Origin: Elusimicrobiota bacterium | GTDB lineage: Bacteria; Elusimicrobiota; Elusimicrobia; 2-02-FULL-39-32 | DNA: 64,000 bases | Reading direction: 5' to 3' | Assembly (NCBI GenBank): GCA_016180425.1 | Contig: JACPBF010000001.1 | Coordinates: forward strand, 517,447 to 581,446 | Shown: positions 1 to 64,000 of the stretch, piece by piece | Position numbering within the stretch: position 1 is the stretch's first letter | Layout of the letters: every line of letters begins with the position of its first letter | Translations under genes and position numbers: made by a program | The notes under the pieces: model-generated | Database searches by the model: none | Told to the model about the DNA's origin: nothing | The model's input: the letters and a program-made list of their open reading frames with translations, nothing else

Positions 1-1
1 T

Positions 2-943
2 AAAGGGCAAAAATTTGCTAAAAGAGCTTTAGAAATTGCAGCTGCCGGGGCTCACAACCTGCTTTTGATCGGCCCTCCGGGCTCTGGAAAAACCATGCTC
101 TCCAAAAGGATCGTAACAATTCTACCCCCTTTAAGTTTGGAAGAAGCGATAGAAACCACAAAAATTCATTCAGTCACAGGCCTATTTTCTTCAAAAAAAG
201 GGCTCATGAGAATGCGCCCTTTTAGAAATCCTCATCACACCATCTCAGATATCGCTTTAATTGGAGGCGGACAAAATCCAAAACCAGGAGAAATCTCTTT
301 AGCCCACAATGGAGTTTTGTTTTTGGATGAACTGCCGGAATTTGAGCGCCATGTACTGGAAGTCTTAAGGCAGCCTTTAGAATCAAGAGAAGTGGTTATT
401 GCCCGCTCAAAAGATACAATCACCTACCCTGCAAATTTCATGCTGATCGCTGCCATGAACCCATGCCCTTGCGGCTTTCTAGGACACCCTTTGCATGAGT
501 GCGTTTGCACTCCTTACCAAATACAAAAATATATGGCTAAAATCTCTGGGCCGCTCTTAGATAGAATAGATCTTTTTCTGGAAGTACCCTGCTTAAAAAT
601 TGAAGAATATGAGGAAGAAAACACAGAACCCTCTCAAACAATTTGCAAAAGAGTGATAGACGCTAAAGAACAGCAAAAAAAACAGTTTCAAAAAGAAAAT
701 ATCCATTCTAATGCTGAGATGAATGCAAAACAGATTAAAAAATTCTGCAAATGTACGCCGGAAGCTAAAAATTTGCTTAAAAATGCAACTGAAAAATTAA
801 GATTTTCTGCCAGAGCTTATGATAGAATATTAAAGGTTGCAAAAACCTTAAGCGACATGCTGCATCAAGAAGAAATAGAAGCAACTCATATTGCAGAAGC
901 TTTGCAATATAGAAGCCTGGATCGAATAAATTATTTAAATTGA
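2..943 (+). CDS. YifB/ComM family Mg-chelatase-like AAA+ ATPase (5' end outside window)
   Basis: The open frame runs in from the left edge: residues before the first in-window start (KGQKFAKRALEIAAAG) match the conserved segment ahead of the Walker A motif in YifB/ComM, so the true start lies upstream. Visible are Walker A (GPPGSGKT), the FRNPHHT motif, a Walker B-like segment (GVLFLDELPEF), the MNPCPCG segment typical of the family, and the C-terminal Mg_chelatase_C helical part ending in LDRINYLN. ComM proteins are hexameric helicases that promote branch migration during natural transformation; other members have unclear roles. About 314 residues are in the window, against about 500 for the family. 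The stop overlaps the next gene's TTG start by 4 nt, so the two are probably co-transcribed. The family call is secure; the cellular role is inferred. Confidence 0.93.
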   Translation, partial: KGQKFAKRALEIAAAGAHNLLLIGPPGSGKTMLSKRIVTILPPLSLEEAIETTKIHSVTGLFSSKKGLMRMRPFRNPHHTISDIALIGGGQNPKPGEISLAHNGVLFLDELPEFERHVLEVLRQPLESREVVIARSKDTITYPANFMLIAAMNPCPCGFLGHPLHECVCTPYQIQKYMAKISGPLLDRIDLFLEVPCLKIEEYEEENTEPSQTICKRVIDAKEQQKKQFQKENIHSNAEMNAKQIKKFCKCTPEAKNLLKNATEKLRFSARAYDRILKVAKTLSDMLHQEEIEATHIAEALQYRSLDRINYLN

Positions 944-2484
944 CCACTCCCTATATAAAAATTTTTTTAACCCTTACTTTCTTCTCAGGCTGCGCTTATA
1001 ATGTTACTGTTAAACACTACTCCACGCCTACTAAATTATCTCCAGACCAAATTTACAGACCTTCCCGCACATTCTTAATCATGCAAGTCCCACCCCTAGA
1101 CGATCCAGAACAAAGTGCCTTTGGTAAAGCCTTGGATCTCATAGGAGCTTTTTTACCAAAAAAAACAAAACAAAGATATGATCAGGCTTTATCTCGGGCT
1201 AATCTAGATCAAATTGCAGAGCAGACAGCAAAAACATTTCATGATTCTGGAAATAAAATAGTATCCTTTCAAATTGCCTATAGTTCTCAACCCCCGTCTT
1301 GGATAAGCCAATTCACACCTACTGCTAGCCTTTGGATCAACCCTTCTGATTTTGTTGTAAAGCAGGAAGAATATGAAGTAACCACCAAAACAGAACAGGG
1401 AGAAAAAAAAGAAAAAAGATATAAAATTAAAGTGGACTATGGCGTGTTTTGGTCTTTTTATGCAGAGCCAGAACATAAACTTTTAAGCGAAGGGAGCTTT
1501 GCAGGTTATGCTCCCATTGTGGAAGAAGAAAAAGTGGCTCAAATCAATGATTTAGAGGAATATCTTAATCCTCAATTTTGGACCTTAGCTACAAAATTTT
1601 TGAATCCTTTGAAAGAAGAGATACTTCCTCATGAAGTCACTAAATATCGTCAAATTAGTAAGGGTAAAGAAAAATTAGAGCTCGCATATAAAAAAATACA
1701 AAATAACCAGTGGCAGGAAGCGCAGAGCTTATGGCAGGAACTTCTTAAAACTGATCCTAAAAATTGGGAAGCGCATTATAATCTAGGGGTTTCCTATGAA
1801 AGAGTTGCGGAATGGAATCAAGCAAAAAAAGAATATCTTCTTGCTGAGGAGCTTGTCCCAAATCCAAAGACAAAGAAAAAAATAGAAAAGATATTAATGG
1901 AGCTCAGCCGTTTAGTCAGCCCAGCCCAAAAAATTGAAAAATCTGAAAAGTATAATTTCTATAAACAAAAAATTGCTGTTTTACCCTTTGCCAATGAAAG
2001 TATTGACTTAACTGGCCATGAATATTTACGTTTAAAAATAGCGGATTCTCTTTCTCATGCAGGGTATAGTCTTATCCCAATCCCCACGATTGATGCAAAA
2101 CTAAAAGAAAAAGGGATTGAAGAAGGTGGGCAATTAAATCTGCTTTCCCCTAAAGCAATCGCAAAACATCTAGGGAGCGATCGCCTGCTTTATGGGACAT
2201 TAGAAGAGTTTAAAGTTATAAATGTTGGCATTTATTATAAAAGACAGGTGCGTCTAGCAGTGCAACTGCTGGATAAAGATGGAAAAACTCTCTGGCAAAC
2301 CACTGCTCAAACTATAAATCAAAGTGGGATAAAGCCGGAAGCAGTTGCGGAATCCTTTTTAATCAATCTGGCTACCACTCAATTAGAAAAAATTGTTAAG
2401 ACCTATCTTAAAGCAGAATCGGATGAAACTGCTTATCGGGCGCTAGAGACATTGCCAAAACCTGTGGGCCAAACTTTTAAGTGA
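940..2484 (+). CDS. TPR-containing lipoprotein with C-terminal LpoB/GNA1162-like domain
   Basis: 514 residues starting at a TTG that overlaps the previous stop (TTGA). Residues 1-18 form a lipoprotein signal with lipobox FFSG|C, so the mature N-terminal Cys should be lipidated and the protein anchored in the envelope. Residues ~50-230 are an uncharacterised region that mentions no catalytic motif. Residues ~235-325 hold about two TPR-like helices (WEAHYNLGVSYERVAEWN). From ~345 on, KIAVLPFANES, a central alternation of helices and strands, and GSDRLLYGTL resemble the CsgG/LpoB/GNA1162-type fold found in outer-membrane lipoproteins. The role is probably envelope assembly or as an outer-membrane accessory factor; no substrate can be named. 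The domain resemblance is an inference from short motifs. Confidence 0.75.
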   Translation: MTTPYIKIFLTLTFFSGCAYNVTVKHYSTPTKLSPDQIYRPSRTFLIMQVPPLDDPEQSAFGKALDLIGAFLPKKTKQRYDQALSRANLDQIAEQTAKTFHDSGNKIVSFQIAYSSQPPSWISQFTPTASLWINPSDFVVKQEEYEVTTKTEQGEKKEKRYKIKVDYGVFWSFYAEPEHKLLSEGSFAGYAPIVEEEKVAQINDLEEYLNPQFWTLATKFLNPLKEEILPHEVTKYRQISKGKEKLELAYKKIQNNQWQEAQSLWQELLKTDPKNWEAHYNLGVSYERVAEWNQAKKEYLLAEELVPNPKTKKKIEKILMELSRLVSPAQKIEKSEKYNFYKQKIAVLPFANESIDLTGHEYLRLKIADSLSHAGYSLIPIPTIDAKLKEKGIEEGGQLNLLSPKAIAKHLGSDRLLYGTLEEFKVINVGIYYKRQVRLAVQLLDKDGKTLWQTTAQTINQSGIKPEAVAESFLINLATTQLEKIVKTYLKAESDETAYRALETLPKPVGQTFK

Positions 2485-2557
2485 AACACTCTTAGTTCGA
2501 AATAAAATTCTTTAAAATTTTTTCTATTTATGAAAATTATTTAAAAAGGGGAATCTA

Positions 2558-3406
2558 ATGAACATCATCTTTAAGAGAATCTATATAACTGTTTTTCTTA
2601 TTACAATCCTAACTTATCCCTCCTTTCTATTTTCAGATGAATCCACTTATCAAAGAATTAAAACAAAAATATTGGAAATGATGGGACAAAAGGAAAAAGA
2701 GGCGTTCCAATTTCAGGAATCTACAAAAGTGAGGATGGAAGAGTTTACAGCGCGCATGCAACAAGAGATGGAGAGAGTCTTTAGTGAGGCAGAAAAAGAA
2801 GTGGATTCTTTCATTGGACAAATGAGACAGATGCACCAAGACCTACATCGTCCCATGCTGCAAAAAGCCTCTCAAATGCGTCAAGAAATGGAAAGCCAAA
2901 TGAATCAGGAAATGCCGCCTGAAGAAAGACAAAAATTACAAGAAAAAATGGCTCAAGCTAGAGTAGAATTTGACCAGCAAATGGAGCGGGAAGGGATGGG
3001 AATAAAATTAAAAATGATGAAAGAAGGATACACCTTTCGCAAAGAGATGGAAAAGAAAAAAACTTATCAACAGGAACGTTTTGAAGCTATCGGACAAAAT
3101 TTTGAAAACGACATCTTACAAGAAAGCAACCAATTTGATAGCCAAATGGAAAAAGAGATCGCAGACTATGAACAAAGAATTCGAGCTTCTTCTCCAAATT
3201 TAACCCCCCAGGAACAAAACGGTTTAAAAGCGATGCATGAGCAGAAAATGAGAGAAGCTAAACATTATAAAAAGTTAATGCGTAAAAAAAAGGATGAAAT
3301 TAAAGCACAGATGCGGGAAAAGGCTAAACAATTTGAACAGAAAATAACAGCTAAATTTGAAAATCTTCAAAAAGAGTTTGAGCAGAGCAAGTTTCAACAG
3401 AGATAA
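2558..3406 (+). CDS. Exported Met/Glu/Lys-rich coiled-coil protein, unknown function
   Basis: 282 residues with a good ribosome site (AAAAAGGGG) ahead of the ATG. Residues 1-26 are a signal peptide (hydrophobic core, probable cleavage after LFS). The rest is almost entirely charged helix, rich in Met, Gln, Glu and Lys (repeated QMEKE/QMRQEM-like heptads), predicted as a long periplasmic coiled coil. I do not recognise a family. The composition is like Skp/OmpH or other helical periplasmic chaperones, but no specific motif supports that. The gene ends facing dinB, 82 nt away, with no clear hairpin terminator between them. Confidence 0.7.
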   Translation: MNIIFKRIYITVFLITILTYPSFLFSDESTYQRIKTKILEMMGQKEKEAFQFQESTKVRMEEFTARMQQEMERVFSEAEKEVDSFIGQMRQMHQDLHRPMLQKASQMRQEMESQMNQEMPPEERQKLQEKMAQARVEFDQQMEREGMGIKLKMMKEGYTFRKEMEKKKTYQQERFEAIGQNFENDILQESNQFDSQMEKEIADYEQRIRASSPNLTPQEQNGLKAMHEQKMREAKHYKKLMRKKKDEIKAQMREKAKQFEQKITAKFENLQKEFEQSKFQQR

Positions 3407-3488
3407 CCACGCGCTCAAATTTTTAGTTGTATTAAGCTATATTAACCCGAATATCATTAAGATCATGGCATCCTACCTAATATGCGGA

Positions 3489-4721
3489 TTAAAATGTATG
3501 GTGAGTGGGAGGAATAGGAGGATCCAAGATACCAAACTGTTGCGCATAATTTAGCCTTAATGGCTTTAAGCTAAAAAATCCAAATTTTTGATTAATTTCA
3601 TCCATTGCTGAATTTACCTTTTTCCTTTGCCTCATTGTTTCAAATAAAAATCCTTGAGAAGTCTCCCTAATCAGAGAAGAAACGCTAATGCCCAGAAGTC
3701 TTATGGGTTGTAAAAAAGGTTGAGTCTTTTTTAAAATAACAAGGCTAGTTGCAAAAATTTCATATCCGTCATCTGTAGGCTCTTTTCTTTGAACCTGCCT
3801 TGTAAAAGTAGTGAAATCCTTGTAACGCAGGGTCAATACAACAGTTAAACCTTGATAACGCCCTTTCCTTAACCGCACCGCCACCTTCTCGCTTAAAAGG
3901 CGTAAAAAAGATTGTAAAATTTCCATGTTAGCCGTGTCTTTGGGAAAAGTTGTGGAGTGTCCTATGGATTTTACAGTTTCCTGTTCTGTAATTCTCCTTA
4001 CCCGGCTTTCATCCTTGCCCTGCCCCATTCTTTTTAAAATATTTCCCCAGAATCCAAAATAATTCTGTAGTTTTCCTAACTCCATATCCCCTAAATCTTT
4101 GCAGCTCCTAATCCCAAGCTGGTTTAATTTTCTTTTTATCTTATCTCCAATGCCGCATAATTCATCCACTGGAGTTTCAGCTAAAATTTTTTCTATTTCT
4201 TCCGGCAAAATAACTGTAAGACCATTTGGTTTCTTTTTTTCAGAAGCTAGTTTTGCCAAAAGCTTATTTGGAGCCACTCCAATAGATGAAGAGAGACCCA
4301 AGAGAGTTTTTATTTTTTCCTGAACCATTTTCGCCAAACTGACCCCATCTTTTGCAAAAAATTTTAGGCTGTGTGTTACATCTAAAAAAGCCTCATCACA
4401 GGAGAATATCTCTACCTGGTCCGTAAAAGATTCTAAAATATTCACTAACTTTCTAGTTGAATCCAAATATTTTTCAGCATTGCCTTCTACCACAATCGCT
4501 TGAGGACAAAATTTCTTGGCTTCATACAAATTCATCCCTGTTTTAACGCCGAATTTCCTGGCAGGATAAGAAGCAGTCATCACTACAGAACGCCTGCGAG
4601 AATCTGCCACCACAAGCACTGGCTTTTCCCTTAAAAATGGATTTGCCTTTTGCTCAATAGAAGCAAAAAAAGCATTCATATCCACATGTAAAATAACTCG
4701 ATTTTCCTGATTCTGGTTCAA
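3489..4721 (-). CDS. dinB: DNA polymerase IV (Y-family translesion polymerase)
   Basis: 410 residues. The N-terminal palm carries VDMNAFFASIE, with the metal-binding Asp, and the catalytic FSCDEAFLDVT (SxDE) around residue 104; GVAPNKLLAKLASEKKKP and the helix-hairpin-helix segment (ELCGIGDKIKRKLNQLGI) follow, then the little-finger domain. The enzyme extends primers across damaged or mismatched templates and acts with the sliding clamp. The start is a TTG preceded by an AAGGA sequence; a shorter start at the ATG of VDMNAF would cut into the palm and is unlikely. It is the last gene of a lexA - small ORF - dinB operon read from the LexA-controlled promoter at ~5.66 kb, so SOS induction is expected. 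Confidence 0.95.
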   Translation of the reverse strand: MNQNQENRVILHVDMNAFFASIEQKANPFLREKPVLVVADSRRRSVVMTASYPARKFGVKTGMNLYEAKKFCPQAIVVEGNAEKYLDSTRKLVNILESFTDQVEIFSCDEAFLDVTHSLKFFAKDGVSLAKMVQEKIKTLLGLSSSIGVAPNKLLAKLASEKKKPNGLTVILPEEIEKILAETPVDELCGIGDKIKRKLNQLGIRSCKDLGDMELGKLQNYFGFWGNILKRMGQGKDESRVRRITEQETVKSIGHSTTFPKDTANMEILQSFLRLLSEKVAVRLRKGRYQGLTVVLTLRYKDFTTFTRQVQRKEPTDDGYEIFATSLVILKKTQPFLQPIRLLGISVSSLIRETSQGFLFETMRQRKKVNSAMDEINQKFGFFSLKPLRLNYAQQFGILDPPIPPTHHTF

Positions 4722-4732
4722 GGAAAAATTCC

Positions 4733-4981
4733 TTACTCAATATAAACTCTTTCTAAACGCCATTCCAAAGTTTTTTGGTTTAATTTTAGTTCATAAAGAT
4801 TACAATTATCGCTGACAGCAAAAAAAATAAGAGGAGTTTCTCCTTGTTTAGTTTTCCATGTATGTTCTACCTTAAAAATATCATATTTTTTATTCCCCCA
4901 AAAAAACCATTTTGGAATAATCTGAGCGGAATCAAAAACAACTCCTACTTTAATCTTTTCATTCACTTCATTTACTTGCAT
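4733..4981 (-). CDS. Small SOS-operon protein, DUF6504-like
   Basis: 82 residues between lexA and dinB on the same strand, 11 nt from dinB. The pattern (a WFFWGNKKYDIFKVEHTW segment, then a Tyr-Glu-Leu strand and a C-terminal WRLERVY) resembles the small DUF6504-type proteins found beside Y-family polymerase genes of imuB/dnaE2 mutagenesis cassettes. No catalytic residue pattern or membrane segment is seen. The likely role is an accessory of translesion synthesis, inferred mainly from position. The match to DUF6504 is by eye over a short length and could be wrong; it could simply be an uncharacterised small beta protein. Confidence 0.6.
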   Translation of the reverse strand: MQVNEVNEKIKVGVVFDSAQIIPKWFFWGNKKYDIFKVEHTWKTKQGETPLIFFAVSDNCNLYELKLNQKTLEWRLERVYIE

Positions 4982-5041
4982 AGTTTAAAAAATATCTATA
5001 CCTAAACCACAATCATTCGCTTTCTTAAATAAAGGTTTACT

Positions 5042-5647
5042 TTAACATGGATATCTCCTGATCAAACCAACCACTTTACCCACAATCTCTGCTCCTTTTG
5101 CCAAAATAGGTTGATATTTAGAGTTTGCAGGAACTAAATAAAACTCTTTTCCTTTTTGCTTGAAATATTTTACTGTTGTTTCATCCCCATATCGGGCCAC
5201 TACAATTTCTCCATTCTCTGCAAATTGCTGAATTTTTACAACCACAATATCTTTTTCAAAAATACCTGCCTGCTGCATGCTATCCCCCTTGACCTCCAAA
5301 GCAAAAACAGGACCTTTTGCCAAAGAAGAGTCCAGATCAATAAAGCGATCGTATTCTTCCAAAGCAAGCTGAGGCTCTCCTGCTGGAACCTGACCCAAAA
5401 CTGGAATTCTAATAGCATTGGCAAGCGGGGTGACCTCTTTTCTTAGTTCTATAGTTCTAAATTGACCTTTAGGACAGTGAAGATATCCTTTTTTTTCAAT
5501 TTTTTTAAGATGGTAATCAATGGTATTAGGAGATTTAAAGCCCACCTGCTCTGCTAATTCTCTTTGGGAAGGGGTATAACCATTCTTTCTAATAAAAAAA
5601 AGAAGCCCATTAAAAATCTTTTTTTCTTGTTCAGTTAAAGGTTCCAT
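5042..5647 (-). CDS. lexA: LexA SOS repressor (autocleaving, S24 family)
   Basis: 201 residues, normal LexA length. The N-terminal winged helix includes GYTPSQRELAEQVGFKSP. The cleavage site is Ala89-Gly90 (GQVPAGEP); the self-cleavage dyad is Ser123 (KGDSMQ) and Lys160 (ETTVKYF). It represses SOS genes and is cleaved when RecA forms filaments on single-stranded DNA. The promoter (TTGACA, 17 nt, TATAAT) lies immediately upstream with the operator filling its spacer, which implies autoregulation. Only 8 nt separate the -10 box from the ATG and no Shine-Dalgarno sequence fits, so a leaderless or near-leaderless message is predicted. It heads the operon with the small protein and dinB. Confidence 0.95.
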   Translation of the reverse strand: MEPLTEQEKKIFNGLLFFIRKNGYTPSQRELAEQVGFKSPNTIDYHLKKIEKKGYLHCPKGQFRTIELRKEVTPLANAIRIPVLGQVPAGEPQLALEEYDRFIDLDSSLAKGPVFALEVKGDSMQQAGIFEKDIVVVKIQQFAENGEIVVARYGDETTVKYFKQKGKEFYLVPANSKYQPILAKGAEIVGKVVGLIRRYPC

Positions 5648-5655
5648 TAATTTTA

Positions 5656-5684
5656 ATTATATAGGACATTTGTCCTATTGTCAA
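5656..5684 (-). promoter_or_regulatory. lexA promoter with LexA operator in the spacer
   Basis: On the minus strand the -35 box TTGACA (5679-5684) and the -10 box TATAAT (5656-5661) are both perfect consensus with a 17-nt spacer. The spacer is almost entirely a palindrome at 5661-5678: 8-bp arms ATAGGACA / TGTCCTAT separated by TT. A repressor bound here would block RNA polymerase directly. The operator differs from the E. coli (CTGT-N8-ACAG) and Bacillus (GAAC-N4-GTTC) boxes. I found no second good copy upstream of other genes in the window. Confidence 0.88.
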
Positions 5685-5768
5685 ATAAGGGAAATTTATT
5701 CTGCAAGACAACTACGCGCTTTAACCTCTCAAATTTAACATTTGAATATTGTATGATTGTAAATAGTC

Positions 5769-5814
5769 CATGCTGATAAAGTCATTTCTCCTATGAAAGC
5801 GCTTTATCAGCATG
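5769..5814. repeat. Dispersed palindromic repeat, copy 1
   Basis: Perfect 13-bp inverted arms (CATGCTGATAAAG / CTTTATCAGCATG) around a 20-nt loop. A closely related 43-nt copy lies at 28296-28338 in the opposite orientation; when inverted, even the loop aligns (both contain GTCATTTCT). Both copies sit in the leader region of a plus-strand gene (~75 and ~26 nt upstream of the start codons). This suggests a small mobile or REP-like element, or a shared regulatory hairpin. Confidence 0.75.
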
Positions 5815-5889
5815 AACTAAATATAAAATTTCCAAAATAATGTAGGTCGTCTTTTTAACCCATATAGTCTGTAAGGAGGAGGTTTTTTT

Positions 5890-6885
5890 ATGGCTAAACA
5901 AAATAAGGTTCTCTCCTTGTTTCTGCTTTATCTTTTTATTTTTTCTGTTTCTCCACTTTTAGCTGCAATGCCCAGAGCAGTGATTGATCTTATTGTTACG
6001 GAAGAAAAATCCGGAAAATATTTTCCAAATGTTAAAGTTTCCGGAACCTTTGAAGATGAATCTGGGGCCAAGAAAGATCTTGCGGAAAAAAATACAGATA
6101 TTCGCGGCCAATATGAAGAGTTTGTAACAGTCAATGGTAAATTTATTCTTACAGTTTCAGCTCCAGGATATCAAACTGAAATTGTGCAAGGCCAAGTAAA
6201 AGGAACTGATGTTAAAGTTTCAAGGCGCATAAGAAACAAAATTACTTTAAAAAGAGCTGTTATAAAAAAAGAAGAACCTAAAGAAACTCCTTTAACTCAA
6301 GAACAAAAGCCGCCTGCAATCACTCCTCAAACACAAACAGAATATAGTCCGCAAATAGAAACTATTGCATTTTCACCACCCCCCATGACTTTAGGGGACA
6401 TGACTGCTGAAACCGGGTGGGACAAAAATCGAATTCATCGTCTTGCCTTAGAATCTCTTTTTGAAGGAGATATTCATTTTGGTTATGTTACACGCAAACT
6501 GTGCGAAGCCACTTTAACGCATCAGGAATCATTCTTAAAAGGTCTTTTAGAAATAACAAAACAATATATTTTGAGTAAAAACTTTGCGCAAGACTATCTG
6601 GAGATGCGCTCCAATTGGTTCGGCATAAAAGATAATGTGGAGGATGCTAAGGTTCCTTTATCCGTAAATGAGCTGATTAAAAAAAGATTGCAGTGGTTTT
6701 TAGATGAATCTCTAAGCGTAGATTTTAAGGCTGAAACAACCAGCAAAGATTGTTGGGTAGTCTTTGTTAAAGAGGATTATGAAAAAAAGTCTAAGATCTG
6801 GAAAAAATGTTACAGAGCAGGACCGCGCCTTACAAAAATCGCAAGAGATTTTGCCGCAGATTTGCTAGATGCTTTAATAAAATAA
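5890..6885 (+). CDS. Exported protein with carboxypeptidase-regulatory-like domain, unknown function
   Basis: 331 residues with a strong ribosome site (AAGGAGGAGG) ahead of the ATG. Residues 1-25 are a signal peptide (probable cleavage after LLA). Residues ~30-110 look like a beta-sandwich of the carboxypeptidase regulatory/CnaB type (GKYFPNVKVSGTF..., then VNGKFILTVSAPGYQTEIVQG). A Pro/Thr/Gln-rich linker follows (~120-165), then a C-terminal helical region (~170-331) with two Cys that I do not recognise. It stands alone, with the dispersed palindrome in its upstream region. The location is probably the periplasm or outer surface. Confidence 0.7.
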   Translation: MAKQNKVLSLFLLYLFIFSVSPLLAAMPRAVIDLIVTEEKSGKYFPNVKVSGTFEDESGAKKDLAEKNTDIRGQYEEFVTVNGKFILTVSAPGYQTEIVQGQVKGTDVKVSRRIRNKITLKRAVIKKEEPKETPLTQEQKPPAITPQTQTEYSPQIETIAFSPPPMTLGDMTAETGWDKNRIHRLALESLFEGDIHFGYVTRKLCEATLTHQESFLKGLLEITKQYILSKNFAQDYLEMRSNWFGIKDNVEDAKVPLSVNELIKKRLQWFLDESLSVDFKAETTSKDCWVVFVKEDYEKKSKIWKKCYRAGPRLTKIARDFAADLLDALIK

Positions 6886-7003
6886 AAATCAAACCCCATG
6901 TTCCAGAAATTCGTATCATAAATATTGACAACTCTAGAGTTAAAACAGCCTTAATGAATCTTTCAAGGTAAACAACTTGAAAGAGATACGCCTAAAATAA
7001 TTG

Positions 7004-7555
7004 ATGAATGAGCCAAAATCAGATTCTGATATTATTCAGGAAATTAGAAATGGAGAGATTCAATCCTTTGCTGAAATTGTTAAAAAATATCAAAATAAGG
7101 TTTTAAACCTTTGTCATTCAATTGTAGGCGAGTCCCATGCTGAAGATGCTGCCCAAGAAATCTTCCTAAAAGCTTATCAATCTCTTCCTAATCTTAAAAT
7201 ACCGTCCTTTTTTTCTACCTGGCTTTATAGAATCGCTTACAACCACTGCCTCAACATCCTTTCTAAACAAAAAATAAATAAAACAGTGTCTTTAGATGCC
7301 CTGGATCAGGAAATGGCAGGAATTGATCCTACTTTTCCCTCCAAATTAGAAACCGAAGAAACAAAAGAACTGATCCAAAAAGCTTTAGAACTTCTCCCCC
7401 CAGAGTCTCGAATGATTCTTACCCTCAGGGAAATGGAAGGTTTAAGCTATAAAGAACTCTCCCTATTACTTGAAATTCCTATAGAGACCATCAAGGTTCG
7501 CCTTTTTAGAGCAAGAAAATCACTGATCTTAGCCTTAAAAAAAATAGGCCTGTAA
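7004..7555 (+). CDS. ECF-type RNA polymerase sigma factor
   Basis: 183 residues from the ATG at 7004 (a TTG one codon earlier is possible). Region 2 includes AEDAAQEIFLKAYQSLP and FSTWLYRIAYNHC; region 4 includes LPPESRMILTLREMEGLSYKELS and ETIKVRLFRARKSL, as in RpoE/SigW-type factors. There are no extra domains. The next gene, 117 nt downstream, is a zinc-type anti-sigma factor, so envelope-stress control of the following Spy-like, TolC, MacA and MacB genes is likely. No clear Shine-Dalgarno sequence is seen before the start. Confidence 0.9.
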   Translation: MNEPKSDSDIIQEIRNGEIQSFAEIVKKYQNKVLNLCHSIVGESHAEDAAQEIFLKAYQSLPNLKIPSFFSTWLYRIAYNHCLNILSKQKINKTVSLDALDQEMAGIDPTFPSKLETEETKELIQKALELLPPESRMILTLREMEGLSYKELSLLLEIPIETIKVRLFRARKSLILALKKIGL

Positions 7556-7672
7556 CATTTCTCTTTTGATCTTGTCTAAATAAAGGAGTATATGGTAAAT
7601 GCTTGAGGTTTAAATAAATATGGGCAGCCTCTAAGAGTAGAACTTATTAACTGTTATCCTGGGAGATAAAAA

Positions 7673-8218
7673 ATGAAACATGAAGAAATAGAAGAACTCC
7701 TATCTGCTTTTTATGATGATGAACTAGAACCCCTGCAAAAAAATCTAGTGACCCATCATCTTCAATCTTGTCAGAACTGTCATTTAATCCTGGAATCTTG
7801 GAAAAAAATTAAACAAAACTCTTTTTCGCAGCTCCCACTTCAAATTCAGGAAAATTTTGCAGAAAAAGTAATGGCTAAAATTGAAGAAAAAACTAATCCT
7901 GTTTCTTTCCCTTTGTTTAAACTTTCAGAAACTTTTAGTTTTTCTGCCTTGAAAACCAGTTTTCAGATTCATTGGAAGTGGCTAGCCTTAAGGACTCAAT
8001 GGAAGATTGCTTTAGCCATATCTAGTTTGCTTTTTATCTTGCTTATTCCTCTGGAAAGAAACCCAGATATCCAAGAAGAACCTGACTCCAGCGAGATGCT
8101 TCTAGAGAATATTGAAAATAACTCTTTGCAAGCTGAAAATTGGCTATTTTCTGAAACTGAGGCTCAAAAAGAAGATTTTATGGAAATGATTTTTGAAAAG
8201 CACAATAAAAATATTTAG
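7673..8218 (+). CDS. Membrane-bound zinc-finger anti-sigma factor
   Basis: 181 residues. The N-terminal domain has the ZAS zinc motif H-x3-C-x2-C (HHLQSCQNC, ~28-37) that binds sigma region 2/4 in this family. One transmembrane segment (~122-138, KIALAISSLLFILLIPL) separates it from a ~45-residue acidic C-terminal tail outside the membrane. It is expected to hold the upstream ECF sigma factor until an envelope signal triggers release. A clear ribosome site (GGGAGAT) precedes the ATG. Confidence 0.85.
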   Translation: MKHEEIEELLSAFYDDELEPLQKNLVTHHLQSCQNCHLILESWKKIKQNSFSQLPLQIQENFAEKVMAKIEEKTNPVSFPLFKLSETFSFSALKTSFQIHWKWLALRTQWKIALAISSLLFILLIPLERNPDIQEEPDSSEMLLENIENNSLQAENWLFSETEAQKEDFMEMIFEKHNKNI

Positions 8219-8267
8219 CCCCATAACCAACATTGGTTGTGAGAATCGAGATAAAAAATATGGGGCT
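8217..8267 (+). promoter_or_regulatory. Two-level hairpin between anti-sigma and Spy-like genes
   Basis: Outer stem AGCCCCATA (8217-8225) with TATGGGGCT (8259-8267) encloses an inner ACCAA/TTGGT hairpin. It starts in the anti-sigma stop codon and ends 4 nt before the GGAGGAG ribosome site of the next gene. There is no T tract, so it is not a normal intrinsic terminator; it may stabilise or tune the message. Function is inferred. Confidence 0.5.
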
Positions 8268-8283
8268 TTAGGAGGAGCTTTTA

Positions 8284-8676
8284 ATGAATCGTAAAAAAAT
8301 TATTGTATCTTTCCTGATAGGCCTTCTGGCAGGAGCAGCTCTTTATAAATGGTCTGCTTATTACTGCGGATTTCATTGTCATGGCAAGTGGGGCTGGGGA
8401 ACGCATCGAGAATTTAAGACTGATAAGATGCTGGAGAAATACACAAAAAAATTAAACTTAACTGCTGACCAAAAACAAAAGATTGAAAAAATTTTAAAAG
8501 ATAACTTTCAACAATTTAAAGAGTTAAAAAGTAAAGTGCGTCCTCAATTTGAAGAGCTTAAATCCAAAACCCACTTAGAGATTAAAAAAATTCTAAGCCC
8601 TGAACAAACCATTAAGTTTGAAAAAATATTAGAGGAACGAGAGAAAAAAAGAAAAAAGAGGTTTGAAACACATTGA
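8284..8676 (+). CDS. Spy/CpxP-like periplasmic protein (LTxxQ family)
   Basis: 130 residues. An N-terminal membrane segment (~5-22) is followed by a Cys/His/Trp-rich stretch (YYCGFHCHGKWGWG) that could bind metal. Residues ~48-130 are amphipathic helix with two LTxxQ-like motifs (LTADQKQKIEKIL and LSPEQTIKFEKIL), as in Spy, CpxP and CnrX-type proteins. The family comprises periplasmic chaperones or metal/stress sensors. It sits between the anti-sigma and efflux genes and its stop overlaps the tolC-like start (TTGA). A role in sensing whatever the pump exports is an inference. Confidence 0.8.
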   Translation: MNRKKIIVSFLIGLLAGAALYKWSAYYCGFHCHGKWGWGTHREFKTDKMLEKYTKKLNLTADQKQKIEKILKDNFQQFKELKSKVRPQFEELKSKTHLEIKKILSPEQTIKFEKILEEREKKRKKRFETH

Positions 8677-9929
8677 TTTTACTTTGCTTATTAATAACTG
8701 CGATGTTGCCAGCTATTGCTTTTTCAGATGAAAGAGGTTCAGATTCCATGAATCTAACTTGGAAACAGATTGCGCAAACCGCGGAAAAAAATAATCCAGA
8801 CATTCTAGCCGCGCTCTCAAACGTTAAATCGTCAGAAGCAAAAATTAAAATTAATCTCAGCGATTTTTTTCCAGAGTTATCTGGGAATGCTTCCTATTCT
8901 AAATCCAAAACTCAAAGTAACTCAAGTGAAGAGGATGCTTCTCTTAGTTTAACTGCCCAGCAATCCATTTTTTCAGGATTTGCCTCTAAGGGAAATGTGG
9001 ATTCTGCCAAAGCTCTTTTTTTAAGCAGCAAAGCCAGCCTGCTAGAGACAGAATCGCGTGTGTTGTACGAACTGCGGTCTGCGTATGTCAATGTTTTATA
9101 TTCCCAGGAAAACAGTAAACTCCTTCAAAAAATTTTGGATCGTAAAGAGGGCAACAAGAAATTGATTGAGCTGCGCTACCAAGGTGGGAGAGAAAATCGC
9201 GGATCTTTTTTACGAGCCCAAGCTCAAGCTAGTCAATCCCAATTTGAACTAAAGCAGGCAGAGCGTAGTTTACGGGTGGCTAAAAAAACTTTAGGCCGTG
9301 CTATGGGCAAAAATTTAAACCCTTCTCAAACTATTTTAGGATCTTTTGAAGTTCAGATGGAAAGCAACTCACCCGATTTTGAATCGTTAGCTAAACAAAA
9401 CCCAACAGTTCGCAATAGTGAATATGCTTTAATGAATGCTCAAAGCCTGCTGATTCAAGCCAGGTCCAATTTTTTCCCATCTTTATCGCTTTCTGCCAGC
9501 GGAAAAAAACAAGGTAAAAATTTAACACTAAATAATGATAGCTGGTCTATTGCAGGCTCAATCTCTTACCCGTTTTTTGCCGGCGGGAGACATTATTATA
9601 ATGTGCTTAAAGCTAAAGCGGAAATAGAGCAAGCTCTAGCCCAACTAGAAAGCCAAGAACAAAAAATTAAAATTGCTTTAGAAGATGCGTTTGTAAAATT
9701 TGAGAATGCGCTAGAGCAAGTTAAAATTCAAAAACAATTTTTGGAAGCTGCCCAGGAGCGGGCAAAAATTGCCCGCTCACAGTATAATAACGGCCTGCTT
9801 TCTTATCAAGACTGGGACTTAATTGAAAATGACCTTACCCTTACGGAAAAACAAACTCTAGAATCCTTACAGAGAGCAGCGCTGGCTGAAGCCTCATGGT
9901 TTGAAACCCAAGGGAAAAGTTTGCATTAA
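8673..9929 (+). CDS. TolC-family outer-membrane efflux protein
   Basis: 418 residues from a TTG overlapping the previous stop. Signal peptide ~1-18 (ITAMLPAIAFS). The rest shows the duplicated OEP pattern: long coiled helices with segments such as IKINLSDFFPELSGNASYS in the first half and LIQARSNFFPSLSLSASG in the second, each followed by beta-barrel strands. It forms the trimeric outer-membrane exit duct of type I or MacAB pumps. It is directly upstream of the adaptor and ABC genes, which indicates a complete tripartite pump. Confidence 0.92.
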   Translation: MILLCLLITAMLPAIAFSDERGSDSMNLTWKQIAQTAEKNNPDILAALSNVKSSEAKIKINLSDFFPELSGNASYSKSKTQSNSSEEDASLSLTAQQSIFSGFASKGNVDSAKALFLSSKASLLETESRVLYELRSAYVNVLYSQENSKLLQKILDRKEGNKKLIELRYQGGRENRGSFLRAQAQASQSQFELKQAERSLRVAKKTLGRAMGKNLNPSQTILGSFEVQMESNSPDFESLAKQNPTVRNSEYALMNAQSLLIQARSNFFPSLSLSASGKKQGKNLTLNNDSWSIAGSISYPFFAGGRHYYNVLKAKAEIEQALAQLESQEQKIKIALEDAFVKFENALEQVKIQKQFLEAAQERAKIARSQYNNGLLSYQDWDLIENDLTLTEKQTLESLQRAALAEASWFETQGKSLH

Positions 9930-9933
9930 ATAT

Positions 9934-10929
9934 ATGAAAATTAAAAAAATCCTAAAAATAACTCTCATTCTAATCCTGATTGGAACTTGTTTATTTGTCT
10001 GGCAAAAATTTAAGCGCAAAAATTTAAAAGAGCGATTTAAAACCATAACTGTAGAAAAAGGGGAACTTAAAATTACAGTGCAAGCTACTGGCTCCCTGAT
10101 GCCGCAAAATCGTCTGGAAATAAAACCACCTATTTCTGGAAGGATAGAGAACATTCGTGTTGAGGAAGGACAAACAGTTAAAAAAGGAGAGATTCTTGCC
10201 TGGATCAGCAGCACAGAAAGAGCCGCTCTCCTGGATGCAGCCCGCTCCAAAGGTGAAAAAGAACTTATCTACTGGGAGGATCTCTACAAACCAACCCCAT
10301 TAATATCGCCCATGGAAGGAGTGATTATTGTGCGCAACATGCAGCCAGGCCAAAGCATTACAATTCAAGATGCGCCTCTTGTAATGTCAGACCGTCTAAT
10401 TGTTAAAGCTCAGGTAGATGAAACGGATATTGGACAGTTGCTCCTTCAGCAAAAAGTAGAAATTATTTTAGATGCTTACCCAAATGTAAAGATTAAAGGC
10501 AAAGTGAATCACATCGCCTATGAATCTAAAACCGTGAACAATGTAACGATGTACGAAGTGGAGGTATTGCCGGAAAAAATTCTAGATTTTATGCGCTCTG
10601 GCATGACTGCAAATCTTAAATTTATTATTCAAGAAAAAGATAATATTCTGATTATTCCACAGGAAGCTGTGAAAACCACGGATAACCAGACAACTGTTTT
10701 TGTTCCTTCCACAGAAGAAAAAAATAAAAAAAACAAAATTCTAAAGACCATTGAAACTGGAATAACAGATGGAAAAAAAATCGAAATCCTTCAAGGTCTT
10801 TCTGAAGGCGAACCCATCTTAGTTCCTGAAATAAGATTCCAAAACTTTAAAGAGAAAAACAGCGGGGTTAACCCATTTATGCCTGCAAGAAGAAGATCAG
10901 GGAGTGGGGGGAGTGGAGAAAGAAAATAA
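9934..10929 (+). CDS. MacA-like periplasmic adaptor (HlyD/RND-type membrane fusion protein)
   Basis: About 331 residues from the ATG at 9934, 4 nt after the tolC-like stop; an in-frame TTG at 9901 lies inside the previous gene and is less likely. It has an N-terminal membrane anchor (~5-22), a split lipoyl/barrel-sandwich domain (ISGRIENIRVEEGQTVKKGE ... ISPMEGVIIVRN) and then beta-barrel and membrane-proximal domains. The alpha-helical hairpin between the lipoyl halves is reduced to roughly 30 residues, shorter than in E. coli MacA. It links the TolC-type duct to the MacB-type ATPase. The C-terminus is basic and Gly/Ser-rich. Confidence 0.9.
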   Translation: MKIKKILKITLILILIGTCLFVWQKFKRKNLKERFKTITVEKGELKITVQATGSLMPQNRLEIKPPISGRIENIRVEEGQTVKKGEILAWISSTERAALLDAARSKGEKELIYWEDLYKPTPLISPMEGVIIVRNMQPGQSITIQDAPLVMSDRLIVKAQVDETDIGQLLLQQKVEIILDAYPNVKIKGKVNHIAYESKTVNNVTMYEVEVLPEKILDFMRSGMTANLKFIIQEKDNILIIPQEAVKTTDNQTTVFVPSTEEKNKKNKILKTIETGITDGKKIEILQGLSEGEPILVPEIRFQNFKEKNSGVNPFMPARRRSGSGGSGERK

Positions 10930-11020
10930 TTTTGTGAGCGCCATAAAATATTGTGATCTTTAAGTTCAACCTGAATAATACATTATTTGAGTTCGCAAGA
11001 TTCAAAATAAAAAAGTCATT

Positions 11021-13009
11021 ATGCTAATCGAAATAAAAGGAATTAAAAAAACATACCAGATGGGTGAAACCATGGTGCCAGCTCTTCGCAACATTACCTG
11101 CTCCATTGATTCAGGAGAATTTATAGCGATTATGGGCCCTTCTGGATCAGGAAAATCCACACTCATGCACATCCTAGGACTACTAGATACACCCGACTCT
11201 GGTTCCTACCGGTTAGCTGGAGAAGAAATTTCAGGTTTAAGCGAAGATGAACTCTCCCGGTTGCGCGCAAAAATAATTGGATTTGTCTTTCAACAGTTTA
11301 ACCTTATCCCAAGAACTTCCGCTTTAGAAAATGTTGCTCTACCCTTGCTTTACACGCAATCTAAAGATCATAAAACATTTCCAAAACATCTGTTAGAACA
11401 GGTAGGACTTGAGGGAAGAATAAACCACAAGCCCAATGAACTGTCCGGAGGGCAGCAACAAAGAGTTTCTATTGCCAGAGCTCTTGTGAACCAGCCAAAA
11501 ATAATTTTTGCAGATGAACCAACCGGCAATCTAGATTCAAAATCTCAAAATGAAATCATGCATATTTTTAAAAAACTGAATGAACAAGGACTCACTATTA
11601 TTTTGGTAACGCATGAAGAAGAAGTAGCTGCTAACGCTAAACGCATCATTAAAATGCGAGATGGAATGATCCTCTCTGATGAAATCCGCTCAGAACTAGA
11701 AGAGTTTAACACTATCCGAACATTAACAAAACCTGCTGCAAAAACCCTTGAACTACTCTTTCCACAAACAAAAAATAGTCCTTCCTATTCTCTTTTTGAA
11801 GCCTCTGAACATTTTAAACAGGCCTGGCGCTCATTATCCATCAATAAAGTGCGCACAGGACTTTCCATGCTTGGAATCCTGATTGGAGTAGGAGCAGTGA
11901 TCAGCATGCTCGCATTAGGTCAAGGCGCAAAAGAAACCCTTGAAAAACAGTTATCTTCCATGGGGTCTAACCTTTTAGTTTTGCGGCCTGGTTCCATGAG
12001 AGCAAGAGGAGTTGCTTTACAAACCGGAGAAGTCACAAAATTTACTGTGCAAGACGCTGAAGAAATTAAAAAGGACATTCCAACGGTAAAGGATGTCTCC
12101 CCTTCGGTGACTGGGCGTGGTCAAATCGTGTATGGAAATAAAAATTGGAACAGCCAAATTTTAGGAGCGCTGCCTCAGTACGCTCCCATGCGGGCATCCT
12201 CCCCTTATCTTGGCAGATTTTTTACTCATGAGGAAGACCTCCAAAGGGCTCGAGTCGCGGTTTTAGGACAAACCATTGTTAGGGAACTTTTTTTAAACTC
12301 TAACCCTATTGGAGAAATGATTAAAATTAATAAAATTAATTTTCAGGTGATCGGGATCTTGCCGGAAAAAGGGGCAACTTCTTGGCGTGATCAAGATGAC
12401 ATTGTTGTGATCCCGCTCAATACTGCAATGCGCCGCGTGCTAGGAAAAGATTTTGTGGATTCCATAGACATAGAGATATTGGATTCAAACAGCATGGAAG
12501 ATTCCGAAGAACAAATTAAAAACCTAATCATTCAGAACCATCGGATCCCTGCTTCCCAACAAGAATCTTTTGAAATCCGAAATTTAGCGGAAATTCAGGC
12601 TGCGCTTTCTGAAACAAGCAGAACCATGTCCTTGCTTTTAGGATCAATCGCTTTGATTTCTCTAATTGTAGGTGGGATTGGCATCATGAATATTATGCTG
12701 GTTTCTGTGACTGAGCGGACACGGGAGATCGGTCTGCGTAAAGCTGTGGGAGCAAAACAGTTCGATATCCTTAGCCAATTTTTGATTGAAGCAGTGGTGG
12801 TCAGTTGTTTAGGAGGTTTAGCAGGAATACTATTAGGCGCTTCTGTTTCCTTTACTATTACCCAACTGGCAGGTTGGACCACAAATATATCCTTAGAATC
12901 AATATTAATCGCTCTGCTTTTTTCTTTAGGAGTTGGAATCGGATTTGGCCTTTGGCCAGCTAAAAAAGCAGCTTCTCTTAATCCTATTGACGCCTTGCGC
13001 TATGAATAA
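11021..13009 (+). CDS. MacB-type ABC exporter, fused ATPase and permease
   Basis: 662 residues, close to the family length. The ATPase (~1-225) has Walker A GPSGSGKS, signature LSGGQQQR, Walker [13 protein letters not shown] and a downstream His switch (VTHEEE). After a linker come one transmembrane helix (~275-300), a periplasmic MacB core domain (~305-530), and three more helices with the FtsX-type segment ([20 protein letters not shown]). MacB drives export of periplasmic substrates such as toxins, lipopeptides or macrolides through a TolC duct by mechanotransmission. The upstream adaptor and duct genes complete the pump. The substrate cannot be told from sequence. Confidence 0.95.
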
Positions 13010-13072
13010 AAATATATTGATCCTTTCCAAATAAAAAATCACCTAAAAAATCTATGTAAGATTCTCCAAAAC

Positions 13073-13102
13073 TTGACGACTAAGGGGTAGAAGCTGTATT
13101 GT
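13073..13102 (+). promoter_or_regulatory. Possible promoter of the PiT transporter gene
   Basis: TTGACG (13073-13078) and TATTGT (13097-13102) with an 18-nt spacer, followed by an AAGGGAGA ribosome site and the ATG at 13118. The leader would be short. The match is moderate. Confidence 0.4.
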
Positions 13103-13117
13103 AAGGGAGAATCTTTC

Positions 13118-14224
13118 ATGAGCATAAGTGTCTTCATTCTATTAGCTGGACTCTTTTTATCTTATTCAAACGGGGCGAACGATAATTTTAAAGGGGTAGC
13201 GACTTTGTTTGGGAGCGGAGCTTCCAATTATAAACGCGCTCTCTATTGGGCAACGTTCACAACTTTCCTTGGATCTCTGGCTGCTTTATTCTTGTCAAAA
13301 GGGTTAGTTGCAGTTTTTAGTGGAAAGGGGTTGGTGCCAAACTCAGTCACAGAGATGCCCTTGTTTTTATTCTCTGTTGGTTTAGGGTCAGCGTTCACTG
13401 TTTATCTCGCTACTCTGACAGGTTTTCCCATCTCTACAACTCATGCGCTTGTTGGCGGACTGATCGGCGCAGGTCTTGCAGTAGGACAAAACATTCAGAT
13501 CGAAAAACTCTGGAACATTTATCTATTACCACTCCTATTTTCTCCTATAATCTCTCTAATTCTAACTCGAGCTTTCTATCCTCTATTTCAATCTTTAAGA
13601 AAAGCGTGTGGAATCAATGGCCAAACCTGTTTTTGTATTAATGGCAAAGAAGAGATTGTGGAAGTAACACCCGCAGGAGCTGCAATATTAAAATCGTCTG
13701 GTCTTACTTTAACAATAGATCAGGTGTCTGTATGCCAAACCCGCTACATGGGCACGCTTTTAGGTTTCAGCGCACAGAACGTTCTTGACCGCCTTCATTA
13801 TCTCAGCGCAGGCGCAGTGAGCTTTGCCCGAGGACTGAATGACACGCCTAAGATAGCGGCTTTGATGATCGGCGCTCAAATTTTTGGAATTAATAATGCC
13901 ATCTTGTGGGTTGGGAGCCTTATGGTTTTGGGAGGATTACTCAATGCGCGCAAAGTAGCTCAAACCATGAGCAAAAAAATTACTCCCATGAACCACGGTC
14001 AAGGCTTTACAGCCAATTTAATTTCTGCGATTCTTGTAACTATGGCATCATTTTTTAGTTTTCCTGTTTCAACCACGCATGTGACCTGCGGCGCGATTTT
14101 TGGAATCGGCATGGTAAGCCAGAAAGCTGATTGGAAAGTGGTTAGAAATATTTTAATCTCTTGGCTAATTACATTGCCGGTTGCAGCTGTTTTGTCCGGA
14201 GCAATTCTATTATTAATAAAGTAA
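13118..14224 (+). CDS. PiT-family inorganic phosphate transporter
   Basis: 368 residues, an integral membrane protein with the duplicated PiT signature: SNGANDNFKGVATLFGSG with GFPISTTHALVGGLIGAGL in the first half, and ARGLNDTPKIAAL with FPVSTTHVTCGAIFGIG in the second. These proteins are proton- or sodium-driven phosphate importers and also carry arsenate. A small loop between the halves contains CFCINGKEEIVEV. The next gene, 13 nt on, contains an arsenite methyltransferase domain, so co-transcription could link anion uptake with arsenic handling (inference). Confidence 0.92.
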   Translation: MSISVFILLAGLFLSYSNGANDNFKGVATLFGSGASNYKRALYWATFTTFLGSLAALFLSKGLVAVFSGKGLVPNSVTEMPLFLFSVGLGSAFTVYLATLTGFPISTTHALVGGLIGAGLAVGQNIQIEKLWNIYLLPLLFSPIISLILTRAFYPLFQSLRKACGINGQTCFCINGKEEIVEVTPAGAAILKSSGLTLTIDQVSVCQTRYMGTLLGFSAQNVLDRLHYLSAGAVSFARGLNDTPKIAALMIGAQIFGINNAILWVGSLMVLGGLLNARKVAQTMSKKITPMNHGQGFTANLISAILVTMASFFSFPVSTTHVTCGAIFGIGMVSQKADWKVVRNILISWLITLPVAAVLSGAILLLIK

Positions 14225-14237
14225 GTAGGAGAAAACC

Positions 14238-16790
14238 ATGACAAAGGAAATTAAAAATTCCACTATTTTTTATAAACCTAATCTAACGACTTGGAAAGGA
14301 TTGAGACAGTCTCAATCCCAGTCTCAATTCTCAGAAGAAAAGGTTCATTTTTTCTTAGATGGCGATTCACCCAACTGGATCGCTGTAGATGAAAGAGGAT
14401 CCCAGATTCTTCAATGGGTGAATGGGCAAAGGAACTTTGGAGACATCCTCCGACTCTACAGCCAAACTCAAATGTTTGATTTTGCAAAATCTTGGCTCCA
14501 TTGCCACACTTTTTTAAAAGAGGCATTGCAGCGAGGAATTATTTCTCTCCAACCTTTTGAGTCATCCCCGTATTTAGGCAGAAGCCATTATCTTAAAACC
14601 AAGAGGCTAAAAGAATTTTGGATCCATTTAACCCAAACCTGCAATCTGACCTGTAGCCATTGTTTAGTCTCTTCTGGACCAAAAGGAAAAAATGGGCCAA
14701 ACAAAGAATTTTATTTAAGAGTCCTGGATGAGACCAGTGAACTAGGAGTGGAACGGTACTATTTTACAGGTGGAGAACCTTTTATTCGTTCAGATATTTT
14801 TGATCTTATACAGTATATAACAGAAACAAAACAGAAAGAATTAATTATTTTAACGAATGCAACCCTTTTTACCAATTCACGGATTGAACAGCTTAAAAAA
14901 CTGAGTCGGAAAAAAGTAAAATTTCAGGTGAGCATAGATGGAACTACACCGCAGACAAACGACTCTATCCGAGGAATAGGCGTTTTTGAAAAGGCAGCCC
15001 AAGGGCTGCGAGTTTTAAGCGAACTTGGGTTTGAAACTTCTTTAACTGCCGTGGTCACAAAAAAAAATTTGCAGGAACTTGGAAACTTGCCCAAACTTGC
15101 TAAGGAACTCGGAGCCAAATCCATCCACCTCATGTGGCTCCACAAAAGAGGTCGAATTCTAGAAGCAAAGGAATCTTCTTTTCCAACCACCGCGGAACTT
15201 TTGCATTTGGCAAAAAGTGTTAAGCGCTCCTCGGAAAATTTAGGAATTATTTTCGATAATGTGGAATCCCTTAAATTGCGGGTGAATGGCCACAATCATG
15301 TTAAATATGATTTAGGAATGATGGGTTGGGAAAGTTTGTGTCTCTATCTCAATGGAGAACTCTATCCTTCTGCTGCAATGGCTGGTCAATCGAATTTAAG
15401 TTTCGGAACACTCAACGGCAAAACAATCCAGGAACTCTGGCTGCAAAGTGATGTGGCTCAACGTATCCGCAATACAAGCGTGATCAACAAAATTTCCTTA
15501 ATAAAAGATCCTTTTCAATTTTTGACTGGTGGAGGAGATATTGAGCATAGTTACTTCTTTTCTGCCAACGGAAAAGAGGGAAACTTTCTTGCGCCAGACC
15601 CCTACTACGAACTTTATGTGGAACTCATTAAAGAGATCATGCTGGATTTGGCAATTCAGAAAAAACAGAACTTGAATAGTAAATCTGGATTCAACCCTCC
15701 AACTATTCTTCATTCCATGGGTGAAGATGCGATTACCTGTAGCGAAGATGCGAAAGGTTGGCTAAGCTCTGGGGAGTTTCCAAAAGTAAGGTTACTTCAT
15801 TCCAACTGTGTTCTTTCCTTTGATGTAGAAAAACCCTACAAAGCGGTGCAAAAATTCTATGGAAAAGCTGCTGAAAAACCACAGGAAGAACTCTGCTGCC
15901 CAATAAAATATGATGACAGTGAAATTAGCCACATTCCACAAGAAGTGATCGACCGTTTTTATGGGTGCGGTTCCCCCATTTCCATGGCACAGGTGAAAAT
16001 TGGAGAGACAACCTTAGACCTAGGTTCCGGCGCAGGGATCGACTGCTTCATTGCGGCAAAAAAAGTAGGCGCTGCGGGTAAAGTAATTGGCGTGGACATG
16101 ACAGATCAAATGCTGGAGGTTGCCAATCGCTGCAAAGAAACAGTGGCAAAAAATCTTGGGTTCGACGTCGTGGAATTTAAGAAGGGTTATCTGGAAAAAA
16201 TTCCTGTACCAGACCATTCTGTAGATTTAGTAACCTCCAACTGCGTGATTAACCTCTCCCCAGATAAAAAGAAAGTGTTCGCCGAAATTTGGCGCATTTT
16301 AAAGGACACCGGCCGTCTGGTGGTGGCAGATATTGTCTCCGACCGTTCCGTTCCTCTATCCCTTCAAGCGCATCAGGAGCTCTGGGGCGAATGTATTTCC
16401 GGTTCTCTTTCCGAGGATGAATTCCTCGCTCAACTCCAGAGAGCTGGATTCTATGGAATTTCTCTTCTAAAGAAAACATTTTGGAAAGAGGTGGAAGGCG
16501 TAAAATTCTACTCAATTACCGTACGCGGTTTTAAGTTCGAAAAAAAGGATGGATGTAAATTTATTGGACAAAAAGCGATCTATCTTGGTCCCTACCAATC
16601 CGTAATGGATGAAGAAGGTCACCTCTTCCCCAGAGGAGAAAAAGTGGAAATTTGCACCGATACCGCAGCCAAATTGCAAGCAGAGCCGTACATGAATCAA
16701 TTCCATGTTCTAGAGCCTGGAAATCAAACAAAAATTAAAATTGAAATTAAAGAGAACAATTCAAACTGTTGTGGTCCAAGCTGCTGTTAA
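14238..16790 (+). CDS. Fusion protein: PqqD-like region, SPASM-type radical SAM enzyme, and ArsM-like arsenite methyltransferase
   Basis: 850 residues with ribosome site TAGGAGA. Residues ~30-110 resemble a PqqD-type domain. A radical SAM core follows: the cluster motif CNLTCSHC (Cys ~135/139/142), then FTGGEPFIRSD and FQVSIDGTTPQTND; a SPASM-like tail has few Cys. From ~515 the sequence is ArsM-like: RFYGCGSP, the SAM-binding DLGSGAGIDCFIAAKKVG, VIGVDMTDQMLEVA, and both arsenic-binding Cys motifs (SNCVINLSPDKK ~668 and LWGECISGSL ~718). The C-terminus ends in a Cys cluster, CCGPSCC. The methyltransferase half should methylate trivalent arsenic; the radical SAM half might build or break a C-As bond, by analogy with arsenosugar enzymes (inference). 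Residues 17-28 contain a short SQ repeat encoded by an 11-nt tandem repeat. Confidence 0.85.
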   Translation: MTKEIKNSTIFYKPNLTTWKGLRQSQSQSQFSEEKVHFFLDGDSPNWIAVDERGSQILQWVNGQRNFGDILRLYSQTQMFDFAKSWLHCHTFLKEALQRGIISLQPFESSPYLGRSHYLKTKRLKEFWIHLTQTCNLTCSHCLVSSGPKGKNGPNKEFYLRVLDETSELGVERYYFTGGEPFIRSDIFDLIQYITETKQKELIILTNATLFTNSRIEQLKKLSRKKVKFQVSIDGTTPQTNDSIRGIGVFEKAAQGLRVLSELGFETSLTAVVTKKNLQELGNLPKLAKELGAKSIHLMWLHKRGRILEAKESSFPTTAELLHLAKSVKRSSENLGIIFDNVESLKLRVNGHNHVKYDLGMMGWESLCLYLNGELYPSAAMAGQSNLSFGTLNGKTIQELWLQSDVAQRIRNTSVINKISLIKDPFQFLTGGGDIEHSYFFSANGKEGNFLAPDPYYELYVELIKEIMLDLAIQKKQNLNSKSGFNPPTILHSMGEDAITCSEDAKGWLSSGEFPKVRLLHSNCVLSFDVEKPYKAVQKFYGKAAEKPQEELCCPIKYDDSEISHIPQEVIDRFYGCGSPISMAQVKIGETTLDLGSGAGIDCFIAAKKVGAAGKVIGVDMTDQMLEVANRCKETVAKNLGFDVVEFKKGYLEKIPVPDHSVDLVTSNCVINLSPDKKKVFAEIWRILKDTGRLVVADIVSDRSVPLSLQAHQELWGECISGSLSEDEFLAQLQRAGFYGISLLKKTFWKEVEGVKFYSITVRGFKFEKKDGCKFIGQKAIYLGPYQSVMDEEGHLFPRGEKVEICTDTAAKLQAEPYMNQFHVLEPGNQTKIKIEIKENNSNCCGPSCC

Positions 16791-16889
16791 AGAGACATTT
16801 TTGCAACATTATTTACACTATGTCCTAAATAAATTAATTCGTTAGCCCAAATTTGGATAATATGTTGCTATAAAAATAAAGTTACCTAT

Positions 16890-18110
16890 ATGACACCTAC
16901 TATTTCGAATTCTTCAAATATCATAGTACACACCCTGCGCAAAGTCTCTACTGACTTCGTAAAAAACATTGACAGTTCTACGCAAATTTGGGCCTCGAGT
17001 TTGGACTGGTTCCAACAAGAATGGGGACGCGACACCTTTATTTCTTTACCGGGTCTTTTACTGGCTACCAAGCGGTTTGAAGAAGCAAAAAGTGTCCTTC
17101 GGCGATTTGCCTCCTTTGAAAAAAATGGACTTATCCCAAACCGCATCTCGGATCCTCAAAATCCTGAAACTATCGAGTATAATACCGTAGACGCTTCTCT
17201 TTGGTTTGTCCAATCTATAAAAAGCTATCTTCAATTCACAAATGATTGGAACTTTGTTAAAGAGATGGTTCCTAAAATACAGAAAATTATTCATGCCTAT
17301 AAGAATGGAACGAGTTATATTCGTCAAAACAGAATTCATGAAATAAAGATGGACGGAGACGGACTCTTAATGAGCCCTCCCCAAGCAACATGGATGGATG
17401 CGGACCCGGATGGCGCAGGTCCCATTACGCCTCGTCATGGAAAAGCGGTTGAAATCAACGCTCTCTGGTATTCAAATTTGAAATTTTTAATTTTTATTGA
17501 ATCTTATTTAAGAATTAACCCCACGATCCTCCCTAATTTGGTCACTCAAATAAGAGAATCCTTCAACCAAAAATTTTGGAATGAATCTGAGAATGCTCTT
17601 TACGATGTTATTGAAGGCGACCCGCACCAAGGCGCCATTCGACCCAACATGATTTTTGCCGTAAGCCATGGAAAAGATTTATTGTCCGAGGAACGACAAA
17701 GAGGAGTTTTTAATTCGGTGAAGAAAGATTTGCTAACGCCTTTTGGGTTGCGCTCGCTCTCTCCAAGGGATTCCAATTACCGGGGAAGATACGACACAGA
17801 GAAACCTCCCAGAGAAAAAGATCGCGCTTATCATCAAGGAACTGTATGGCCCTGGCTCCTAGGGCCTTATGTGGATGTTCTGGTTCGGGTGGGACAGCAG
17901 GAAAAGAAAGAACCGGATGTTGTTCATAAAAAAATTGAGAAAATTCTAACGCCGCTTTGCGAATTTTTGCTGGCTAATCCCAACGGCTCTCTTCCTGAAG
18001 TCTTCGATGGGGACGCTCCTCACCGTCCGGGCGGAACACGTTCCCAAGCATGGAGCGTTGCCGAAGTACTGCGAGTGCTATTAAAATATCAGCTGAATAA
18101 AAATAATTAA
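16890..18110 (+). CDS. Amylo-alpha-1,6-glucosidase-type (GDE_C) glycoside hydrolase
   Basis: 406 residues showing the catalytic (alpha/alpha)6-barrel of glycogen debranching enzymes: WFQQEWGRDTFISLPGLLLA, NTVDASLWFVQSI, TWMDADPDGAGPITPRHGKAVEINALWY, and a late AYHQGTVWPWLLGPY. Full archaeal-type debranching enzymes are about 600-700 residues with an N-terminal GDE_N domain; that domain is missing here, so this is a stand-alone catalytic domain. It would hydrolyse alpha-1,6 branch glucose or a related alpha-glucoside. It starts a plus-strand run with four other sugar genes, the last of which is another glucosidase. Confidence 0.85.
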   Translation: MTPTISNSSNIIVHTLRKVSTDFVKNIDSSTQIWASSLDWFQQEWGRDTFISLPGLLLATKRFEEAKSVLRRFASFEKNGLIPNRISDPQNPETIEYNTVDASLWFVQSIKSYLQFTNDWNFVKEMVPKIQKIIHAYKNGTSYIRQNRIHEIKMDGDGLLMSPPQATWMDADPDGAGPITPRHGKAVEINALWYSNLKFLIFIESYLRINPTILPNLVTQIRESFNQKFWNESENALYDVIEGDPHQGAIRPNMIFAVSHGKDLLSEERQRGVFNSVKKDLLTPFGLRSLSPRDSNYRGRYDTEKPPREKDRAYHQGTVWPWLLGPYVDVLVRVGQQEKKEPDVVHKKIEKILTPLCEFLLANPNGSLPEVFDGDAPHRPGGTRSQAWSVAEVLRVLLKYQLNKNN

Positions 18111-18117
18111 AAAACCT

Positions 18118-18768
18118 ATGAAAAAATCGCGCTGGATTGATATATCTGTTCCTTTAAGGGATGGGATGGTTCATTGGCCGGACAATCCACCCGTTCGAAT
18201 TGAGCGGATTCTGGATTTAGATCGGGGAGATTTAGCCACTGTTTCTAAAATTTCAATGGGATCTCATACGGGAACACACATGGACGCACCGCTTCATTTC
18301 GTGCAAAAGGGCGCGGGGATGGATCAAATGCCAATTGATGCGACCGTTGGCTTAGCGAGAGTGATAGAAATTCGTGACCGCAAATCTATACGGCTTAAGG
18401 AATTGCAACACTATCATATTCGTTCAGGGGAACGCATTCTCTTTAAAACCAAAAATTCTGGTCGCTGCTGGAAATCAGACAAATTTGTAAAAGAGTTCGT
18501 CTATCTCTCTACAGAAGCCGCCATTGAATTGGCAAGAATAAAAGTTCGAACTGTGGGGATAGATTATCTTTCCATCGGCGGATATAAACAAAACGGATTG
18601 GAAGTGCACCGAACCCTACTTTCTCAAGGCATCTGGGTCATTGAAGGGCTTGACCTTTCAAAAGTTGAACCTGGATTTTACGATTTAATCTGCCTACCAC
18701 TAAAAATGGCCCAAGGGGACGGAGCGCCCGCAAGAGCAATTCTCAAAAAATTAGGAGGAACACGATGA
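18118..18768 (+). CDS. Cyclase/kynurenine-formamidase-like metal hydrolase
   Basis: 216 residues of the cyclase family (PF04199). The diagnostic metal-binding motif is SHTGTHMDAPLHF (~45-57), preceded by DISVPLRDGMVHWPDNPPV and followed by DYLSIGG. Members hydrolyse N-formylkynurenine, isatin or other amides, and several are uncharacterised. The 7-nt gap before it and the 4-nt overlap with the next gene place it firmly in the sugar operon, so a lactone or sugar-derived substrate is possible; for example it might open the lactone made by the neighbouring dehydrogenase. That is inference only. Confidence 0.82.
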   Translation: MKKSRWIDISVPLRDGMVHWPDNPPVRIERILDLDRGDLATVSKISMGSHTGTHMDAPLHFVQKGAGMDQMPIDATVGLARVIEIRDRKSIRLKELQHYHIRSGERILFKTKNSGRCWKSDKFVKEFVYLSTEAAIELARIKVRTVGIDYLSIGGYKQNGLEVHRTLLSQGIWVIEGLDLSKVEPGFYDLICLPLKMAQGDGAPARAILKKLGGTR

Positions 18769-19730
18769 GTGTAAAAAAAGAGTTTGGAGTGATAGGATTA
18801 GGCAGAATGGGCGGCAACCTCGCTCGACAGGCAATTAAAAAGGGAATGCGCGTGGTTGGATTTACGTTAGAAGTCACCCCTAAAGATATTGTGAGCTCAG
18901 GGCTTGTAGAAGTGCGCAAGATGAGCGATTTTTTAACATCCTTAGATTCTCCCCGAGTTGTTTTTATCTATATCCCCGCGGGACCCAGCGTAGACAAATT
19001 ACTCGACGAACTGGCGGGTCAACTTAAAGATGGGGATTTGATTGTAGATGGAGGAAACTCTTACTGGGGCGATTCCATTCGAAGGTATAACAGACTGATG
19101 CAAAAAGGAATTCATTTGGTTGACCTTGGCACAAGCGGCGGTGTCGAGGGGGCTCTTCAGGGCGCCTGTTTTATGGCAGGAGGAGATGACAAAAGTATTG
19201 AGAGGATTGAGCCCATTCTAAAAGAATTGGCAGTGGAAGATGGATACGTCCGTGCGGGACCTCCGGGAGCAGGACACTTTACAAAGCTGGTGCACAATGG
19301 CATTGAGTTTGGGATGCTTCAGGCGATTGGAGAAGGGATGAATCTTTTAGAGCAATACCGCGACAAATTAGATATTGCCGAACTCCTTCGGTGCTGGCGC
19401 CATGGATCTGTGATACGGTCTTGGCTTGTAGATTTAATGGAAACCTCTTATCGCCAACAGGGTGGGCTTAAAGATATCCCTTCTTATGTAGATGATACAG
19501 GGGAAGTGAACTGGCTGGTTGCAGACGCTTTAAAAATGGAAGTTCCAATTCCAGTTATTTCCCAAGCAGTTATGCAACTTTTTAGCGCCAGAGACGAAAA
19601 GAAAAATTGGGCGCGAGCCATTGCCATGATGCGACATGGTTTTGGAGGACACGCCTACGGCCATTCGGAACCCGCCCAAAAAGAACGCAAAGTGGGCCGA
19701 GTTGGGGACTTTTACCAAGAACCATCATGA
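18765..19730 (+). CDS. 6-phosphogluconate dehydrogenase, decarboxylating (short, YqeC/GndA type)
   Basis: 321 residues, the length of the short NAD-preferring class. N-terminal Rossmann motif [20 protein letters not shown], then [35 protein letters not shown] (substrate loop), and [20 protein letters not shown] with the catalytic Lys. It converts 6-phosphogluconate to ribulose 5-phosphate and CO2. The ATG overlaps the previous stop, and its own stop overlaps the next ATG. Confidence 0.93.
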
Positions 19731-20833
19731 AAGCGATTGCGGTTTTTCCGGGGAAAGCTAACAGCCTGCACTTAAGGGAATTTCCTAAACCTGAAGTAGA
19801 AGAGGTGGTGAATGGGCGGGGAGTATTGATAAAAATTTTGCGAGTAGGTGTAGATGGAACGGATAAAGAAATAAATGCGGCTGAATATGGAACTGCTCCT
19901 AAAGGTTCTGATTTTCTTGTGACAGGGCACGAAAGTTTTGGGATTGTGGAATCGGTTGGGAAAAATGTGAAAGAGTTTGCGATCGGCGATTTTGTGGTGG
20001 CTACAGTGCGCAGACCCGGGAATAGCATCTATGACAAAATTGGAACCTACGACATGACTTTAGATGAAGTTTACTATGAACGCGGTATTAATCTTCTACA
20101 TGGATATCTCACGGAATATTACGTGGATGAACCAGAATATATTGTAAAAGTTCCGCGAGGGTTAAAAGAAGTTGGAGTTCTTCTGGAACCCACCAGCGTG
20201 ATCGAAAAAGGGATTTCTCAAGCCTACGAAATTCAAAAAAGGTTAAAAGTCTGGCAGCCAAAAAGAGCCGCCGTCTTGGGAGCCGGAACTATTGGTTTGT
20301 TGGCCACTTTGGCTCTGCGTCTAAGAGGGTTAGAAGTTTGTACCTTTGCCAGAACCAAGCCTCCTTATTTAAATTCCAATTTGGTTAAAGAAATTGGAGG
20401 TTGCTACCACAGTTTACAAGAAATTTCTCTAACCGAATCTTCTAAGGAGCATGGCCCTTTCGATTTAATTTTTGAGGCGACCGGTTTTGCGCCTCTCGCT
20501 TTCGAAGCGATGAACGTTCTTGGGAAAAATGGAGTGCTAGTTCTTTCCAGCGTTACTGGAGGAGGGCGAAACATCCAAATCCCGGCAGACCAAATTAACC
20601 TTGGATTTGTTCTTGGAAACAAAGTGATGGTGGGAACTGTGAATGCCAATCGGGAATATTTTGAGATTGGAGTCAAAGATCTTTCTCAAGCAGAACTCCA
20701 ATGGCCCGGATGGCTTAAAAAACTTCTAACCCATCCGATTAAAGGTTTAGAAAATTATAAACAATTAATTGAAACGTTGAAGGAATCTAAAGATGCTATA
20801 AAAGTTTTTTGTGAGGTGGCGCCACTCCCGTGA
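19727..20833 (+). CDS. Glucose 1-dehydrogenase-like zinc MDR enzyme
   Basis: 368 residues from the ATG at 19727, which overlaps the previous stop (ATGA); a longer frame starting at 19607 would sit inside the gnd-type gene. The sequence matches archaeal-type glucose dehydrogenases: [63 protein letters not shown], and the nucleotide-binding [21 protein letters not shown]. It would oxidise glucose or a similar aldose to the lactone. Together with the glucosidases it forms a path from alpha-glucan to gluconate, and a kinase is not present in the window. Confidence 0.88.
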
Positions 20834-23520
20834 AAACCGAAGAAAAAAAAAGGTTAGAAGAGTCTCGTAATCAAACAGCTCACTGGAAACGGTGGGGCCC
20901 TTATGTGAGTGACAGGCAATGGGGCACCGTAAGAGAAGATTACAGCCCCAACGGAACCGCCTGGGACTATTTTCCCCACGATCATGCCCGCTCGCGAGCG
21001 TACCGATGGGGCGAAGATGGAATCTTTGGCATCTCGGACAACCATCAAAAACTTTGCTTCGCTTTAGCTTTATGGAATGGGAAGGATCCCATTTTAAAAG
21101 AAAGATTTTTTGGACTTTCTGGAACTGAAGGGAACCATGGGGAAGATGTAAAAGAGTATTACTTCTATTTGGACAATACCCCCACCCATTCTTATATGAA
21201 AGCTCTGTACAAATATCCTCAACAAGCGTTTCCTTATTCTTGGCTCGTGGAAGAAAACAGAAGGCGAGGCCGCCAAAAACCTGAGTTTGAATTGCTAGAC
21301 ACCGGCATTTTTAACGAAGATCGATACTTTGATGTCTCTGTAGAATATGCGAAGAGCTCTCCAGAAGAAATTTATATTCGCATTCATGTTACGAACCGTG
21401 GACCGGAAGAAAAAACAATACATCTGCTGCCAACACTTTGGTTTAGAAACACTTGGGGTTGGAAAGAAGGCTCAACTAAACCAACATTGAAAGCTTTAGA
21501 AACAAAATCTAACTTAAAAATTATTGAAGCTGAACATTCTACCCTTGGAAAACGCCGGCTCTACTGCGAAGGAAATCCGGAACTTCTCTTTACAGAGAAC
21601 GAGACGAACTTTAAACGGCTCTACGGAACACCAAACCCCGCGCCGTATGTAAAGGACGGGATTAACGAAACCATCGTCCACGGAAATAGTAAAGCGGTCA
21701 ATCCGAATCGCACAGGAACCAAATCTTCCGCTCATTATTTACTTAATGTCGCGCCTCAAGAAACCAAGACGATACACCTTGTTTTAACTCCTCAAACAAA
21801 ATCCCGCCCCTTCGGCGCCTCATTTAATAAAACTTTTGAACAGCGTCAAAAGGAAGCGGACGACTTCTATAGAAATCTTTGCCCCTATCCTATGACGGAC
21901 GATATGAAAAACGTTCAAAGGCAGGCGTTCGCCGGAATGCTTTGGAGTAAACAATTCTATCACTATGTTTTGGAAGATTGGCTAAAAGGGGACCCCACTC
22001 AACCCCCACCTGAACCAAATCGTAAGAATGGCAGAAATCGAGATTGGAAACACCTCTATAGTGAAGATATTCTTTCCATGCCAGACAAATGGGAGTACCC
22101 TTGGTTTGCGTCATGGGACTTGGCGTTTCATCTCATTCCTTACGCCATGATTGATCCAGACTTCGCGAAACACCAGCTCCAATTGCTTACGCGTGAATGG
22201 TACATGCACCCCAACGGACAAATACCCGCCTACGAGTGGGCCTTTGGCGATGTGAATCCTCCGGTTCACGCATGGGCAGCGTTACGAATTTATAGGATAG
22301 AAAAGAAGATCACTGGAACGGCAGACCGCCAATTTCTTGAACGTGTGTTCCAAAAACTTTTGCTTAATTTTACTTGGTGGATCAACCGCAAAGATGCGGA
22401 AGGTAAAAATATATTTGAAGGCGGGTTCCTTGGGCTAGACAACATTGGAGTATTCGATCGCAGCCAACCCCTTCCCAACGGTCGTTTTGTGGAACAATCC
22501 GATGGCACAAGCTGGATGGGAATGGTTTGTCTAAACATGCTTCAAATTGCGCTTGAACTTGCAAAAGAAAACTCCGCTTATGAAGATATCTCCAGCAAGT
22601 TCTTTGAACATTTTCTCTATATCGCCGACGCCATGAACCACCGCGGTGGAGAAGAATTGGAACTCTGGGACGAGGCAGATGGTTTTTATTATGACGTTCT
22701 TCACACCGAAGGCGGGCACCACACTCCCATAAAAATTAGATCCATGGTAGGGCTCATCCCACTTTTTGCGGTGGAAACTTTGGAGCCGGAATTAATCAAT
22801 CGTTTTCCCGGATTCAAAAAAAGGATGGAATGGTTTATCAAAAACAGGCCCGACCTTGCAAAAAATATCGCAAGTCTGGAAAAGCCTGGAATAGGCGAGC
22901 GCAGGCTTTTATCTATTGTGAACCAAGAAAAGTTAAAGCGCATTCTCGAAAAAATTGTGAATGAATCAAAATTTCTTGGAAAACATGGCGTTCGCGCTGT
23001 GTCTAAAATTCATCAGAACAATCCTTATATTTTTCACATGGATGGTTTTGAGGCGCGCGTTGACTACGAACCTGCGGAGTCGTCCAGCGGGCTCTTTGGA
23101 GGCAACAGCAATTGGCGCGGGCCCATTTGGTTTCCACTTAACTTTCTATTGATAGAATCTCTTCAAAAATTTCATCACTATTTAGGTAACGATTATAAAA
23201 TTGAGTGTCCCTCGGGTTCAGGGAAACAGGCTACGCTTTGGGAAGTGGCCGCGGAAATTTCTCATCGATTAATGGACATATTCTTGAAGGGTGAATCTGG
23301 GAGTAGACCTGTTTATGGTGATGCAGAAAAGTTTCAAAAAGATACTTACTGGAAAGATCACATTTTATTCTACGAATATTTTCACGGCGACAATGGCGCA
23401 GGAATTGGAGCGAGCCACCAAACAGGCTGGACCGGCCTCATCGCCAAACTTTTACAGCAGTGCGCCGAATATTGCGGCCAACACAAACCCCCACAATTGA
23501 TAAAGGAGACAAAAACCTAA
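20830..23520 (+). CDS. GH63-like glucosidase (MGH1 type)
   Basis: 896 residues from a GTG overlapping the previous stop (GTGA). The N-terminus ([20 protein letters not shown], then [18 protein letters not shown]) is the signature of a large bacterial family annotated as GH63-type glucosidase. The C-terminal half is an (alpha/alpha)6 barrel with [17 protein letters not shown] (candidate acid Asp), [26 protein letters not shown] and [15 protein letters not shown]. Expected activity is hydrolysis of alpha-glucosides, cytoplasmic because there is no signal peptide. It ends the operon just before a hairpin terminator. Confidence 0.88.
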
Positions 23521-23522
23521 GA

Positions 23523-23562
23523 AAAAATTGGGACAGTCCCTAAAGGGGCAGTCCCAATTTTT
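23523..23562 (+). terminator. Hairpin terminator built on a GGGACAGTCCC-type repeat
   Basis: 12-bp arms AAAAATTGGGAC (23523-23534) and GTCCCAATTTTT (23551-23562), immediately after the glucosidase stop and with a T run on the 3' side. The loop contains a second small palindrome. It shares the GGGACAGTCCC core with the elements at 25061 and 63727, so it may be a repeat recruited as a terminator. Confidence 0.75.
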
Positions 23563-23577
23563 AGGAAACTACACTCA

Positions 23578-24351
23578 ATGATAATTAAACAAACACTTTT
23601 TCTATCACTCCTTTTTTTAAGCCTAGGGGTCTTAAACTCCCGAGCTTACGCAAAAGAGTTCGATCATTCTCACTCCGCCTTTGCTCAAGTGTTACAGAAA
23701 TATGTAAAGGATGGCGCCGTGAATTATAGAAGTTTAAAATCTGATCCTCGCGAGTTGAATTCCTATCTAGATCAATTGGTTTTAGTCCAAGAATCTGAAT
23801 TTAACGCGTGGTCCAAAAATCAACAATTATCATTCCTTATCAATCTCTATAACAGCTCCACACTTAAGCTTATTATTGACCACTATCCTCTAAAAAGCAT
23901 CAAAGATATTGGAAACGTTTTTAAGGGGCCCTGGGATCAGCCAATCGTTCGACTTTTTGGACAAACAGTTACATTAAATCACCTTGAGCATCATATCATC
24001 CGAAAAAAATATGAGGAACCGCGCGTTCACTTCGCTTTAGTTTGCGCCGCGAAAGGTTGCCCGCCTTTACGAGAAGAACCCTATATTGCAAAAAAACTGG
24101 AAGAACAGTTTTTAGATCAGGGAAAAAAGTTTTTTGCCACAGAACAAAAAAACTCCATAGATAACGATCAGTATATTATTTACTTATCCCCCATCTTTGA
24201 CTGGTTCAAAGAGGACTTTATAAAGAAGTCAGGTTCTATATTGGCATTTATTCAACCTTATTTTTCGAAAGATAAAGTACGGGAACTTTTAAAAGGAAAC
24301 TTTCAAATTAAATACACATATTACGACTGGAGCTTAAACAATGCAAAATAA
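23578..24351 (+). CDS. Exported DUF547 protein
   Basis: 257 residues. Signal peptide ~1-25 (LFLSLGVLNSRAYA). The body is the DUF547 domain: LSFLINLYNSSTLKLIIDHYPLKSI, VTLNHLEHHIIRKKY, PRVHFALVCAAKGCPPLREEPY. The conserved His, Cys and Asn pattern is present, but the biochemical function of the family is unknown. The stop overlaps the next gene by 11 nt; DUF547 genes next to TVP38 and FAD-oxidoreductase genes are a recurring arrangement, so a shared membrane redox role is plausible (inference). Confidence 0.88.
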   Translation: MIIKQTLFLSLLFLSLGVLNSRAYAKEFDHSHSAFAQVLQKYVKDGAVNYRSLKSDPRELNSYLDQLVLVQESEFNAWSKNQQLSFLINLYNSSTLKLIIDHYPLKSIKDIGNVFKGPWDQPIVRLFGQTVTLNHLEHHIIRKKYEEPRVHFALVCAAKGCPPLREEPYIAKKLEEQFLDQGKKFFATEQKNSIDNDQYIIYLSPIFDWFKEDFIKKSGSILAFIQPYFSKDKVRELLKGNFQIKYTYYDWSLNNAK

Positions 24352-25045
24352 ATCTGGTTCCAAACTAAAACTTATTCTTGGATTATTCCTGATTGGGTTG
24401 TTGATCCTTGCCTCAATCAAATTTAATGTTCAAGAACTTCTACGCAGCTCCTTAGATAAGATTGATAAACTGGGCGCGCTTGGAATAGGATTATTTATTC
24501 TTATCTATGTTCTAGCTTGTGTTTTGTTTCTTCCGGGATCTATTTTAACTTTAGGCGCAGGAGCGATCTTTGGAGTTGTAAAAGGTTCAATCATTGTATC
24601 TCTTAGCTCTACCCTTGGAGCCGCCTGCGCTTTTCTTATTGGGAGATATCTAGTAAGACATTGGGTGGAATCTAAAATTGAAGGAAACCAAAAATTTAAA
24701 GCCGTGGACGAAGCTGTGGCAAAAGAAGGTTGGAAAATTGTAGGGCTCACTCGTCTGTCCCCCATTTTTCCATTTAACTTGCTTAACTACGCCTATGGAG
24801 TAACCAAAGTAATGTTTCGGGATTATGTGCTCGCATCCTGGATCGGAATGATGCCGGGAACTATAATGTACGTCTATATCGGTTCGCTCGCAGGAGACAT
24901 AGCCACACTTGGGTCTAGAGCAACCACTGGAGCAGTGAGTTCCGTTCAGTGGACAATAAGAATTGTAGGATTCATTGCCACAGTGCTTGTGACTGTTTAC
25001 GTAACGCGAGTAGCCAAGAAAGCTCTCAATGAAAAAATTTCTTAA
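24341..25045 (+). CDS. TVP38/TMEM64-family membrane protein
   Basis: 234 residues with five to six membrane segments. Family motifs: LPGSILTLGAGAIFGVVKG, LGAACAFLIGRYLVR, LTRLSPIFPFNLLNYAYGVTKV and MMPGTIMYVYIGSL. These DedA-related proteins are lipid scramblase-like or transporter-like membrane proteins. Translation is probably coupled to the DUF547 gene. The downstream oxidoreductase is the usual genomic companion of this family. Confidence 0.88.
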   Translation: MQNKSGSKLKLILGLFLIGLLILASIKFNVQELLRSSLDKIDKLGALGIGLFILIYVLACVLFLPGSILTLGAGAIFGVVKGSIIVSLSSTLGAACAFLIGRYLVRHWVESKIEGNQKFKAVDEAVAKEGWKIVGLTRLSPIFPFNLLNYAYGVTKVMFRDYVLASWIGMMPGTIMYVYIGSLAGDIATLGSRATTGAVSSVQWTIRIVGFIATVLVTVYVTRVAKKALNEKIS

Positions 25046-25060
25046 AAGTTGAGATAGCTA

Positions 25061-25100
25061 GAAATAGGGGACAGTCCCTTTAGGGACTGTCCCCTATTTC
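25061..25100. repeat. Perfect 19-bp inverted repeat with GGGACAGTCCC core
   Basis: Arms 25061-25079 and 25082-25100 are perfectly complementary with a 2-nt loop; each contains GGGGACAGTCCCT or its complement. It sits between the TVP38 stop and the AAGGAGG ribosome site of the next gene. The same core occurs at 23531-23541 (partial), 63727-63737 and 63764-63774. It is a REP-like element; a transcript could fold into a very stable stem, so it might also reduce read-through. Confidence 0.75.
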
Positions 25101-25118
25101 CTAAGGAGGAATTCATTT

Positions 25119-26657
25119 ATGCCATTAACTGAAGATATTGTAACCATACCCCCCATGGACCAACATAATCAAACGTTGGTTTCCAACGTACATCCCTCCA
25201 ACTGGGAAAATCCAACGCCTACGGATGTCTATAACTTAGTTGTAATTGGAGGAGGTACTGCCGGGCTGGTTACCGCGATTGGGGCAGCAGGTCTGGGAGC
25301 AAAGGTAGCCCTCATAGAAAAACATTTAATGGGCGGAGACTGCTTAAACGTGGGCTGCGTTCCTTCTAAGGCGATGATTCGTTCTTCCCGGGTGGCAGCA
25401 GAAATAGATAAAGCATTTCAGTATGGGGTAAAGGTTCCAAATGGAACTGAAACTGACTTTGCAGCTGTTATGGAGAGAGTGAGAAAACTCCGAGCAGGCA
25501 TTAGCCACCATGATTCTGCGGAAAGGTACAAAAGTTTAGGCATTGACGTTTTCTTAGGTAAAGCACAGTTTAAAACAAGTGAGACTGTAGAAGTGGATGG
25601 AAAAATTCTTAAGTTTAAAAAAGCTGTGATTGCAACTGGAGCGCGAGCAGCTCATCCTCCCATTTCTGGGCTAGAAGAAGCAGGTTTCCTTACCAACGAA
25701 ACTGTTTTCAATCTTACCTCTCTACCAAAAAGATTTCTCATTGTTGGCGCAGGGCCCATTGGCTGTGAGTTAGCCCAGGCGTTTAGTCGTTTAGTATCTG
25801 AAGTCCATCTTTTTGAGGCGATGCACGGGTTCCTTCCCAGAGAGGATCAAGACGCTGCTGATATTTTAAAGAATATTTTTGAAAAAGAAAAAATCCATTC
25901 TCTTTGCTGCTGCAATATTCTAAAGGTCGAAAAACAGGGGAACGATAAGATAGTTCATTTCACTGCAAAGCACGAAGGTGAAAAACCGCAAACGATTGCG
26001 GTAGATGAAATTCTAATTGGTGTTGGGCGCATTCCAAACGTGAATGGATTAAACCTTGAATTGGCTGGAATAAAATATGACTCCAAAACAGGGGTACAAA
26101 CCAATGATTATCTCCAAACCACTAATCCTCATATTTATGCTGCTGGCGACATCTGCCTCAAATACAAGTTCACCCACACTGCGGATGCAACAGCTCGCAT
26201 TGTGATACAAAATGCTCTTTTCTTTAACACTAAAAAAGTAAGTTCTCTAATTGTTCCGTGGTGCACTTATACGGACCCGGAAATAGCTCATGTTGGTCTC
26301 TATGAACAGGAAGCAAAAGAGAAGGGAATTGAGGTGGAAACTTTTACGCGTGAATTTAAAGAAGTGGACCGGGCTATTTTAGATGGAGAAACAGAAGGAT
26401 TCGTTAAAGTGCATGTAAAAAAAGGCAGTGATACGATTCTTGGCGCCACCATCATCTCTCGCCACGCGGGAGAGATGATTAGCGAAATCACTTTAGCAAT
26501 GACCGCAAAAGTGGGTTTAGGAACCATTGCAAACACAATTCATCCTTACCCAACACAAGCCGAGGCGATTAAGCAAGTTGCGGATGCTTATAATCGTACC
26601 CGACTCACGCCTCGCCTTAAAAAAATAATTTCAAACTGGTTAAGATGGAAAAGATAA
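25119..26657 (+). CDS. FAD-dependent pyridine nucleotide-disulfide oxidoreductase (mercuric reductase/lipoamide dehydrogenase-like)
   Basis: 512 residues with a strong AAGGAGG site. It has a ~35-residue N-terminal extension, then the FAD-binding VVIGGGTAGLVTAIGAAGLG, the redox-active disulfide GGDCLNVGCVPSKAMIRSS, the NAD(P)-binding VGAGPIGCELAQAFSRL, and the dimerisation segment with the catalytic His (IHPYPTQAEAIKQ). The C-terminus lacks the Cys-Cys pair and there is no N-terminal HMA domain, so it is not a canonical MerA despite the mer-type operon 3 kb downstream. TVP38-linked members are of unknown substrate. Confidence 0.9.
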   Translation: MPLTEDIVTIPPMDQHNQTLVSNVHPSNWENPTPTDVYNLVVIGGGTAGLVTAIGAAGLGAKVALIEKHLMGGDCLNVGCVPSKAMIRSSRVAAEIDKAFQYGVKVPNGTETDFAAVMERVRKLRAGISHHDSAERYKSLGIDVFLGKAQFKTSETVEVDGKILKFKKAVIATGARAAHPPISGLEEAGFLTNETVFNLTSLPKRFLIVGAGPIGCELAQAFSRLVSEVHLFEAMHGFLPREDQDAADILKNIFEKEKIHSLCCCNILKVEKQGNDKIVHFTAKHEGEKPQTIAVDEILIGVGRIPNVNGLNLELAGIKYDSKTGVQTNDYLQTTNPHIYAAGDICLKYKFTHTADATARIVIQNALFFNTKKVSSLIVPWCTYTDPEIAHVGLYEQEAKEKGIEVETFTREFKEVDRAILDGETEGFVKVHVKKGSDTILGATIISRHAGEMISEITLAMTAKVGLGTIANTIHPYPTQAEAIKQVADAYNRTRLTPRLKKIISNWLRWKR

Positions 26658-26709
26658 GGTTTCATTTCTTATCCTGTTCTAACAACAAATGGTAGGAAAC
26701 TCATGAAAA

Positions 26710-26892
26710 TTAAACGAGGAATCTAACCTTACTACGATCAATCCGGATAGATTTAGGATCCATTTTCAATATTCCTACATAACTATTCCGCATAATAAAG
26801 GCCCACGATCTTAAAACATCAGAGTAAGACTTTTCTTTCCAGTCCTGTGGAGCGTTCCAAGGCACTATTTTTATTTCAAAACGACTATCCAT
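26710..26892 (-). CDS. Small hypothetical protein
   Basis: 60 residues. An AAGGAG site lies 8 nt before the second of two in-frame ATGs, which fixes the start at 26892 rather than 26898. The sequence (MDSRFEIKIVPWNAPQDW ... DRSKVRFLV) is balanced in charge and has no membrane segment or Cys. I do not recognise it. It could be a real small cytoplasmic protein; the ribosome site is the main support. Confidence 0.5.
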   Translation of the reverse strand: MDSRFEIKIVPWNAPQDWKEKSYSDVLRSWAFIMRNSYVGILKMDPKSIRIDRSKVRFLV

Positions 26893-27008
26893 AACCATTC
26901 TCCTTCCGCTTTAAATAGATTCCATAAATCATTATAACACGAGCACTCAAACTTGCGCTCAAAAATTTAAAAAAAGTTTGAAAGTGTAACTGCTTGAGAT
27001 CATAAAGG

Positions 27009-27287
27009 CTATTCTGTGCGCTTAGGCGTAAATTGGCGCAGATGACATTTGATTTTTGCTTTTGATTCTGGAGAGAGCCCTTTGTCAGAAAAAAATAGTA
27101 TTGCATTAGATCCCCAATTTTTTATAAGTTTCCGGAGTAGATGCAGTTGCCTCATGTAAGTTGGGCAGACTTTACACATGGCAAGATGGATTTTGAGAGA
27201 AATTCTTTCCCAAAAAGGAATGGCATGATCCATTGATTCTGAGATCAATTTAGCAGCTTCTTCACAAGAGATCATTTTTAAACTCAT
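27009..27287 (-). CDS. Soluble zinc-finger anti-sigma factor
   Basis: 92 residues, 6 nt downstream of the sigma gene. It carries CEEAAKLISESMDHAIPFWER and the zinc motif H-x3-C-x2-C (HLAMCKVC, ~35-41). No transmembrane segment is present, unlike the anti-sigma factor at 7.7 kb, so it would act in the cytoplasm. A start at the internal Met (residue 5) is also possible. It would bind the sigma factor encoded next to it, perhaps under redox control through the zinc Cys (inference). Confidence 0.78.
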   Translation of the reverse strand: MSLKMISCEEAAKLISESMDHAIPFWERISLKIHLAMCKVCPTYMRQLHLLRKLIKNWGSNAILFFSDKGLSPESKAKIKCHLRQFTPKRTE

Positions 27288-27293
27288 ATTTTT

Positions 27294-27929
27294 CTACTTA
27301 TTAAACCAGTTCTTTTCTAAACAACTTTTAAGACGATTGCGAACCCGATAAAGCATGACCCATAGATTGGTCGTTGTGACATTAAAAATCTTACAAAGCT
27401 CGTCACTTTCCACTTCGTCAATCTCGCGCATGAGGAAAAGTTGTTTTACCTTTTCTGGCAGATGATCTAAACAGTTTTGTAGAGTTTCTCTAAAGCTAAG
27501 TTCCTCCACAATCTTTTCTGGAGAAAGTTCCCATTTTCTCCCTAAAATTTTTTGAGGTCTTGGACCACCTGACTCCTCATCCCCATTTAAACAAGCAAAA
27601 CTTGTTTCTTCCAAAGAGATTGTTTTCTTTTGGGATCTAAAATGATCCATGATCTTGTGTTTTAAAATTCCAATGAGCCATGTTCTTGGGGAGGATTGGT
27701 TACGGAAGGAACCTAGAGATTTTAGCGCAGCAACAAATGTGTCCTGCACAAGATCTTCTGCAATCACAGGATTTTGAACGCGAACTAATGCAAAGCGATA
27801 CAAAAGATCTGAATGTTCGTCAACCCAAAGGTCAAAAAGCGCGTTTTGCCCGTTATTATCTATTGAATCAGATCGTTTTTGTTCTTCGCCTTCAGTCTGT
27901 TTCATGCTATGATTATACTTGTTTACCAA
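27294..27929 (-). CDS. Sigma-70 family (ECF-like) RNA polymerase sigma factor
   Basis: Up to 211 residues; the first ~25 are poorly conserved and an internal Met (residue 9) is an alternative start. Region 2: DLLYRFALVRVQNPVIAEDLVQDTFVAAL and SPRTWLIGILKHKIMDHFRS. Region 4: LPEKVKQLFLMREIDEVESDELCKIFNV and NLWVMLYRVRNRLKSCLE. This is the type paired with a small zinc anti-sigma. It is divergent from the CDGSH gene, whose start is only 36 nt away, so the two share a promoter region. Confidence 0.88.
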   Translation of the reverse strand: MVNKYNHSMKQTEGEEQKRSDSIDNNGQNALFDLWVDEHSDLLYRFALVRVQNPVIAEDLVQDTFVAALKSLGSFRNQSSPRTWLIGILKHKIMDHFRSQKKTISLEETSFACLNGDEESGGPRPQKILGRKWELSPEKIVEELSFRETLQNCLDHLPEKVKQLFLMREIDEVESDELCKIFNVTTTNLWVMLYRVRNRLKSCLEKNWFNK

Positions 27930-27964
27930 AAAAATATCTGTAAGATTTTCAAGGAGGAAGAATC

Positions 27965-28198
27965 ATGTCCAAACAAAACATGCCATATGTTATTCAGGAA
28001 CAACCAGGGAAAAAAGCATGGTGTGCCTGCGGAGAATCGGAAATGCAGCCCTACTGTGATGGTTCCCATGCACGAAAAAATACAGGAAAAAAGCCCATAG
28101 TCGTTGAAATCACCGAAGTTAAAACAGTTGCATGGTGCGGCTGTAAAGAATCAGGCAACAAACCATACTGCGATGGTACACACACTAAGCTAAAATAG
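27965..28198 (+). CDS. Double CDGSH iron-sulfur protein (mitoNEET-like)
   Basis: 77 residues with an AAGGAGGA ribosome site. Two tandem CDGSH-type [2Fe-2S] motifs: WCACGESEMQPYCDGSH (~18-34) and WCGCKESGNKPYCDGTH (~57-73), each with the three-Cys, one-His ligand set. Bacterial members bind 2Fe-2S clusters and are linked to redox or iron handling. The lack of a membrane anchor suggests a cytoplasmic protein. Sharing an intergenic region with the divergent sigma factor suggests redox-linked control (inference). Confidence 0.93.
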   Translation: MSKQNMPYVIQEQPGKKAWCACGESEMQPYCDGSHARKNTGKKPIVVEITEVKTVAWCGCKESGNKPYCDGTHTKLK

Positions 28199-28295
28199 GC
28201 TGCCGCTGATTTTTCTCTACAATAGAAAACAAGAAAAAAATCCATGTTCCCACTGTTTTACAGGAAGGCTCATATCAGGTTCCTCTACAAAAATT

Positions 28296-28338
28296 CATGC
28301 TGAGAAAGTGCTTGAGCAGAAATGACCTTATCAGCATG
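28296..28338. repeat. Dispersed palindromic repeat, copy 2 (inverted relative to copy 1)
   Basis: Imperfect arms CATGCTGAGAAAG (28296-28308) and CTTATCAGCATG (28327-28338). Its reverse complement aligns with 5769-5814 over the whole length with a 3-nt gap and a few mismatches. It ends 26 nt before the galT start codon. Confidence 0.75.
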
Positions 28339-28364
28339 AACTACATTAGGAAAGGAGTTAAATC

Positions 28365-29387
28365 TTGTCTGAACTAAGACAGAATTTATGCAGCAAAGAG
28401 TGGGTGGTGATCGCTCCCAATAGGAGAGAAAAGCCTAATGCGCTAAAAACAAAAATAATGTCAGTCCCTCTTTCCACTGAATCTTATAGTTCAAAGTGCC
28501 CATTTTGTCCAAATAATGAAAAACTGTTCCCATTAGAGGAAAAAATGAGGATACGGGATTCAAATGGGGATTGGGTAACGCGAGTCATAGAAAATAAATA
28601 CAAAATTCTGGACTCCTATGATTCTTGTCCAACTATTACACAGCCTTTTGATAAAGAAGGAATCTACCAGAAACTAAAAGGGTGCGGCAGCCACGAACTT
28701 GTGATAGATTCTAACCGTCATGACAAAAACATTTTGAACATGTCTCCTATAGAGATACAAAATATTCTTGAAGCCGCATTACAAAGGACAAGCGCTCTCA
28801 AAAAAAATCCCAATAACCTCATCACCCTCATCTTTAAAAATGTTGGAGCGATGTCGGGACAAACCCAACTTCACTCTCATACCCAAATTGTAGGAAGCAG
28901 AGTGGTGCCTTCCTACATTCGCACGCTCCTACATGAAGCAGAAAAACATTTTGATTCATTTGGCAGCTGCGTTTTTTGCGACATGATTGCCTATGAAATA
29001 AGCCAGGGGGTGCGCTTAATTACTCAAAACGAAAATTACGTTTCTTTTGTCCCTTTTGCTGCTGGAACAGAACATGAAACTTGGATATTACCTAAATTTC
29101 ATGCTGCTGGCTTAGAACAAATCGTAGAAAAAAAATTGGAGGATCTTGCGGAAATTCTGCAATCTATCTTTCAACGATTTCGTCAGAAGATCGAAAACCC
29201 AGATTTTAATTTTGTCATCCGATCTGCGCCTTATCCTTTATCTAGCGTTCCCTACTACCATTGGCACATCCAACTCCTTCCCCGCACAAAAATCATAGGC
29301 GGGTTTGAGTATGGAACAAGAATCCAAGTGAACACAATCCTTCCGGAAGATTCAGCCAAGTTGTTGCGGGAATGCTCTCATTGCTAG
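28365..29387 (+). CDS. galT: Galactose-1-phosphate uridylyltransferase-like (HIT superfamily)
   Basis: 340 residues from a TTG with ribosome site AAAGGAG. Two metal-binding Cys pairs are likely at CPFCPNNE (~45) and CVFCDM. GSHELVIDSNRHD and the nucleotidyl-transfer motif HSHTQ (~170; HPHGQ in E. coli GalT) are present, and a second HIT-like repeat ends in PYYHWHIQLLPR. It transfers UMP between hexose 1-phosphates in the Leloir pathway; some members of this group instead act on ADP-sugars. There are no galK or galE neighbours here. Confidence 0.85.
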   Translation: MSELRQNLCSKEWVVIAPNRREKPNALKTKIMSVPLSTESYSSKCPFCPNNEKLFPLEEKMRIRDSNGDWVTRVIENKYKILDSYDSCPTITQPFDKEGIYQKLKGCGSHELVIDSNRHDKNILNMSPIEIQNILEAALQRTSALKKNPNNLITLIFKNVGAMSGQTQLHSHTQIVGSRVVPSYIRTLLHEAEKHFDSFGSCVFCDMIAYEISQGVRLITQNENYVSFVPFAAGTEHETWILPKFHAAGLEQIVEKKLEDLAEILQSIFQRFRQKIENPDFNFVIRSAPYPLSSVPYYHWHIQLLPRTKIIGGFEYGTRIQVNTILPEDSAKLLRECSHC

Positions 29388-29476
29388 TTCCAACTCGATC
29401 TAGTAACCCGTATCAGGGCAGCGTGCCACAGGGATTGGCATTGGTGTCTGTCCTAAAAAAATTTATAAAACACCTC

Positions 29477-29508
29477 TTGACTCTATACCATAGTATAGGG
29501 TTTATACT
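29477..29508 (+). promoter_or_regulatory. MerR-type promoter/operator
   Basis: TTGACT (29477-29482) and TATACT (29503-29508) are separated by 20 nt, longer than the normal 17. An imperfect 22-nt palindrome (29480-29501, 9 of 11 positions paired) fills the spacer. This is the classic MerR arrangement, in which the metal-bound regulator untwists the DNA to align the boxes. It lies 24 nt upstream of the merR start and should control the whole operon. Confidence 0.85.
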
Positions 29509-29531
29509 TTAACTAGGGGTATCGTACTTTT

Positions 29532-29957
29532 ATGAATGAACTAACCATTGGACAAATTGCAAAAAAGGCTGGCGTAAACGTTCAGACGATCTATTTCTAT
29601 GAACGTAAAAACTTAGTAACGCCAGTGAAACGAAGAGATACGGCTATTTCTCATTCTGGCTATAGGATTTATAGTGAAGCAGAGGTTCAAAAAATCCTGT
29701 TTATTAAAAACGCTCAAGAACTTGGATTCAGCCTAAAAGAAATTTCAGAATTACTTCATTTGCGTATCTCTACAAAAGCTCAGTGTCGTCTGGTTCAGTT
29801 AAAAGCTGGAAAAAAACTTAAAAGCGTTGAAGAAAAGTTGAAATCTTTAAGTCAGTTAAAGAAGGTTCTAGGAAGTTTACTGAATGTTTGCAGGAATCGT
29901 AAAACCACAGATGCTTGTCCTATTTTAAAGAGTTTACAAGGAAAGGAGGTGCTCTAA
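29532..29957 (+). CDS. merR: MerR, mercury-responsive transcriptional regulator
   Basis: 141 residues. N-terminal winged helix with LTIGQIAKKAGVNVQTIYFYE and SGYRIYSEAEVQKILFIKNAQELGFSLKEI, then the dimerisation helix. The three Hg(II) ligands of Tn501 MerR (Cys82, 117, 126) have exact counterparts with the same spacing: Cys85 (AQCRLV), Cys120 and Cys129 (NVCRNRKTTDACPI). This argues for mercury rather than another metal. It is the first gene of its own regulated operon, an arrangement different from the divergent merR of Tn21/Tn501. Confidence 0.95.
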   Translation: MNELTIGQIAKKAGVNVQTIYFYERKNLVTPVKRRDTAISHSGYRIYSEAEVQKILFIKNAQELGFSLKEISELLHLRISTKAQCRLVQLKAGKKLKSVEEKLKSLSQLKKVLGSLLNVCRNRKTTDACPILKSLQGKEVL

Positions 29958-29958
29958 A

Positions 29959-30540
29959 ATGAACAAAACATTGATTGCGATAGGCGCGGTTTTATCTTCA
30001 GCTCTCGCCTCGGTTTGTTGTCTGGGACCGATCGTCCTTGTCGGTTTAGGGATAGGGGGCGCTGGTTTAGCTGCCGGGTTATCCCAATATCGGCATTTCT
30101 TTTTATGTTTGACCACAGTTCTTTTAGGAATCGCTTTTTACTTAACCTATAGAAAAAGAAAGGTCACCTGCGAAGATGGTAGATGTGAACTTGAATCAGG
30201 AAGTAAACCTATGAAAAGAGTTTTATGGATTGTTACAGTTGCAGCGCTTGGATTCGCAACGTTCCCCCACTGGTCAACTATTGCTTTGAGAAAAGCTGTC
30301 CCAGTTGAGCAAGCAAATATGGAAACGGTTCAGCTAGCCATCGCCGGCATGAGCTGTACCGCCTGTGCTGTGAGTATCCAGAAGTCCCTAAAAAAAGTGG
30401 CGGGAGTTGAGACCGCGTTTGTGGACTTCAAAGAATCCAAAGCGACGGTTCAGGTTCACCCGGGCAAAGTCGAGAAAGACGTCTTGATTCGAGCCGTTCA
30501 AACAGCTGGTAATTATACGGCAAAAATAGAAGAGAATTGA
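29959..30540 (+). CDS. merT: MerT-MerP fusion, mercuric ion uptake protein
   Basis: 193 residues, 1 nt after merR, with the AAGGAGG site inside the merR end. Residues 1-103 are MerT-like: the Cys-Cys pair in the first membrane helix (Cys20-21, SVCCLGP), a second Cys pair in the cytoplasmic loop (Cys71, Cys76), and a third helix (~88-103). Residues ~122-193 are an HMA domain with metal motif GMSCTACA (Cys133, Cys136), as in MerP. Fused MerTP proteins are known. It would pass Hg(II) inward. Confidence 0.93.
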   Translation: MNKTLIAIGAVLSSALASVCCLGPIVLVGLGIGGAGLAAGLSQYRHFFLCLTTVLLGIAFYLTYRKRKVTCEDGRCELESGSKPMKRVLWIVTVAALGFATFPHWSTIALRKAVPVEQANMETVQLAIAGMSCTACAVSIQKSLKKVAGVETAFVDFKESKATVQVHPGKVEKDVLIRAVQTAGNYTAKIEEN

Positions 30541-30551
30541 GGAGTCACCTT

Positions 30552-31034
30552 ATGTCTCAATCCATTCAGTCCCATGAAGAATGCTGCAAAATAACGACCA
30601 CTTTATGCCCATGTCCTGTGTGCGGGAATATGGGGAGAAAAGTGACCCCTCGAACTTTAGATAATCACGTACCAAGCCCTTTAAGGGAAGCAATCGGAGA
30701 TGAGGCCACTTTCTGTACGAATCCTGACTGCAATGTTGTTTACTGCAATCCCAAAAAGATGGTGATTCTAAGGGGAGAAACCAAATTCCCCGTGACCATT
30801 AAGGATTCTGGGGACGACGTTTACGTCTGCTACTGCTTCCAACATAAACGCGCAGATGTGAGGCGAGATCTTAAAGAAAAAGAAACCACAGATATTCCGG
30901 ATAAAATCCGAAAAGGCGTCAAAGAGGGTCTGTGCGATTGCGAACGTAAAAATCCGCAAGGCGCCTGTTGTTTAGGAAACGTGGTCAACACAATCAAAAC
31001 CATCCAGACAGAATTAAAAGAACACCCATTCTGA
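30552..31034 (+). CDS. CopZ-type zinc/[2Fe-2S] metallochaperone domain protein
   Basis: 160 residues from the ATG at 30552 (ribosome site GAGGAG). The Cys-rich sequence (CPCPVCGNMG, FCTNPDCNVVYC, YVCYCFQHKRADV, CDCERKNPQGACC) matches the N-terminal domain of Archaeoglobus-type CopZ, which binds one Zn and one [2Fe-2S] cluster. The usual C-terminal HMA domain is absent; the neighbouring genes supply HMA domains. A role in moving or sensing thiophilic metal in the mer-type operon is inferred. Confidence 0.85.
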   Translation: MSQSIQSHEECCKITTTLCPCPVCGNMGRKVTPRTLDNHVPSPLREAIGDEATFCTNPDCNVVYCNPKKMVILRGETKFPVTIKDSGDDVYVCYCFQHKRADVRRDLKEKETTDIPDKIRKGVKEGLCDCERKNPQGACCLGNVVNTIKTIQTELKEHPF

Positions 31035-31056
31035 GATGGTTGGAGGAGGTGCGATC

Positions 31057-31587
31057 ATGAAGTTGAGAAAAAAGTTAACTGTGATATGGACTCTTTTTTT
31101 GTTCTTGCCTACTTGGTTTGGGCACACAGCAGAACCCGCCGATTCTAAACTGATCAAAATAAATGTAAAAGGTCTAACATGTCCTTTCTGCGCTTATGGT
31201 TTGGAAAAGAGACTTCAAGAAACTGGTGCTGACAATGTAAAAATCAATGTGGACAAAGGGCAGGCACAGATCAGTTATACAAAACAAAACGCGATCGATT
31301 TTAACCAATTAAAAGAGGCAGTCAAAAAAGGGGGTTTTACTCCAGGCACAATTGAGATGAATGCCAAGGGCAGTTTGAATCAAAAAGATGGACGTTGGAC
31401 TTTTAAGCTTGCCGATTCTGAGGATCTTTTTTTAGTGAAGAAGGATGAGGTATCGGAAAAAATGATCAATGAAATTAAGGAAGGGATAACAGTCCGCGTT
31501 TCTGCAAAAGTAGGGAGTGAGCTTCAAGAAGGTCATAGCGAGCATCCCGCCACCCTAAAAATATTGAGCTATGAAAAGGTTAAATAA
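31057..31587 (+). CDS. Exported heavy-metal-associated (HMA) domain protein
   Basis: 176 residues from the ATG at 31057, chosen because GGAGG lies 8 nt upstream. Signal peptide ~1-25. HMA domain ~30-100 with metal motif GLTCPFCAYG. Residues ~105-176 form a beta-rich domain of unknown type (WTFKLADSEDLFLVKKDEVS). It would bind mercury in the periplasm like MerP. Its 3' end overlaps the next gene by 17 nt. Confidence 0.82.
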   Translation: MKLRKKLTVIWTLFLFLPTWFGHTAEPADSKLIKINVKGLTCPFCAYGLEKRLQETGADNVKINVDKGQAQISYTKQNAIDFNQLKEAVKKGGFTPGTIEMNAKGSLNQKDGRWTFKLADSEDLFLVKKDEVSEKMINEIKEGITVRVSAKVGSELQEGHSEHPATLKILSYEKVK

Positions 31588-32515
31588 ACTTTTATTCGCC
31601 ACAATAGCTTTCTTCTTATTTGCCCAGAGCGCGTTCTTAAAGGCAAATGGTCCCCCCATTCACGGAGATACTGCTTTTGTGGTTGGAATTGAAGGAGCAG
31701 GTATCAGCAGTTTTTACCAAGAAATGCGCATGGCTAAACTTCTTCAGAATGGTTCAGAAATCACTGATCCTTTAAATCGAGAAATGAGAGTACGGATGAT
31801 ACCCCTTATGCTTCCTTACGAGGCTATTCCTAACCGATTGCTCATTGGACTTTCTGTTCCTTATCTGGACAAACGTATGGAGATAACTGTTGGGAATCAA
31901 AGAAAGGTTTTCACTAATCGTGGTATGGGGGATGCCACTCTTTTTTCTAAGGTTCAGTTTTATCAGAAAGATCGACGTGGAGGAACGACTCGAATGACAG
32001 GTAAATTGGGTCTGAAGGTTCCCACAGGCAAGGAAGATGCTCGAGACGAATCAGGCGCATTGCTAGCGCCAGGCTTACAGCTTGGCAGCGGGAGCTGGGA
32101 TATACCTATAGGAGTCGTGATCACTCATCTTTATCAGCTCTGGGGAATTAATACCAATCTGGTTTATCAGATTAACAATGAGTCTAATGGTTTTGAAAAA
32201 GGAGATATGTTCCGTTATGATCTGTCTGGATCTATAAGGCTTTTACCCATTGTTTATGAAGAATACCCCAGTCCACAACTCAACTTGATAGCAGAATTGA
32301 ATGGAACTCTTGCTGCAAAAGACCGAAATCATGATATTACTGATCCCAATACCGGCGGACATACTCTACTTTTTTCTCCGGGTCTGCAATTCATTGGCGG
32401 GCGAGACTGGTTGATTAATATTTCTTATCAACTTCCCATTGTTCAGAATCTGAATGGCTCGCAACTCGGTCTAAACCAAACTTGGACAGTCGGTTTTCTT
32501 CTATATCTAAGGTAA
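31571..32515 (+). CDS. Outer-membrane beta-barrel protein in mer-type operon
   Basis: 314 residues. Signal peptide ~1-25 (IAFFLFAQSAFLKA). The rest alternates polar and aromatic residues in short strands (TAFVVGIEGAGISSFYQEM ... NLVYQINNESNGFEKG ... LIAELNGTLAAKD) and ends in an aromatic-terminated strand (TVGFLLYLR), typical of a barrel of the MetA/phenol-degradation transporter class. It may admit or release metal across the outer membrane; that role is inferred from operon position. Confidence 0.75.
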   Translation: MKRLNKLLFATIAFFLFAQSAFLKANGPPIHGDTAFVVGIEGAGISSFYQEMRMAKLLQNGSEITDPLNREMRVRMIPLMLPYEAIPNRLLIGLSVPYLDKRMEITVGNQRKVFTNRGMGDATLFSKVQFYQKDRRGGTTRMTGKLGLKVPTGKEDARDESGALLAPGLQLGSGSWDIPIGVVITHLYQLWGINTNLVYQINNESNGFEKGDMFRYDLSGSIRLLPIVYEEYPSPQLNLIAELNGTLAAKDRNHDITDPNTGGHTLLFSPGLQFIGGRDWLINISYQLPIVQNLNGSQLGLNQTWTVGFLLYLR

Positions 32516-32593
32516 CGATCAAATAAAATTCTTTTTTGAATGTAAGGATTTGGCGATTGCGCCGACAAATGAATGTCAAGGGAGGTGATGTAA

Positions 32594-32623
32594 GTGGGAC
32601 CCAAAAGTCCGTGCGGTTGTTAG
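32594..32623 (+). CDS. Possible nine-residue Cys-containing leader peptide
   Basis: A very strong GGAGGTGAT site (32581-32589) is followed by a GTG codon and the peptide MGPKSPCGC before a TAG. There is no longer ORF in that frame. It may be a leader peptide, or the remnant of a truncated Cys-rich gene. Support is the ribosome site only. Confidence 0.25.
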   Translation: MGPKSPCGC

Positions 32624-32683
32624 GATTAAGATGTTTAGAGGTTGTTTTGTGACTAACAAAATTTAAAAATGGGAGAAATATGC

Positions 32684-33133
32684 ATGAGAAATAAATTGAT
32701 CTTGTGCGTGCTGCTAATAGTGATTGCGCTAGGCGCCAGTGCCTGCTGCCGATTTTGCTCTACTCCCAACAACAAGAAAGTTGCCATCGTGCTTCAAGCA
32801 GATACGGATCGTCATGAAGGGATGGCGCGCGTCCTACATGCACTTCTTTATTCCAAAGAACTAAAAGAAGGTGGATATGACGTTGCCCTTATCTTTGATG
32901 GCGCAGGAACGGCATGGGTAGAAAAATTAGAAGATCCTGCAAACAAACTGAATCCTCTGTTTGTGTCTCTGAAGAATTCCGGCATAACAGAAGTCGTGTG
33001 CGATTTCTGTGCGGGAGCTTTTAAAGTTAAAGATAAAATCAAAGATTCAGGATTGCCATTAGTGTCAGAATACCAAGGGCACCCTAGCCTAAAAAAATGG
33101 ATTGACCAAGGGTATCAGATCATTATTCTTTAG
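32684..33133 (+). CDS. DsrE-like lipoprotein
   Basis: 149 residues from the ATG at 32684; an upstream ATG at 32669 is less well placed relative to GGGAGA. Lipobox LGASA|C, so probably anchored in the envelope. The fold pattern is DsrE/DsrF-like: VAIVLQADTDRHEGMARVLHALLYSKEL, DVALIFDGAGTAWVEKL, and a Cys pair VVCDFCAGAFKV corresponding to the sulfur-relay Cys region. A lipid-anchored DsrE protein in a mercury operon is unusual; a thiol or sulfide role outside the cytoplasm is an inference. Confidence 0.78.
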   Translation: MRNKLILCVLLIVIALGASACCRFCSTPNNKKVAIVLQADTDRHEGMARVLHALLYSKELKEGGYDVALIFDGAGTAWVEKLEDPANKLNPLFVSLKNSGITEVVCDFCAGAFKVKDKIKDSGLPLVSEYQGHPSLKKWIDQGYQIIIL

Positions 33134-33198
33134 AGGTCACGGCACTTAGGCTTTTTGTGCCGTCCAGAATTTGGTAACAGGTAAGAAGTTCGACAAAA

Positions 33199-33639
33199 AT
33201 GAATTTTAATGATAAACTTCCGCATATGGACTATCAAAAGTATGCATGTATGATCCTAACCGCTTCCCTTTTGTTCGGAGGCATTCTTCATTGTTTGGCT
33301 GAAGGAATTCATGCTCCAAACTCATCTATTACAGCAAACATTCAAAAAAAATTTCCAGATTCAGAGGCACAACTCTTAAAAGACAAAAGTGAAACTTCAG
33401 TGCCTCATGAGATCCATAGAGAATCCAACTGTTATAATCCATTTGCTCTTTTGCCTTGCAGCTTAGAAATTCCTAATCGTCTTTCCCAACGAGCATTATG
33501 GACTGGTCAACACGTTCCCCACATCAACGGGACATTCATAGACTCCACATTCCAGTTGAATCATGGCCCTCCGAATACGAGAGGTCAAACTGTAACCTGC
33601 TCTCCCTTCTCTCAACAAAACTTTCCACTTTTAATCTGA
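33199..33639 (+). CDS. Small membrane or exported protein, unknown
   Basis: 146 residues (a second start at Met10 is possible). A hydrophobic segment at ~15-35 (YACMILTASLLFGGILHCLA) suggests a signal or anchor. The remainder is polar with His, Cys and Pro (CYNPFALLPCSLEIPNRL) and no motif I recognise. It lies between the mer-type genes and the thiol-redox genes and may belong to either. A hairpin (ACGGCAC/GTGCCGT) at 33139-33163 lies upstream without a T tract. Confidence 0.5.
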   Translation: MNFNDKLPHMDYQKYACMILTASLLFGGILHCLAEGIHAPNSSITANIQKKFPDSEAQLLKDKSETSVPHEIHRESNCYNPFALLPCSLEIPNRLSQRALWTGQHVPHINGTFIDSTFQLNHGPPNTRGQTVTCSPFSQQNFPLLI

Positions 33640-33790
33640 TTCTTACCACCATGTCAGGATGGCTTTTCGTCATCTCTGAGTAGGGTTTTGCCTATACTTT
33701 TCTGAAAGATGTTGCGTTATTTGAATTTTGATTTCTTTATGAAATTATTTTTAGCTTATAAGAATAGGGCTTGGATTCCAACAAACTAAT

Positions 33791-34408
33791 GTGAGGAAGC
33801 GTATTAGAAAAAATAGAAGCAAGGCTGTTTTGTGCTTAATGGCGGCCTATTTCTTGATTCTACCAGCGGCGGAAATATCGGCAGTGGATGAACGGAATGT
33901 TTCTTCGAACATTGTAGGCTTTGCCGCCCCGAAATGGGAAGTGGGGGATTGGATCAACTCGGAACCTTTGACGTTGGAAGGGCTTCGTGGCAAAGTGATT
34001 TTAGTTCGATGGTGGACAGGACCGGGATGCCCTTACTGTACTCCTTCGGTACTGATTTTAAATGACCTCTATAAGTTGCATAAAGACAAAGGACTGGTTG
34101 TCATTGGGTTCTACCATCACAAGTCAGACGAACCTATAAAGTTACGAAATGTTCGGCGTTTAGCCAAGAAGATGAAAATGGATTTTCCCATCGCCATAGA
34201 TCCAGAATGGCAAACTCTGAAACGCTATTGGTTCGATCGCACATCAGATGAGGAGAGATGGACTTCGGTCAGTTTCTTGATAGATCAGCAGGGGATCGTC
34301 AGGTATGTTCATCCTGGTGTCACCATCACGAGTGACGATAGCAAGGAAATTGAGACAAAAATTCTGAATCTCCTAATGCATAAGGAGGCTGGAAATGAGC
34401 GAAGATAG
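33791..34408 (+). CDS. TlpA/AhpC-like thioredoxin-fold protein (CPYC), exported
   Basis: 205 residues from a GTG without a clear ribosome site, so the start is uncertain. Signal peptide ~1-33. Thioredoxin fold with LTLEGLRGKVILVRWWTGPG and active site CPYC, followed by GLVVIGFYHHKSDEP and a strand SVSFLIDQQGIVRYVHPG. This is the redoxin pattern of periplasmic thiol-disulfide enzymes. It overlaps the transglutaminase gene by 14 nt and is near ccdA and tlpA, suggesting a shared envelope reductive system. Confidence 0.82.
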   Translation: MRKRIRKNRSKAVLCLMAAYFLILPAAEISAVDERNVSSNIVGFAAPKWEVGDWINSEPLTLEGLRGKVILVRWWTGPGCPYCTPSVLILNDLYKLHKDKGLVVIGFYHHKSDEPIKLRNVRRLAKKMKMDFPIAIDPEWQTLKRYWFDRTSDEERWTSVSFLIDQQGIVRYVHPGVTITSDDSKEIETKILNLLMHKEAGNERR

Positions 34409-35459
34409 CAATTTATCCAAACGTTCCATATTTACATTTAGCGTTTTTGCAAGCGCACTGCTACTTGCGGGAATCAGTTGGGCGATTCTGCAGAAGGAGA
34501 TAAAACCTTCGGTGCGAGCCATTGAGTTTACAGAAAAGATTAGCGTTCCTGTTCCAAAAGAGGCAAAGAATGTTCAAATATGGATTCCAATACCATTGAA
34601 CAATTTTTACCAGCACACAGAAATATTAAGCGTTGAGTCACCCTATTCTTACCGCATCACCGAAGACAAAGAGTTTAGAAACCAGTTACTTTATTTCAAA
34701 CCAAAGACGTTTCCAAAAGATCAAAGTATTGAAATAAAAGTTCTTTATAATATCGTGAGAAAAGAGCAACGTGCCTGGAATATAAGTCAAAATGGCAACA
34801 CATCTGATATTCAAACTAACCTTTCTATTCGGAGTTTTCTTGAGCCTCGTGGTTTGGAAGTTATTAATGAAAAGATAAGAAAAATTTCTAAGGAAACAAC
34901 TAGTGGAATTGATGATCCGATGAAGAAGGCAAAAGCGCTCTATTACTATGTGCTAAGAACTATGCAATATGATAAATCTGGCACAGGTTGGGGACGAGGG
35001 GATTCTGTTTATACCTGCGATATTGGAAAAGGGAATTGCACAGACTTCCATTCTTTGTTCATCACATTAGCCAGAGCCAGTCAAATCCCTGCACGGTTTC
35101 AGATGGGCATTCCCCTTCCAGAAAGTTCAGAGGGCGAACCGACAGGGTCATATCACTGTTGGGCAGAGTTCTATATAGGTGGAAAAGGCTGGATTCCGGT
35201 GGATATTTCGGAAGCTTGGAAGAATTCTCAAAAGGCAGATTATTTCTTTGGGAACTTAGATGTCAATCGGATTCTTTTAAGCACTGGGAGAGAGATTTTA
35301 CTTTCACCGCAACAGAAAGCCAATCCACTCAATTATCTGGCTCGTCCTTACGTGGAAGTAGATGGAAAACCACTCACAGATTTTAAAGTTGAACGCAACT
35401 ATAAAAATTTATCCCCGAAAGGTTTAATCGGGGATCTAAAAGGAGAAAAACGAACATGA
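34395..35459 (+). CDS. Membrane-anchored transglutaminase-like protein
   Basis: 354 residues with a TAAGGAGG site. One N-terminal membrane segment (~13-30), a beta-rich region (~40-140), then a transglutaminase-like core with the triad Cys (GKGNCTDFHSLFITLARASQ), His (GSYHCWAEFYI) and Asp (GWIPVDISEAW). Bacterial members are usually cysteine proteases or have unknown targets. The stop overlaps the next start by 4 nt. A small hairpin (ATCCCCG/CGGGGAT) covers the last codons before the next gene's ribosome site. Confidence 0.85.
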   Translation: MSEDSNLSKRSIFTFSVFASALLLAGISWAILQKEIKPSVRAIEFTEKISVPVPKEAKNVQIWIPIPLNNFYQHTEILSVESPYSYRITEDKEFRNQLLYFKPKTFPKDQSIEIKVLYNIVRKEQRAWNISQNGNTSDIQTNLSIRSFLEPRGLEVINEKIRKISKETTSGIDDPMKKAKALYYYVLRTMQYDKSGTGWGRGDSVYTCDIGKGNCTDFHSLFITLARASQIPARFQMGIPLPESSEGEPTGSYHCWAEFYIGGKGWIPVDISEAWKNSQKADYFFGNLDVNRILLSTGREILLSPQQKANPLNYLARPYVEVDGKPLTDFKVERNYKNLSPKGLIGDLKGEKRT

Positions 35460-35977
35460 AGAGAAGCGCAGGGTTAGTATTAGCAATGGTACTGGCATTG
35501 TCATTTGTTGGCGCAGGGATTGCTGCAGAGCATCCAACGGAGCATCCCACAGAACAACCTACGACCAAAAAAGAGAAGGCAAAAGAACACCCGAAAGAGC
35601 ATCCCACAAAAAAGCAGACCAAGAAAATAGAAGCTTCCATCTCAATGGAAGATCTCGCCAAGAGCATTGAAGGTTACGTTGCGAAAGACGCGGCTCTCAA
35701 AGGAGGATATTTTCTGGTTTATGACCCGGAGAGCAAAAGCACACTTCAGTTGACCTTGGATCACGTTCACAAAGAGCGGCTGTCCAAAGTAAGCAGCGAC
35801 GTTTATTTTGCCTGCGCGGACTTTAAGACACCAGAAGGCAAAATCTATGACATGGACGTTTTCATGAAGGGCAACAAAACCGACTCCCTTGAAGTGACGG
35901 AAGTGTCTGTTCATAAGGAAGATGGCAAAGCCCGCTATAGTTGGTTTGAGGAAAACGGCATTTGGAAAAAGAAATAG
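35456..35977 (+). CDS. Exported protein with His-Pro-Thr-Glu repeats
   Basis: 173 residues. Signal peptide ~1-23 (LALSFVGAGIAA). The mature N-terminus is a low-complexity Glu-His-Pro repeat (EHPTEHPTEQPTTKKEKAKE, continuing as EHPKEHPTKK), able in principle to bind metal through His. Residues ~60-173 form a single alpha/beta domain (GGYFLVYDPESKSTLQLTLD, VYFACADFKTPEGKIYDMDV, RYSWFEENGIWKK) that I do not recognise by name. It sits between the transglutaminase and the remnant ahead of ccdA. Confidence 0.72.
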   Translation: MKRSAGLVLAMVLALSFVGAGIAAEHPTEHPTEQPTTKKEKAKEHPKEHPTKKQTKKIEASISMEDLAKSIEGYVAKDAALKGGYFLVYDPESKSTLQLTLDHVHKERLSKVSSDVYFACADFKTPEGKIYDMDVFMKGNKTDSLEVTEVSVHKEDGKARYSWFEENGIWKKK

Positions 35978-35989
35978 AATTTTGTAACT

Positions 35990-36151
35990 ATGTCAGCGTT
36001 GTCACGAAACGCTCCTTGCATGGCCATCGTTGACAAACAGGGGATCATCCGCTTCAAATATTTCGGAGGATTTCGTAAAGAACCGGTTACCCAGTTTATT
36101 CGGGCGTTGGTAATTGAAAATAATTCTCCATCAGCAAAGGAAGATTTATGA
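35990..36151 (+). pseudogene. Remnant of a thioredoxin-like (TlpA/redoxin) gene, C-terminal part only
   Basis: A 53-codon frame contains CMAIVDKQGIIRFKYFGGF followed by a C-terminal helix (EPVTQFIRAL). This is the last strand-strand-helix part of a TlpA-like protein (compare SVSFLIDQQGIVRYVHPG in the gene at 33.8 kb), without the active-site half. It is in frame with the preceding gene, separated only by that gene's TAG. Its stop overlaps the ccdA start. It looks like the residue of a deletion in the redox cluster. Confidence 0.6.
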
Positions 36152-36876
36152 ACCAGATTAATATTTGGATGGCATTTTTAGCCGGAGTTGTTTCATTTCT
36201 GTCCCCTTGTGTTTTACCGTTAGTGCCAGGCTACATCTCCTTCATGTCCGGCCTTTCTTTGGATGAGCTCTCCAAGGGAGCGGAAAAGAAACTTCTGATG
36301 AAAAGAGTCGGCTGGAGCTCGGTATTTTTTGTTCTTGGTTTTGCCTTGGTCTTTACGCTTCTGGGCGCTTCAGCGACCGCAGCGGGACAATTTCTTTCGG
36401 ATCACATGGCGGTGATCAGTAAAATTGCAGGGGCCTTGATCATATTATTTGGCATGCACACCATTGGGATATTGCCTATCAAATGGCTTTATTACGAAAA
36501 GAGAGTTCAGACTTCAAAGATAGATCCGGGATTTTTTGGCTCTTTTGCCATGGGGCTGTCTTTTGCGTTCGGCTGGACACCTTGCATCGGGCCGATCCTG
36601 GCAGGGATTCTTGCGCTTGCCGCCACTCAAGAAACTGTCTGGCAAGGAATGTCCCTTCTCCTGATCTATTCGTTGGGTCTTGGCATTCCTTTTATTCTCA
36701 CGGGTTTTAGCGTGAACGTCTTCCTCCAATTTTTTAACCGCTATAAACGGTTCATTCGTTGGGGCGAGATTTTTGCTGGAGCTCTCCTTCTTTTTGTAGG
36801 AGTCCTGATATTTACAAATAAATTGACCGCGCTGATTCAGTACATGCCGCAGTGGCTGTTCAAATTTTCAATTTGA
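36148..36876 (+). CDS. ccdA: CcdA-type cytochrome c biogenesis/thiol transporter
   Basis: 242 residues, six membrane helices. Conserved Cys pair motifs: VVSFLSPCVLPLVPGYISFMSG in helix 1 and GWTPCIGPILAGILALAA in helix 4. CcdA moves reducing equivalents from cytoplasmic thioredoxin to periplasmic TlpA-like proteins. The next gene, 9 nt on, is such a protein. Confidence 0.95.
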   Translation: MNQINIWMAFLAGVVSFLSPCVLPLVPGYISFMSGLSLDELSKGAEKKLLMKRVGWSSVFFVLGFALVFTLLGASATAAGQFLSDHMAVISKIAGALIILFGMHTIGILPIKWLYYEKRVQTSKIDPGFFGSFAMGLSFAFGWTPCIGPILAGILALAATQETVWQGMSLLLIYSLGLGIPFILTGFSVNVFLQFFNRYKRFIRWGEIFAGALLLFVGVLIFTNKLTALIQYMPQWLFKFSI

Positions 36877-36885
36877 GGTGATAAG

Positions 36886-37440
36886 ATGGAAATTAAAAGT
36901 GCAGTAAAAAAATATGGTATCGTAACCATTTTTGTTCTGGCCGCTATAATCGGCATTTCAATCGGACTTGTTCAAAGACGGAACTCCCAATCATTGACTG
37001 GTGAAACTTCTGGAAGAATCACAGATAGGAGCACCTCTGCTCCGGATTTCACAGTTTATGATTTAGCAAACAAACCAGTGAAACTGGCGGACTTCAAAGG
37101 TAAGGCGGTGGTGCTTGATTTTTGGGCGACATGGTGCCCACCTTGCTTAGAAGATATCCCACACTTTAAGAAACTGCACCAGAAATATTCCGATCAAGGC
37201 CTGGTTATTTTAGGCGTTTCATTGGATGAGTCGGGCAGAGATCATGTAAAGGAGTTTGTAAAGGAAAATTCGATTTCCTATCCCATTGCCATGAGTAACG
37301 ACAGAATCGTGAAAGATTTTGGCGGGATACGGGGAATCCCAACCACATTCATTATTGACCGCAATGGAAAAACTGTTGAAAAATTGGTGGGGTACCACGA
37401 TCTTGAAAAATTTGAATCTCTTGTTAAAAAAGTTTTGTAA
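36886..37440 (+). CDS. TlpA-like thiol-disulfide oxidoreductase
   Basis: 184 residues. N-terminal membrane anchor (~12-28), then a thioredoxin fold with [25 protein letters not shown] (active site CPPC split here by WATW before it), [11 protein letters not shown] and cis-Pro segment GIPTTFIID. It receives electrons from CcdA and reduces periplasmic disulfides, for example apocytochrome c or mer-type Cys proteins. GAGGTGATAAG precedes the ATG. Confidence 0.93.
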
Positions 37441-37445
37441 ATCTT

Positions 37446-39758
37446 ATGCGCTTTTTATTAACTAAAAATCGTTTTATTTTCATAGGAGCTATTTTTTTAG
37501 TAGGATTGTTATGGGTACTTTCTTCCAACAATCATGGAAATGGTAAAGACAATCCTGTGAAAACCAATAAAGCAAATCGTCTTATTTACGAAAAAAGCCC
37601 TTACCTTCTACAACATTCCCATAACCCAGTGGATTGGTATCCTTGGGGAGAGGATGCGTTTAAAAAAGCAAGAAAAGAAAACAAACCGATTTTTCTTTCT
37701 ATCGGGTATGCAACTTGCCATTGGTGCCATGTGATGGAAAAAGAATCTTTCTCAAATCCAGAGATCGCAGCTGTGATGAATGAACACTTTGTATCCATCA
37801 AGGTGGATCGCGAAGAAAGACCGGATGTGGACAAGATTTATATGACCGCAGCTCATGCCGCAGGATGGGGAGGCGGCTGGCCATTATCCATGTGGCTGAC
37901 CCCGGAATTAAAACCATTCTTTGGCGGCACCTACTTCCCTCCCAATGAGCGCTGGGGCATGCCAGGATTTAAACAAATCTTACTCCGAACCTCTGAACTA
38001 TGGAAGACGAAACAAAAAGATATAGCCTTAAATGCTAATCGCTTGGAACAAGCATTAAAACAATATACCCAAGTAGAGGGAAGATCTGGCGCGCTCGATG
38101 CAGAATCTTTGAATAAAGGATTTGCTGCGTATCGAGCAGACTTTGTCCCCTCTAAAGGTGGGTTTGGTGGAGCGCCGAAGTTTCCCATGCCAGTTAATCA
38201 AAATTTTCTGTTGCGTACCTATGCAAAATCAAAAGAGAAAAAAGCATTAGAAATGATCACGCATACGCTGCATGAAATGGCAAAAGGAGGGATATACGAC
38301 CAGATCGGTGGAGGATTCCATCGCTATTCCACTGATGAGAACTGGCATATTCCCCACTTTGAAAAGATGCTTTATGACAATGCGCAGCTGGCAATCAACT
38401 ATCTTGAAGCCTATCAAATCACCAAAGAAAAAGAATTTGCCAGAATTGCCCGGGAAACTTTAGATTATGTTCTGCGTGACATGACTCATAAAGAGGGAGG
38501 GTTTTATTCCGCAGAAGATGCGGATAGCCTGCCGACCGAGTTTCAACGAGGAAGTGCCACATCCAAAGATGTTATAGGAGAGCGGCCGACCGAGTTCAAA
38601 GATAAAATTGAAGATACTAACCATGAACATCGTTCCGAAGGCGCTTTCTATCTATGGGAAAAAAAAGAGATTCTAGCTATCTTAGGAAAAGAATCTGGCG
38701 AAATCTTCAGCTACCAATATGGTGTGGAAGAGAATGGTAATGCAAAGTCTGATCCACAGGGTGAATTCATAAATAAGAACATTCTTTACCTTGCTCATTC
38801 GATTGAAGAAACAGCTAAAAAGTTTGGCAAAAAAGAAGAGGAAATTGAAAGAATTTTGGATGAAGCTAGAGATAAACTTTTATCCGAGCGTTCTAAACGT
38901 CCTAGACCAGAACGAGATGATAAAATTCTAGTGGATTGGAATGGACTGATGATTTCAGCTTTTGCTAAAGCAGCTCAAGTGTTGGATAACCCAGAGTATC
39001 TAAAAACTGGAGAGAAAGCCGCTCTTTTTTTAAAAAACCATCTCTATGATGATAAAAACAATCGTCTTTATCATCGCTGGAGGGAAGGAGATAGAAATAT
39101 TCCTGCTTTATCCCTAGATTATGCGCTTTTAATCCAAGGACTTCTTGACCTCTACGAAACATCTCTAAATGCAGAATGGCTCATATGGGCAATTGAACTG
39201 ACAGAAACAGAAATCAATCTTTTTTATGACAAAGATAAGGGTGGTTTCTTTATGACTAGTCCTGATCATGATAAGAACCTCCTTGTGCGGGCCATGGATG
39301 ATACAGACAATGTTATTCCTTCAGAAAGTTCTGTGTCTGCGCTCAATCTTCTGCGCTTGGCGCAGTTTACTGGGCAAGAGGGGTTCCGAAAAGCAGCAGA
39401 AAAAACCCTCATACGATTTGGAGCCCAGATGAAACAACAACCCAGATCTCTACCCCAAATGTTAGTGGCGCTAGATTATGCGCTATCTAAACCAAAACAA
39501 ATTATTATAGCAGGTGATCTAAAATCAGCTGATACAATTAAAATGGTGCAGGAGGTTCATAAACGATTTATTCCTAACAAGATCCTCATGGTTATTGATG
39601 AAGGAAAAAATCGTGAATCCCTAACTCATTTTTTACCATTTCTGGAAGGGATTAGACGTATCCAGGGAAAGTCCACAGCCTATGTCTGCATCAATTACGC
39701 CTGTGAACTGCCAACAAACGATCTACAAATATTGCAAAAAATATTGGACGAAAATTAA
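37446..39758 (+). CDS. YyaL/SPATA20-like protein (DUF255 thioredoxin plus six-hairpin domain), membrane anchored
   Basis: 770 residues. Residues ~8-26 are a membrane segment, absent from most YyaL proteins. DUF255 (~45-205): [40 protein letters not shown] (CxxC ~92), [14 protein letters not shown]. An (alpha/alpha)6-type region follows, with [20 protein letters not shown] and [20 protein letters not shown]. Residues ~362-396, between the conserved EDADS and EGAFYLW, are an insertion ([18 protein letters not shown], then PTEFKDK) encoded by a copy of a genomic repeat. Function of the family is uncertain. It ends the redox block. Confidence 0.88.
38534..38597 (+). repeat. Repeat element carried in frame inside the yyaL-type gene
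   Basis: 38534-38560 matches intergenic 60957-60983 at 24 of 27 positions (shared core TCAACGAGGAAGTG). A second partial copy starts at 38586 (CCGACCGAGTT), 54 nt after the first, giving an 18-residue in-frame period beginning PTEF. It encodes the extra segment of the protein. Confidence 0.7.
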
Positions 39759-39849
39759 AAATTAATGATCGCCTTCCAGCCAATTTCCCTTAAATTCCTG
39801 CCACTTTTCACCTCAAGCTTCCACTCAGATTGCATTTAAATTTTCTAGG

Positions 39850-39878
39850 TTGAATTGAATGAATATTGGAGCTATAAT
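39850..39878 (+). promoter_or_regulatory. Promoter of the small AbrB/antitoxin-like gene
   Basis: TTGAAT (39850-39855) and perfect TATAAT (39873-39878) with a 17-nt spacer, about 64 nt upstream of the ATG at 39943, which has a strong GGAGGTGAT site. Confidence 0.65.
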
Positions 39879-39942
39879 CTCCCGTAAGTGAATATAACGC
39901 AAAAGGTGTAAAAAAAATAAAAATTTCGGAGGTGATGAAAAA

Positions 39943-40128
39943 ATGCGATCCATACTTACTATTCCTAAACGCATTACACACGGAGAAGAACTAATTGTGG
40001 TTCGCAGGCAGGAATATGAGCGTATGCAAAAACATTTAGCTGAAGTTAAGGATGCCTTAGCAAAGATTAGGCAAGGAGAAAAAGAATTAAGGGAAGGTAA
40101 AACTCGAGTGATCAAATCATTTCCTTGA
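39943..40128 (+). CDS. Small antitoxin-like protein
   Basis: 61 residues with a GGAGGTGATG ribosome site. The N-terminus (ILTIPKRITHGEELIVVRRQ) resembles the short beta-rich DNA-binding half of AbrB/MazE-type or Phd-like antitoxins, followed by a charged helix (EYERMQKHLAEVKDALAKI). No toxin gene lies next to it: downstream is the convergent giant gene, upstream is yyaL. It could be an orphan antitoxin or a stand-alone regulator. The family assignment is tentative. Confidence 0.6.
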   Translation: MRSILTIPKRITHGEELIVVRRQEYERMQKHLAEVKDALAKIRQGEKELREGKTRVIKSFP

Positions 40129-40150
40129 TATCAATGCCACTAAGCAAAAT

Positions 40151-43100
40151 TTATGCTTGCTGCTTATAGAGCTGGGCGATCTTTTGTTCTTCATCCTTAG
40201 AAGGCGGTTCCAGTGGAACTCCTTGGATGGTCAGACGATCTCCTATAATTTCTACTCCTCGTTCCCCCTTTAAGCCCTCTGCCCAGTCTCTTAACCCTGA
40301 ATTCATCGCCCCCATCTCTATTAAGCTTAAGCTCACTTCTTTACTAATATCAAGCACCTGCGGAATCAATATCTTGATATTCCATTCTTGAGCCTCTTCT
40401 GCCAAAAGATTTTTCCATACCATTGAACTCTTCTGTGTGGTAACAATCCTTAAAGAGAAGGATTCGCTCCTAGCTATTCTCTTTAACTCAATCACCGCTT
40501 CTTCCGCGCTTTCTAAAACAGCTATTGTCCCCCTTATGCCCAATGCTTTTTCTATCTCTCCAATGGCTGCGCCATTCTTATTCACAGAAAGATACTGAAC
40601 TTTCTTAAATGGATTCTTCTTTTTCTGTTCTTCAATCTGCTGGATGGTTCTTAATTGCAGTAAACGGTCGTTCTCAGTCTTTGCGCTCTCAAAATCTATC
40701 AGACAAATCTCTGGCTGATTCACCTCCGCGCTCCAAAATTGAAAAACTTTATCTAATACAGAGGAATAAGAGAATTCGGTTTGTAATAGAAGTTCCTTAA
40801 TCTTATCTGTTGAATCCCCCAAAGCTTGAGCTACTTGCACAATTCCTTGAAGGTTAGGATTGAGTCCTGTTTCAACTCCAGCAAAAGATTTTGAAACATT
40901 CGTAAGGTAATGATTGATTACTGAAGCAGCTAGCAATAGAGGAAATGAAATCCAGAAGGGAACAGGAATAATTAATTGGATAATGCCTAAAAGCAGGTTG
41001 ATCCGCGCAATCTTCTTTGCAGATTCTAAATATTGAGGAGGAGCGCGAGAATCAAAACGATTGGCGATCCATTCTTTGTGTCCTTCAACATATACCAACA
41101 AACTAGAGAAAAAAGAGACTTGCAGAGCTACTTGAAGATTGCTCCCTGTCAAAATATAAGTTAATAGCCCAATAGACAACGCACTCAAGCCAAAAGAGAT
41201 CACGTCCTCCAACCACGCCCACTTCCGATTGTAGTCTTCCAAGGTAAAATCATATATGGTGGGATCAGGGAAGAAATGTTTTCTAAGCAATTCATACAGC
41301 CACACCCAGTTGCCACCACCAGAAAAGTCATCAGCGTGATTAGAAGGAGTTTCTCCTAATATTTGTTGTATTCTGGCCAAATCTACAAGGAATGCGGCAT
41401 GCGGATAACTATTTTCAATTTCGTCGCATATTTTTGAATAAAGATTATTTTGAGGGGTGTAAATATCAACAGAATTTACTTCCTGAGTCATCACTACATT
41501 ATTGATAACATCAGCAAAAAATCTGGCTAGAATTCTCGTCTCCCAAGATAAAAGGTGGGATGGAACATTAAATGAAAAAGTGTGAGTATTATCATTAGCA
41601 TGAATCAATATTGTTATTTTTTCATTTTGATCTGGAATCGCGGACTCTATCAACCTTCTTCCCACATCCGCTATGTTCCCAGACTTTTCTACAACGCTAA
41701 TCGGAAGCGGGCTTTGTCTGCCATATTTCATCGCTTCATCAATCTCATGAATCTTGGCTTCTAAATCATTGAGACCGTCTGGTCCCAATGTTCTAAACGA
41801 CCACACGCCCAAATTTTCTGCCGGCTCAACATCTTTTAAATAATCATTCCCAACATAAACAATTTGACTGGGACTCACTCCAAGCGCTGCCAAGACCCTT
41901 TCATAAAAAATTGGTTCTGGTTTAGAGGCTTTTACCCGATCTCTGGTAATGAGAAGCGACGGATCAAAACATTCCTCAATACCAATGATTTGCAATATTC
42001 TTTTAACCACCTCTTTGCCACTATTAGTTGCTATCGCTAAAGTATAACCCTGTCTTTTAAGATGGTCTAAAAACTCTTTTAGCTTTGGATTCGGCTTTAT
42101 CAAATCGAATGGCATATGTTTCAGTTCTCCTATTTCTTTCCCTCCCCAACTGATGCTGAATTCAAGGGATAATTGATTGCTGCTTACCGCGCCTTTATTT
42201 GAAAGCTCATCACTTTTATTTTGGATTACCTCTCTGGCTGTTTCGATTGAGACATTATTTCTTTCAACATAAGTTCTTACAAGCGCCTCCCTATACATCA
42301 CCTCGAACTCTGGAGCATGGTAAAGGGTTCCATCTAAATCGAATAAAATCAATTTAATTCTTTCATCAATGTTGGAATGTACGTCGCTTCTATCCTGAAC
42401 TTGAGCTTGCGTTTTAGATTCGGGCTTCTTAAGCAGGGCACGAACAGGAGGATGATTGGAGATACCATCAGCAAGGCTGGCAAGGATAGTGCCACCGGCA
42501 GTGGTAAGCAGAATGGCAGGGTTTAGCTCACGGCCGCCCCAATCTTTCTCACGCACCTCATTCACAGCCTTAAGCATGTCGCCGCCAACCAGAAAGACAG
42601 GAACTCCGGCAACTCTCGCTTCCTCCAGTTTTTCCAGAAGTCGTCGTGTTCCCACGCGACCGTCACTACGCTCAAAAACCCCAGTGCCGCCATTGGCGAT
42701 AATCCAGCCTTCGCCCTTCTCTTTATGGCGCTCTATGATCTTATCAATCTCCTTAAGTATTACATCCAGTGTCTTAGAACCAATGTCAATCGCTTTTTGC
42801 TCAATACCAATTTGATTGACAAGTTCTGCTGTCTCCTCGTCCCGCACAATGACTCTATGATCTATAGGTAACAATAACTTCATATCGTTCTCTTGCGCTC
42901 TCTCTCTAATTTTGGAAATAGCTTTCTCAACCTTGAGTGCCGCTTCCCCCTTTGGCAGCCTTGACTTACCTATGGACTGACCTGCCTGTTTAAGGAAAGG
43001 ATACGCTAAGGCTCCTACAACAACCATGATATCCCCAGCATGTTGTTGCCCACTAGACACATATTTGAGCAAATGCTTATAGATTTTATCCGGTTTAGTA

Positions 43101-46100
43101 CCTCCCCAGATAATGAGTCCTGCCCCACGAGCTTCTGCTTCAAACTCGAGTTTTTTGTTGACTTCTTTAACAAATGAAATTCCAGCTGCCCGTGCCTCGG
43201 GAGGAAAATGGTTTGCCATTCGCACTGTTGCATCCGTGATGTGGCTTTCGATCGCTTCATTAATATAAGCTGCAGGATGACCCAACGCATTAAGAAGTCG
43301 TTCAATAAATTTGTCCTGATCTTCAGGAGTTGGCTGTGAATCAGTATAATAGCTGCTCTCCTCTGGATAGAAACGGCTGTTGGGTAACATAAAGACAATC
43401 TTTTTGTTTTTATGGAACTTGCGCGCAGATTCAATGGCAGCAGGCATTGCGTCAATACTTTCTGGAAGCATAACGATTTCCGCATCAATGCCTATCTCTG
43501 TCATCCGTCTTTTGGCTATTGGAAGAACTTTTTTTTCAACGTCGAACTTTTCTCTGCTAATAGGATCATCGAGCTGTTCTTTTCTGGGACGTCCAAGATG
43601 TGTACAAATAAAAAGTTCGTCAAATTTTTCTAAAGCACGTTTGACGGTTTCCACAGTCTGAACGATCTTGGTATCCCCATCCCCAGGATCCTCTCCGATA
43701 TCCCAGTTGATCTTGAGAAATGCAGATCGCCCATCCGTCAAATCTTCTATTGTGCGTATTTCCTCGAGAGGTTGATGATCCTTTGGTAAATTCTTGTCTA
43801 TCCTCCGACTCCTCATTTCATTTTGATAATTCATCCTGCCTAAAGTGAGCGCCATGGAAATCTTAAGGTTGACATCTTTTGTTTTTTCCAGCCATTTAAT
43901 AAGTCCATCCTTATTGAATGAATAATCTTGAAGTTCCGTGCGTATTTCTAATTTTTCTTCCTCGCGTCCTTTAAACAACTTTTCAGATTCATTAATGATG
44001 GACTCTTCTATGGATTCACCCTTAGCCTTAGTCTTAGCCAAAAACTCTGGATCCCACTTAGGTCTTGCAAGTTCCGTAGCGGAAATTTTTCCGGTTTCTG
44101 CTAGATTTACATTATTATCTGCGGCATTAGCAGTGCTATTTTCTTGAAACCGCCTCATAAGATATTTGAGCGCCTTCTCAATTCCACCCTTGATGACAAA
44201 AGGCACATAAGAATATATGCGAGGCAAAGCCTTATCTTCTCCCCAAAAATATCTAAAAATTTCCTGAAGAGCTCGTTTCAAATTTTCCGTCATTCCATAC
44301 AAGGATTGAAATTCCAAATGTTGAGGATCCACATTCAGTTTCTTTGCCCATAATAGGGCGCTGACAATGGTTCGAACATCATGGCTGGCGATCCCGATTC
44401 TTTGAATAAGATCATGTTTTTTAAACAATAGTCGCAATATCTCCAAATAATTTTCATCGGTTTTCCAATTTCCCATCCAAACAGGAATTGGATCACCCTG
44501 TTGTTCTGCATCGCGAACCTCCTGCGAATGATAAGCTCCCTTAACCGGACGAATGGCGATAGGCATTGGATCCTCAGGAACCTTTTCCATCCAGTTTATG
44601 AGCCCCTCAACTTCAGCCAAAGAATCTACAAAATAGGCTTGTACCACCATCGCAATGTCTGGAATTCGCAGTCCGTTTTCTCGTACCATCTTCAAGTTTG
44701 GATCTGCCTGATTTTCAAGCTCTTCCAGCAGAGTCTGAATTACTTCATTGGCAACATCACGATAAATATATTCTTCTTTATCAACCCAGACAATTGCTCT
44801 CATCCATCCTGCTCTTTTAACTTCACGCACTTTTGTCACTATCTTTTTATAATTCCGAACAGCTAAATCGAATCCATCTTTTCTTACAGATTCATCTTCA
44901 CTGTCCAGCCAATCCTTTGGTGTAAGATTAGTTACCTTTGAGGAAATATTAGGTTCCAGACCATAGGACGCCATTTTTTCAATAAGCTCTACACAAGCTT
45001 GAGCATTTTCATTTGCTTCATCTTCTGTATGAATTCCTTCACCCAAAATGTCCGCTATTGATAAAACAGGCCTAGACTGAGATTTCTCCTCTTTCACAAC
45101 CCTGATTCCTTTTGCCGCCATGTCCCGTATAACTTTTTCCACCGCCTTTTCTTGTGAGAGATTTTCCATGGATTGAAGCGCTTCATCCACAGTGGTTCCC
45201 ACAATATACTGCGCTGTCATAAAAAATAATAACCTGCGCAGCCATCTTTTAAAAATTTCTGGTGTCCTATCAGACTGGATGATTTTATCAGCCAAATCTA
45301 CACTTCCATTCAAAAGTTTTGCAAACCTTGGGTTGGGATACATTTTTAAAATGAATTTTGAGATTCCGTTTCTTAGACGTTCCAGTACATTTAAGATCCT
45401 TTCTCTTTCTTTTCGAATTGATTTGGAAACCTCCACAAGCCTTTCTGTCTCACGAACGATTTCAGATTCCGGTATTCCCCACCCGCCATTATCTTCTTCT
45501 ACCTCATCTCTATATTGCAAATGGGGACGTTTCACATTGCCCTCTAAATTAGAAACTTCCTTGTTTTTCCTTAATGTATCACTAACATCCGTAGGTCCCA
45601 GAGCGGAAAATAAGTTAGCGAGGATCAAGGTGACTGCTGTAAGAACGGCGAGCCAGTGAAAACCAGATGCCGCAAAGATGGCCAGAACAGCAACTAGATT
45701 CGCAATAATCCCTGAACTTCCATGAGCGCCCGGAACAGTGATGCGAAACCCCAAAACCTTTTGCAGAGCTGGCGGCCAATCATCAAAAGCAATCACACCT
45801 TTTGTATCTAGTTTTGGCCAGCTCCATTCCCTGAACGGTTTCTTCCAGTTGACCTCAACCATGTGGCCAACCTCATTGATAACAATGGCAAGAGAAACAG
45901 CGGAAATTGCGCTGCCCCAAAGAGAATTGGCGTCAACTGAAATTCCGAAAAATCCTGCTAAAACAATCGTGGATAGATAAGTAACCGCGGGAACAACAAA
46001 TAAAAGAGCAATTAGATCGCTCGCATTTTTTGGTGGAGATTTGTCCGGATCATATTCACCGATCACTCTCATATTGACCCGTGTGGGATCTACTAAAATT

Positions 46101-49100
46101 TCTGATAATTTATCATGGGATCCTTTAGAATAAAGATATTCTTTTACAATTTCTCTAATCCCCCATTTCTCTATATCAAGCGATTTAAAAGTTTCATTAA
46201 ACGATATGAGTTCGAACAAATGCTGGATTGGATCCCAAGCTAACCAAGTAACAGGAGTCGGGGGATTTTTTTCTTCGTTAAACCATTGCCGACGAAAATG
46301 CTCCACAACCATTTCCCTCCCAATTTTCAACACTTCTCTAGGCGATCCATAATAAGTTCTTTCTAATATTTGACCCGGGACAAGAGGGTGTCTCCGACTC
46401 CCAAAACGGTAAACCACAACTCTTTCCCCACGATATAAGCGATCTAGTAATTCCTCTTCCGATTTAATCTCTTCCATTCTAATTAATGGAGCACGGGCAA
46501 GTGAGTCCTGAGGTATGGACTTAAGCGATAGTTCGACTTCATAAAGATACGGCGCTTTATATGCCCGCGGATAAAAAAATATAGAACATGCCCGAGAGAG
46601 AGGAATTCTCACATAAGAAGGAAGTTCTGGGGACATGTTTGAATTAAGTGAAGTATCTCCAGAATTTTCGCTCTGGAATTTTTCTGGATTGGTACGTTTT
46701 GCCAGACTTACTATGTTCCTACCCACTTCAGTTTTTTCCCAAGAACGTATCACCCCTAACTCCTCAAGTGATTCTTGATCTGACCATTGAGAATTACGCA
46801 GCGCTATGCCAAGCTCTATTTTTTTGGATGGATCGCTTGCCAAAACTAACTCCACAGTTTTTTGACCCACAACAAATTCTTTTCTTGCGGCAATAACATA
46901 TTTTTCCCCATTGTAATCGGCCAATACTTCAGAGCTTAATTCAGAACCAATCTGAGTGGGAACTCCTTCCAATACAATCCGAAAACCCTTACCATCTAAG
47001 AGAATTATTTGGTCAAGGTGGACAGACTTTATGTTATGTTTTTGGAATCCTAAAACACCATCGCGGTAGGCAGGGTGGGCCGTCATTAATTTAGCGAAGT
47101 TAAGCTCAATTTGCATGGCTTTATCCTTGTCATTTCTCCATTTAGCGCTTGCAAATGTATCAATCAAAAATTCAAAGAGCCAAAGGCTATAAGCGGAATT
47201 AGACTGCATGACCGCCAAAGTTTCTTGCGCGAACCTATCTCCATTTCTAGCGCCCTGCTCAAGCCTACTTAAAATATCTCTCAAGGTTCCCTGACTGTTC
47301 TGTTCAAAATCAAAATATTTTTTTATAGCGGCGCTCTTGTTGCTGATATTAGGATCACTATAAGGTCCCATGGTTCTGCCGTTAATCACTCCCCAAACAT
47401 CTTTTTTCCCAAGCGCACTCCTGTTAACAACATAAAATTCTAAATGTCTTAAGAAAATCTCAACACCGCCAGAAGTATATCCATCCGCAAGACCAAACTG
47501 AACCGCTTCTATTCCTGACATCATTGCTCCGGTTAAACCATAATACTTGGCAAGCGTCAAACCTATTTTTTTAGATAAAAATAATGTGGATCCCACATTG
47601 GGAAAAAATCCGAACTTAGCTTCTGGCATGGAAATTTTTGTGGTTTTATCAGTGACAATAAAATCTGCAGCGGCTGCAATCCCTAACCCACGACCTATTG
47701 TGTAGCCGTGAGCAAGAACAATGGTAGGTTTAGGAAATTCCCGAATATCTTTGAGTAGGCGGTCTCCTATCTCATAGAATTCGTTTACTTTATGGGTTGT
47801 GGCCGGATCCATCAGGTTATTCAAAATTTCTACAATATTTCCGCCAGCGCTAAAATTATCTTTGGCGCCCTTAAAAACTAAAACCTTAATATTTTTATTT
47901 ACACGAGCCTCTTTCACAAGCTTAATCATTCTCTTAATATGGGCATAAGTGAGCGCATTCAATCCATTGTCACTTGCAATAGAAATTGTGCCCACACCTC
48001 CAGGACTTACCGAGAGAGTTGCTAGTAAAGATTGTTGTTCTTTTGTAGAAAGAATTACAGCATGATCGGACTTCTTGGTTTTTCCAGCAGCTGACTTGCC
48101 ATCTTTCTTTCTTCCGGACATTGCGGCTAAATCTGGACTTAAAATATTATTTTTTTTCTGTGTAAAGATGTTAGCTAATATGGAATTCTCCAATACTGAA
48201 GTTAATGAGGATCGAGAAATGAGAATGTGAAGTAAAGCTAAAAAAGTAATTGCGCTCATTAAATTAGAAAACTGAGGTATTCCAACTCCCGCAACAACGG
48301 TTGTAAGAAGGGTACCTGATTGAAAAACTGCAGTCAAAATATTTAGCAGCGGCTGATAGAAAATAATTGCAACACCAGCCACTGCGCCAGCGATGAAAAC
48401 CACTTCCGATTTTGCCTGGCCGCCTTCGTCTTTAAGCAGATTGATAATTCCATTCGATGGAACAGGCGCCGATTCAGATGCTGTATCTATTTTAGCAGGA
48501 GATGGATCAGTCACTGATTCAGATCCTTGTTCAGTCTTAGATGGAGATGAAATATGTCCCGATCCTGATGCAGGTTCAGATTGAGGGAGGGGCGATGCCG
48601 AAGGAGTTGCGATTTCAGGAACCGGAGCCGCTATAAAGTTAACGATTGCAGCTGTCCCAAGTATGCCCGGTGGAAAAAGTAATAGCCAAGCCAACTCTTC
48701 AGTTGAGAACGCCTGCTCTCTACGGAAAATGGAAAAGATAACCAATCCTATATATCCAGCCGAAGTTAATAAAAATAGATTTAAACTTGGTTTGAAATCT
48801 TTGTAGAAAAACTCATCTTGCTCTTTAGGCGCGCCAACTGTGATAAGAATTGAATCGCTTGGAATCGGTGTAATTGCGAACCGCTCCTCATTGGGAATGA
48901 ACCCCAAAGAAGCGGTCTTCTCTAAATCACTTCGGGGAGAAATTATAATTTCTTTTTCAGGTGAAAGATATGCCCGGAAAAAAGGATCGGTAAGTGTTCT
49001 TTTTCTTGCCTCGCGTTGCTGATATTTAATTCTGATAGTATTGCTACGGAACTGGATAGAAGAAATTTTAGTACCTTTAAGTCCTTCTTCAAAATCTGTT

Positions 49101-52100
49101 CTCCCTAAATGATAGACGCTCTTTCCTTCAAAATCATAAATAGAAAAATAGTGATAAAGGTATCGGTGTTTATCAATCGTGTCCAGATACTCATAAACAA
49201 TTCCAATATGTTTGCCATCGCTACTTAAGATTTTTCCAATGATTTTTCCCCTGCTATTTGGCATTCCTGAAACATCATTTAACCGTTTTGAAGAAATAAT
49301 CTTCCCTGTTTTAATTTCCTTTCTATAAAGGTAATATTCGACTCCCCTTCGAGGCAGATTAGATTGTTTTATAGAAATGCTTTCGGTTCCGCCGGGCAAA
49401 ACCATCTCTTCTTGCATCACGGAAGATATCGAGGAAAGCGTCCCGCTAGGAACCGGCACATTCACAGCGCCAAACGCAGCCTTGCCCATTAAGGATACAC
49501 TCAAAACAACAGCGGATAAAAATTTAGAAAATTGTTCTGCTCTTTTCTTTCCATCTTTCAGGATGGCATGGAAACGTTTTAAATATTTTCCCCGCTTGCT
49601 CAAGGGCTGGCCATAAAAATCGGGTGATGCGTTGGCGGGAATTGTTTGCGCGCTGTTTAAAATGGATTCAAATTCAGGGAGTGAATAAACCAACAATTCT
49701 TGAATGATCACTTCATCCACGCCCAATTCTTCCGCGATCTTGTCAGGCGCCAATCTCTTTATCAAAAACATATTCAGAATGATCTGAATGGTAGGACTTT
49801 CAAACGAGCTCAACAGCGCTTCGATGATCTCTTCCTCTTCTCCATGCGTCTGCATCAGTTCAACCGCGGCCGATAATTTTTTCTGATCAATGATATCCGT
49901 TGGCGAAAGGATATCATCATCAACTTGGGGAAATTCTTGAGAGCGATAGGCAGTGATCAATGGATTCTCTTCAATGTCAAAGATCGAACAAAAAAGGCGT
50001 AACTCACCAATCGTAAGCGGAAAAGTTGCTCCGCTAGAAATATTGAGAAGCTCCATATATAAGACGACGGACGCTTTTTGATCTGATGGAGAAAAGTTTT
50101 CAAGTAAAGGACGATCTTTATTTAACGCGTATACGCAAAATAGATTCGCCTGAAATCTGCTGAAGACCTCCCTAAAATGAGCGGGATGTCCTAAAAGTTT
50201 ATAAAGCGCTTGAACGCGTTCATTCAGGTTTGGAGTTTCGGTTCGAACCCGGTTCACCAAATTCCTTAAATAATCTAAGTCGGATTGAGAAGGCTCAAAC
50301 CAAAAAGCTCCTCGAAGCAAATCGGGAAAATCAGCATGCCACATGAGTTTCTGCCAAATTTCATTGGATGTTTTTCCAGTTGCCGCCTCATCTTCTTCAA
50401 AAGAAAAGTAGGATTCGGCTCTTTTATACGCCATGATAATTTGGTCTTTTTTCCATGGATCGTTAGCAATGCTTTCGTCCCGCAATAATCTGTGATAGGC
50501 TTCTTCAATCGCTTCTCGTGAGGGTGGCTGCGATTTATTGAAAGGCAATCCCAGTTTTGCAAGCGCAACCCTTAAATCATAAGGCGAAAGAAGCATTGCC
50601 CGATGATTAATCTTTGCTTCCAGCGCTTTAAGCGCGGCGTTAAACCTGTGCATTTCATTGGGCGGAACCGCGTTCACTATCCTTTTCAGCCACCCATTCA
50701 TAAAGACCCCTAGTTTTTGCTTAGGATTTTCAACAAATTGCCGAAGCGCGGCTCTCAAATAGCGATCATAAAAAGCTGCGTCCTGAATTTGCGGTGGTTT
50801 GGATCCACCGGGGTACTCGCGGAAATCAAAATATCTGTGGGCGCGCCACCATGGGATTAAGAAATCCAACGCCTCAATATCATCAATGTTCCCTCCCTCA
50901 TCCAACCACTTCATAATAGATTCCCTTCGATCCACTAAAATAGAATAGAGTTCCGCATAATAATTCAAAAATAGTTCCAGCTTTAAGCTCCAATGGCCTC
51001 CATGCCCTCCGTAAGAAACGCCTCTGGCAGTTAACCAATCCCTTAACAACGCGTTTTCTGGAAGTAGTTTTGAATCGTCTCCAACCCAATGTATGGTGCC
51101 AAAAATTTTAAAAACTTTTGTCCGTTTGGATAGTTCTGCAAGGGCCTGACTTTGAGCCGATTGATCCGGCCCCGATTGAAAAACCATGGCTGAGGAAGGA
51201 AGCCGAACAGGGCGGTAGAAAACCATATCCCCTGCCAGAGCGCAAACGAGATTGTCTCTGTTCAACTCAATTAAATCTTTCAGCGGAACTATTGTTACGT
51301 AAGGGTATTCGTTCCAAACGCCATCTACCACGCCATTCAGGCTAAAATGAACCGTCTCTCGTATGCTATATTCAGGGCTCATAAAAGATTCATCAATGTT
51401 ACCGTAAAAATATTTGTTGCCTTCCCCGTCTTCTTCTGGAGGAACCTTCGTGATCCGCACGGCATAGAGAGGAAACGATTCGGTTCCGTCCTCAAACAAT
51501 TCAAACTGTTCTGGATCCAGCAGAACCGCGTCTTCTGACACCTGATTGCCGGACCAAGCGTTTTCCAACGCAAAGGTGTGCCAAAGGTTAGTAGTAGAAG
51601 AATCCAACTCTTTAGCCAGATCTCTTAAAAGTTTTAAGAGATCTGGATCATGCCAAAATCTTAGCAGACCCCATATAAATTCGCGCCGATCACGATCCGT
51701 TACCAACAGGGTGCGAAGCAGACGTTTCAAGTATGATTTGTTGAGCAAAGGAATTTTACCTGATCGTTTCAATTGATTGATCTCTTTCAGAGTCAATGTA
51801 AGATGGTTAGTTGGAAGAATCCTAGAGAACAAAGATCTAATATGGTGGAGCGTTTGCGGCACGCCAAAAAGAGAGCGCGTCAAACTTCGAAGTTCAGTGT
51901 CCATTATTTGCGCGAGGGAATAAGCGGAGTTATTTCTAGAACTGGTGTTTCCGACAGGAGGTTCAGTTGGGTTGGGACTGCTCTGACTTGAAGCGAAAGT
52001 TTTAGATGGCTCCCTTCCATTGCCAGACATCGCGACATAGGAATTGCCAACTTTTTGAACGCGTCGATTCATAGCGTTAGAAGAAACTATGCTATCAGAA

Positions 52101-52546
52101 ATAAGAGTTAGCGTTTTTGGAAAAATTTGTCTGAAAATTTCTAAGCTATCTTCCAAATCTTGAGAGATTTGTTCTTCAAGTTTGTAATAGCATTGCACGG
52201 CGTAATCTAAAACGGTTTCAAAAATCTTCACTGATTTTTCACGGATCAGATCAAATTCCTTTTTTGCATTATTCAGAATAGGGTTAGAAAATCCCATATT
52301 TCGGCCTAATGGCTGTAGATTAGAATTTTGAGGAACATATTTGTTAAGCACTACTTGCTGTTCCATCGGTGATTTTACAGAAAGAGGTCTTCCTCGAAAT
52401 TGAAAACTTTCAGCTCTGGAGGAAGAAATTTGTTTGGCTTGAGCAAAGGGCGGGAGTATAATAGAAATCAACAAAGCGCCGACAACCACGAGCGCGGTGC
52501 TCTGTTTGAAAAATAGAATGATCTTTTTATTCCAAAAGTAGTGCAT
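40151..52546 (-). CDS. Giant exported multi-domain protein (crotonase/HIBCH-like, S2P-like, proline dehydrogenase, PGK-like and HAD domains)
   Basis: 4131 residues in one unbroken frame. Residues ~17-37 are a signal/anchor (LVVVGALLISIILPPFAQA). Residues ~40-1000 are mostly helical and unrecognised; ~652-712 is J-domain-like without HPD and ~920-955 HTH-like. A second signal-like segment lies at ~1005-1030, membrane segments at ~1252-1310 and ~1379-1445, with a Ser/Pro/Glu linker between. ~1500-1830: crotonase/HIBCH-like (NFSAGGN; PEAKFGFFPNVGS). ~2200-2320: membrane part resembling site-2 proteases (NEVGHM). ~2490-2810: proline dehydrogenase (RPVKGAYHSQEVR, YLMRRFQENSTAN). ~2930-3365: phosphoglycerate-kinase-like (THLGRP, NSRFYPEE). 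~3400-3605: HAD (LFDLDGTLY, VGNDYLKD). ~3780-3880: membrane segments. No Shine-Dalgarno sequence is seen; a TATAAT lies at 52581-52586. Residue numbers are approximate. Export topology and activity are inferences. Confidence 0.9.
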   Translation of the reverse strand: MHYFWNKKIILFFKQSTALVVVGALLISIILPPFAQAKQISSSRAESFQFRGRPLSVKSPMEQQVVLNKYVPQNSNLQPLGRNMGFSNPILNNAKKEFDLIREKSVKIFETVLDYAVQCYYKLEEQISQDLEDSLEIFRQIFPKTLTLISDSIVSSNAMNRRVQKVGNSYVAMSGNGREPSKTFASSQSSPNPTEPPVGNTSSRNNSAYSLAQIMDTELRSLTRSLFGVPQTLHHIRSLFSRILPTNHLTLTLKEINQLKRSGKIPLLNKSYLKRLLRTLLVTDRDRREFIWGLLRFWHDPDLLKLLRDLAKELDSSTTNLWHTFALENAWSGNQVSEDAVLLDPEQFELFEDGTESFPLYAVRITKVPPEEDGEGNKYFYGNIDESFMSPEYSIRETVHFSLNGVVDGVWNEYPYVTIVPLKDLIELNRDNLVCALAGDMVFYRPVRLPSSAMVFQSGPDQSAQSQALAELSKRTKVFKIFGTIHWVGDDSKLLPENALLRDWLTARGVSYGGHGGHWSLKLELFLNYYAELYSILVDRRESIMKWLDEGGNIDDIEALDFLIPWWRAHRYFDFREYPGGSKPPQIQDAAFYDRYLRAALRQFVENPKQKLGVFMNGWLKRIVNAVPPNEMHRFNAALKALEAKINHRAMLLSPYDLRVALAKLGLPFNKSQPPSREAIEEAYHRLLRDESIANDPWKKDQIIMAYKRAESYFSFEEDEAATGKTSNEIWQKLMWHADFPDLLRGAFWFEPSQSDLDYLRNLVNRVRTETPNLNERVQALYKLLGHPAHFREVFSRFQANLFCVYALNKDRPLLENFSPSDQKASVVLYMELLNISSGATFPLTIGELRLFCSIFDIEENPLITAYRSQEFPQVDDDILSPTDIIDQKKLSAAVELMQTHGEEEEIIEALLSSFESPTIQIILNMFLIKRLAPDKIAEELGVDEVIIQELLVYSLPEFESILNSAQTIPANASPDFYGQPLSKRGKYLKRFHAILKDGKKRAEQFSKFLSAVVLSVSLMGKAAFGAVNVPVPSGTLSSISSVMQEEMVLPGGTESISIKQSNLPRRGVEYYLYRKEIKTGKIISSKRLNDVSGMPNSRGKIIGKILSSDGKHIGIVYEYLDTIDKHRYLYHYFSIYDFEGKSVYHLGRTDFEEGLKGTKISSIQFRSNTIRIKYQQREARKRTLTDPFFRAYLSPEKEIIISPRSDLEKTASLGFIPNEERFAITPIPSDSILITVGAPKEQDEFFYKDFKPSLNLFLLTSAGYIGLVIFSIFRREQAFSTEELAWLLLFPPGILGTAAIVNFIAAPVPEIATPSASPLPQSEPASGSGHISSPSKTEQGSESVTDPSPAKIDTASESAPVPSNGIINLLKDEGGQAKSEVVFIAGAVAGVAIIFYQPLLNILTAVFQSGTLLTTVVAGVGIPQFSNLMSAITFLALLHILISRSSLTSVLENSILANIFTQKKNNILSPDLAAMSGRKKDGKSAAGKTKKSDHAVILSTKEQQSLLATLSVSPGGVGTISIASDNGLNALTYAHIKRMIKLVKEARVNKNIKVLVFKGAKDNFSAGGNIVEILNNLMDPATTHKVNEFYEIGDRLLKDIREFPKPTIVLAHGYTIGRGLGIAAAADFIVTDKTTKISMPEAKFGFFPNVGSTLFLSKKIGLTLAKYYGLTGAMMSGIEAVQFGLADGYTSGGVEIFLRHLEFYVVNRSALGKKDVWGVINGRTMGPYSDPNISNKSAAIKKYFDFEQNSQGTLRDILSRLEQGARNGDRFAQETLAVMQSNSAYSLWLFEFLIDTFASAKWRNDKDKAMQIELNFAKLMTAHPAYRDGVLGFQKHNIKSVHLDQIILLDGKGFRIVLEGVPTQIGSELSSEVLADYNGEKYVIAARKEFVVGQKTVELVLASDPSKKIELGIALRNSQWSDQESLEELGVIRSWEKTEVGRNIVSLAKRTNPEKFQSENSGDTSLNSNMSPELPSYVRIPLSRACSIFFYPRAYKAPYLYEVELSLKSIPQDSLARAPLIRMEEIKSEEELLDRLYRGERVVVYRFGSRRHPLVPGQILERTYYGSPREVLKIGREMVVEHFRRQWFNEEKNPPTPVTWLAWDPIQHLFELISFNETFKSLDIEKWGIREIVKEYLYSKGSHDKLSEILVDPTRVNMRVIGEYDPDKSPPKNASDLIALLFVVPAVTYLSTIVLAGFFGISVDANSLWGSAISAVSLAIVINEVGHMVEVNWKKPFREWSWPKLDTKGVIAFDDWPPALQKVLGFRITVPGAHGSSGIIANLVAVLAIFAASGFHWLAVLTAVTLILANLFSALGPTDVSDTLRKNKEVSNLEGNVKRPHLQYRDEVEEDNGGWGIPESEIVRETERLVEVSKSIRKERERILNVLERLRNGISKFILKMYPNPRFAKLLNGSVDLADKIIQSDRTPEIFKRWLRRLLFFMTAQYIVGTTVDEALQSMENLSQEKAVEKVIRDMAAKGIRVVKEEKSQSRPVLSIADILGEGIHTEDEANENAQACVELIEKMASYGLEPNISSKVTNLTPKDWLDSEDESVRKDGFDLAVRNYKKIVTKVREVKRAGWMRAIVWVDKEEYIYRDVANEVIQTLLEELENQADPNLKMVRENGLRIPDIAMVVQAYFVDSLAEVEGLINWMEKVPEDPMPIAIRPVKGAYHSQEVRDAEQQGDPIPVWMGNWKTDENYLEILRLLFKKHDLIQRIGIASHDVRTIVSALLWAKKLNVDPQHLEFQSLYGMTENLKRALQEIFRYFWGEDKALPRIYSYVPFVIKGGIEKALKYLMRRFQENSTANAADNNVNLAETGKISATELARPKWDPEFLAKTKAKGESIEESIINESEKLFKGREEEKLEIRTELQDYSFNKDGLIKWLEKTKDVNLKISMALTLGRMNYQNEMRSRRIDKNLPKDHQPLEEIRTIEDLTDGRSAFLKINWDIGEDPGDGDTKIVQTVETVKRALEKFDELFICTHLGRPRKEQLDDPISREKFDVEKKVLPIAKRRMTEIGIDAEIVMLPESIDAMPAAIESARKFHKNKKIVFMLPNSRFYPEESSYYTDSQPTPEDQDKFIERLLNALGHPAAYINEAIESHITDATVRMANHFPPEARAAGISFVKEVNKKLEFEAEARGAGLIIWGGTKPDKIYKHLLKYVSSGQQHAGDIMVVVGALAYPFLKQAGQSIGKSRLPKGEAALKVEKAISKIRERAQENDMKLLLPIDHRVIVRDEETAELVNQIGIEQKAIDIGSKTLDVILKEIDKIIERHKEKGEGWIIANGGTGVFERSDGRVGTRRLLEKLEEARVAGVPVFLVGGDMLKAVNEVREKDWGGRELNPAILLTTAGGTILASLADGISNHPPVRALLKKPESKTQAQVQDRSDVHSNIDERIKLILFDLDGTLYHAPEFEVMYREALVRTYVERNNVSIETAREVIQNKSDELSNKGAVSSNQLSLEFSISWGGKEIGELKHMPFDLIKPNPKLKEFLDHLKRQGYTLAIATNSGKEVVKRILQIIGIEECFDPSLLITRDRVKASKPEPIFYERVLAALGVSPSQIVYVGNDYLKDVEPAENLGVWSFRTLGPDGLNDLEAKIHEIDEAMKYGRQSPLPISVVEKSGNIADVGRRLIESAIPDQNEKITILIHANDNTHTFSFNVPSHLLSWETRILARFFADVINNVVMTQEVNSVDIYTPQNNLYSKICDEIENSYPHAAFLVDLARIQQILGETPSNHADDFSGGGNWVWLYELLRKHFFPDPTIYDFTLEDYNRKWAWLEDVISFGLSALSIGLLTYILTGSNLQVALQVSFFSSLLVYVEGHKEWIANRFDSRAPPQYLESAKKIARINLLLGIIQLIIPVPFWISFPLLLAASVINHYLTNVSKSFAGVETGLNPNLQGIVQVAQALGDSTDKIKELLLQTEFSYSSVLDKVFQFWSAEVNQPEICLIDFESAKTENDRLLQLRTIQQIEEQKKKNPFKKVQYLSVNKNGAAIGEIEKALGIRGTIAVLESAEEAVIELKRIARSESFSLRIVTTQKSSMVWKNLLAEEAQEWNIKILIPQVLDISKEVSLSLIEMGAMNSGLRDWAEGLKGERGVEIIGDRLTIQGVPLEPPSKDEEQKIAQLYKQQA

Positions 52547-52732
52547 ATCTAGAAACGCGCATTACGCGTATATGGAGATAATTATATAATGGAAGGGGTT
52601 CTCGTTGTCTCAAACTTTTTGTAACAAATTTGTGACACTTTTGTAAAGTTTCAGGGGCGGTTTCAAAAAAATGTTCCGAGCATCACTGCGGTTTAACAGA
52701 TTTTCTAGGATTAATGAACGCCTTTGACATGA

Positions 52733-52757
52733 TCCTAATATATCGTATATATTAGGA
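52733..52757. promoter_or_regulatory. AT-rich palindrome upstream of the giant gene
   Basis: 11-bp perfect arms around CGT (core CCTAATATAT / ATATATTAGG). It lies 9 nt beyond the DUF190 stop and about 190 nt upstream of the giant gene start on the minus strand. It lacks a GC stem and T tract, so it looks like a protein-binding operator rather than a terminator. No cognate regulator is identified. Confidence 0.45.
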
Positions 52758-52766
52758 AAACTCCCT

Positions 52767-53123
52767 TTAGCTTTTGTTGGCGCGGTACATAATAACATTC
52801 ACGCTTTCAAGCGTAATAAGGCCTTCTTGCACCATTGAATCTAAAAAGGGTAAAAAATGATTTATTTTTTCTTCGCTATCCACAATTTCAATCACAATGG
52901 GTAAATCTTCTGACAAACGCAATAACTTAGCGGTATGCATGTGGCTTTTGCAGCCAAATCCCATAAAACCTTTAATCGCAGTGGCCCCTGCCATGCCTTC
53001 TTTTTTAGCCAAATGAATAAGCGCTTCATAAAGAGGCTGGCTTTGCCAACAATCTCTTTCCCCTATAAATATTCTTAAAAGTTTTCCATTCGCTGGTATT
53101 TTCATTCCTTGATTCACCTCCAT
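52767..53123 (-). CDS. DUF190 protein linked to fluoride export
   Basis: 118 residues, a PII-like small alpha/beta protein: LLRIFIGERDCWQSQPLYEALIHLAKKEGMAGATAIKG, GFGCKSHMHTAKLLRLSEDLPIVIEIVD. DUF190 genes very often sit next to crcB, as here (26 nt away), and are thought to regulate or support fluoride channels. The start is the ATG before KIPANGKL or the one six residues earlier, both near GGAGG. Confidence 0.92.
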   Translation of the reverse strand: MEVNQGMKIPANGKLLRIFIGERDCWQSQPLYEALIHLAKKEGMAGATAIKGFMGFGCKSHMHTAKLLRLSEDLPIVIEIVDSEEKINHFLPFLDSMVQEGLITLESVNVIMYRANKS

Positions 53124-53149
53124 AAAGGTTCTAGCGCAATATTTGGGTT

Positions 53150-53524
53150 CTATACTAATTCAGCAACAATTTGTCCAAGATAGAATAAGAGTAGTCCGAG
53201 CACAAAACTTCCCATCCCATTTAGAATTGCTTTCAATAACTCCCCATCTTTAAGGAGATTAACGGTTTCTAAAATAAGAGTAGAAAATGTGGTGAAGGCG
53301 CCGCAAAATCCCACCATGAGTAAAATTCTTGCATTTGGGTTCAATAAAAATTTTACTTCAGCTAAAGCATTCAAGAAACCAATCAGAAAACATCCGGATA
53401 AATTTACTACCAACGTGCCATAAGGAAAATTGCTGCCAAAAGATTTATAAACTAATCCCGCTAGCGCATAACGGGAAACACCGCCCACAACACTTCCCAT
53501 ACAAAGACTAAACCATTTAATCAT
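53150..53524 (-). CDS. crcB: Fluoride-specific ion channel CrcB/Fluc
   Basis: 124 residues with four membrane helices. Family motifs: GSVVGGVSRYALAGLVY, FPYGTLVVNLSGCFLIGFL (the conserved Asn), and VGFCGAFTTFSTLILE (phenylalanine box region). It forms dual-topology dimers that export fluoride. It overlaps the upstream MFS gene by 8 nt. I saw no fluoride riboswitch motif upstream; the gene is embedded in an operon. Confidence 0.95.
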   Translation of the reverse strand: MIKWFSLCMGSVVGGVSRYALAGLVYKSFGSNFPYGTLVVNLSGCFLIGFLNALAEVKFLLNPNARILLMVGFCGAFTTFSTLILETVNLLKDGELLKAILNGMGSFVLGLLLFYLGQIVAELV

Positions 53525-54740
53525 TCAAATTTTTTTCAGAACCTCTATTGATTCTTAGGATCAAAGTAGCCCCGGCAATGAATAAAATGAAGCTATAGCT
53601 AAATGCCGCAGCAGTGCCAAACCGGGTCCACAAAAATCCCACAACAATGCTGGATAAAAAATCCCCTAAACCATTGACTGTAGCCAGCACTCCAAAAGCC
53701 ATGCCATGCTGTTCTTTGGTTACCAGCTCAGCGCAAAAAGAATCCTCTAGAGTTTCCTCAATGGCAATATAAATTCCTCCCACAATGAATATAAGTGTTA
53801 AGGCAAAAAGAGTGGGCGTACTCCAAATCATACATAACGACATGACTGCCGCCAAGTAGTAACCGCTAGCGAGCAGTTTCCTTTTACTAAACCGGTCCGC
53901 TGCCCAGCCAAAAAGGTAGGAGCAAGAAGCATAAAAGAAATTGCGCAATAGATAAAGACCAACAGCAATGGATCCCGCGTGGGACATTCCCATTGAAGAA
54001 GCTAGCTTTTCACTGGCAAACAAAATGAGTAAGGTGTGAGAAAAATCTCCAATGCCAAAAAGTCCAACGGCAAAAAGGAACCCTCTAAAAGATTTTGGCA
54101 AAGCCTTTAAGCTCTCTCCAAAAGAGATGTGAGGCACAGGCATGCGATCTTTTTCTTGCACAAGGAATTGAATGGCCAGCGCAGCAACCATCCCCGGGAT
54201 CAAAGTCAAGAAAAATAATTTTGAATAGTTATTATTTAAAATTTTCAGAATAAAAAATGCGCTGGCAGGACCAAGGATAGCTCCAAAGGTATCCATCATT
54301 CGATCAAAGCCAAATGCGCGGCCATACGCCTCTTTTTCAACAGATCCCGCAAGCAAGGCATTACGAATGGGAGTTCTAACTCCACGCCCAAACCACGCAA
54401 AGGAACGAGCAATCAATAGATGCCACGCTTGGGAGGCTAAAGAAAAAGCAGCGGTTCCAACTGCTGTGAGAACATAACCTGCCACAGCGATTGGCTTTCG
54501 TCGTCTTAAACGGTCCGTGTAATAGCCTGAACCCATCTTAGCAAAACTGGATAAACCGTCTGCTACGCCTTCAATTAAACCCAGCCAGGCAGCCGCCACT
54601 CCTATGGAAGCTAGATATGCAGGCATGACTGCAGTAGCAACTTCATGCGACCAATCGCTAAAAAGTGAAGCTAAACCAATGCCGATAACCGTCCGGTTAA
54701 GCCACTTTACTTTTGGTTTGCTAATTTTCGATGGTTCCAT
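53517..54740 (-). CDS. MFS transporter
   Basis: 407 residues, 12 membrane segments. It has the MFS loop 2-3 motif (FAKMGSGYYTDRLRRRKPIAVAGYVLTAVG) and a matching second-half loop (LFGWAADRFSKRKLLASGYYLAAV). The N-terminal VIGIGLASLFSDWSHEVATAVMPAYLAS is typical of a bacterial group of uncharacterised drug/metabolite exporters. It is 25 nt downstream of treT and overlaps crcB, so it is part of the same transcript; the substrate is unknown. Confidence 0.9.
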   Translation of the reverse strand: MEPSKISKPKVKWLNRTVIGIGLASLFSDWSHEVATAVMPAYLASIGVAAAWLGLIEGVADGLSSFAKMGSGYYTDRLRRRKPIAVAGYVLTAVGTAAFSLASQAWHLLIARSFAWFGRGVRTPIRNALLAGSVEKEAYGRAFGFDRMMDTFGAILGPASAFFILKILNNNYSKLFFLTLIPGMVAALAIQFLVQEKDRMPVPHISFGESLKALPKSFRGFLFAVGLFGIGDFSHTLLILFASEKLASSMGMSHAGSIAVGLYLLRNFFYASCSYLFGWAADRFSKRKLLASGYYLAAVMSLCMIWSTPTLFALTLIFIVGGIYIAIEETLEDSFCAELVTKEQHGMAFGVLATVNGLGDFLSSIVVGFLWTRFGTAAAFSYSFILFIAGATLILRINRGSEKNLND

Positions 54741-54765
54741 ATTCCATTTTCTACATAATCTAGAT

Positions 54766-55989
54766 TTAAAGATAAATTAATGTTTCGTTCGGATGATCCA
54801 GAGAAAGAAAGAGCAACATATATTCCCTTAGATGGCGCGTAAGAAGAAAGTTATTCCGTACCTGCTCTCTTCCATTATCCCCAAGTTTCTTCGCGTACTC
54901 CGGATTTTGCAGAAGCTGTTTTAACCAGTAGGCTGTACCTTCAATAGAATGGGTTAAAATACCGGAATATTTGTGGGTAATTTGCAAGGGAATGCCTCCT
55001 ACAGCGCTGGCGATGACTGGCTTCCCTTTCCAAAGCGCTTCCGAGACTGTAAGTCCAAAACCTTCTTTGAGCGATTTCTGTAAAACAACTGTGGATGCGC
55101 GTTGTAACGCATTAATCTCAATGTGACTGGTAGGAGGCAAACAAAGAATATGAATGTCAGTATCTTCTCCTGCTTTTTGACGCACCTCCGTAAGCACTTT
55201 AACTCCCTCAGGATCATCATCTGCTGAACCGCCTGCTAGAACAAGCTGGCAATTCACATATTGTTTTACAAGTTTGTAGGCCTCAATCACTCCTACAGGG
55301 TCTTTAAAATAATCAAACCTAGAAATTTGTGTAACAATGGGACGCTCCGCGTCAATTTTAAAACGAGAAAGAACTTCATCTATTGTTCGTTGCGGTAATT
55401 CCTTATTCTTATCGCTCAAAGGATCAATGGAAGGCGGGATCAACATTTGCCGATGAAGAAGTCCCTGAGTAAACGAGGGAGCGGAAAAAACTGAGGCGTC
55501 GTACTGTTGAATCATTGGCTTTAAAAAATTCCAAAGAGTTTCATCTTTTTCCGAAAGATCAATGTGGCATCTCCAAATCCAACGGTTTTTATATTTGTTT
55601 CTTTCAAGAACCAAAGCAGCAGGTTGAGGGTCATGAATAAAGAGGATGTCCGCATCCAACGATAAACTTAAGACATTATCCCGAACAGTATCCAAATACA
55701 ATTCAAAATCTTCTTTACTCAACTGTTCTTTTTTCCCATGCAAGGCATTATGAAATTTTTTAGTAATGATAAAAAACTTCTCCCCGCCTTTAATGCACTC
55801 CCATCGGGCATTGACACCCATCTCCTTTAAAAGCGGAACCATTCGGTTTAATATCTCGGCCACGCCTCCTCCTGTGGAAGTTGAATTAATATTGACAATG
55901 GATTTGCCTCTTAATTTTTCTGAGATCAATCTCAATTCCGATATTTCATTTTCCCCTACGATGGAAATATAATCATCCAGATTAAACAT
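54766..55989 (-). CDS. treT: Trehalose synthase TreT-type GT4 glycosyltransferase
   Basis: 407 residues. The N-terminal segment VNINSTSTGGGVAEILNRMVPLLKEMGVNARW is characteristic of TreT, which joins NDP-glucose and glucose to make trehalose (and can run in reverse). Further motifs: HDPQPAAL, WRCHIDLS, VTQISRFDYFKDPVGVIEAYKL, LQKSLKEGFGLTVSEALWKGKPVIASAVGGIPLQI (GT4 E-x7-E). It overlaps the DUF5752 gene by 8 nt. Its presence beside otsA and otsB gives two trehalose routes in one operon. Confidence 0.9.
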   Translation of the reverse strand: MFNLDDYISIVGENEISELRLISEKLRGKSIVNINSTSTGGGVAEILNRMVPLLKEMGVNARWECIKGGEKFFIITKKFHNALHGKKEQLSKEDFELYLDTVRDNVLSLSLDADILFIHDPQPAALVLERNKYKNRWIWRCHIDLSEKDETLWNFLKPMIQQYDASVFSAPSFTQGLLHRQMLIPPSIDPLSDKNKELPQRTIDEVLSRFKIDAERPIVTQISRFDYFKDPVGVIEAYKLVKQYVNCQLVLAGGSADDDPEGVKVLTEVRQKAGEDTDIHILCLPPTSHIEINALQRASTVVLQKSLKEGFGLTVSEALWKGKPVIASAVGGIPLQITHKYSGILTHSIEGTAYWLKQLLQNPEYAKKLGDNGREQVRNNFLLTRHLREYMLLFLSLDHPNETLIYL

Positions 55990-56656
55990 GCATCATCTCC
56001 TGTATTCTTCTTTCCACAAGATTAATCACTTGATGTCGTAATCCTTCTAAAGTGTGCGTGTAAGGATCCATTTTTGAGATAGCTTCAGCGAGCTTGGTTT
56101 CTCCCAAGGCAGTTTCGAACCAATTGGAAAAATCATTGATTTCAAGAGGCGGGCGAATCCTCGCTTCAAAAATATGGTGATAGAGTGAATTGATGCTTAC
56201 TTTTTTAAGCGCTTCGGCAAATTCACTTAAATTCCACGTCTCATAAGGCGTTGGCAACACAAAGCTGATGGATTGCTTAAAGTAAAATTCATCTCCGGCG
56301 GGAGCATCGTGGTGATTCTTATATGAAATGAGATGTTCCTCAATCGTTTGAACTACTTTCTCTCTAATATCTCGAATAGTCGGAAAACGGATGGTGTCTA
56401 TCGCGAATAGCTTCTCCGCCAGTTTTTCATCCTGCAAGGCAGTGTCAACCCAATAGGCAAAATCGTTGGGCGGCTCGGGCAAGAGGAATTGGTGTTGCTT
56501 TAAAAATCGGTGGGTGTGATGATAAATCACCGAACCGGGAACTTCTTTCAAACAGCTGAGCAATTCATAAATATTTTTTGCCTTCCACTGGGTCATTTGA
56601 GTTACGCTGACCTGAGTTACAAATCTAAACGGCGCGCTTGCCATTTTAAGTTCCAT
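55982..56656 (-). CDS. DUF5752 family protein
   Basis: 224 residues from the ATG at 56656, preceded by GAGGGAG; a longer frame would extend into otsB. It contains two similar halves: FEYxH-type helices seen as LLSCLKEVPGSVIYHHTHRFLKQHQFL, DFAYWVDTALQDEKLAEKLFAID, and later SINSLYHHIFEARIRPPLEINDFSNWFETALGE. DUF5752 proteins occur with trehalose or glycosyltransferase genes in many bacteria; function is unknown. It overlaps otsB by 11 nt and treT by 8 nt, so translation is probably coupled. Confidence 0.85.
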   Translation of the reverse strand: MELKMASAPFRFVTQVSVTQMTQWKAKNIYELLSCLKEVPGSVIYHHTHRFLKQHQFLLPEPPNDFAYWVDTALQDEKLAEKLFAIDTIRFPTIRDIREKVVQTIEEHLISYKNHHDAPAGDEFYFKQSISFVLPTPYETWNLSEFAEALKKVSINSLYHHIFEARIRPPLEINDFSNWFETALGETKLAEAISKMDPYTHTLEGLRHQVINLVERRIQEMMHV

Positions 56657-57464
56657 GGTTACTCCCTCTCTGGAATTGTTTCTTTCCACTATCTGCCAAT
56701 GTGAATAAAAACTTTTCAACCTCGGGAACATTTTTTAAAAAATATTGAGCAGCAGAGCTTTTTTTTCGACCCACTCGAATAGAGACTCCTTTAGAAGCAA
56801 GTGCCTTAAACGCAGCCTCATCGGTAACATCATCTCCAATAAAAAATGATAAAGTTGTTTTTGGACATCGGGTTAAAATCCATTTTACTGCCTTTCCTTT
56901 GTCCCAAAGGATGGGAGGGAGCACTTCCCATCCTTTTTTTATCTCTAAAACGCGAATCTTTTGACCCTTAACCCAAGGATCAATTCGCTCAAAAAATTCT
57001 GTCTTAATTTTTGAATACAAACTTGGATTTGTCAACCTGTAATGGTAAGCAAGTGAAATTTTTTTATCTTCAAGATAGGAACCTGTGAATTTTTCTTCTA
57101 GACCATGCAAAACCCTCTTCATCTCTTTAATTCTGTATTTAAATCCCGCGGCGCGATTGTATCGCTCCTTTAATTTTGGACTCCATAACTGAAGACCATG
57201 GTTTCCAGCGATGATTACTTTTTTTAAGCCTGTCAAACGCTTTATCTGTTGTACGGATCTTCCCGTAATAATCCCAAGGGTAAATCGTGAATTTTTCGTC
57301 AACGCTTTTAAAACAGTTTGGGTGGAACGCTTTAACCGCGACTCTTGAGGTTTGGACACAATGGGTGATAAAGTTCCATCATAGTCCAGTAAAAACAAAA
57401 GTTGGGAAGAGCATTGAATCTTCTCGACAATTTTTTTTTGAAGAGGAGAGCTAAAATAGCGCAT
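56646..57464 (-). CDS. otsB: Trehalose-6-phosphate phosphatase
   Basis: 272 residues of the HAD/OtsB family: LLFLLDYDGTLSPIV (nucleophile Asp in DYDGT), LGIITGRSVQQIKRLTGL, IAGNHGLQLWSP, GWEVLPPILWDKGKAVKWIL, SFFIGDDVTDEAAFKAL. It removes phosphate from trehalose 6-phosphate made by OtsA. A 203-nt gap containing a large palindromic element separates it from otsA. Confidence 0.95.
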   Translation of the reverse strand: MRYFSSPLQKKIVEKIQCSSQLLFLLDYDGTLSPIVSKPQESRLKRSTQTVLKALTKNSRFTLGIITGRSVQQIKRLTGLKKVIIAGNHGLQLWSPKLKERYNRAAGFKYRIKEMKRVLHGLEEKFTGSYLEDKKISLAYHYRLTNPSLYSKIKTEFFERIDPWVKGQKIRVLEIKKGWEVLPPILWDKGKAVKWILTRCPKTTLSFFIGDDVTDEAAFKALASKGVSIRVGRKKSSAAQYFLKNVPEVEKFLFTLADSGKKQFQRGSNHGT

Positions 57465-57481
57465 TTTTAGCTTGGCTCTTT

Positions 57482-57642
57482 AACCCGGATTTTGCATTAG
57501 GCGTTAGGACTGAGACGAATGATGGCGAGACTTTTTCGACGAAAAAAGTGAGAGCGTAGCGTTGCCTGCGGTCGAACTTTTTGAGGACAAAAAAGTCCGC
57601 CATCATTCGTCGAATCCAACGTCCTAATGCAAAATCCGGGTT
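57482..57642. repeat. 161-nt palindromic element between otsA and otsB
   Basis: Outer arms of 20 bp (57482-57501 and 57623-57642) are perfect complements; inner arms of 14 bp (57514-57527 and 57598-57611, GACGAATGATGGCG and complement) are also perfect. Each half contains a small extra hairpin (ACTTTTT ... AAAAAGT), so the single strand would fold into a branched structure. It resembles a MITE or complex REP element. An ORF of 77 codons across it (57451-57684, minus) is judged spurious. Confidence 0.75.
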
Positions 57643-57667
57643 TAAACCAAAAATAATGAAAATAAAC

Positions 57668-59971
57668 TTAAGCCATGGATTCATGAACAGTTTCCTCCGA
57701 AGGAGTGGACTCTTTGGGAACGGATTCTATTTGAGAAATCGCAGTAATAATGTTGGCCGCCCACCGATAGATATTTCTGTCCTGAACAATGACTCGCATC
57801 TGTTTCATTCTTCTTGATATTTCCATGGGCTCCATCTCCAAAGCGTTATGAATAGACTCCGCCACCTCTTCTATATCGTATGGGTTTACAATCAAAGCCT
57901 CTTTAAGTTCTCGGCTAGCTCCTGTAAATTGACTTAAAATCAACACTCCATCTTCATGATTGCGGGCAGCAATGAACTCTTTGGCAACTAAGTTCATGCC
58001 ATCATGCAAGGAGGTCACCAAACATAAATCAGCCGCCTTGTAAAAAGGAAGAATTTCTTCATGACTATGGTGAGCTTTTAGAAAGAGGATGGGTTTCCAC
58101 TCTTTTGTCTGAATCTTCCAGTTAATTTCATCCACGGTTTTTTCAACTTCCGCAATGAAATCGTGATATTTCTGAATATGTGTTCTTGAGGGAGCGCCCA
58201 GCTCAATAAAAGTGAATCGTCCAATATATTGCGGATATTTACCAAAAAACCTCTCGACAGCTTTAAAGCGTTCTACGATCCCTTTAGTATAATCCAGACG
58301 ATCCACTCCCACTCCAAAAGTTTCTGTATGAATCCCATAATCTTTAGAAAGAGATTCCAATATTCTTGCTTTATTTGTTTCTGGAGAAACTTCCTCCTGA
58401 CTTAAAGAGGGTTCCATGGGTAAAGATACACTAATGGGAAATGGTTTGACAGAAGTCGTGTGTCCCAATCTTTGAACGGAAAAATTTTCCCAATTCACTT
58501 TCGATTCCAAAACATTGTCTGCCGTATCTAATAAATTGTTGCAATGAAATTGAATATGAAATCCAAGAATATCTGCGCCTAACATCCCCAACAGAATTTC
58601 TTGTTTCCAAGGACAAATGCTGAAAGATTCTGGGTTAGGCCATGGAATATGCCAAAAGACTGCAATTCTTGCATCTGGACGTTTTTTCCGAATTAAGAGA
58701 GGAAGCAAAGCAAAATGATAATCTTGAATTAAAATTAGCGGAGAGTCTTCATCTTTAATTTCTTCTAGTAGAGTGCCCGCGAATTTCTGGTTCACTTTCT
58801 GATATTGAATCCAATCTTCCAGACGAAAAGTTGGCCTGGTATGAGTGATATGACAAAGCGGCCAAAGTCCCTCATTAGAAAAACCATAGTAGTGGCCGTC
58901 TTCCTCTTCTTTGCTAAGCCAAACCCGTTTAAGAGTGTAAGCAGGTTCGTTTGGCGGAACTTTAAGTTTATCTTGCGAATCGCAAACTTCACGGTCAGCA
59001 TCGCCTGCCCCATGAGCAATCCACACTCCCCCGCAAGCTCGCATCACCGGATCTAAAGCAGTCACTAACCCGCTTGCAGGAACAATACATTCAACCTTTC
59101 TTTTTTGTTTTACATGCATGTATGGCTCTCGGTTAGAAATTAAAAATAGAGTTTTGTCTCCTAACTTACTACGAACATGTTCTTTTAGTTTTTCCGGAGT
59201 CCAAATAGACTCTAGAGAAAGTCTAAGCCGAGCTTCCTGTTCCGCTGCTGCCCGCGCTGCGGTAAGACTCTTTGCCAACTGTCTTACTTCAGAAGCCAAA
59301 GGCCCTAAAACATCTCCCCTAGGCAAATGAGTCAACTGATTATTTTCTCCCAACCTTAATTCTTTAATCCAGTCCGCAATTTGGGCGATAGGGCCTGTAA
59401 TACTCCAGCGAACAACTATGAGAGTTGTGATCACAATCAGAAAAGATAAAATAAGAAGGCGGATAAAATTATTTCCCCAAATCTCTTTTATTCGGACATC
59501 AATGTAGGAGGAATCATGCAAAAGCATAAGAGCTCCTGAAACGCTGCTATCTTCATCCTGAACAATGGGAGTGATATGATAGTAGATATGCCTTTGCTCA
59601 ATTTTCTTAAAAAAACTTTTATTTTGACCCTCTTGTATTGCTTGAATAATTTCAGAAGAAGGCTGCTTTAAACTTTCAGGCAAACCTGAAGTTTGGGAAA
59701 GAATCTGACTGTCCGCATTATAAATAATAACTCCCAACAACCGCTCTCGGTTACCAAACCGATCCACTAATTTAGTTAGCTTTAATGGGTTATTGCTTTT
59801 TAGAATGAGCTGAACAGATTCTTTCAAACTTTCTGATAAAATAATATATTTACGTTCTAACTCATCTACTAAACGTTTCTTCTCCGCTCTAGCTTGTAGG
59901 AATGAGAACAGAGCCGCAACAGTTGCGGCAACGATAATAAGCGAAACAATTAGACGCAGGGTGATTTTCAT
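57668..59971 (-). CDS. otsA: Trehalose-6-phosphate synthase fused to a membrane sensor and HAMP domain
   Basis: 767 residues. Residues ~5-24 and ~170-188 are membrane helices around an extracytoplasmic sensor-like domain (~25-168, containing LLGVIIYNADSQILSQTSG). HAMP-like linker ~189-240, short coiled coil, then GT20 from ~270: FLISNREPYMHV, VTALDPVMRACGGVWIAHGAG, IQDYHFALLPLLIRKKRP, VFWHIPWPNPE, GVDRLDYTKGIVERF, HDGMNLVAKEFIAAR. It makes trehalose 6-phosphate from NDP-glucose and glucose 6-phosphate. Normal OtsA is about 470 residues and soluble; here synthesis appears wired to an external signal. The ATG overlaps the stop of the small membrane gene upstream. Confidence 0.92.
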   Translation of the reverse strand: MKITLRLIVSLIIVAATVAALFSFLQARAEKKRLVDELERKYIILSESLKESVQLILKSNNPLKLTKLVDRFGNRERLLGVIIYNADSQILSQTSGLPESLKQPSSEIIQAIQEGQNKSFFKKIEQRHIYYHITPIVQDEDSSVSGALMLLHDSSYIDVRIKEIWGNNFIRLLILSFLIVITTLIVVRWSITGPIAQIADWIKELRLGENNQLTHLPRGDVLGPLASEVRQLAKSLTAARAAAEQEARLRLSLESIWTPEKLKEHVRSKLGDKTLFLISNREPYMHVKQKRKVECIVPASGLVTALDPVMRACGGVWIAHGAGDADREVCDSQDKLKVPPNEPAYTLKRVWLSKEEEDGHYYGFSNEGLWPLCHITHTRPTFRLEDWIQYQKVNQKFAGTLLEEIKDEDSPLILIQDYHFALLPLLIRKKRPDARIAVFWHIPWPNPESFSICPWKQEILLGMLGADILGFHIQFHCNNLLDTADNVLESKVNWENFSVQRLGHTTSVKPFPISVSLPMEPSLSQEEVSPETNKARILESLSKDYGIHTETFGVGVDRLDYTKGIVERFKAVERFFGKYPQYIGRFTFIELGAPSRTHIQKYHDFIAEVEKTVDEINWKIQTKEWKPILFLKAHHSHEEILPFYKAADLCLVTSLHDGMNLVAKEFIAARNHEDGVLILSQFTGASRELKEALIVNPYDIEEVAESIHNALEMEPMEISRRMKQMRVIVQDRNIYRWAANIITAISQIESVPKESTPSEETVHESMA

Positions 59972-60096
59972 TTTTTAGGCGGAGCCTGATCTTTCTCTTT
60001 GTTTTTTCTACCGCTCATGGCTACATAAAGTACAAACCATAGGAAAATTCCAATAAGAATGAAGATTGGCCACTCTTGAGAAAAATTAATATGCAT
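59968..60096 (-). CDS. 42-residue single-span membrane protein, first gene of the trehalose operon
   Basis: Begins at an ATG preceded by AAAGGGGGA and ends in a TGA overlapping the otsA ATG. Residues ~9-27 form one membrane helix (WPIFILIGIFLWFVLYVAM) followed by a basic tail (SGRKNKEKDQAPPKK). The AMSG residues after the helix recur in two linkers of the giant protein. It may be a small partner of the membrane-bound OtsA; this is inferred from coupling only. Confidence 0.7.
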   Translation of the reverse strand: MHINFSQEWPIFILIGIFLWFVLYVAMSGRKNKEKDQAPPKK

Positions 60097-60140
60097 TCTT
60101 TTATTCCCCCTTTGAAACCTTTTTATTTTCTAGAGAAAAT

Positions 60141-60246
60141 AAAAAAGCCATCTCATAAGGTTACTTAAACCTTATGAGATGGCGGCCCGACCATCTTTGT
60201 ATTTAACCTCCAAGAACTTGAACTAAGCTCTTGGACCCTTTTGTGA
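60141..60246 (-). ncRNA. Structured leader with attenuator-type terminator, trehalose operon
   Basis: Minus-strand leader from a predicted start near 60246. A first hairpin pairs CCAAGAG with TTCTTGG. Then GATGG can pair with the CCATC of GCCATC, or that same GCCATC can form the 16-bp stem 60168-60183 / 60147-60162 followed by T6 (60141-60146), an intrinsic terminator. The choice between the two pairings is what transcription attenuators and riboswitches use. The operon start codon is 45 nt beyond. I could not match it to a riboswitch class known to me; it could also be an independent ~105-nt sRNA. Confidence 0.5.
60147..60183 (-). terminator. Intrinsic terminator in the trehalose leader
   Basis: 16-bp perfect stem (GCCATCTCATAAGGTT and complement), 5-nt loop, followed on the minus strand by six T then ATTTT. 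On the plus strand there is no T tract, so it acts for minus-strand transcription. Confidence 0.8.
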
Positions 60247-60251
60247 CTTAA

Positions 60252-60280
60252 TTTATAGCATGGTTTCTCTAATATTACAA
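60252..60280 (-). promoter_or_regulatory. Promoter of the trehalose operon leader
   Basis: Minus strand: -35 TTGTAA (60275-60280), 17-nt spacer, -10 TATAAA (60252-60257) with TG two bases upstream (extended -10, TGC). Predicted start ~60246, just before the structured leader. Confidence 0.6.
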
Positions 60281-60307
60281 CCTTATGACAACGTAAAAAA
60301 ACTTTCC

Positions 60308-60335
60308 TTGACAAATATATCCTATTGGTTATAAT
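60308..60335 (+). promoter_or_regulatory. Consensus promoter, divergent from the trehalose leader
   Basis: TTGACA (60308-60313) and TATAAT (60330-60335), both perfect, 16-nt spacer. The predicted start site falls at about 60342, which is the first base of a GTG codon of a 37-codon ORF. Confidence 0.78.
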
Positions 60336-60341
60336 TAAAGC

Positions 60342-60455
60342 GTGGGGTCAATTACTGTTATCTTTTTTAAGTCTCCGGAAGCTTCCAAAAGCCCTATCCA
60401 GAAGGAATATATCAAGGGAACCACCTTTGAGGAAAACGAGCAAAAAATCTATTAA
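60342..60455 (+). CDS. Possible leaderless 37-residue upstream ORF
   Basis: GTG start at the predicted transcription start; the peptide begins MGSITVIFFKSPEASKSPIQ and its end overlaps the HTH gene by 29 nt in another frame. Overlap suggests translational coupling to the HTH gene. The sequence could be the truncated N-terminus of a toxin-like or phage-derived protein; I do not recognise it. Low support apart from position. Confidence 0.35.
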   Translation: MGSITVIFFKSPEASKSPIQKEYIKGTTFEENEQKIY

Positions 60456-60789
60456 ACCCCACAAATTCGGAATTCCGGTTGAAGAACACGTTGCCGAACA
60501 AATGAAGAATCCAGTATACCGGAAAACATATTTGGTATCCCGTGTTCGAGTTGCCATTGCAGCGTTAATTAAAACATTAAGGGAGCAAGCTGGAATGTCA
60601 CAGGCTCAATTGGCTAAATTAGCAGGAATCCCCCAATCCCAAGTGGCACGTTTGGAAGGCATAAAAGATAAAAGAATCCCTAGCATGGATCTCTTAACGA
60701 ACATATTCGCCGCGCTTGATTGCAGAGCGTTTCTTGATGTTGTGCCTAAACATGAAAATACTGAAAAACGTGAAATTGTATTAGTATAA
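60427..60789 (+). CDS. XRE/Cro-type HTH protein, antitoxin-like
   Basis: 120 residues from the TTG at 60427 (AAGGGAACC upstream). A frame opening further upstream (60325) cannot be right because it would start before the promoter's -10 box. The XRE helix-turn-helix is REQAGMSQAQLAKLAGIPQS, followed by SQVARLEGIKDKRIPSMDLL. An N-terminal basic extension precedes PVEEHVAEQMKNPVYRKTY. Proteins like this are common as HigA-type antitoxins, with the toxin gene upstream; here only the short ORF remains in that place. Confidence 0.75.
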   Translation: MRKTSKKSIKPHKFGIPVEEHVAEQMKNPVYRKTYLVSRVRVAIAALIKTLREQAGMSQAQLAKLAGIPQSQVARLEGIKDKRIPSMDLLTNIFAALDCRAFLDVVPKHENTEKREIVLV

Positions 60790-60914
60790 TATGAATCAAT
60801 TTAAGAACTTTGCTAAAATGGGGATGGATTTTTAAATACGCACAGGACTTGTGTTTTGTAGTTGTTACGCTAGATGTTTAAGTAAAGTAAAATTTTCTTG
60901 ATTTATCGTTGGAA

Positions 60915-61051
60915 TGGGCGGGCTGCTTTCCTATTCCTTTTTATAAAGGAATCAGCGACCGAGTATCAACGAGGAAGTGTCGCTTCATTGCTTTTATAAG
61001 AATAGCGACCACACGCCCAAAATTATTATGAAGATTTTTATAAGGATGTTT
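60915..61051. repeat. Palindromic repeat element directly upstream of tRNA-Leu(UAA)
   Basis: Begins with TGGGCGGG (60915-60922), the same 8 bases that open the tRNA gene at 61051. Then CTTTC, a perfect hairpin ATTCCTTT (60933-60940) / AAAGGAAT (60945-60952), and the block 60957-60983 shared with the yyaL insertion. Within it AGCGAC and GTCGCT form a second stem. The 60931-60958 part also matches, inverted, the element near tRNA-Leu(CAA). Confidence 0.65.
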
Positions 61052-61137
61052 GGGCGGGTGGCGGAACTGGCAGACGCACAGGACTTAAAATCCTGACTTG
61101 CGCAAGCGAGGTGAGGGTTCGATTCCCTCCCCGCCCA
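61052..61137 (+). tRNA. tRNA-Leu (anticodon UAA)
   Basis: Acceptor stem GGGCGGG (61052-61058) pairs with CCCGCCC (61130-61136), discriminator A. Anticodon arm CAGGA-CTTAAAA-TCCTG gives UAA. Long variable arm as expected for leucine; T-loop GGTTCGATTCC. CCA is not encoded. Confidence 0.97.
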
Positions 61138-61443
61138 AATAACGTGGAAAAATTATCATATTAAAACTCACTCCTTTTTACTATACCCTTCGCACCTCAT
61201 TACAGGCTGGGGCGGATATTTAGGGAAGCTGGAATTTTCTTTTGAAAGCAGGCAAAAAATAAATCTGCTACCGCGCTCACTTTTAATAAACAAGGTATTT
61301 TTACACAGTCCGCACAATCCATTTTTATAAATCATTAGGATCCTAAAAAAACAGTATACTTGATTAGCTCATGGTTTTTGCATCATCCATCTCGCAATAT
61401 TACACTTCAAAAATTTATACGATTATATGATAAATCTTGCTAA
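61138..61443. other. Intergenic stretch with no recognised feature
   Basis: 306 nt between tRNA-Leu(UAA) and the O-methyltransferase gene. I see no ORF with a ribosome site, no strong hairpin with a T tract and no copy of the repeats found elsewhere. The methyltransferase has no clear Shine-Dalgarno sequence and no good promoter could be picked out. Confidence 0.6.
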
Positions 61444-62118
61444 ATGATGCGCAAAACATATTCCAATACTCTTGAGTCGGTTTCGAACTATGTTGACTCC
61501 TTATATTCTAATGAAGCAAGTTCAATAGAGTGGATACGAAGTTGGGCAAAAGAAGAGGGCTTGCCCGACATTCACGTGTCTGCAATGGATGGGCTTCATT
61601 TGGAAATGATGGCCCGTGCCTGCGGATCAAAAAAAGCGGTAGAGATTGGCACTTTAGCGGGTTATTCGGGTATTTGTATCGCGCGGGCATTGCCCAAAAA
61701 TGGAAAACTATTTACGTTTGAAAGTGAACCACACCATGCAAAAATAGCTAGAAAAATTTTTGAAAAGGCTGGGTTACTTAAAAAAATAAAAATTTATATT
61801 GGCGCAGCTTTAATGAATCTTAAAAAAATTGAGTCCGAAGGACCGTTTGATTTTGTATTCATAGATGCCGATAAAACAAACTATCCTAACTATTTAAAAT
61901 GGGCAGAAAAACATTTGCGCATCGGCGGGGTCCTTGCAGCGGATAATACGTTTGCTTTTGGGTTGATTGCAGAGAAAAATGATATAAAATTGGGGTCTCA
62001 TACGAAAAATGTTCGAGCTTTACGAACATTTAACTATTCTCTAGCACATCATTCGAGGTTTCGTTCTACCATCCTGCCTACAGGAGAAGGCCTTACCTTT
62101 GCGGTTAGAATTAAATAA
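61444..62118 (+). CDS. SAM-dependent O-methyltransferase (class I, catechol-O-methyltransferase-like)
   Basis: 224 residues. Motif I VEIGTLAGYSGICIARALP, then KLFTFESEPHHAKIARKIFEKAGL, and the metal-binding/motif III region FDFVFIDADKTNYPNYLKWAEKHLRIGGVLAADNTFAFG, which fits the Methyltransf_3 (PF01596) family. Substrates are usually catechols or other small phenolics; the actual one is unknown. The gene sits alone between two tRNA-Leu genes. Two adjacent ATGs make the exact start uncertain by one codon. Confidence 0.9.
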   Translation: MMRKTYSNTLESVSNYVDSLYSNEASSIEWIRSWAKEEGLPDIHVSAMDGLHLEMMARACGSKKAVEIGTLAGYSGICIARALPKNGKLFTFESEPHHAKIARKIFEKAGLLKKIKIYIGAALMNLKKIESEGPFDFVFIDADKTNYPNYLKWAEKHLRIGGVLAADNTFAFGLIAEKNDIKLGSHTKNVRALRTFNYSLAHHSRFRSTILPTGEGLTFAVRIK

Positions 62119-62154
62119 TTTATGCTAATAAAGTGCGCCTACCGCTAATGCATC

Positions 62155-62238
62155 TGCCCGGAGAGGGAGTCGAACCCACACATCCCAAAGGATATGAGAT
62201 TTTGAGTCTCACGCGTCTGCCAGTTCCGCCATCCGGGC
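62155..62238 (-). tRNA. tRNA-Leu (anticodon CAA)
   Basis: Minus strand. Acceptor stem GCCCGGA (5' end at 62238) pairs with TCCGGGC (62156-62162), discriminator A at 62155. Anticodon arm TGAGA-CTCAAAA-TCTCA gives CAA. Long variable arm; T-loop GGTTCGACTCC. CCA is not encoded. Confidence 0.97.
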
Positions 62239-62322
62239 AACCTTAATAAAATTTCTTAAGTCTCCCGGAAAGTGCCGATTCCTTAATTTTAAAGGAATAA
62301 GAAAGAGGCCGCCATCCGGGCT
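62239..62322. repeat. Palindromic repeat element directly upstream of tRNA-Leu(CAA), with a copy of the tRNA 5' end
   Basis: 62309-62321 repeats exactly the first 13 bases of the tRNA (62226-62238; GCCCGGATGGCGG read on the minus strand). Between them is a hairpin ATTCCTT / AAGGAAT (62278-62298) flanked by CTTTC and GGC, matching, in minus-strand orientation, the element upstream of the other tRNA-Leu. Confidence 0.65.
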
Positions 62323-62402
62323 AAAATATTATTTTATTAATTGATCAGTCATTTTACCAAAGTTTTTTGCTGTTGTCTTATTTCACCTTAGATAGGAATC
62401 CC

Positions 62403-63554
62403 CTAATGAATGATATCGTTGTTCCAAAGCTTTTTCAAGAATAGTTCCACTGGCAGAACAGATATTTTTCCAATGGACCGTGGCCGTGGATCTAGGGTAA
62501 CGGCAATAGCATGTTTGGTTGGATATTCCTCTTGGAATGCCCTTAATCCTTTCAAATGATGGCTCTCGGTCTGAGAAACTCCTTTCACTTCTAGAGCTAT
62601 CTCATGATCACCTAAAATGAAATCAACTTCTAATTGAGACGCTGTTCTCCACGTTGTGATAGGATAATTTAATCCCGAATAATGGCTGTGCGCACGCAAT
62701 TCTTGAAATATAAAATGTTCAAATGCCTTTCCAAAATTCTCACTGCGATTTACAACAGGTCCTCTCTTTAACAAAAAATTTGCAATACCCACATCAAAGT
62801 AATAAAACTTAGGAGCCAAAATAACTCTTCGTTTTGGTCTCTTTTGATAAGAAAATAGCAAAGCGCCAATGAGCGTATCTTGAAGGATTTGAAAATATTC
62901 CTTTACCGTGACTGCGCTGACTCCGCATTCGCTAGCCACATTTTTATAGTTCACCATTTCCCCATTGCTAAACGCTGCGGCTTCCAGGAAACGACTAAAG
63001 GAAGGAATATTGCGCGTAAGCGCTTCCTGAGCAACCTCTTCCTTCAGATAATCCCCTATATAGGCAGCAATAAGATCTTGAGGATGTGAAGATAAGTAAT
63101 GGCGCGGAAGAAGACCATGATTAAGAGCCCTTAATAGGTTAAAATCTGGAATTTCAGGAGAAGTCAGTGGGTATAGTTCATACCTGAGAGCCCGACCTCC
63201 TAACAGATTGGCGCCACTTCTCTTTAATTTTCTTGCACTGGAACCACTTAAGATAAACTGTTTTTTGTGATTTACAATGAGCCAATGAATTTCATCTAAG
63301 AGTGCGGGCACTTTCTGGACTTCATCAATAACGATGGGTCCTTTAAGTTCAATAGAAGCAAGTAACTCTTCCCGCAAAAGGGATGGATTGCTATTGAGGC
63401 GAGCATACTCATTAGATAAAAGAAGATCATAATAAATCGCGTTGGGAAACAATTTCTTCAATAAGGTGCTCTTACCGCTTTGGCGCGGCCCCCATAAAAA
63501 ACAGCTTTCTCTTCCTAACCGATTAAATTTTTGGATGCGGGCATAAGTATTCAT
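62403..63554 (-). CDS. AAA+ ATPase with DUF4143 domain
   Basis: 383 residues. Walker A LWGPRQSGKSTLLKKLFP, Walker B GPIVIDEVQKVPALLDEI, sensor-like FILSGSSARKLKRSGANLLGGRA, then the C-terminal DUF4143 domain (NEVASECGVSAVTVKEYFQIL-like helix-turn-helix, FYYFDVGIANFLL, and a nuclease-like end VDFILGDHEIALEVKG). These ATPases are common, often mobile and of unknown role. The promoter at 63567-63594 is very close to the ATG. Confidence 0.92.
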   Translation of the reverse strand: MNTYARIQKFNRLGRESCFLWGPRQSGKSTLLKKLFPNAIYYDLLLSNEYARLNSNPSLLREELLASIELKGPIVIDEVQKVPALLDEIHWLIVNHKKQFILSGSSARKLKRSGANLLGGRALRYELYPLTSPEIPDFNLLRALNHGLLPRHYLSSHPQDLIAAYIGDYLKEEVAQEALTRNIPSFSRFLEAAAFSNGEMVNYKNVASECGVSAVTVKEYFQILQDTLIGALLFSYQKRPKRRVILAPKFYYFDVGIANFLLKRGPVVNRSENFGKAFEHFIFQELRAHSHYSGLNYPITTWRTASQLEVDFILGDHEIALEVKGVSQTESHHLKGLRAFQEEYPTKHAIAVTLDPRPRSIGKISVLPVELFLKKLWNNDIIH

Positions 63555-63566
63555 AAAGTATACTTA

Positions 63567-63594
63567 ATTATATCATGATAAAATAAAGTGTCAA
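63567..63594 (-). promoter_or_regulatory. Consensus promoter of the DUF4143 ATPase gene
   Basis: Minus strand TTGACA (63589-63594) and TATAAT (63567-63572), both perfect, 16-nt spacer. Only 12 nt separate the -10 box from the ATG and no ribosome site is present, implying a leader of about 5 nt or none. Confidence 0.75.
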
Positions 63595-63712
63595 TAGGTC
63601 TATTTAGTTTGAAATTTAACTTTTATCCTTAACCCTAGAACTAACATCGAATGCCGCAATCCAATGTTGGTTCTGAGGTTCTGGGGCTTAAACCGAGCTT
63701 TGTGCGACTGGA

Positions 63713-63775
63713 GGAGACGTCCCAAAGGGACAGTCCCTCAACGAAGTAGCACTCGTCCCATCGGGGACAGTCCCA
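63713..63775. repeat. REP-like cluster with two GGGACAGTCCC units
   Basis: Two copies of GGGACAGTCCC (63727-63737 and 63764-63774), the first flanked by a GTCCC at 63719-63723. The 317-nt interval between the ATPase promoter and nadB holds nothing else I can support; an ORF on the minus strand across it (63688-63909) is an artefact of the repeat and of nadB read in another frame. Confidence 0.6.
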
Positions 63776-63871
63776 TTCCTTAGAAAAGATGCAGGGGGCT
63801 CGTCCTTTAGGAGGGAATGTCTTATCCTTGGTGTGATAAGAAAAAGACCATTTCCTAATGCATACTCTCGG

Positions 63872-64000
63872 TTAAAGAAGTGTGTCCGATAAAAAGTTTT
63901 GATCGTCAATGTGAGGGTAGTCTAAATTATAGTGAAGGCCGCGGGACTCTTTCCTAGCCAAAGCAGAACGAATAACGCATTCTGCGACTAAGGCGATATT
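63872..64000 (-). CDS. nadB: L-aspartate oxidase, C-terminal end (gene continues beyond the window)
   Basis: The last 42 codons run in from the right edge: [20 protein letters not shown] then [10 protein letters not shown], the conserved C-terminal segment of NadB, ending LSDTLL before TAA. The RKESRG-HY motif lines the active site in the succinate dehydrogenase/NadB family. NadB oxidises aspartate to iminoaspartate in NAD biosynthesis. SdhA/FrdA would differ at the NLDYP residues, so NadB is preferred. Confidence 0.85.

Follow-up and report, generated by a model that had tools for sequence, protein, structure and literature searches.

A 4131-Residue, Probably Exported Mosaic Protein of the Elusimicrobiota Carries Captured Metabolic Enzyme Domains and Differs by Whole Modules from Its Orthologue in a Congener

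Introduction

Giant open reading frames have been described in the Omnitrophota, among them the one that encodes the 39,678-residue protein of Velamenicoccus archaeovorus (Seymour et al. 2023, PMC10066038), and the Elusimicrobiota are reported to be enriched in proteins of more than 5000 residues (PMC11573180). Such giants mostly have few recognisable domains, and the roles proposed for them are adhesion, predation and the breakdown of polysaccharides (PMC10066038, PMC11573180, PMC12057145). A literature search on the Elusimicrobiota turned up no account of enzyme-bearing giants; West-Roberts 2023 (bioRxiv), which may mention similar cases, lies outside this comparison.

The protein analysed here, of 4131 residues, has the traits of the exported giants of Omnitrophota and Elusimicrobiota: a long frame, a signal peptide, membrane segments and several companions in the same genome. 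Its gene lies in a stretch of 64,000 nucleotides, hereafter the window (G000:C18:517447–581446). The assembly, G000, totals 2.6 Mb, of which 659 kb belong to the contig that encloses the window. A first-pass annotation had placed the host in the Omnitrophota. This was wrong: Elusimicrobia bacterium RIFCSPLOWO2_02_FULL_39_32 (MGUU01000002.1), which carries the orthologue, is the nearest named relative, and the host is therefore a member of the Elusimicrobiota.

Results

One uninterrupted frame, a signal peptide and six modules

The open-frame translation runs on the minus strand from 52546 to 40154, with the stop codon reaching 40151, and gives 4131 residues with zero internal stops, so that the single 12.4-kb frame reported earlier is real as a frame; the chance of 4131 stop-free codons, (61/64)^4131, is absurdly small. 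Its features are as follows.

40151–52546, minus strand: giant open reading frame, 4131 residues plus stop, from translation; the orthologue is the 2452-codon frame of G001:C2.
52436–52546, minus strand: Sec-type signal peptide, residues 1–37, with cleavage after AQA, from sequence.
51998–52435, minus strand: N-terminal region, residues 38–183, kept in the congener (81% identity to G001).
48188–51997, minus strand: block 1, residues 184–1453, missing from the G001 orthologue by alignment.
49463–49519, minus strand: internal hydrophobic segment resembling a signal peptide, residues 1010–1028, from hydrophobicity.
48215–48784, minus strand: cluster of hydrophobic segments, residues 1255–1444, from hydrophobicity.
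46664–48079, minus strand: block 2, residues 1490–1961, containing the crotonase and missing from the G001 orthologue by alignment.
47054–47992, minus strand: crotonase/HIBCH-like domain, residues 1519–1831, from Pfam ECH_2 and alignment to PDB 4hdt.
45527–46036, minus strand: membrane module with M50/S2P-like motifs, residues 2171–2340, with homologues in giants of G036 and G033.
45863–45877, minus strand: NEVGH motif, residues 2224–2228, NE-x-GH replacing HExGH, from alignment.
44129–45085, minus strand: proline dehydrogenase (ProDH) domain of the PutA type, residues 2488–2806, from Pfam Pro_dh, motifs and PDB matches.
42476–43678, minus strand: phosphoglycerate kinase (PGK)-like domain with an eroded active site, residues 2957–3357, from Pfam PGK and alignment with PGKs of the class.
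41804–42358, minus strand: HAD hydrolase domain, residues 3397–3581, from Pfam HAD_2 and motifs.
40847–41266, minus strand: degenerate membrane module with CPBP-like motifs, residues 3761–3900, from alignment with giants that retain the motifs.
40154–40846, minus strand: C-terminal tail, residues 3901–4131, ending PPSKDEEQKIAQLYKQQA, 33–42% identical to the G0_C22, G1_C11 and G1_C27 giants.

The signal peptide, judged by eye, is MHYFWNKKIILFFKQSTALVVVGALLISIILPPFAQA followed by K, a textbook Sec type, and this bears out the earlier description of the protein as carrying an export signal; a similar segment also stands at the N-termini of other giants of G000, G001 and G004. The several membrane segments described at first reading correspond to twelve hydrophobic 19-mers above a Kyte-Doolittle value of 1.6, found at residues 17–35, 1010–1028, 1255–1444, 2178–2302 and 3782–3877. 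The four enzyme domains first named, the crotonase (ECH_2, 1519–1831, E 6.4e-46), proline dehydrogenase (Pro_dh, 2488–2806, E 1e-44), PGK-like (PGK, 2957–3357, E 2e-35) and HAD (HAD_2, 3400–3581, E 5e-23) domains, were all recovered, each far above the Pfam gathering cut-off. The degenerate CPBP-like domain and the 230-residue tail (3761–4131) make a sixth module beyond the five recognised at that stage.

No tandem repeat or internal self-similarity was found along the 4131 residues, and a repeat-built adhesin is therefore ruled out. No RNA element within the gene reached the Rfam thresholds, and the PHROGs profiles gave only HAD matches and two weak unknown families on the same stretch, with no phage link. 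Elsewhere in the window an nhaA-I riboswitch exceeds the Rfam threshold at 60177–60238 (minus strand), and the plus-strand region 29532–37440, which adjoins the giant, holds genes for a MerR-like regulator, Cys-rich membrane and small proteins, and CcdA-like and thioredoxin-like proteins, a cluster partly kept in G001.

A fused, syntenic orthologue lacks two blocks

In G001, a member of the same genus, the orthologue is fused as well: it comprises 2435 residues from the matching start, in a 2452-codon frame of C2, and is flanked by counterparts, 76–96% identical, of the window genes at 28365–31034, 37446–39758 and 54766–57464. It covers residues 1–183, 1454–1489 and 1962–4131 of the giant, and is without residues 184–1453 (block 1) and 1490–1961 (block 2, with the crotonase). 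The joints are clean, in frame and placed within charged or Ser-rich linkers (AMSGNGREPSKT; AMSGRKKDGKS). Since this orthologue is 89% identical to the giant across 2163 aligned codons and yet lacks two blocks, modules enter and leave in frame: whole modules have been gained or lost between the two congeners. The fusion is thus seen in a second assembly for residues 1–183, 1454–1489 and 1962–4131, and blocks 1 and 2 are seen in the G000 assembly alone. Two outcomes named in the first-pass annotation as counting against a giant gene, an assembly error and separate, normal-sized homologues in close relatives, did not materialise: the G001 assembly has the same fusion with the same neighbours, and separate ProDH and PGK proteins occur only in relatives more distant than the genus.

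Across the same 2163 codons dN/dS is 0.18 (Nei-Gojobori, own script), and the aligned chain is therefore maintained by selection. By module, the values are 0.18 for the NExGH membrane module, 0.17 for ProDH, 0.12 for the PGK-like domain, 0.10 for HAD, 0.14 for the CPBP-like module and 0.20 for the tail; the linkers, at 0.29–0.32, are the least constrained parts. Purifying selection thus acts over the whole aligned chain.

Within block 1, residues 1041–1332 are 42% identical to part of a 688-codon frame of G004. The signal-peptide-like segment at 1010–1028 hints at a former N-terminus, in which case block 1 would have come from another exported protein.

Enzyme domains: retained and eroded active sites

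The crotonase matches PF16113 with 158 bits (cut-off 27). Alignment to PDB 4hdt indicates that the oxyanion glycines (AGGN and GRGLG) and, among the HIBCH residues, the Glu of MPE are retained, and that the Asp of PDVG is replaced by Asn.

The ProDH domain (PF01619, 153 bits, cut-off 27) is of the PutA type, PutA structures being its best PDB matches. The motifs KGAY, H, EFQxL[YF]G, YxxP and YxxRRxxE are retained in the giant and in G001, and most of them also in G005, of another genus, whose ProDH is 51–53% identical and lies inside a different long frame. Of the 235 genomes in the class, 59 encode a ProDH, nearly all of them as a separate protein of about 280–540 codons; it occurs in long frames in G000 (4136 codons), G001 (2452) and G005 (1124, at a contig end), and two more frames have 741–742 codons. 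In each of these three genomes the giant-borne ProDH is the sole ProDH. The HAD domain keeps DLDGT, ATNSG, KPEP and GNDYLKD, motif IV starting with GN, not GD. These motifs suggest that ProDH and HAD are perhaps still catalytic.

The PGK-like domain is homologous to PGK over its whole length (PF00162, 123 bits, cut-off 27) but fails as a phosphoglycerate kinase at its active-site residues. It retains 54 of the 120 residues invariant in eight PGKs of the class and carries the substitutions R33K, D35N, N37D, R50K and R165I; VRVDFN has become LKINWD, DTRI DTKI, HRAHAS HITDAT, and the STGGGAS loop TTAGGTI. A normal 406-residue PGK is encoded elsewhere in G000 (C25, L077), adjoining GAPDH. The giant's copy is, to judge from these residues, no longer a PGK, and I would conjecture that erosion of its nucleotide loop suits a compartment without ATP. 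A giant of 2740 codons in G002 and one of 3149 in G033 also contain PGK-like domains, in which the phosphoglycerate site is better retained than the nucleotide site. Their surroundings are unrelated, so giants have probably captured PGK more than once. Genus g48 has, beside a standard PGK, another that looks intact and forms the C-terminal part of a protein of 1.42–1.44 kcodons (L109:5213–9526, minus strand; L110:777–5039, plus strand); this protein has no signal peptide and a normal Cys content.

Membrane modules related to peptidases at the motif level

Residues 2171–2340, first annotated as S2P-like, do form a membrane module in which (N)ExGH, SGxxAN and LGPTD follow one another in the M50 order, but the first zinc His is lost and Pfam gives no M50 recognition at E ≤ 1. 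That His is Asn in all four aligned copies, as NEVGH in the giant and G001 and as NEFGH and NESGH in two copies within one 2527-codon giant of another family in G036; the loss is therefore conserved and no local accident. The module thus does not have the HExxH zinc motif of M50 peptidases (PF02163). A PDB search with the NExGH profile returned nothing up to E 10, and hhalign against M50 sequences of the same class gave a probability of 4.9% (E 0.008), a weak match aligned at the second motif.

For the C-terminal membrane module, EExxxR, FxxSH and HxxxD are retained at the aligned positions of other G000 and G001 giants and are degenerate in the 4131-residue protein, which has neither the CPBP/Rce1 motifs (PF02517; EExxxR, FxxxH, HxxxN/D) nor the profile match. 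Pfam is silent on this module, the related giants included, and hhalign against CPBP gave a probability of about 1%. With profile matches so weak, the kinship of either module, to M50 and to CPBP respectively, stays at the level of motifs. Structure predictions for the NExGH module (four sequences, pLDDT 46) and the C-terminal 532 residues (two sequences, pLDDT 43) were too poor, so the models were not used for fold search.

Giants fill about a tenth of the genome

At their N-termini, 22 distinct frames of G000 share a domain of about 400–600 residues that is missing from the 4131-residue giant; these frames add up to about 81,500 codons, 245 kb or 9.4% of the assembly (own sum, stop-to-stop frames). 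At least two dozen such giants are present in G000, and they occupy about one-tenth of its length. Many giant frames run into contig ends (G000:C22, C35 and C10; G001:C11, C27 and C16), and the counts are therefore minimal. Of the 41 genomes searched, 20 have the shared domain, and a single genome can contain as many as 53 stretches that match it. It is preceded by a signal peptide, often with a [FL]WxERRxA motif; Pfam is silent on it (e.g. G000:C10:6491–8473, L043), and one homologue has a weak ChaN/Tiki match (E 0.006).

The contents of the giant frames are varied. In G000 other frames include a 10,906-codon frame of C18 with three ARMT1-like domains, APH and a methyltransferase, and frames of 4336 codons in C5 (methyltransferases), 5065 in C3 (PALP, HATPase_c), 5918 in C6 and 5783 in C10 (PP2C). 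A 10.7-kcodon exported giant of G001 (C16, L071/L070) contains a complete PPDK with its TSH histidine motif, HEAT repeats, a malate synthase barrel and a weak PGM/PMM match; a 5723-codon giant of the same genome (L069:1909–19077, minus strand) carries, besides its signal peptide, a very large number of WD40 repeats, and a 2531-codon frame combines an ABC1 kinase with M48 and ends in a C-terminus that matches that of the 4131-residue protein. The G036 giant joins a class-V aminotransferase to its two NExGH modules, and giants of G033 carry PPDK_N and GDPD. The first-pass annotation knew of no clear precedent for enzymes behind a signal peptide; the same class holds dozens of enzyme-bearing, exported-looking giants. 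In relatives, frames as long as 17,755 codons contain M50 and CPBP domains that exceed the Pfam cut-offs, so membrane-peptidase-like modules recur in giants; two such frames, of 17,755 and 13,760 codons, are those of G010:C5 and G010:C13.

Cysteine content and the location of the chain

Cys makes up 100 of 69,267 residues (0.14%) in 20 giants, fragments included, from G000, G001 and G005, and about 1.1% on average in the other proteins of the window. In the giant itself, the N-terminal stretch has 4 Cys against 13 expected (P 0.004) and the ProDH-to-HAD stretch 4 against 15.5 expected at the rate of soluble window proteins (P 6e-4). The 890 residues of PGK domains in the family's giants include a single Cys, compared with 33 among 3261 residues of standalone PGKs (P 0.005), and ProDH in giants has 1 in 680, against 14 in 1320 for standalone enzymes (P 0.03). 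These P values take residues as independent, and the short C-terminal tail is too small to judge. Exported-looking ordinary proteins of the window are mixed in this respect (38 Cys in 3185 residues, metal and thiol proteins included). The depletion is not universal among giants: those of G033, some with clear signal peptides (L088, L089, L090, L108), have a near-normal 0.64–0.93%. The Cys poverty of the genus' giants, enzyme segments included, fits export of the whole chain.

Metabolic enzymes of these kinds are normally small, separate, intracellular proteins, and FAD, CoA and ATP are not expected beyond the cytosol, which poses a cofactor problem for exported enzyme domains. An inner-membrane polytopic protein, with only its N-terminal part exported and with ProDH, PGK-like and HAD domains facing the cytosol and its FAD, CoA and ATP, would avoid it. 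Membrane modules bound the ProDH-PGK-HAD stretch at both ends and could reverse its sidedness, and the catalytic motifs of ProDH are retained; against this, the stretch is as Cys-poor as the N-terminal part, and PGK is poorer in Cys in the giants than on its own. I consider a cytosolic orientation unlikely.

The second possibility raised at first reading was a polyprotein, which would be translated whole and cleaved afterwards, by itself or by a different protease, to release the individual enzymes. Several complete domains joined by variable linkers would suit it, as would the membrane-peptidase-like modules of this and other giants, true CPBP and M50 domains above the Pfam cut-offs being present in those of relatives. 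The giant's own NExGH module has, however, lost the first zinc His and its CPBP-like motifs are degenerate, so that both peptidase-like modules are without their catalytic residues, although a protease acting in trans might still cut the chain; the PGK-like domain would be unlikely to function if freed, and a normal PGK exists; and conserved cleavage linkers are not apparent, the linkers being the least constrained parts. Nor is separate initiation at domain borders supported: among 225 in-frame start codons, a Shine-Dalgarno-like core accompanies 14, and none of these is at a domain border. Positive evidence for separate enzymes is thus wanting, and I hold a polyprotein to be quite unlikely. 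Given the Cys depletion and the lack of supported internal starts at domain borders, the balance favours export of the entire chain. The other possibility raised at first reading, an envelope-anchored giant with recruited enzyme folds, is better supported, by the fused orthologue of the congener, purifying selection, Cys depletion and the erosion of PGK.

Discussion

The reading that I favour is that of an exported, envelope-bound mosaic protein that acts beyond the cytosol. One frame, a signal peptide, a syntenic fused orthologue, and membrane modules and a tail common to other giants point to a single chain. The Sec system would export this chain whole, the hydrophobic and peptidase-like membrane modules would anchor it in the envelope, and the captured enzyme domains would face the outside or the periplasm. 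ProDH and HAD could still catalyse, and the PGK-like, NExGH and CPBP-like modules may have been kept as ligand-binding or structural modules. As to its use, the protein may serve as a platform that, beyond the cytosol, binds and processes material or cells touching the bacterium; this is the most likely use, yet a guess by analogy with the Omnitrophota giants. Taken whole, with its function, this statement seems to me more probable than not, a single exported chain being more secure than the whole and the proposed use less so.

If the giant were instead delivered into a prey or host cell, the enzyme domains would act there. Kinase-like, phosphatase, methyltransferase, ARMT1, APH, PP2C and WD40 domains in related giants would be at home in such an effector, and giant proteins of related phyla have been linked to cell-cell contact (PMC10066038); a secretion or translocation module was not identified, however, and several domains look catalytically eroded, so the chance of this is small. 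A largely non-adaptive origin, in which giant carriers capture genes in frame and slow decay follows, would account for the odd assortment of domains, for gain and loss between congeners and for eroded active sites. It is weakened by the selection data, dN/dS being 0.10–0.32 in all aligned segments, the eroded PGK-like domain (0.12) among them, and by the conservation of ProDH motifs across genera; I regard it as very unlikely. That an assembly or annotation artefact fused normal genes is barely credible, frequent as giant genes are at contig ends in these assemblies, for the locus is inside a 659-kb contig, 12.4 kb run without a stop and the congener has the same fusion and neighbours, which refutes an artefact for residues 1–183 and 1962–4131.

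A wider proposal, that the lineage devotes about a tenth of its genome to exported mosaic giants, dozens of them, built by in-frame capture of central-metabolism enzymes, some of which (ProDH, HAD) would catalyse outside the cytosol, is doubtful as it stands. The two congeners that differ by an in-frame crotonase allow the growth of giants to be studied as a natural experiment.

Several described systems resemble the giant in part. Like it, the Omnitrophota giants are very long, look exported, have many membrane segments and are common in their genomes; their few annotated domains are mainly adhesin-like (discoidin, laminin_G, dockerin; PMC10066038), in contrast to the complete metabolic enzyme domains found here in a different phylum. 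The huge proteins of Elusimicrobiota (PMC11573180) come from the same phylum but are without COG assignment, whereas the giant, at 4131 residues, falls under the 5000-residue limit and has nameable modules. The protein of about 6000 residues from Menyafoubacter, a sister lineage, is also an exported giant, but has carbohydrate-binding, lyase, Rhs and adhesin-like domains and neither central-metabolism enzymes nor a membrane helix (PMC12057145). Among single enzymes, PutA and monofunctional proline dehydrogenases share the ProDH motifs (KGAY, H, EFQxLYG, Y-x-x-P, YxxRRxxEN), but the giant's ProDH sits within an exported giant and is without the P5C dehydrogenase half, most other ProDHs of the class being stand-alone and about 290 residues long. 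Phosphoglycerate kinase is matched in homology across its full length, but with altered key residues for 3-phosphoglycerate binding. M50 (site-2) peptidases share the order ExGH, GxxxN-like, LGPxD in a membrane segment, but the module here has Asn for the first His in four of four copies and escapes Pfam. Giants of Omnitrophota and Elusimicrobiota are known, but most of them cannot be read; the modules of this one have names and can be set against those of close relatives, and this makes it testable whether the protein is a single chain, which side of the membrane it works on, and whether the captured enzymes are active or binding modules. The giant belongs to a known kind of giant protein, and what is new is that captured metabolic enzyme domains can be named in it and that the turnover of its modules is visible between congeners.
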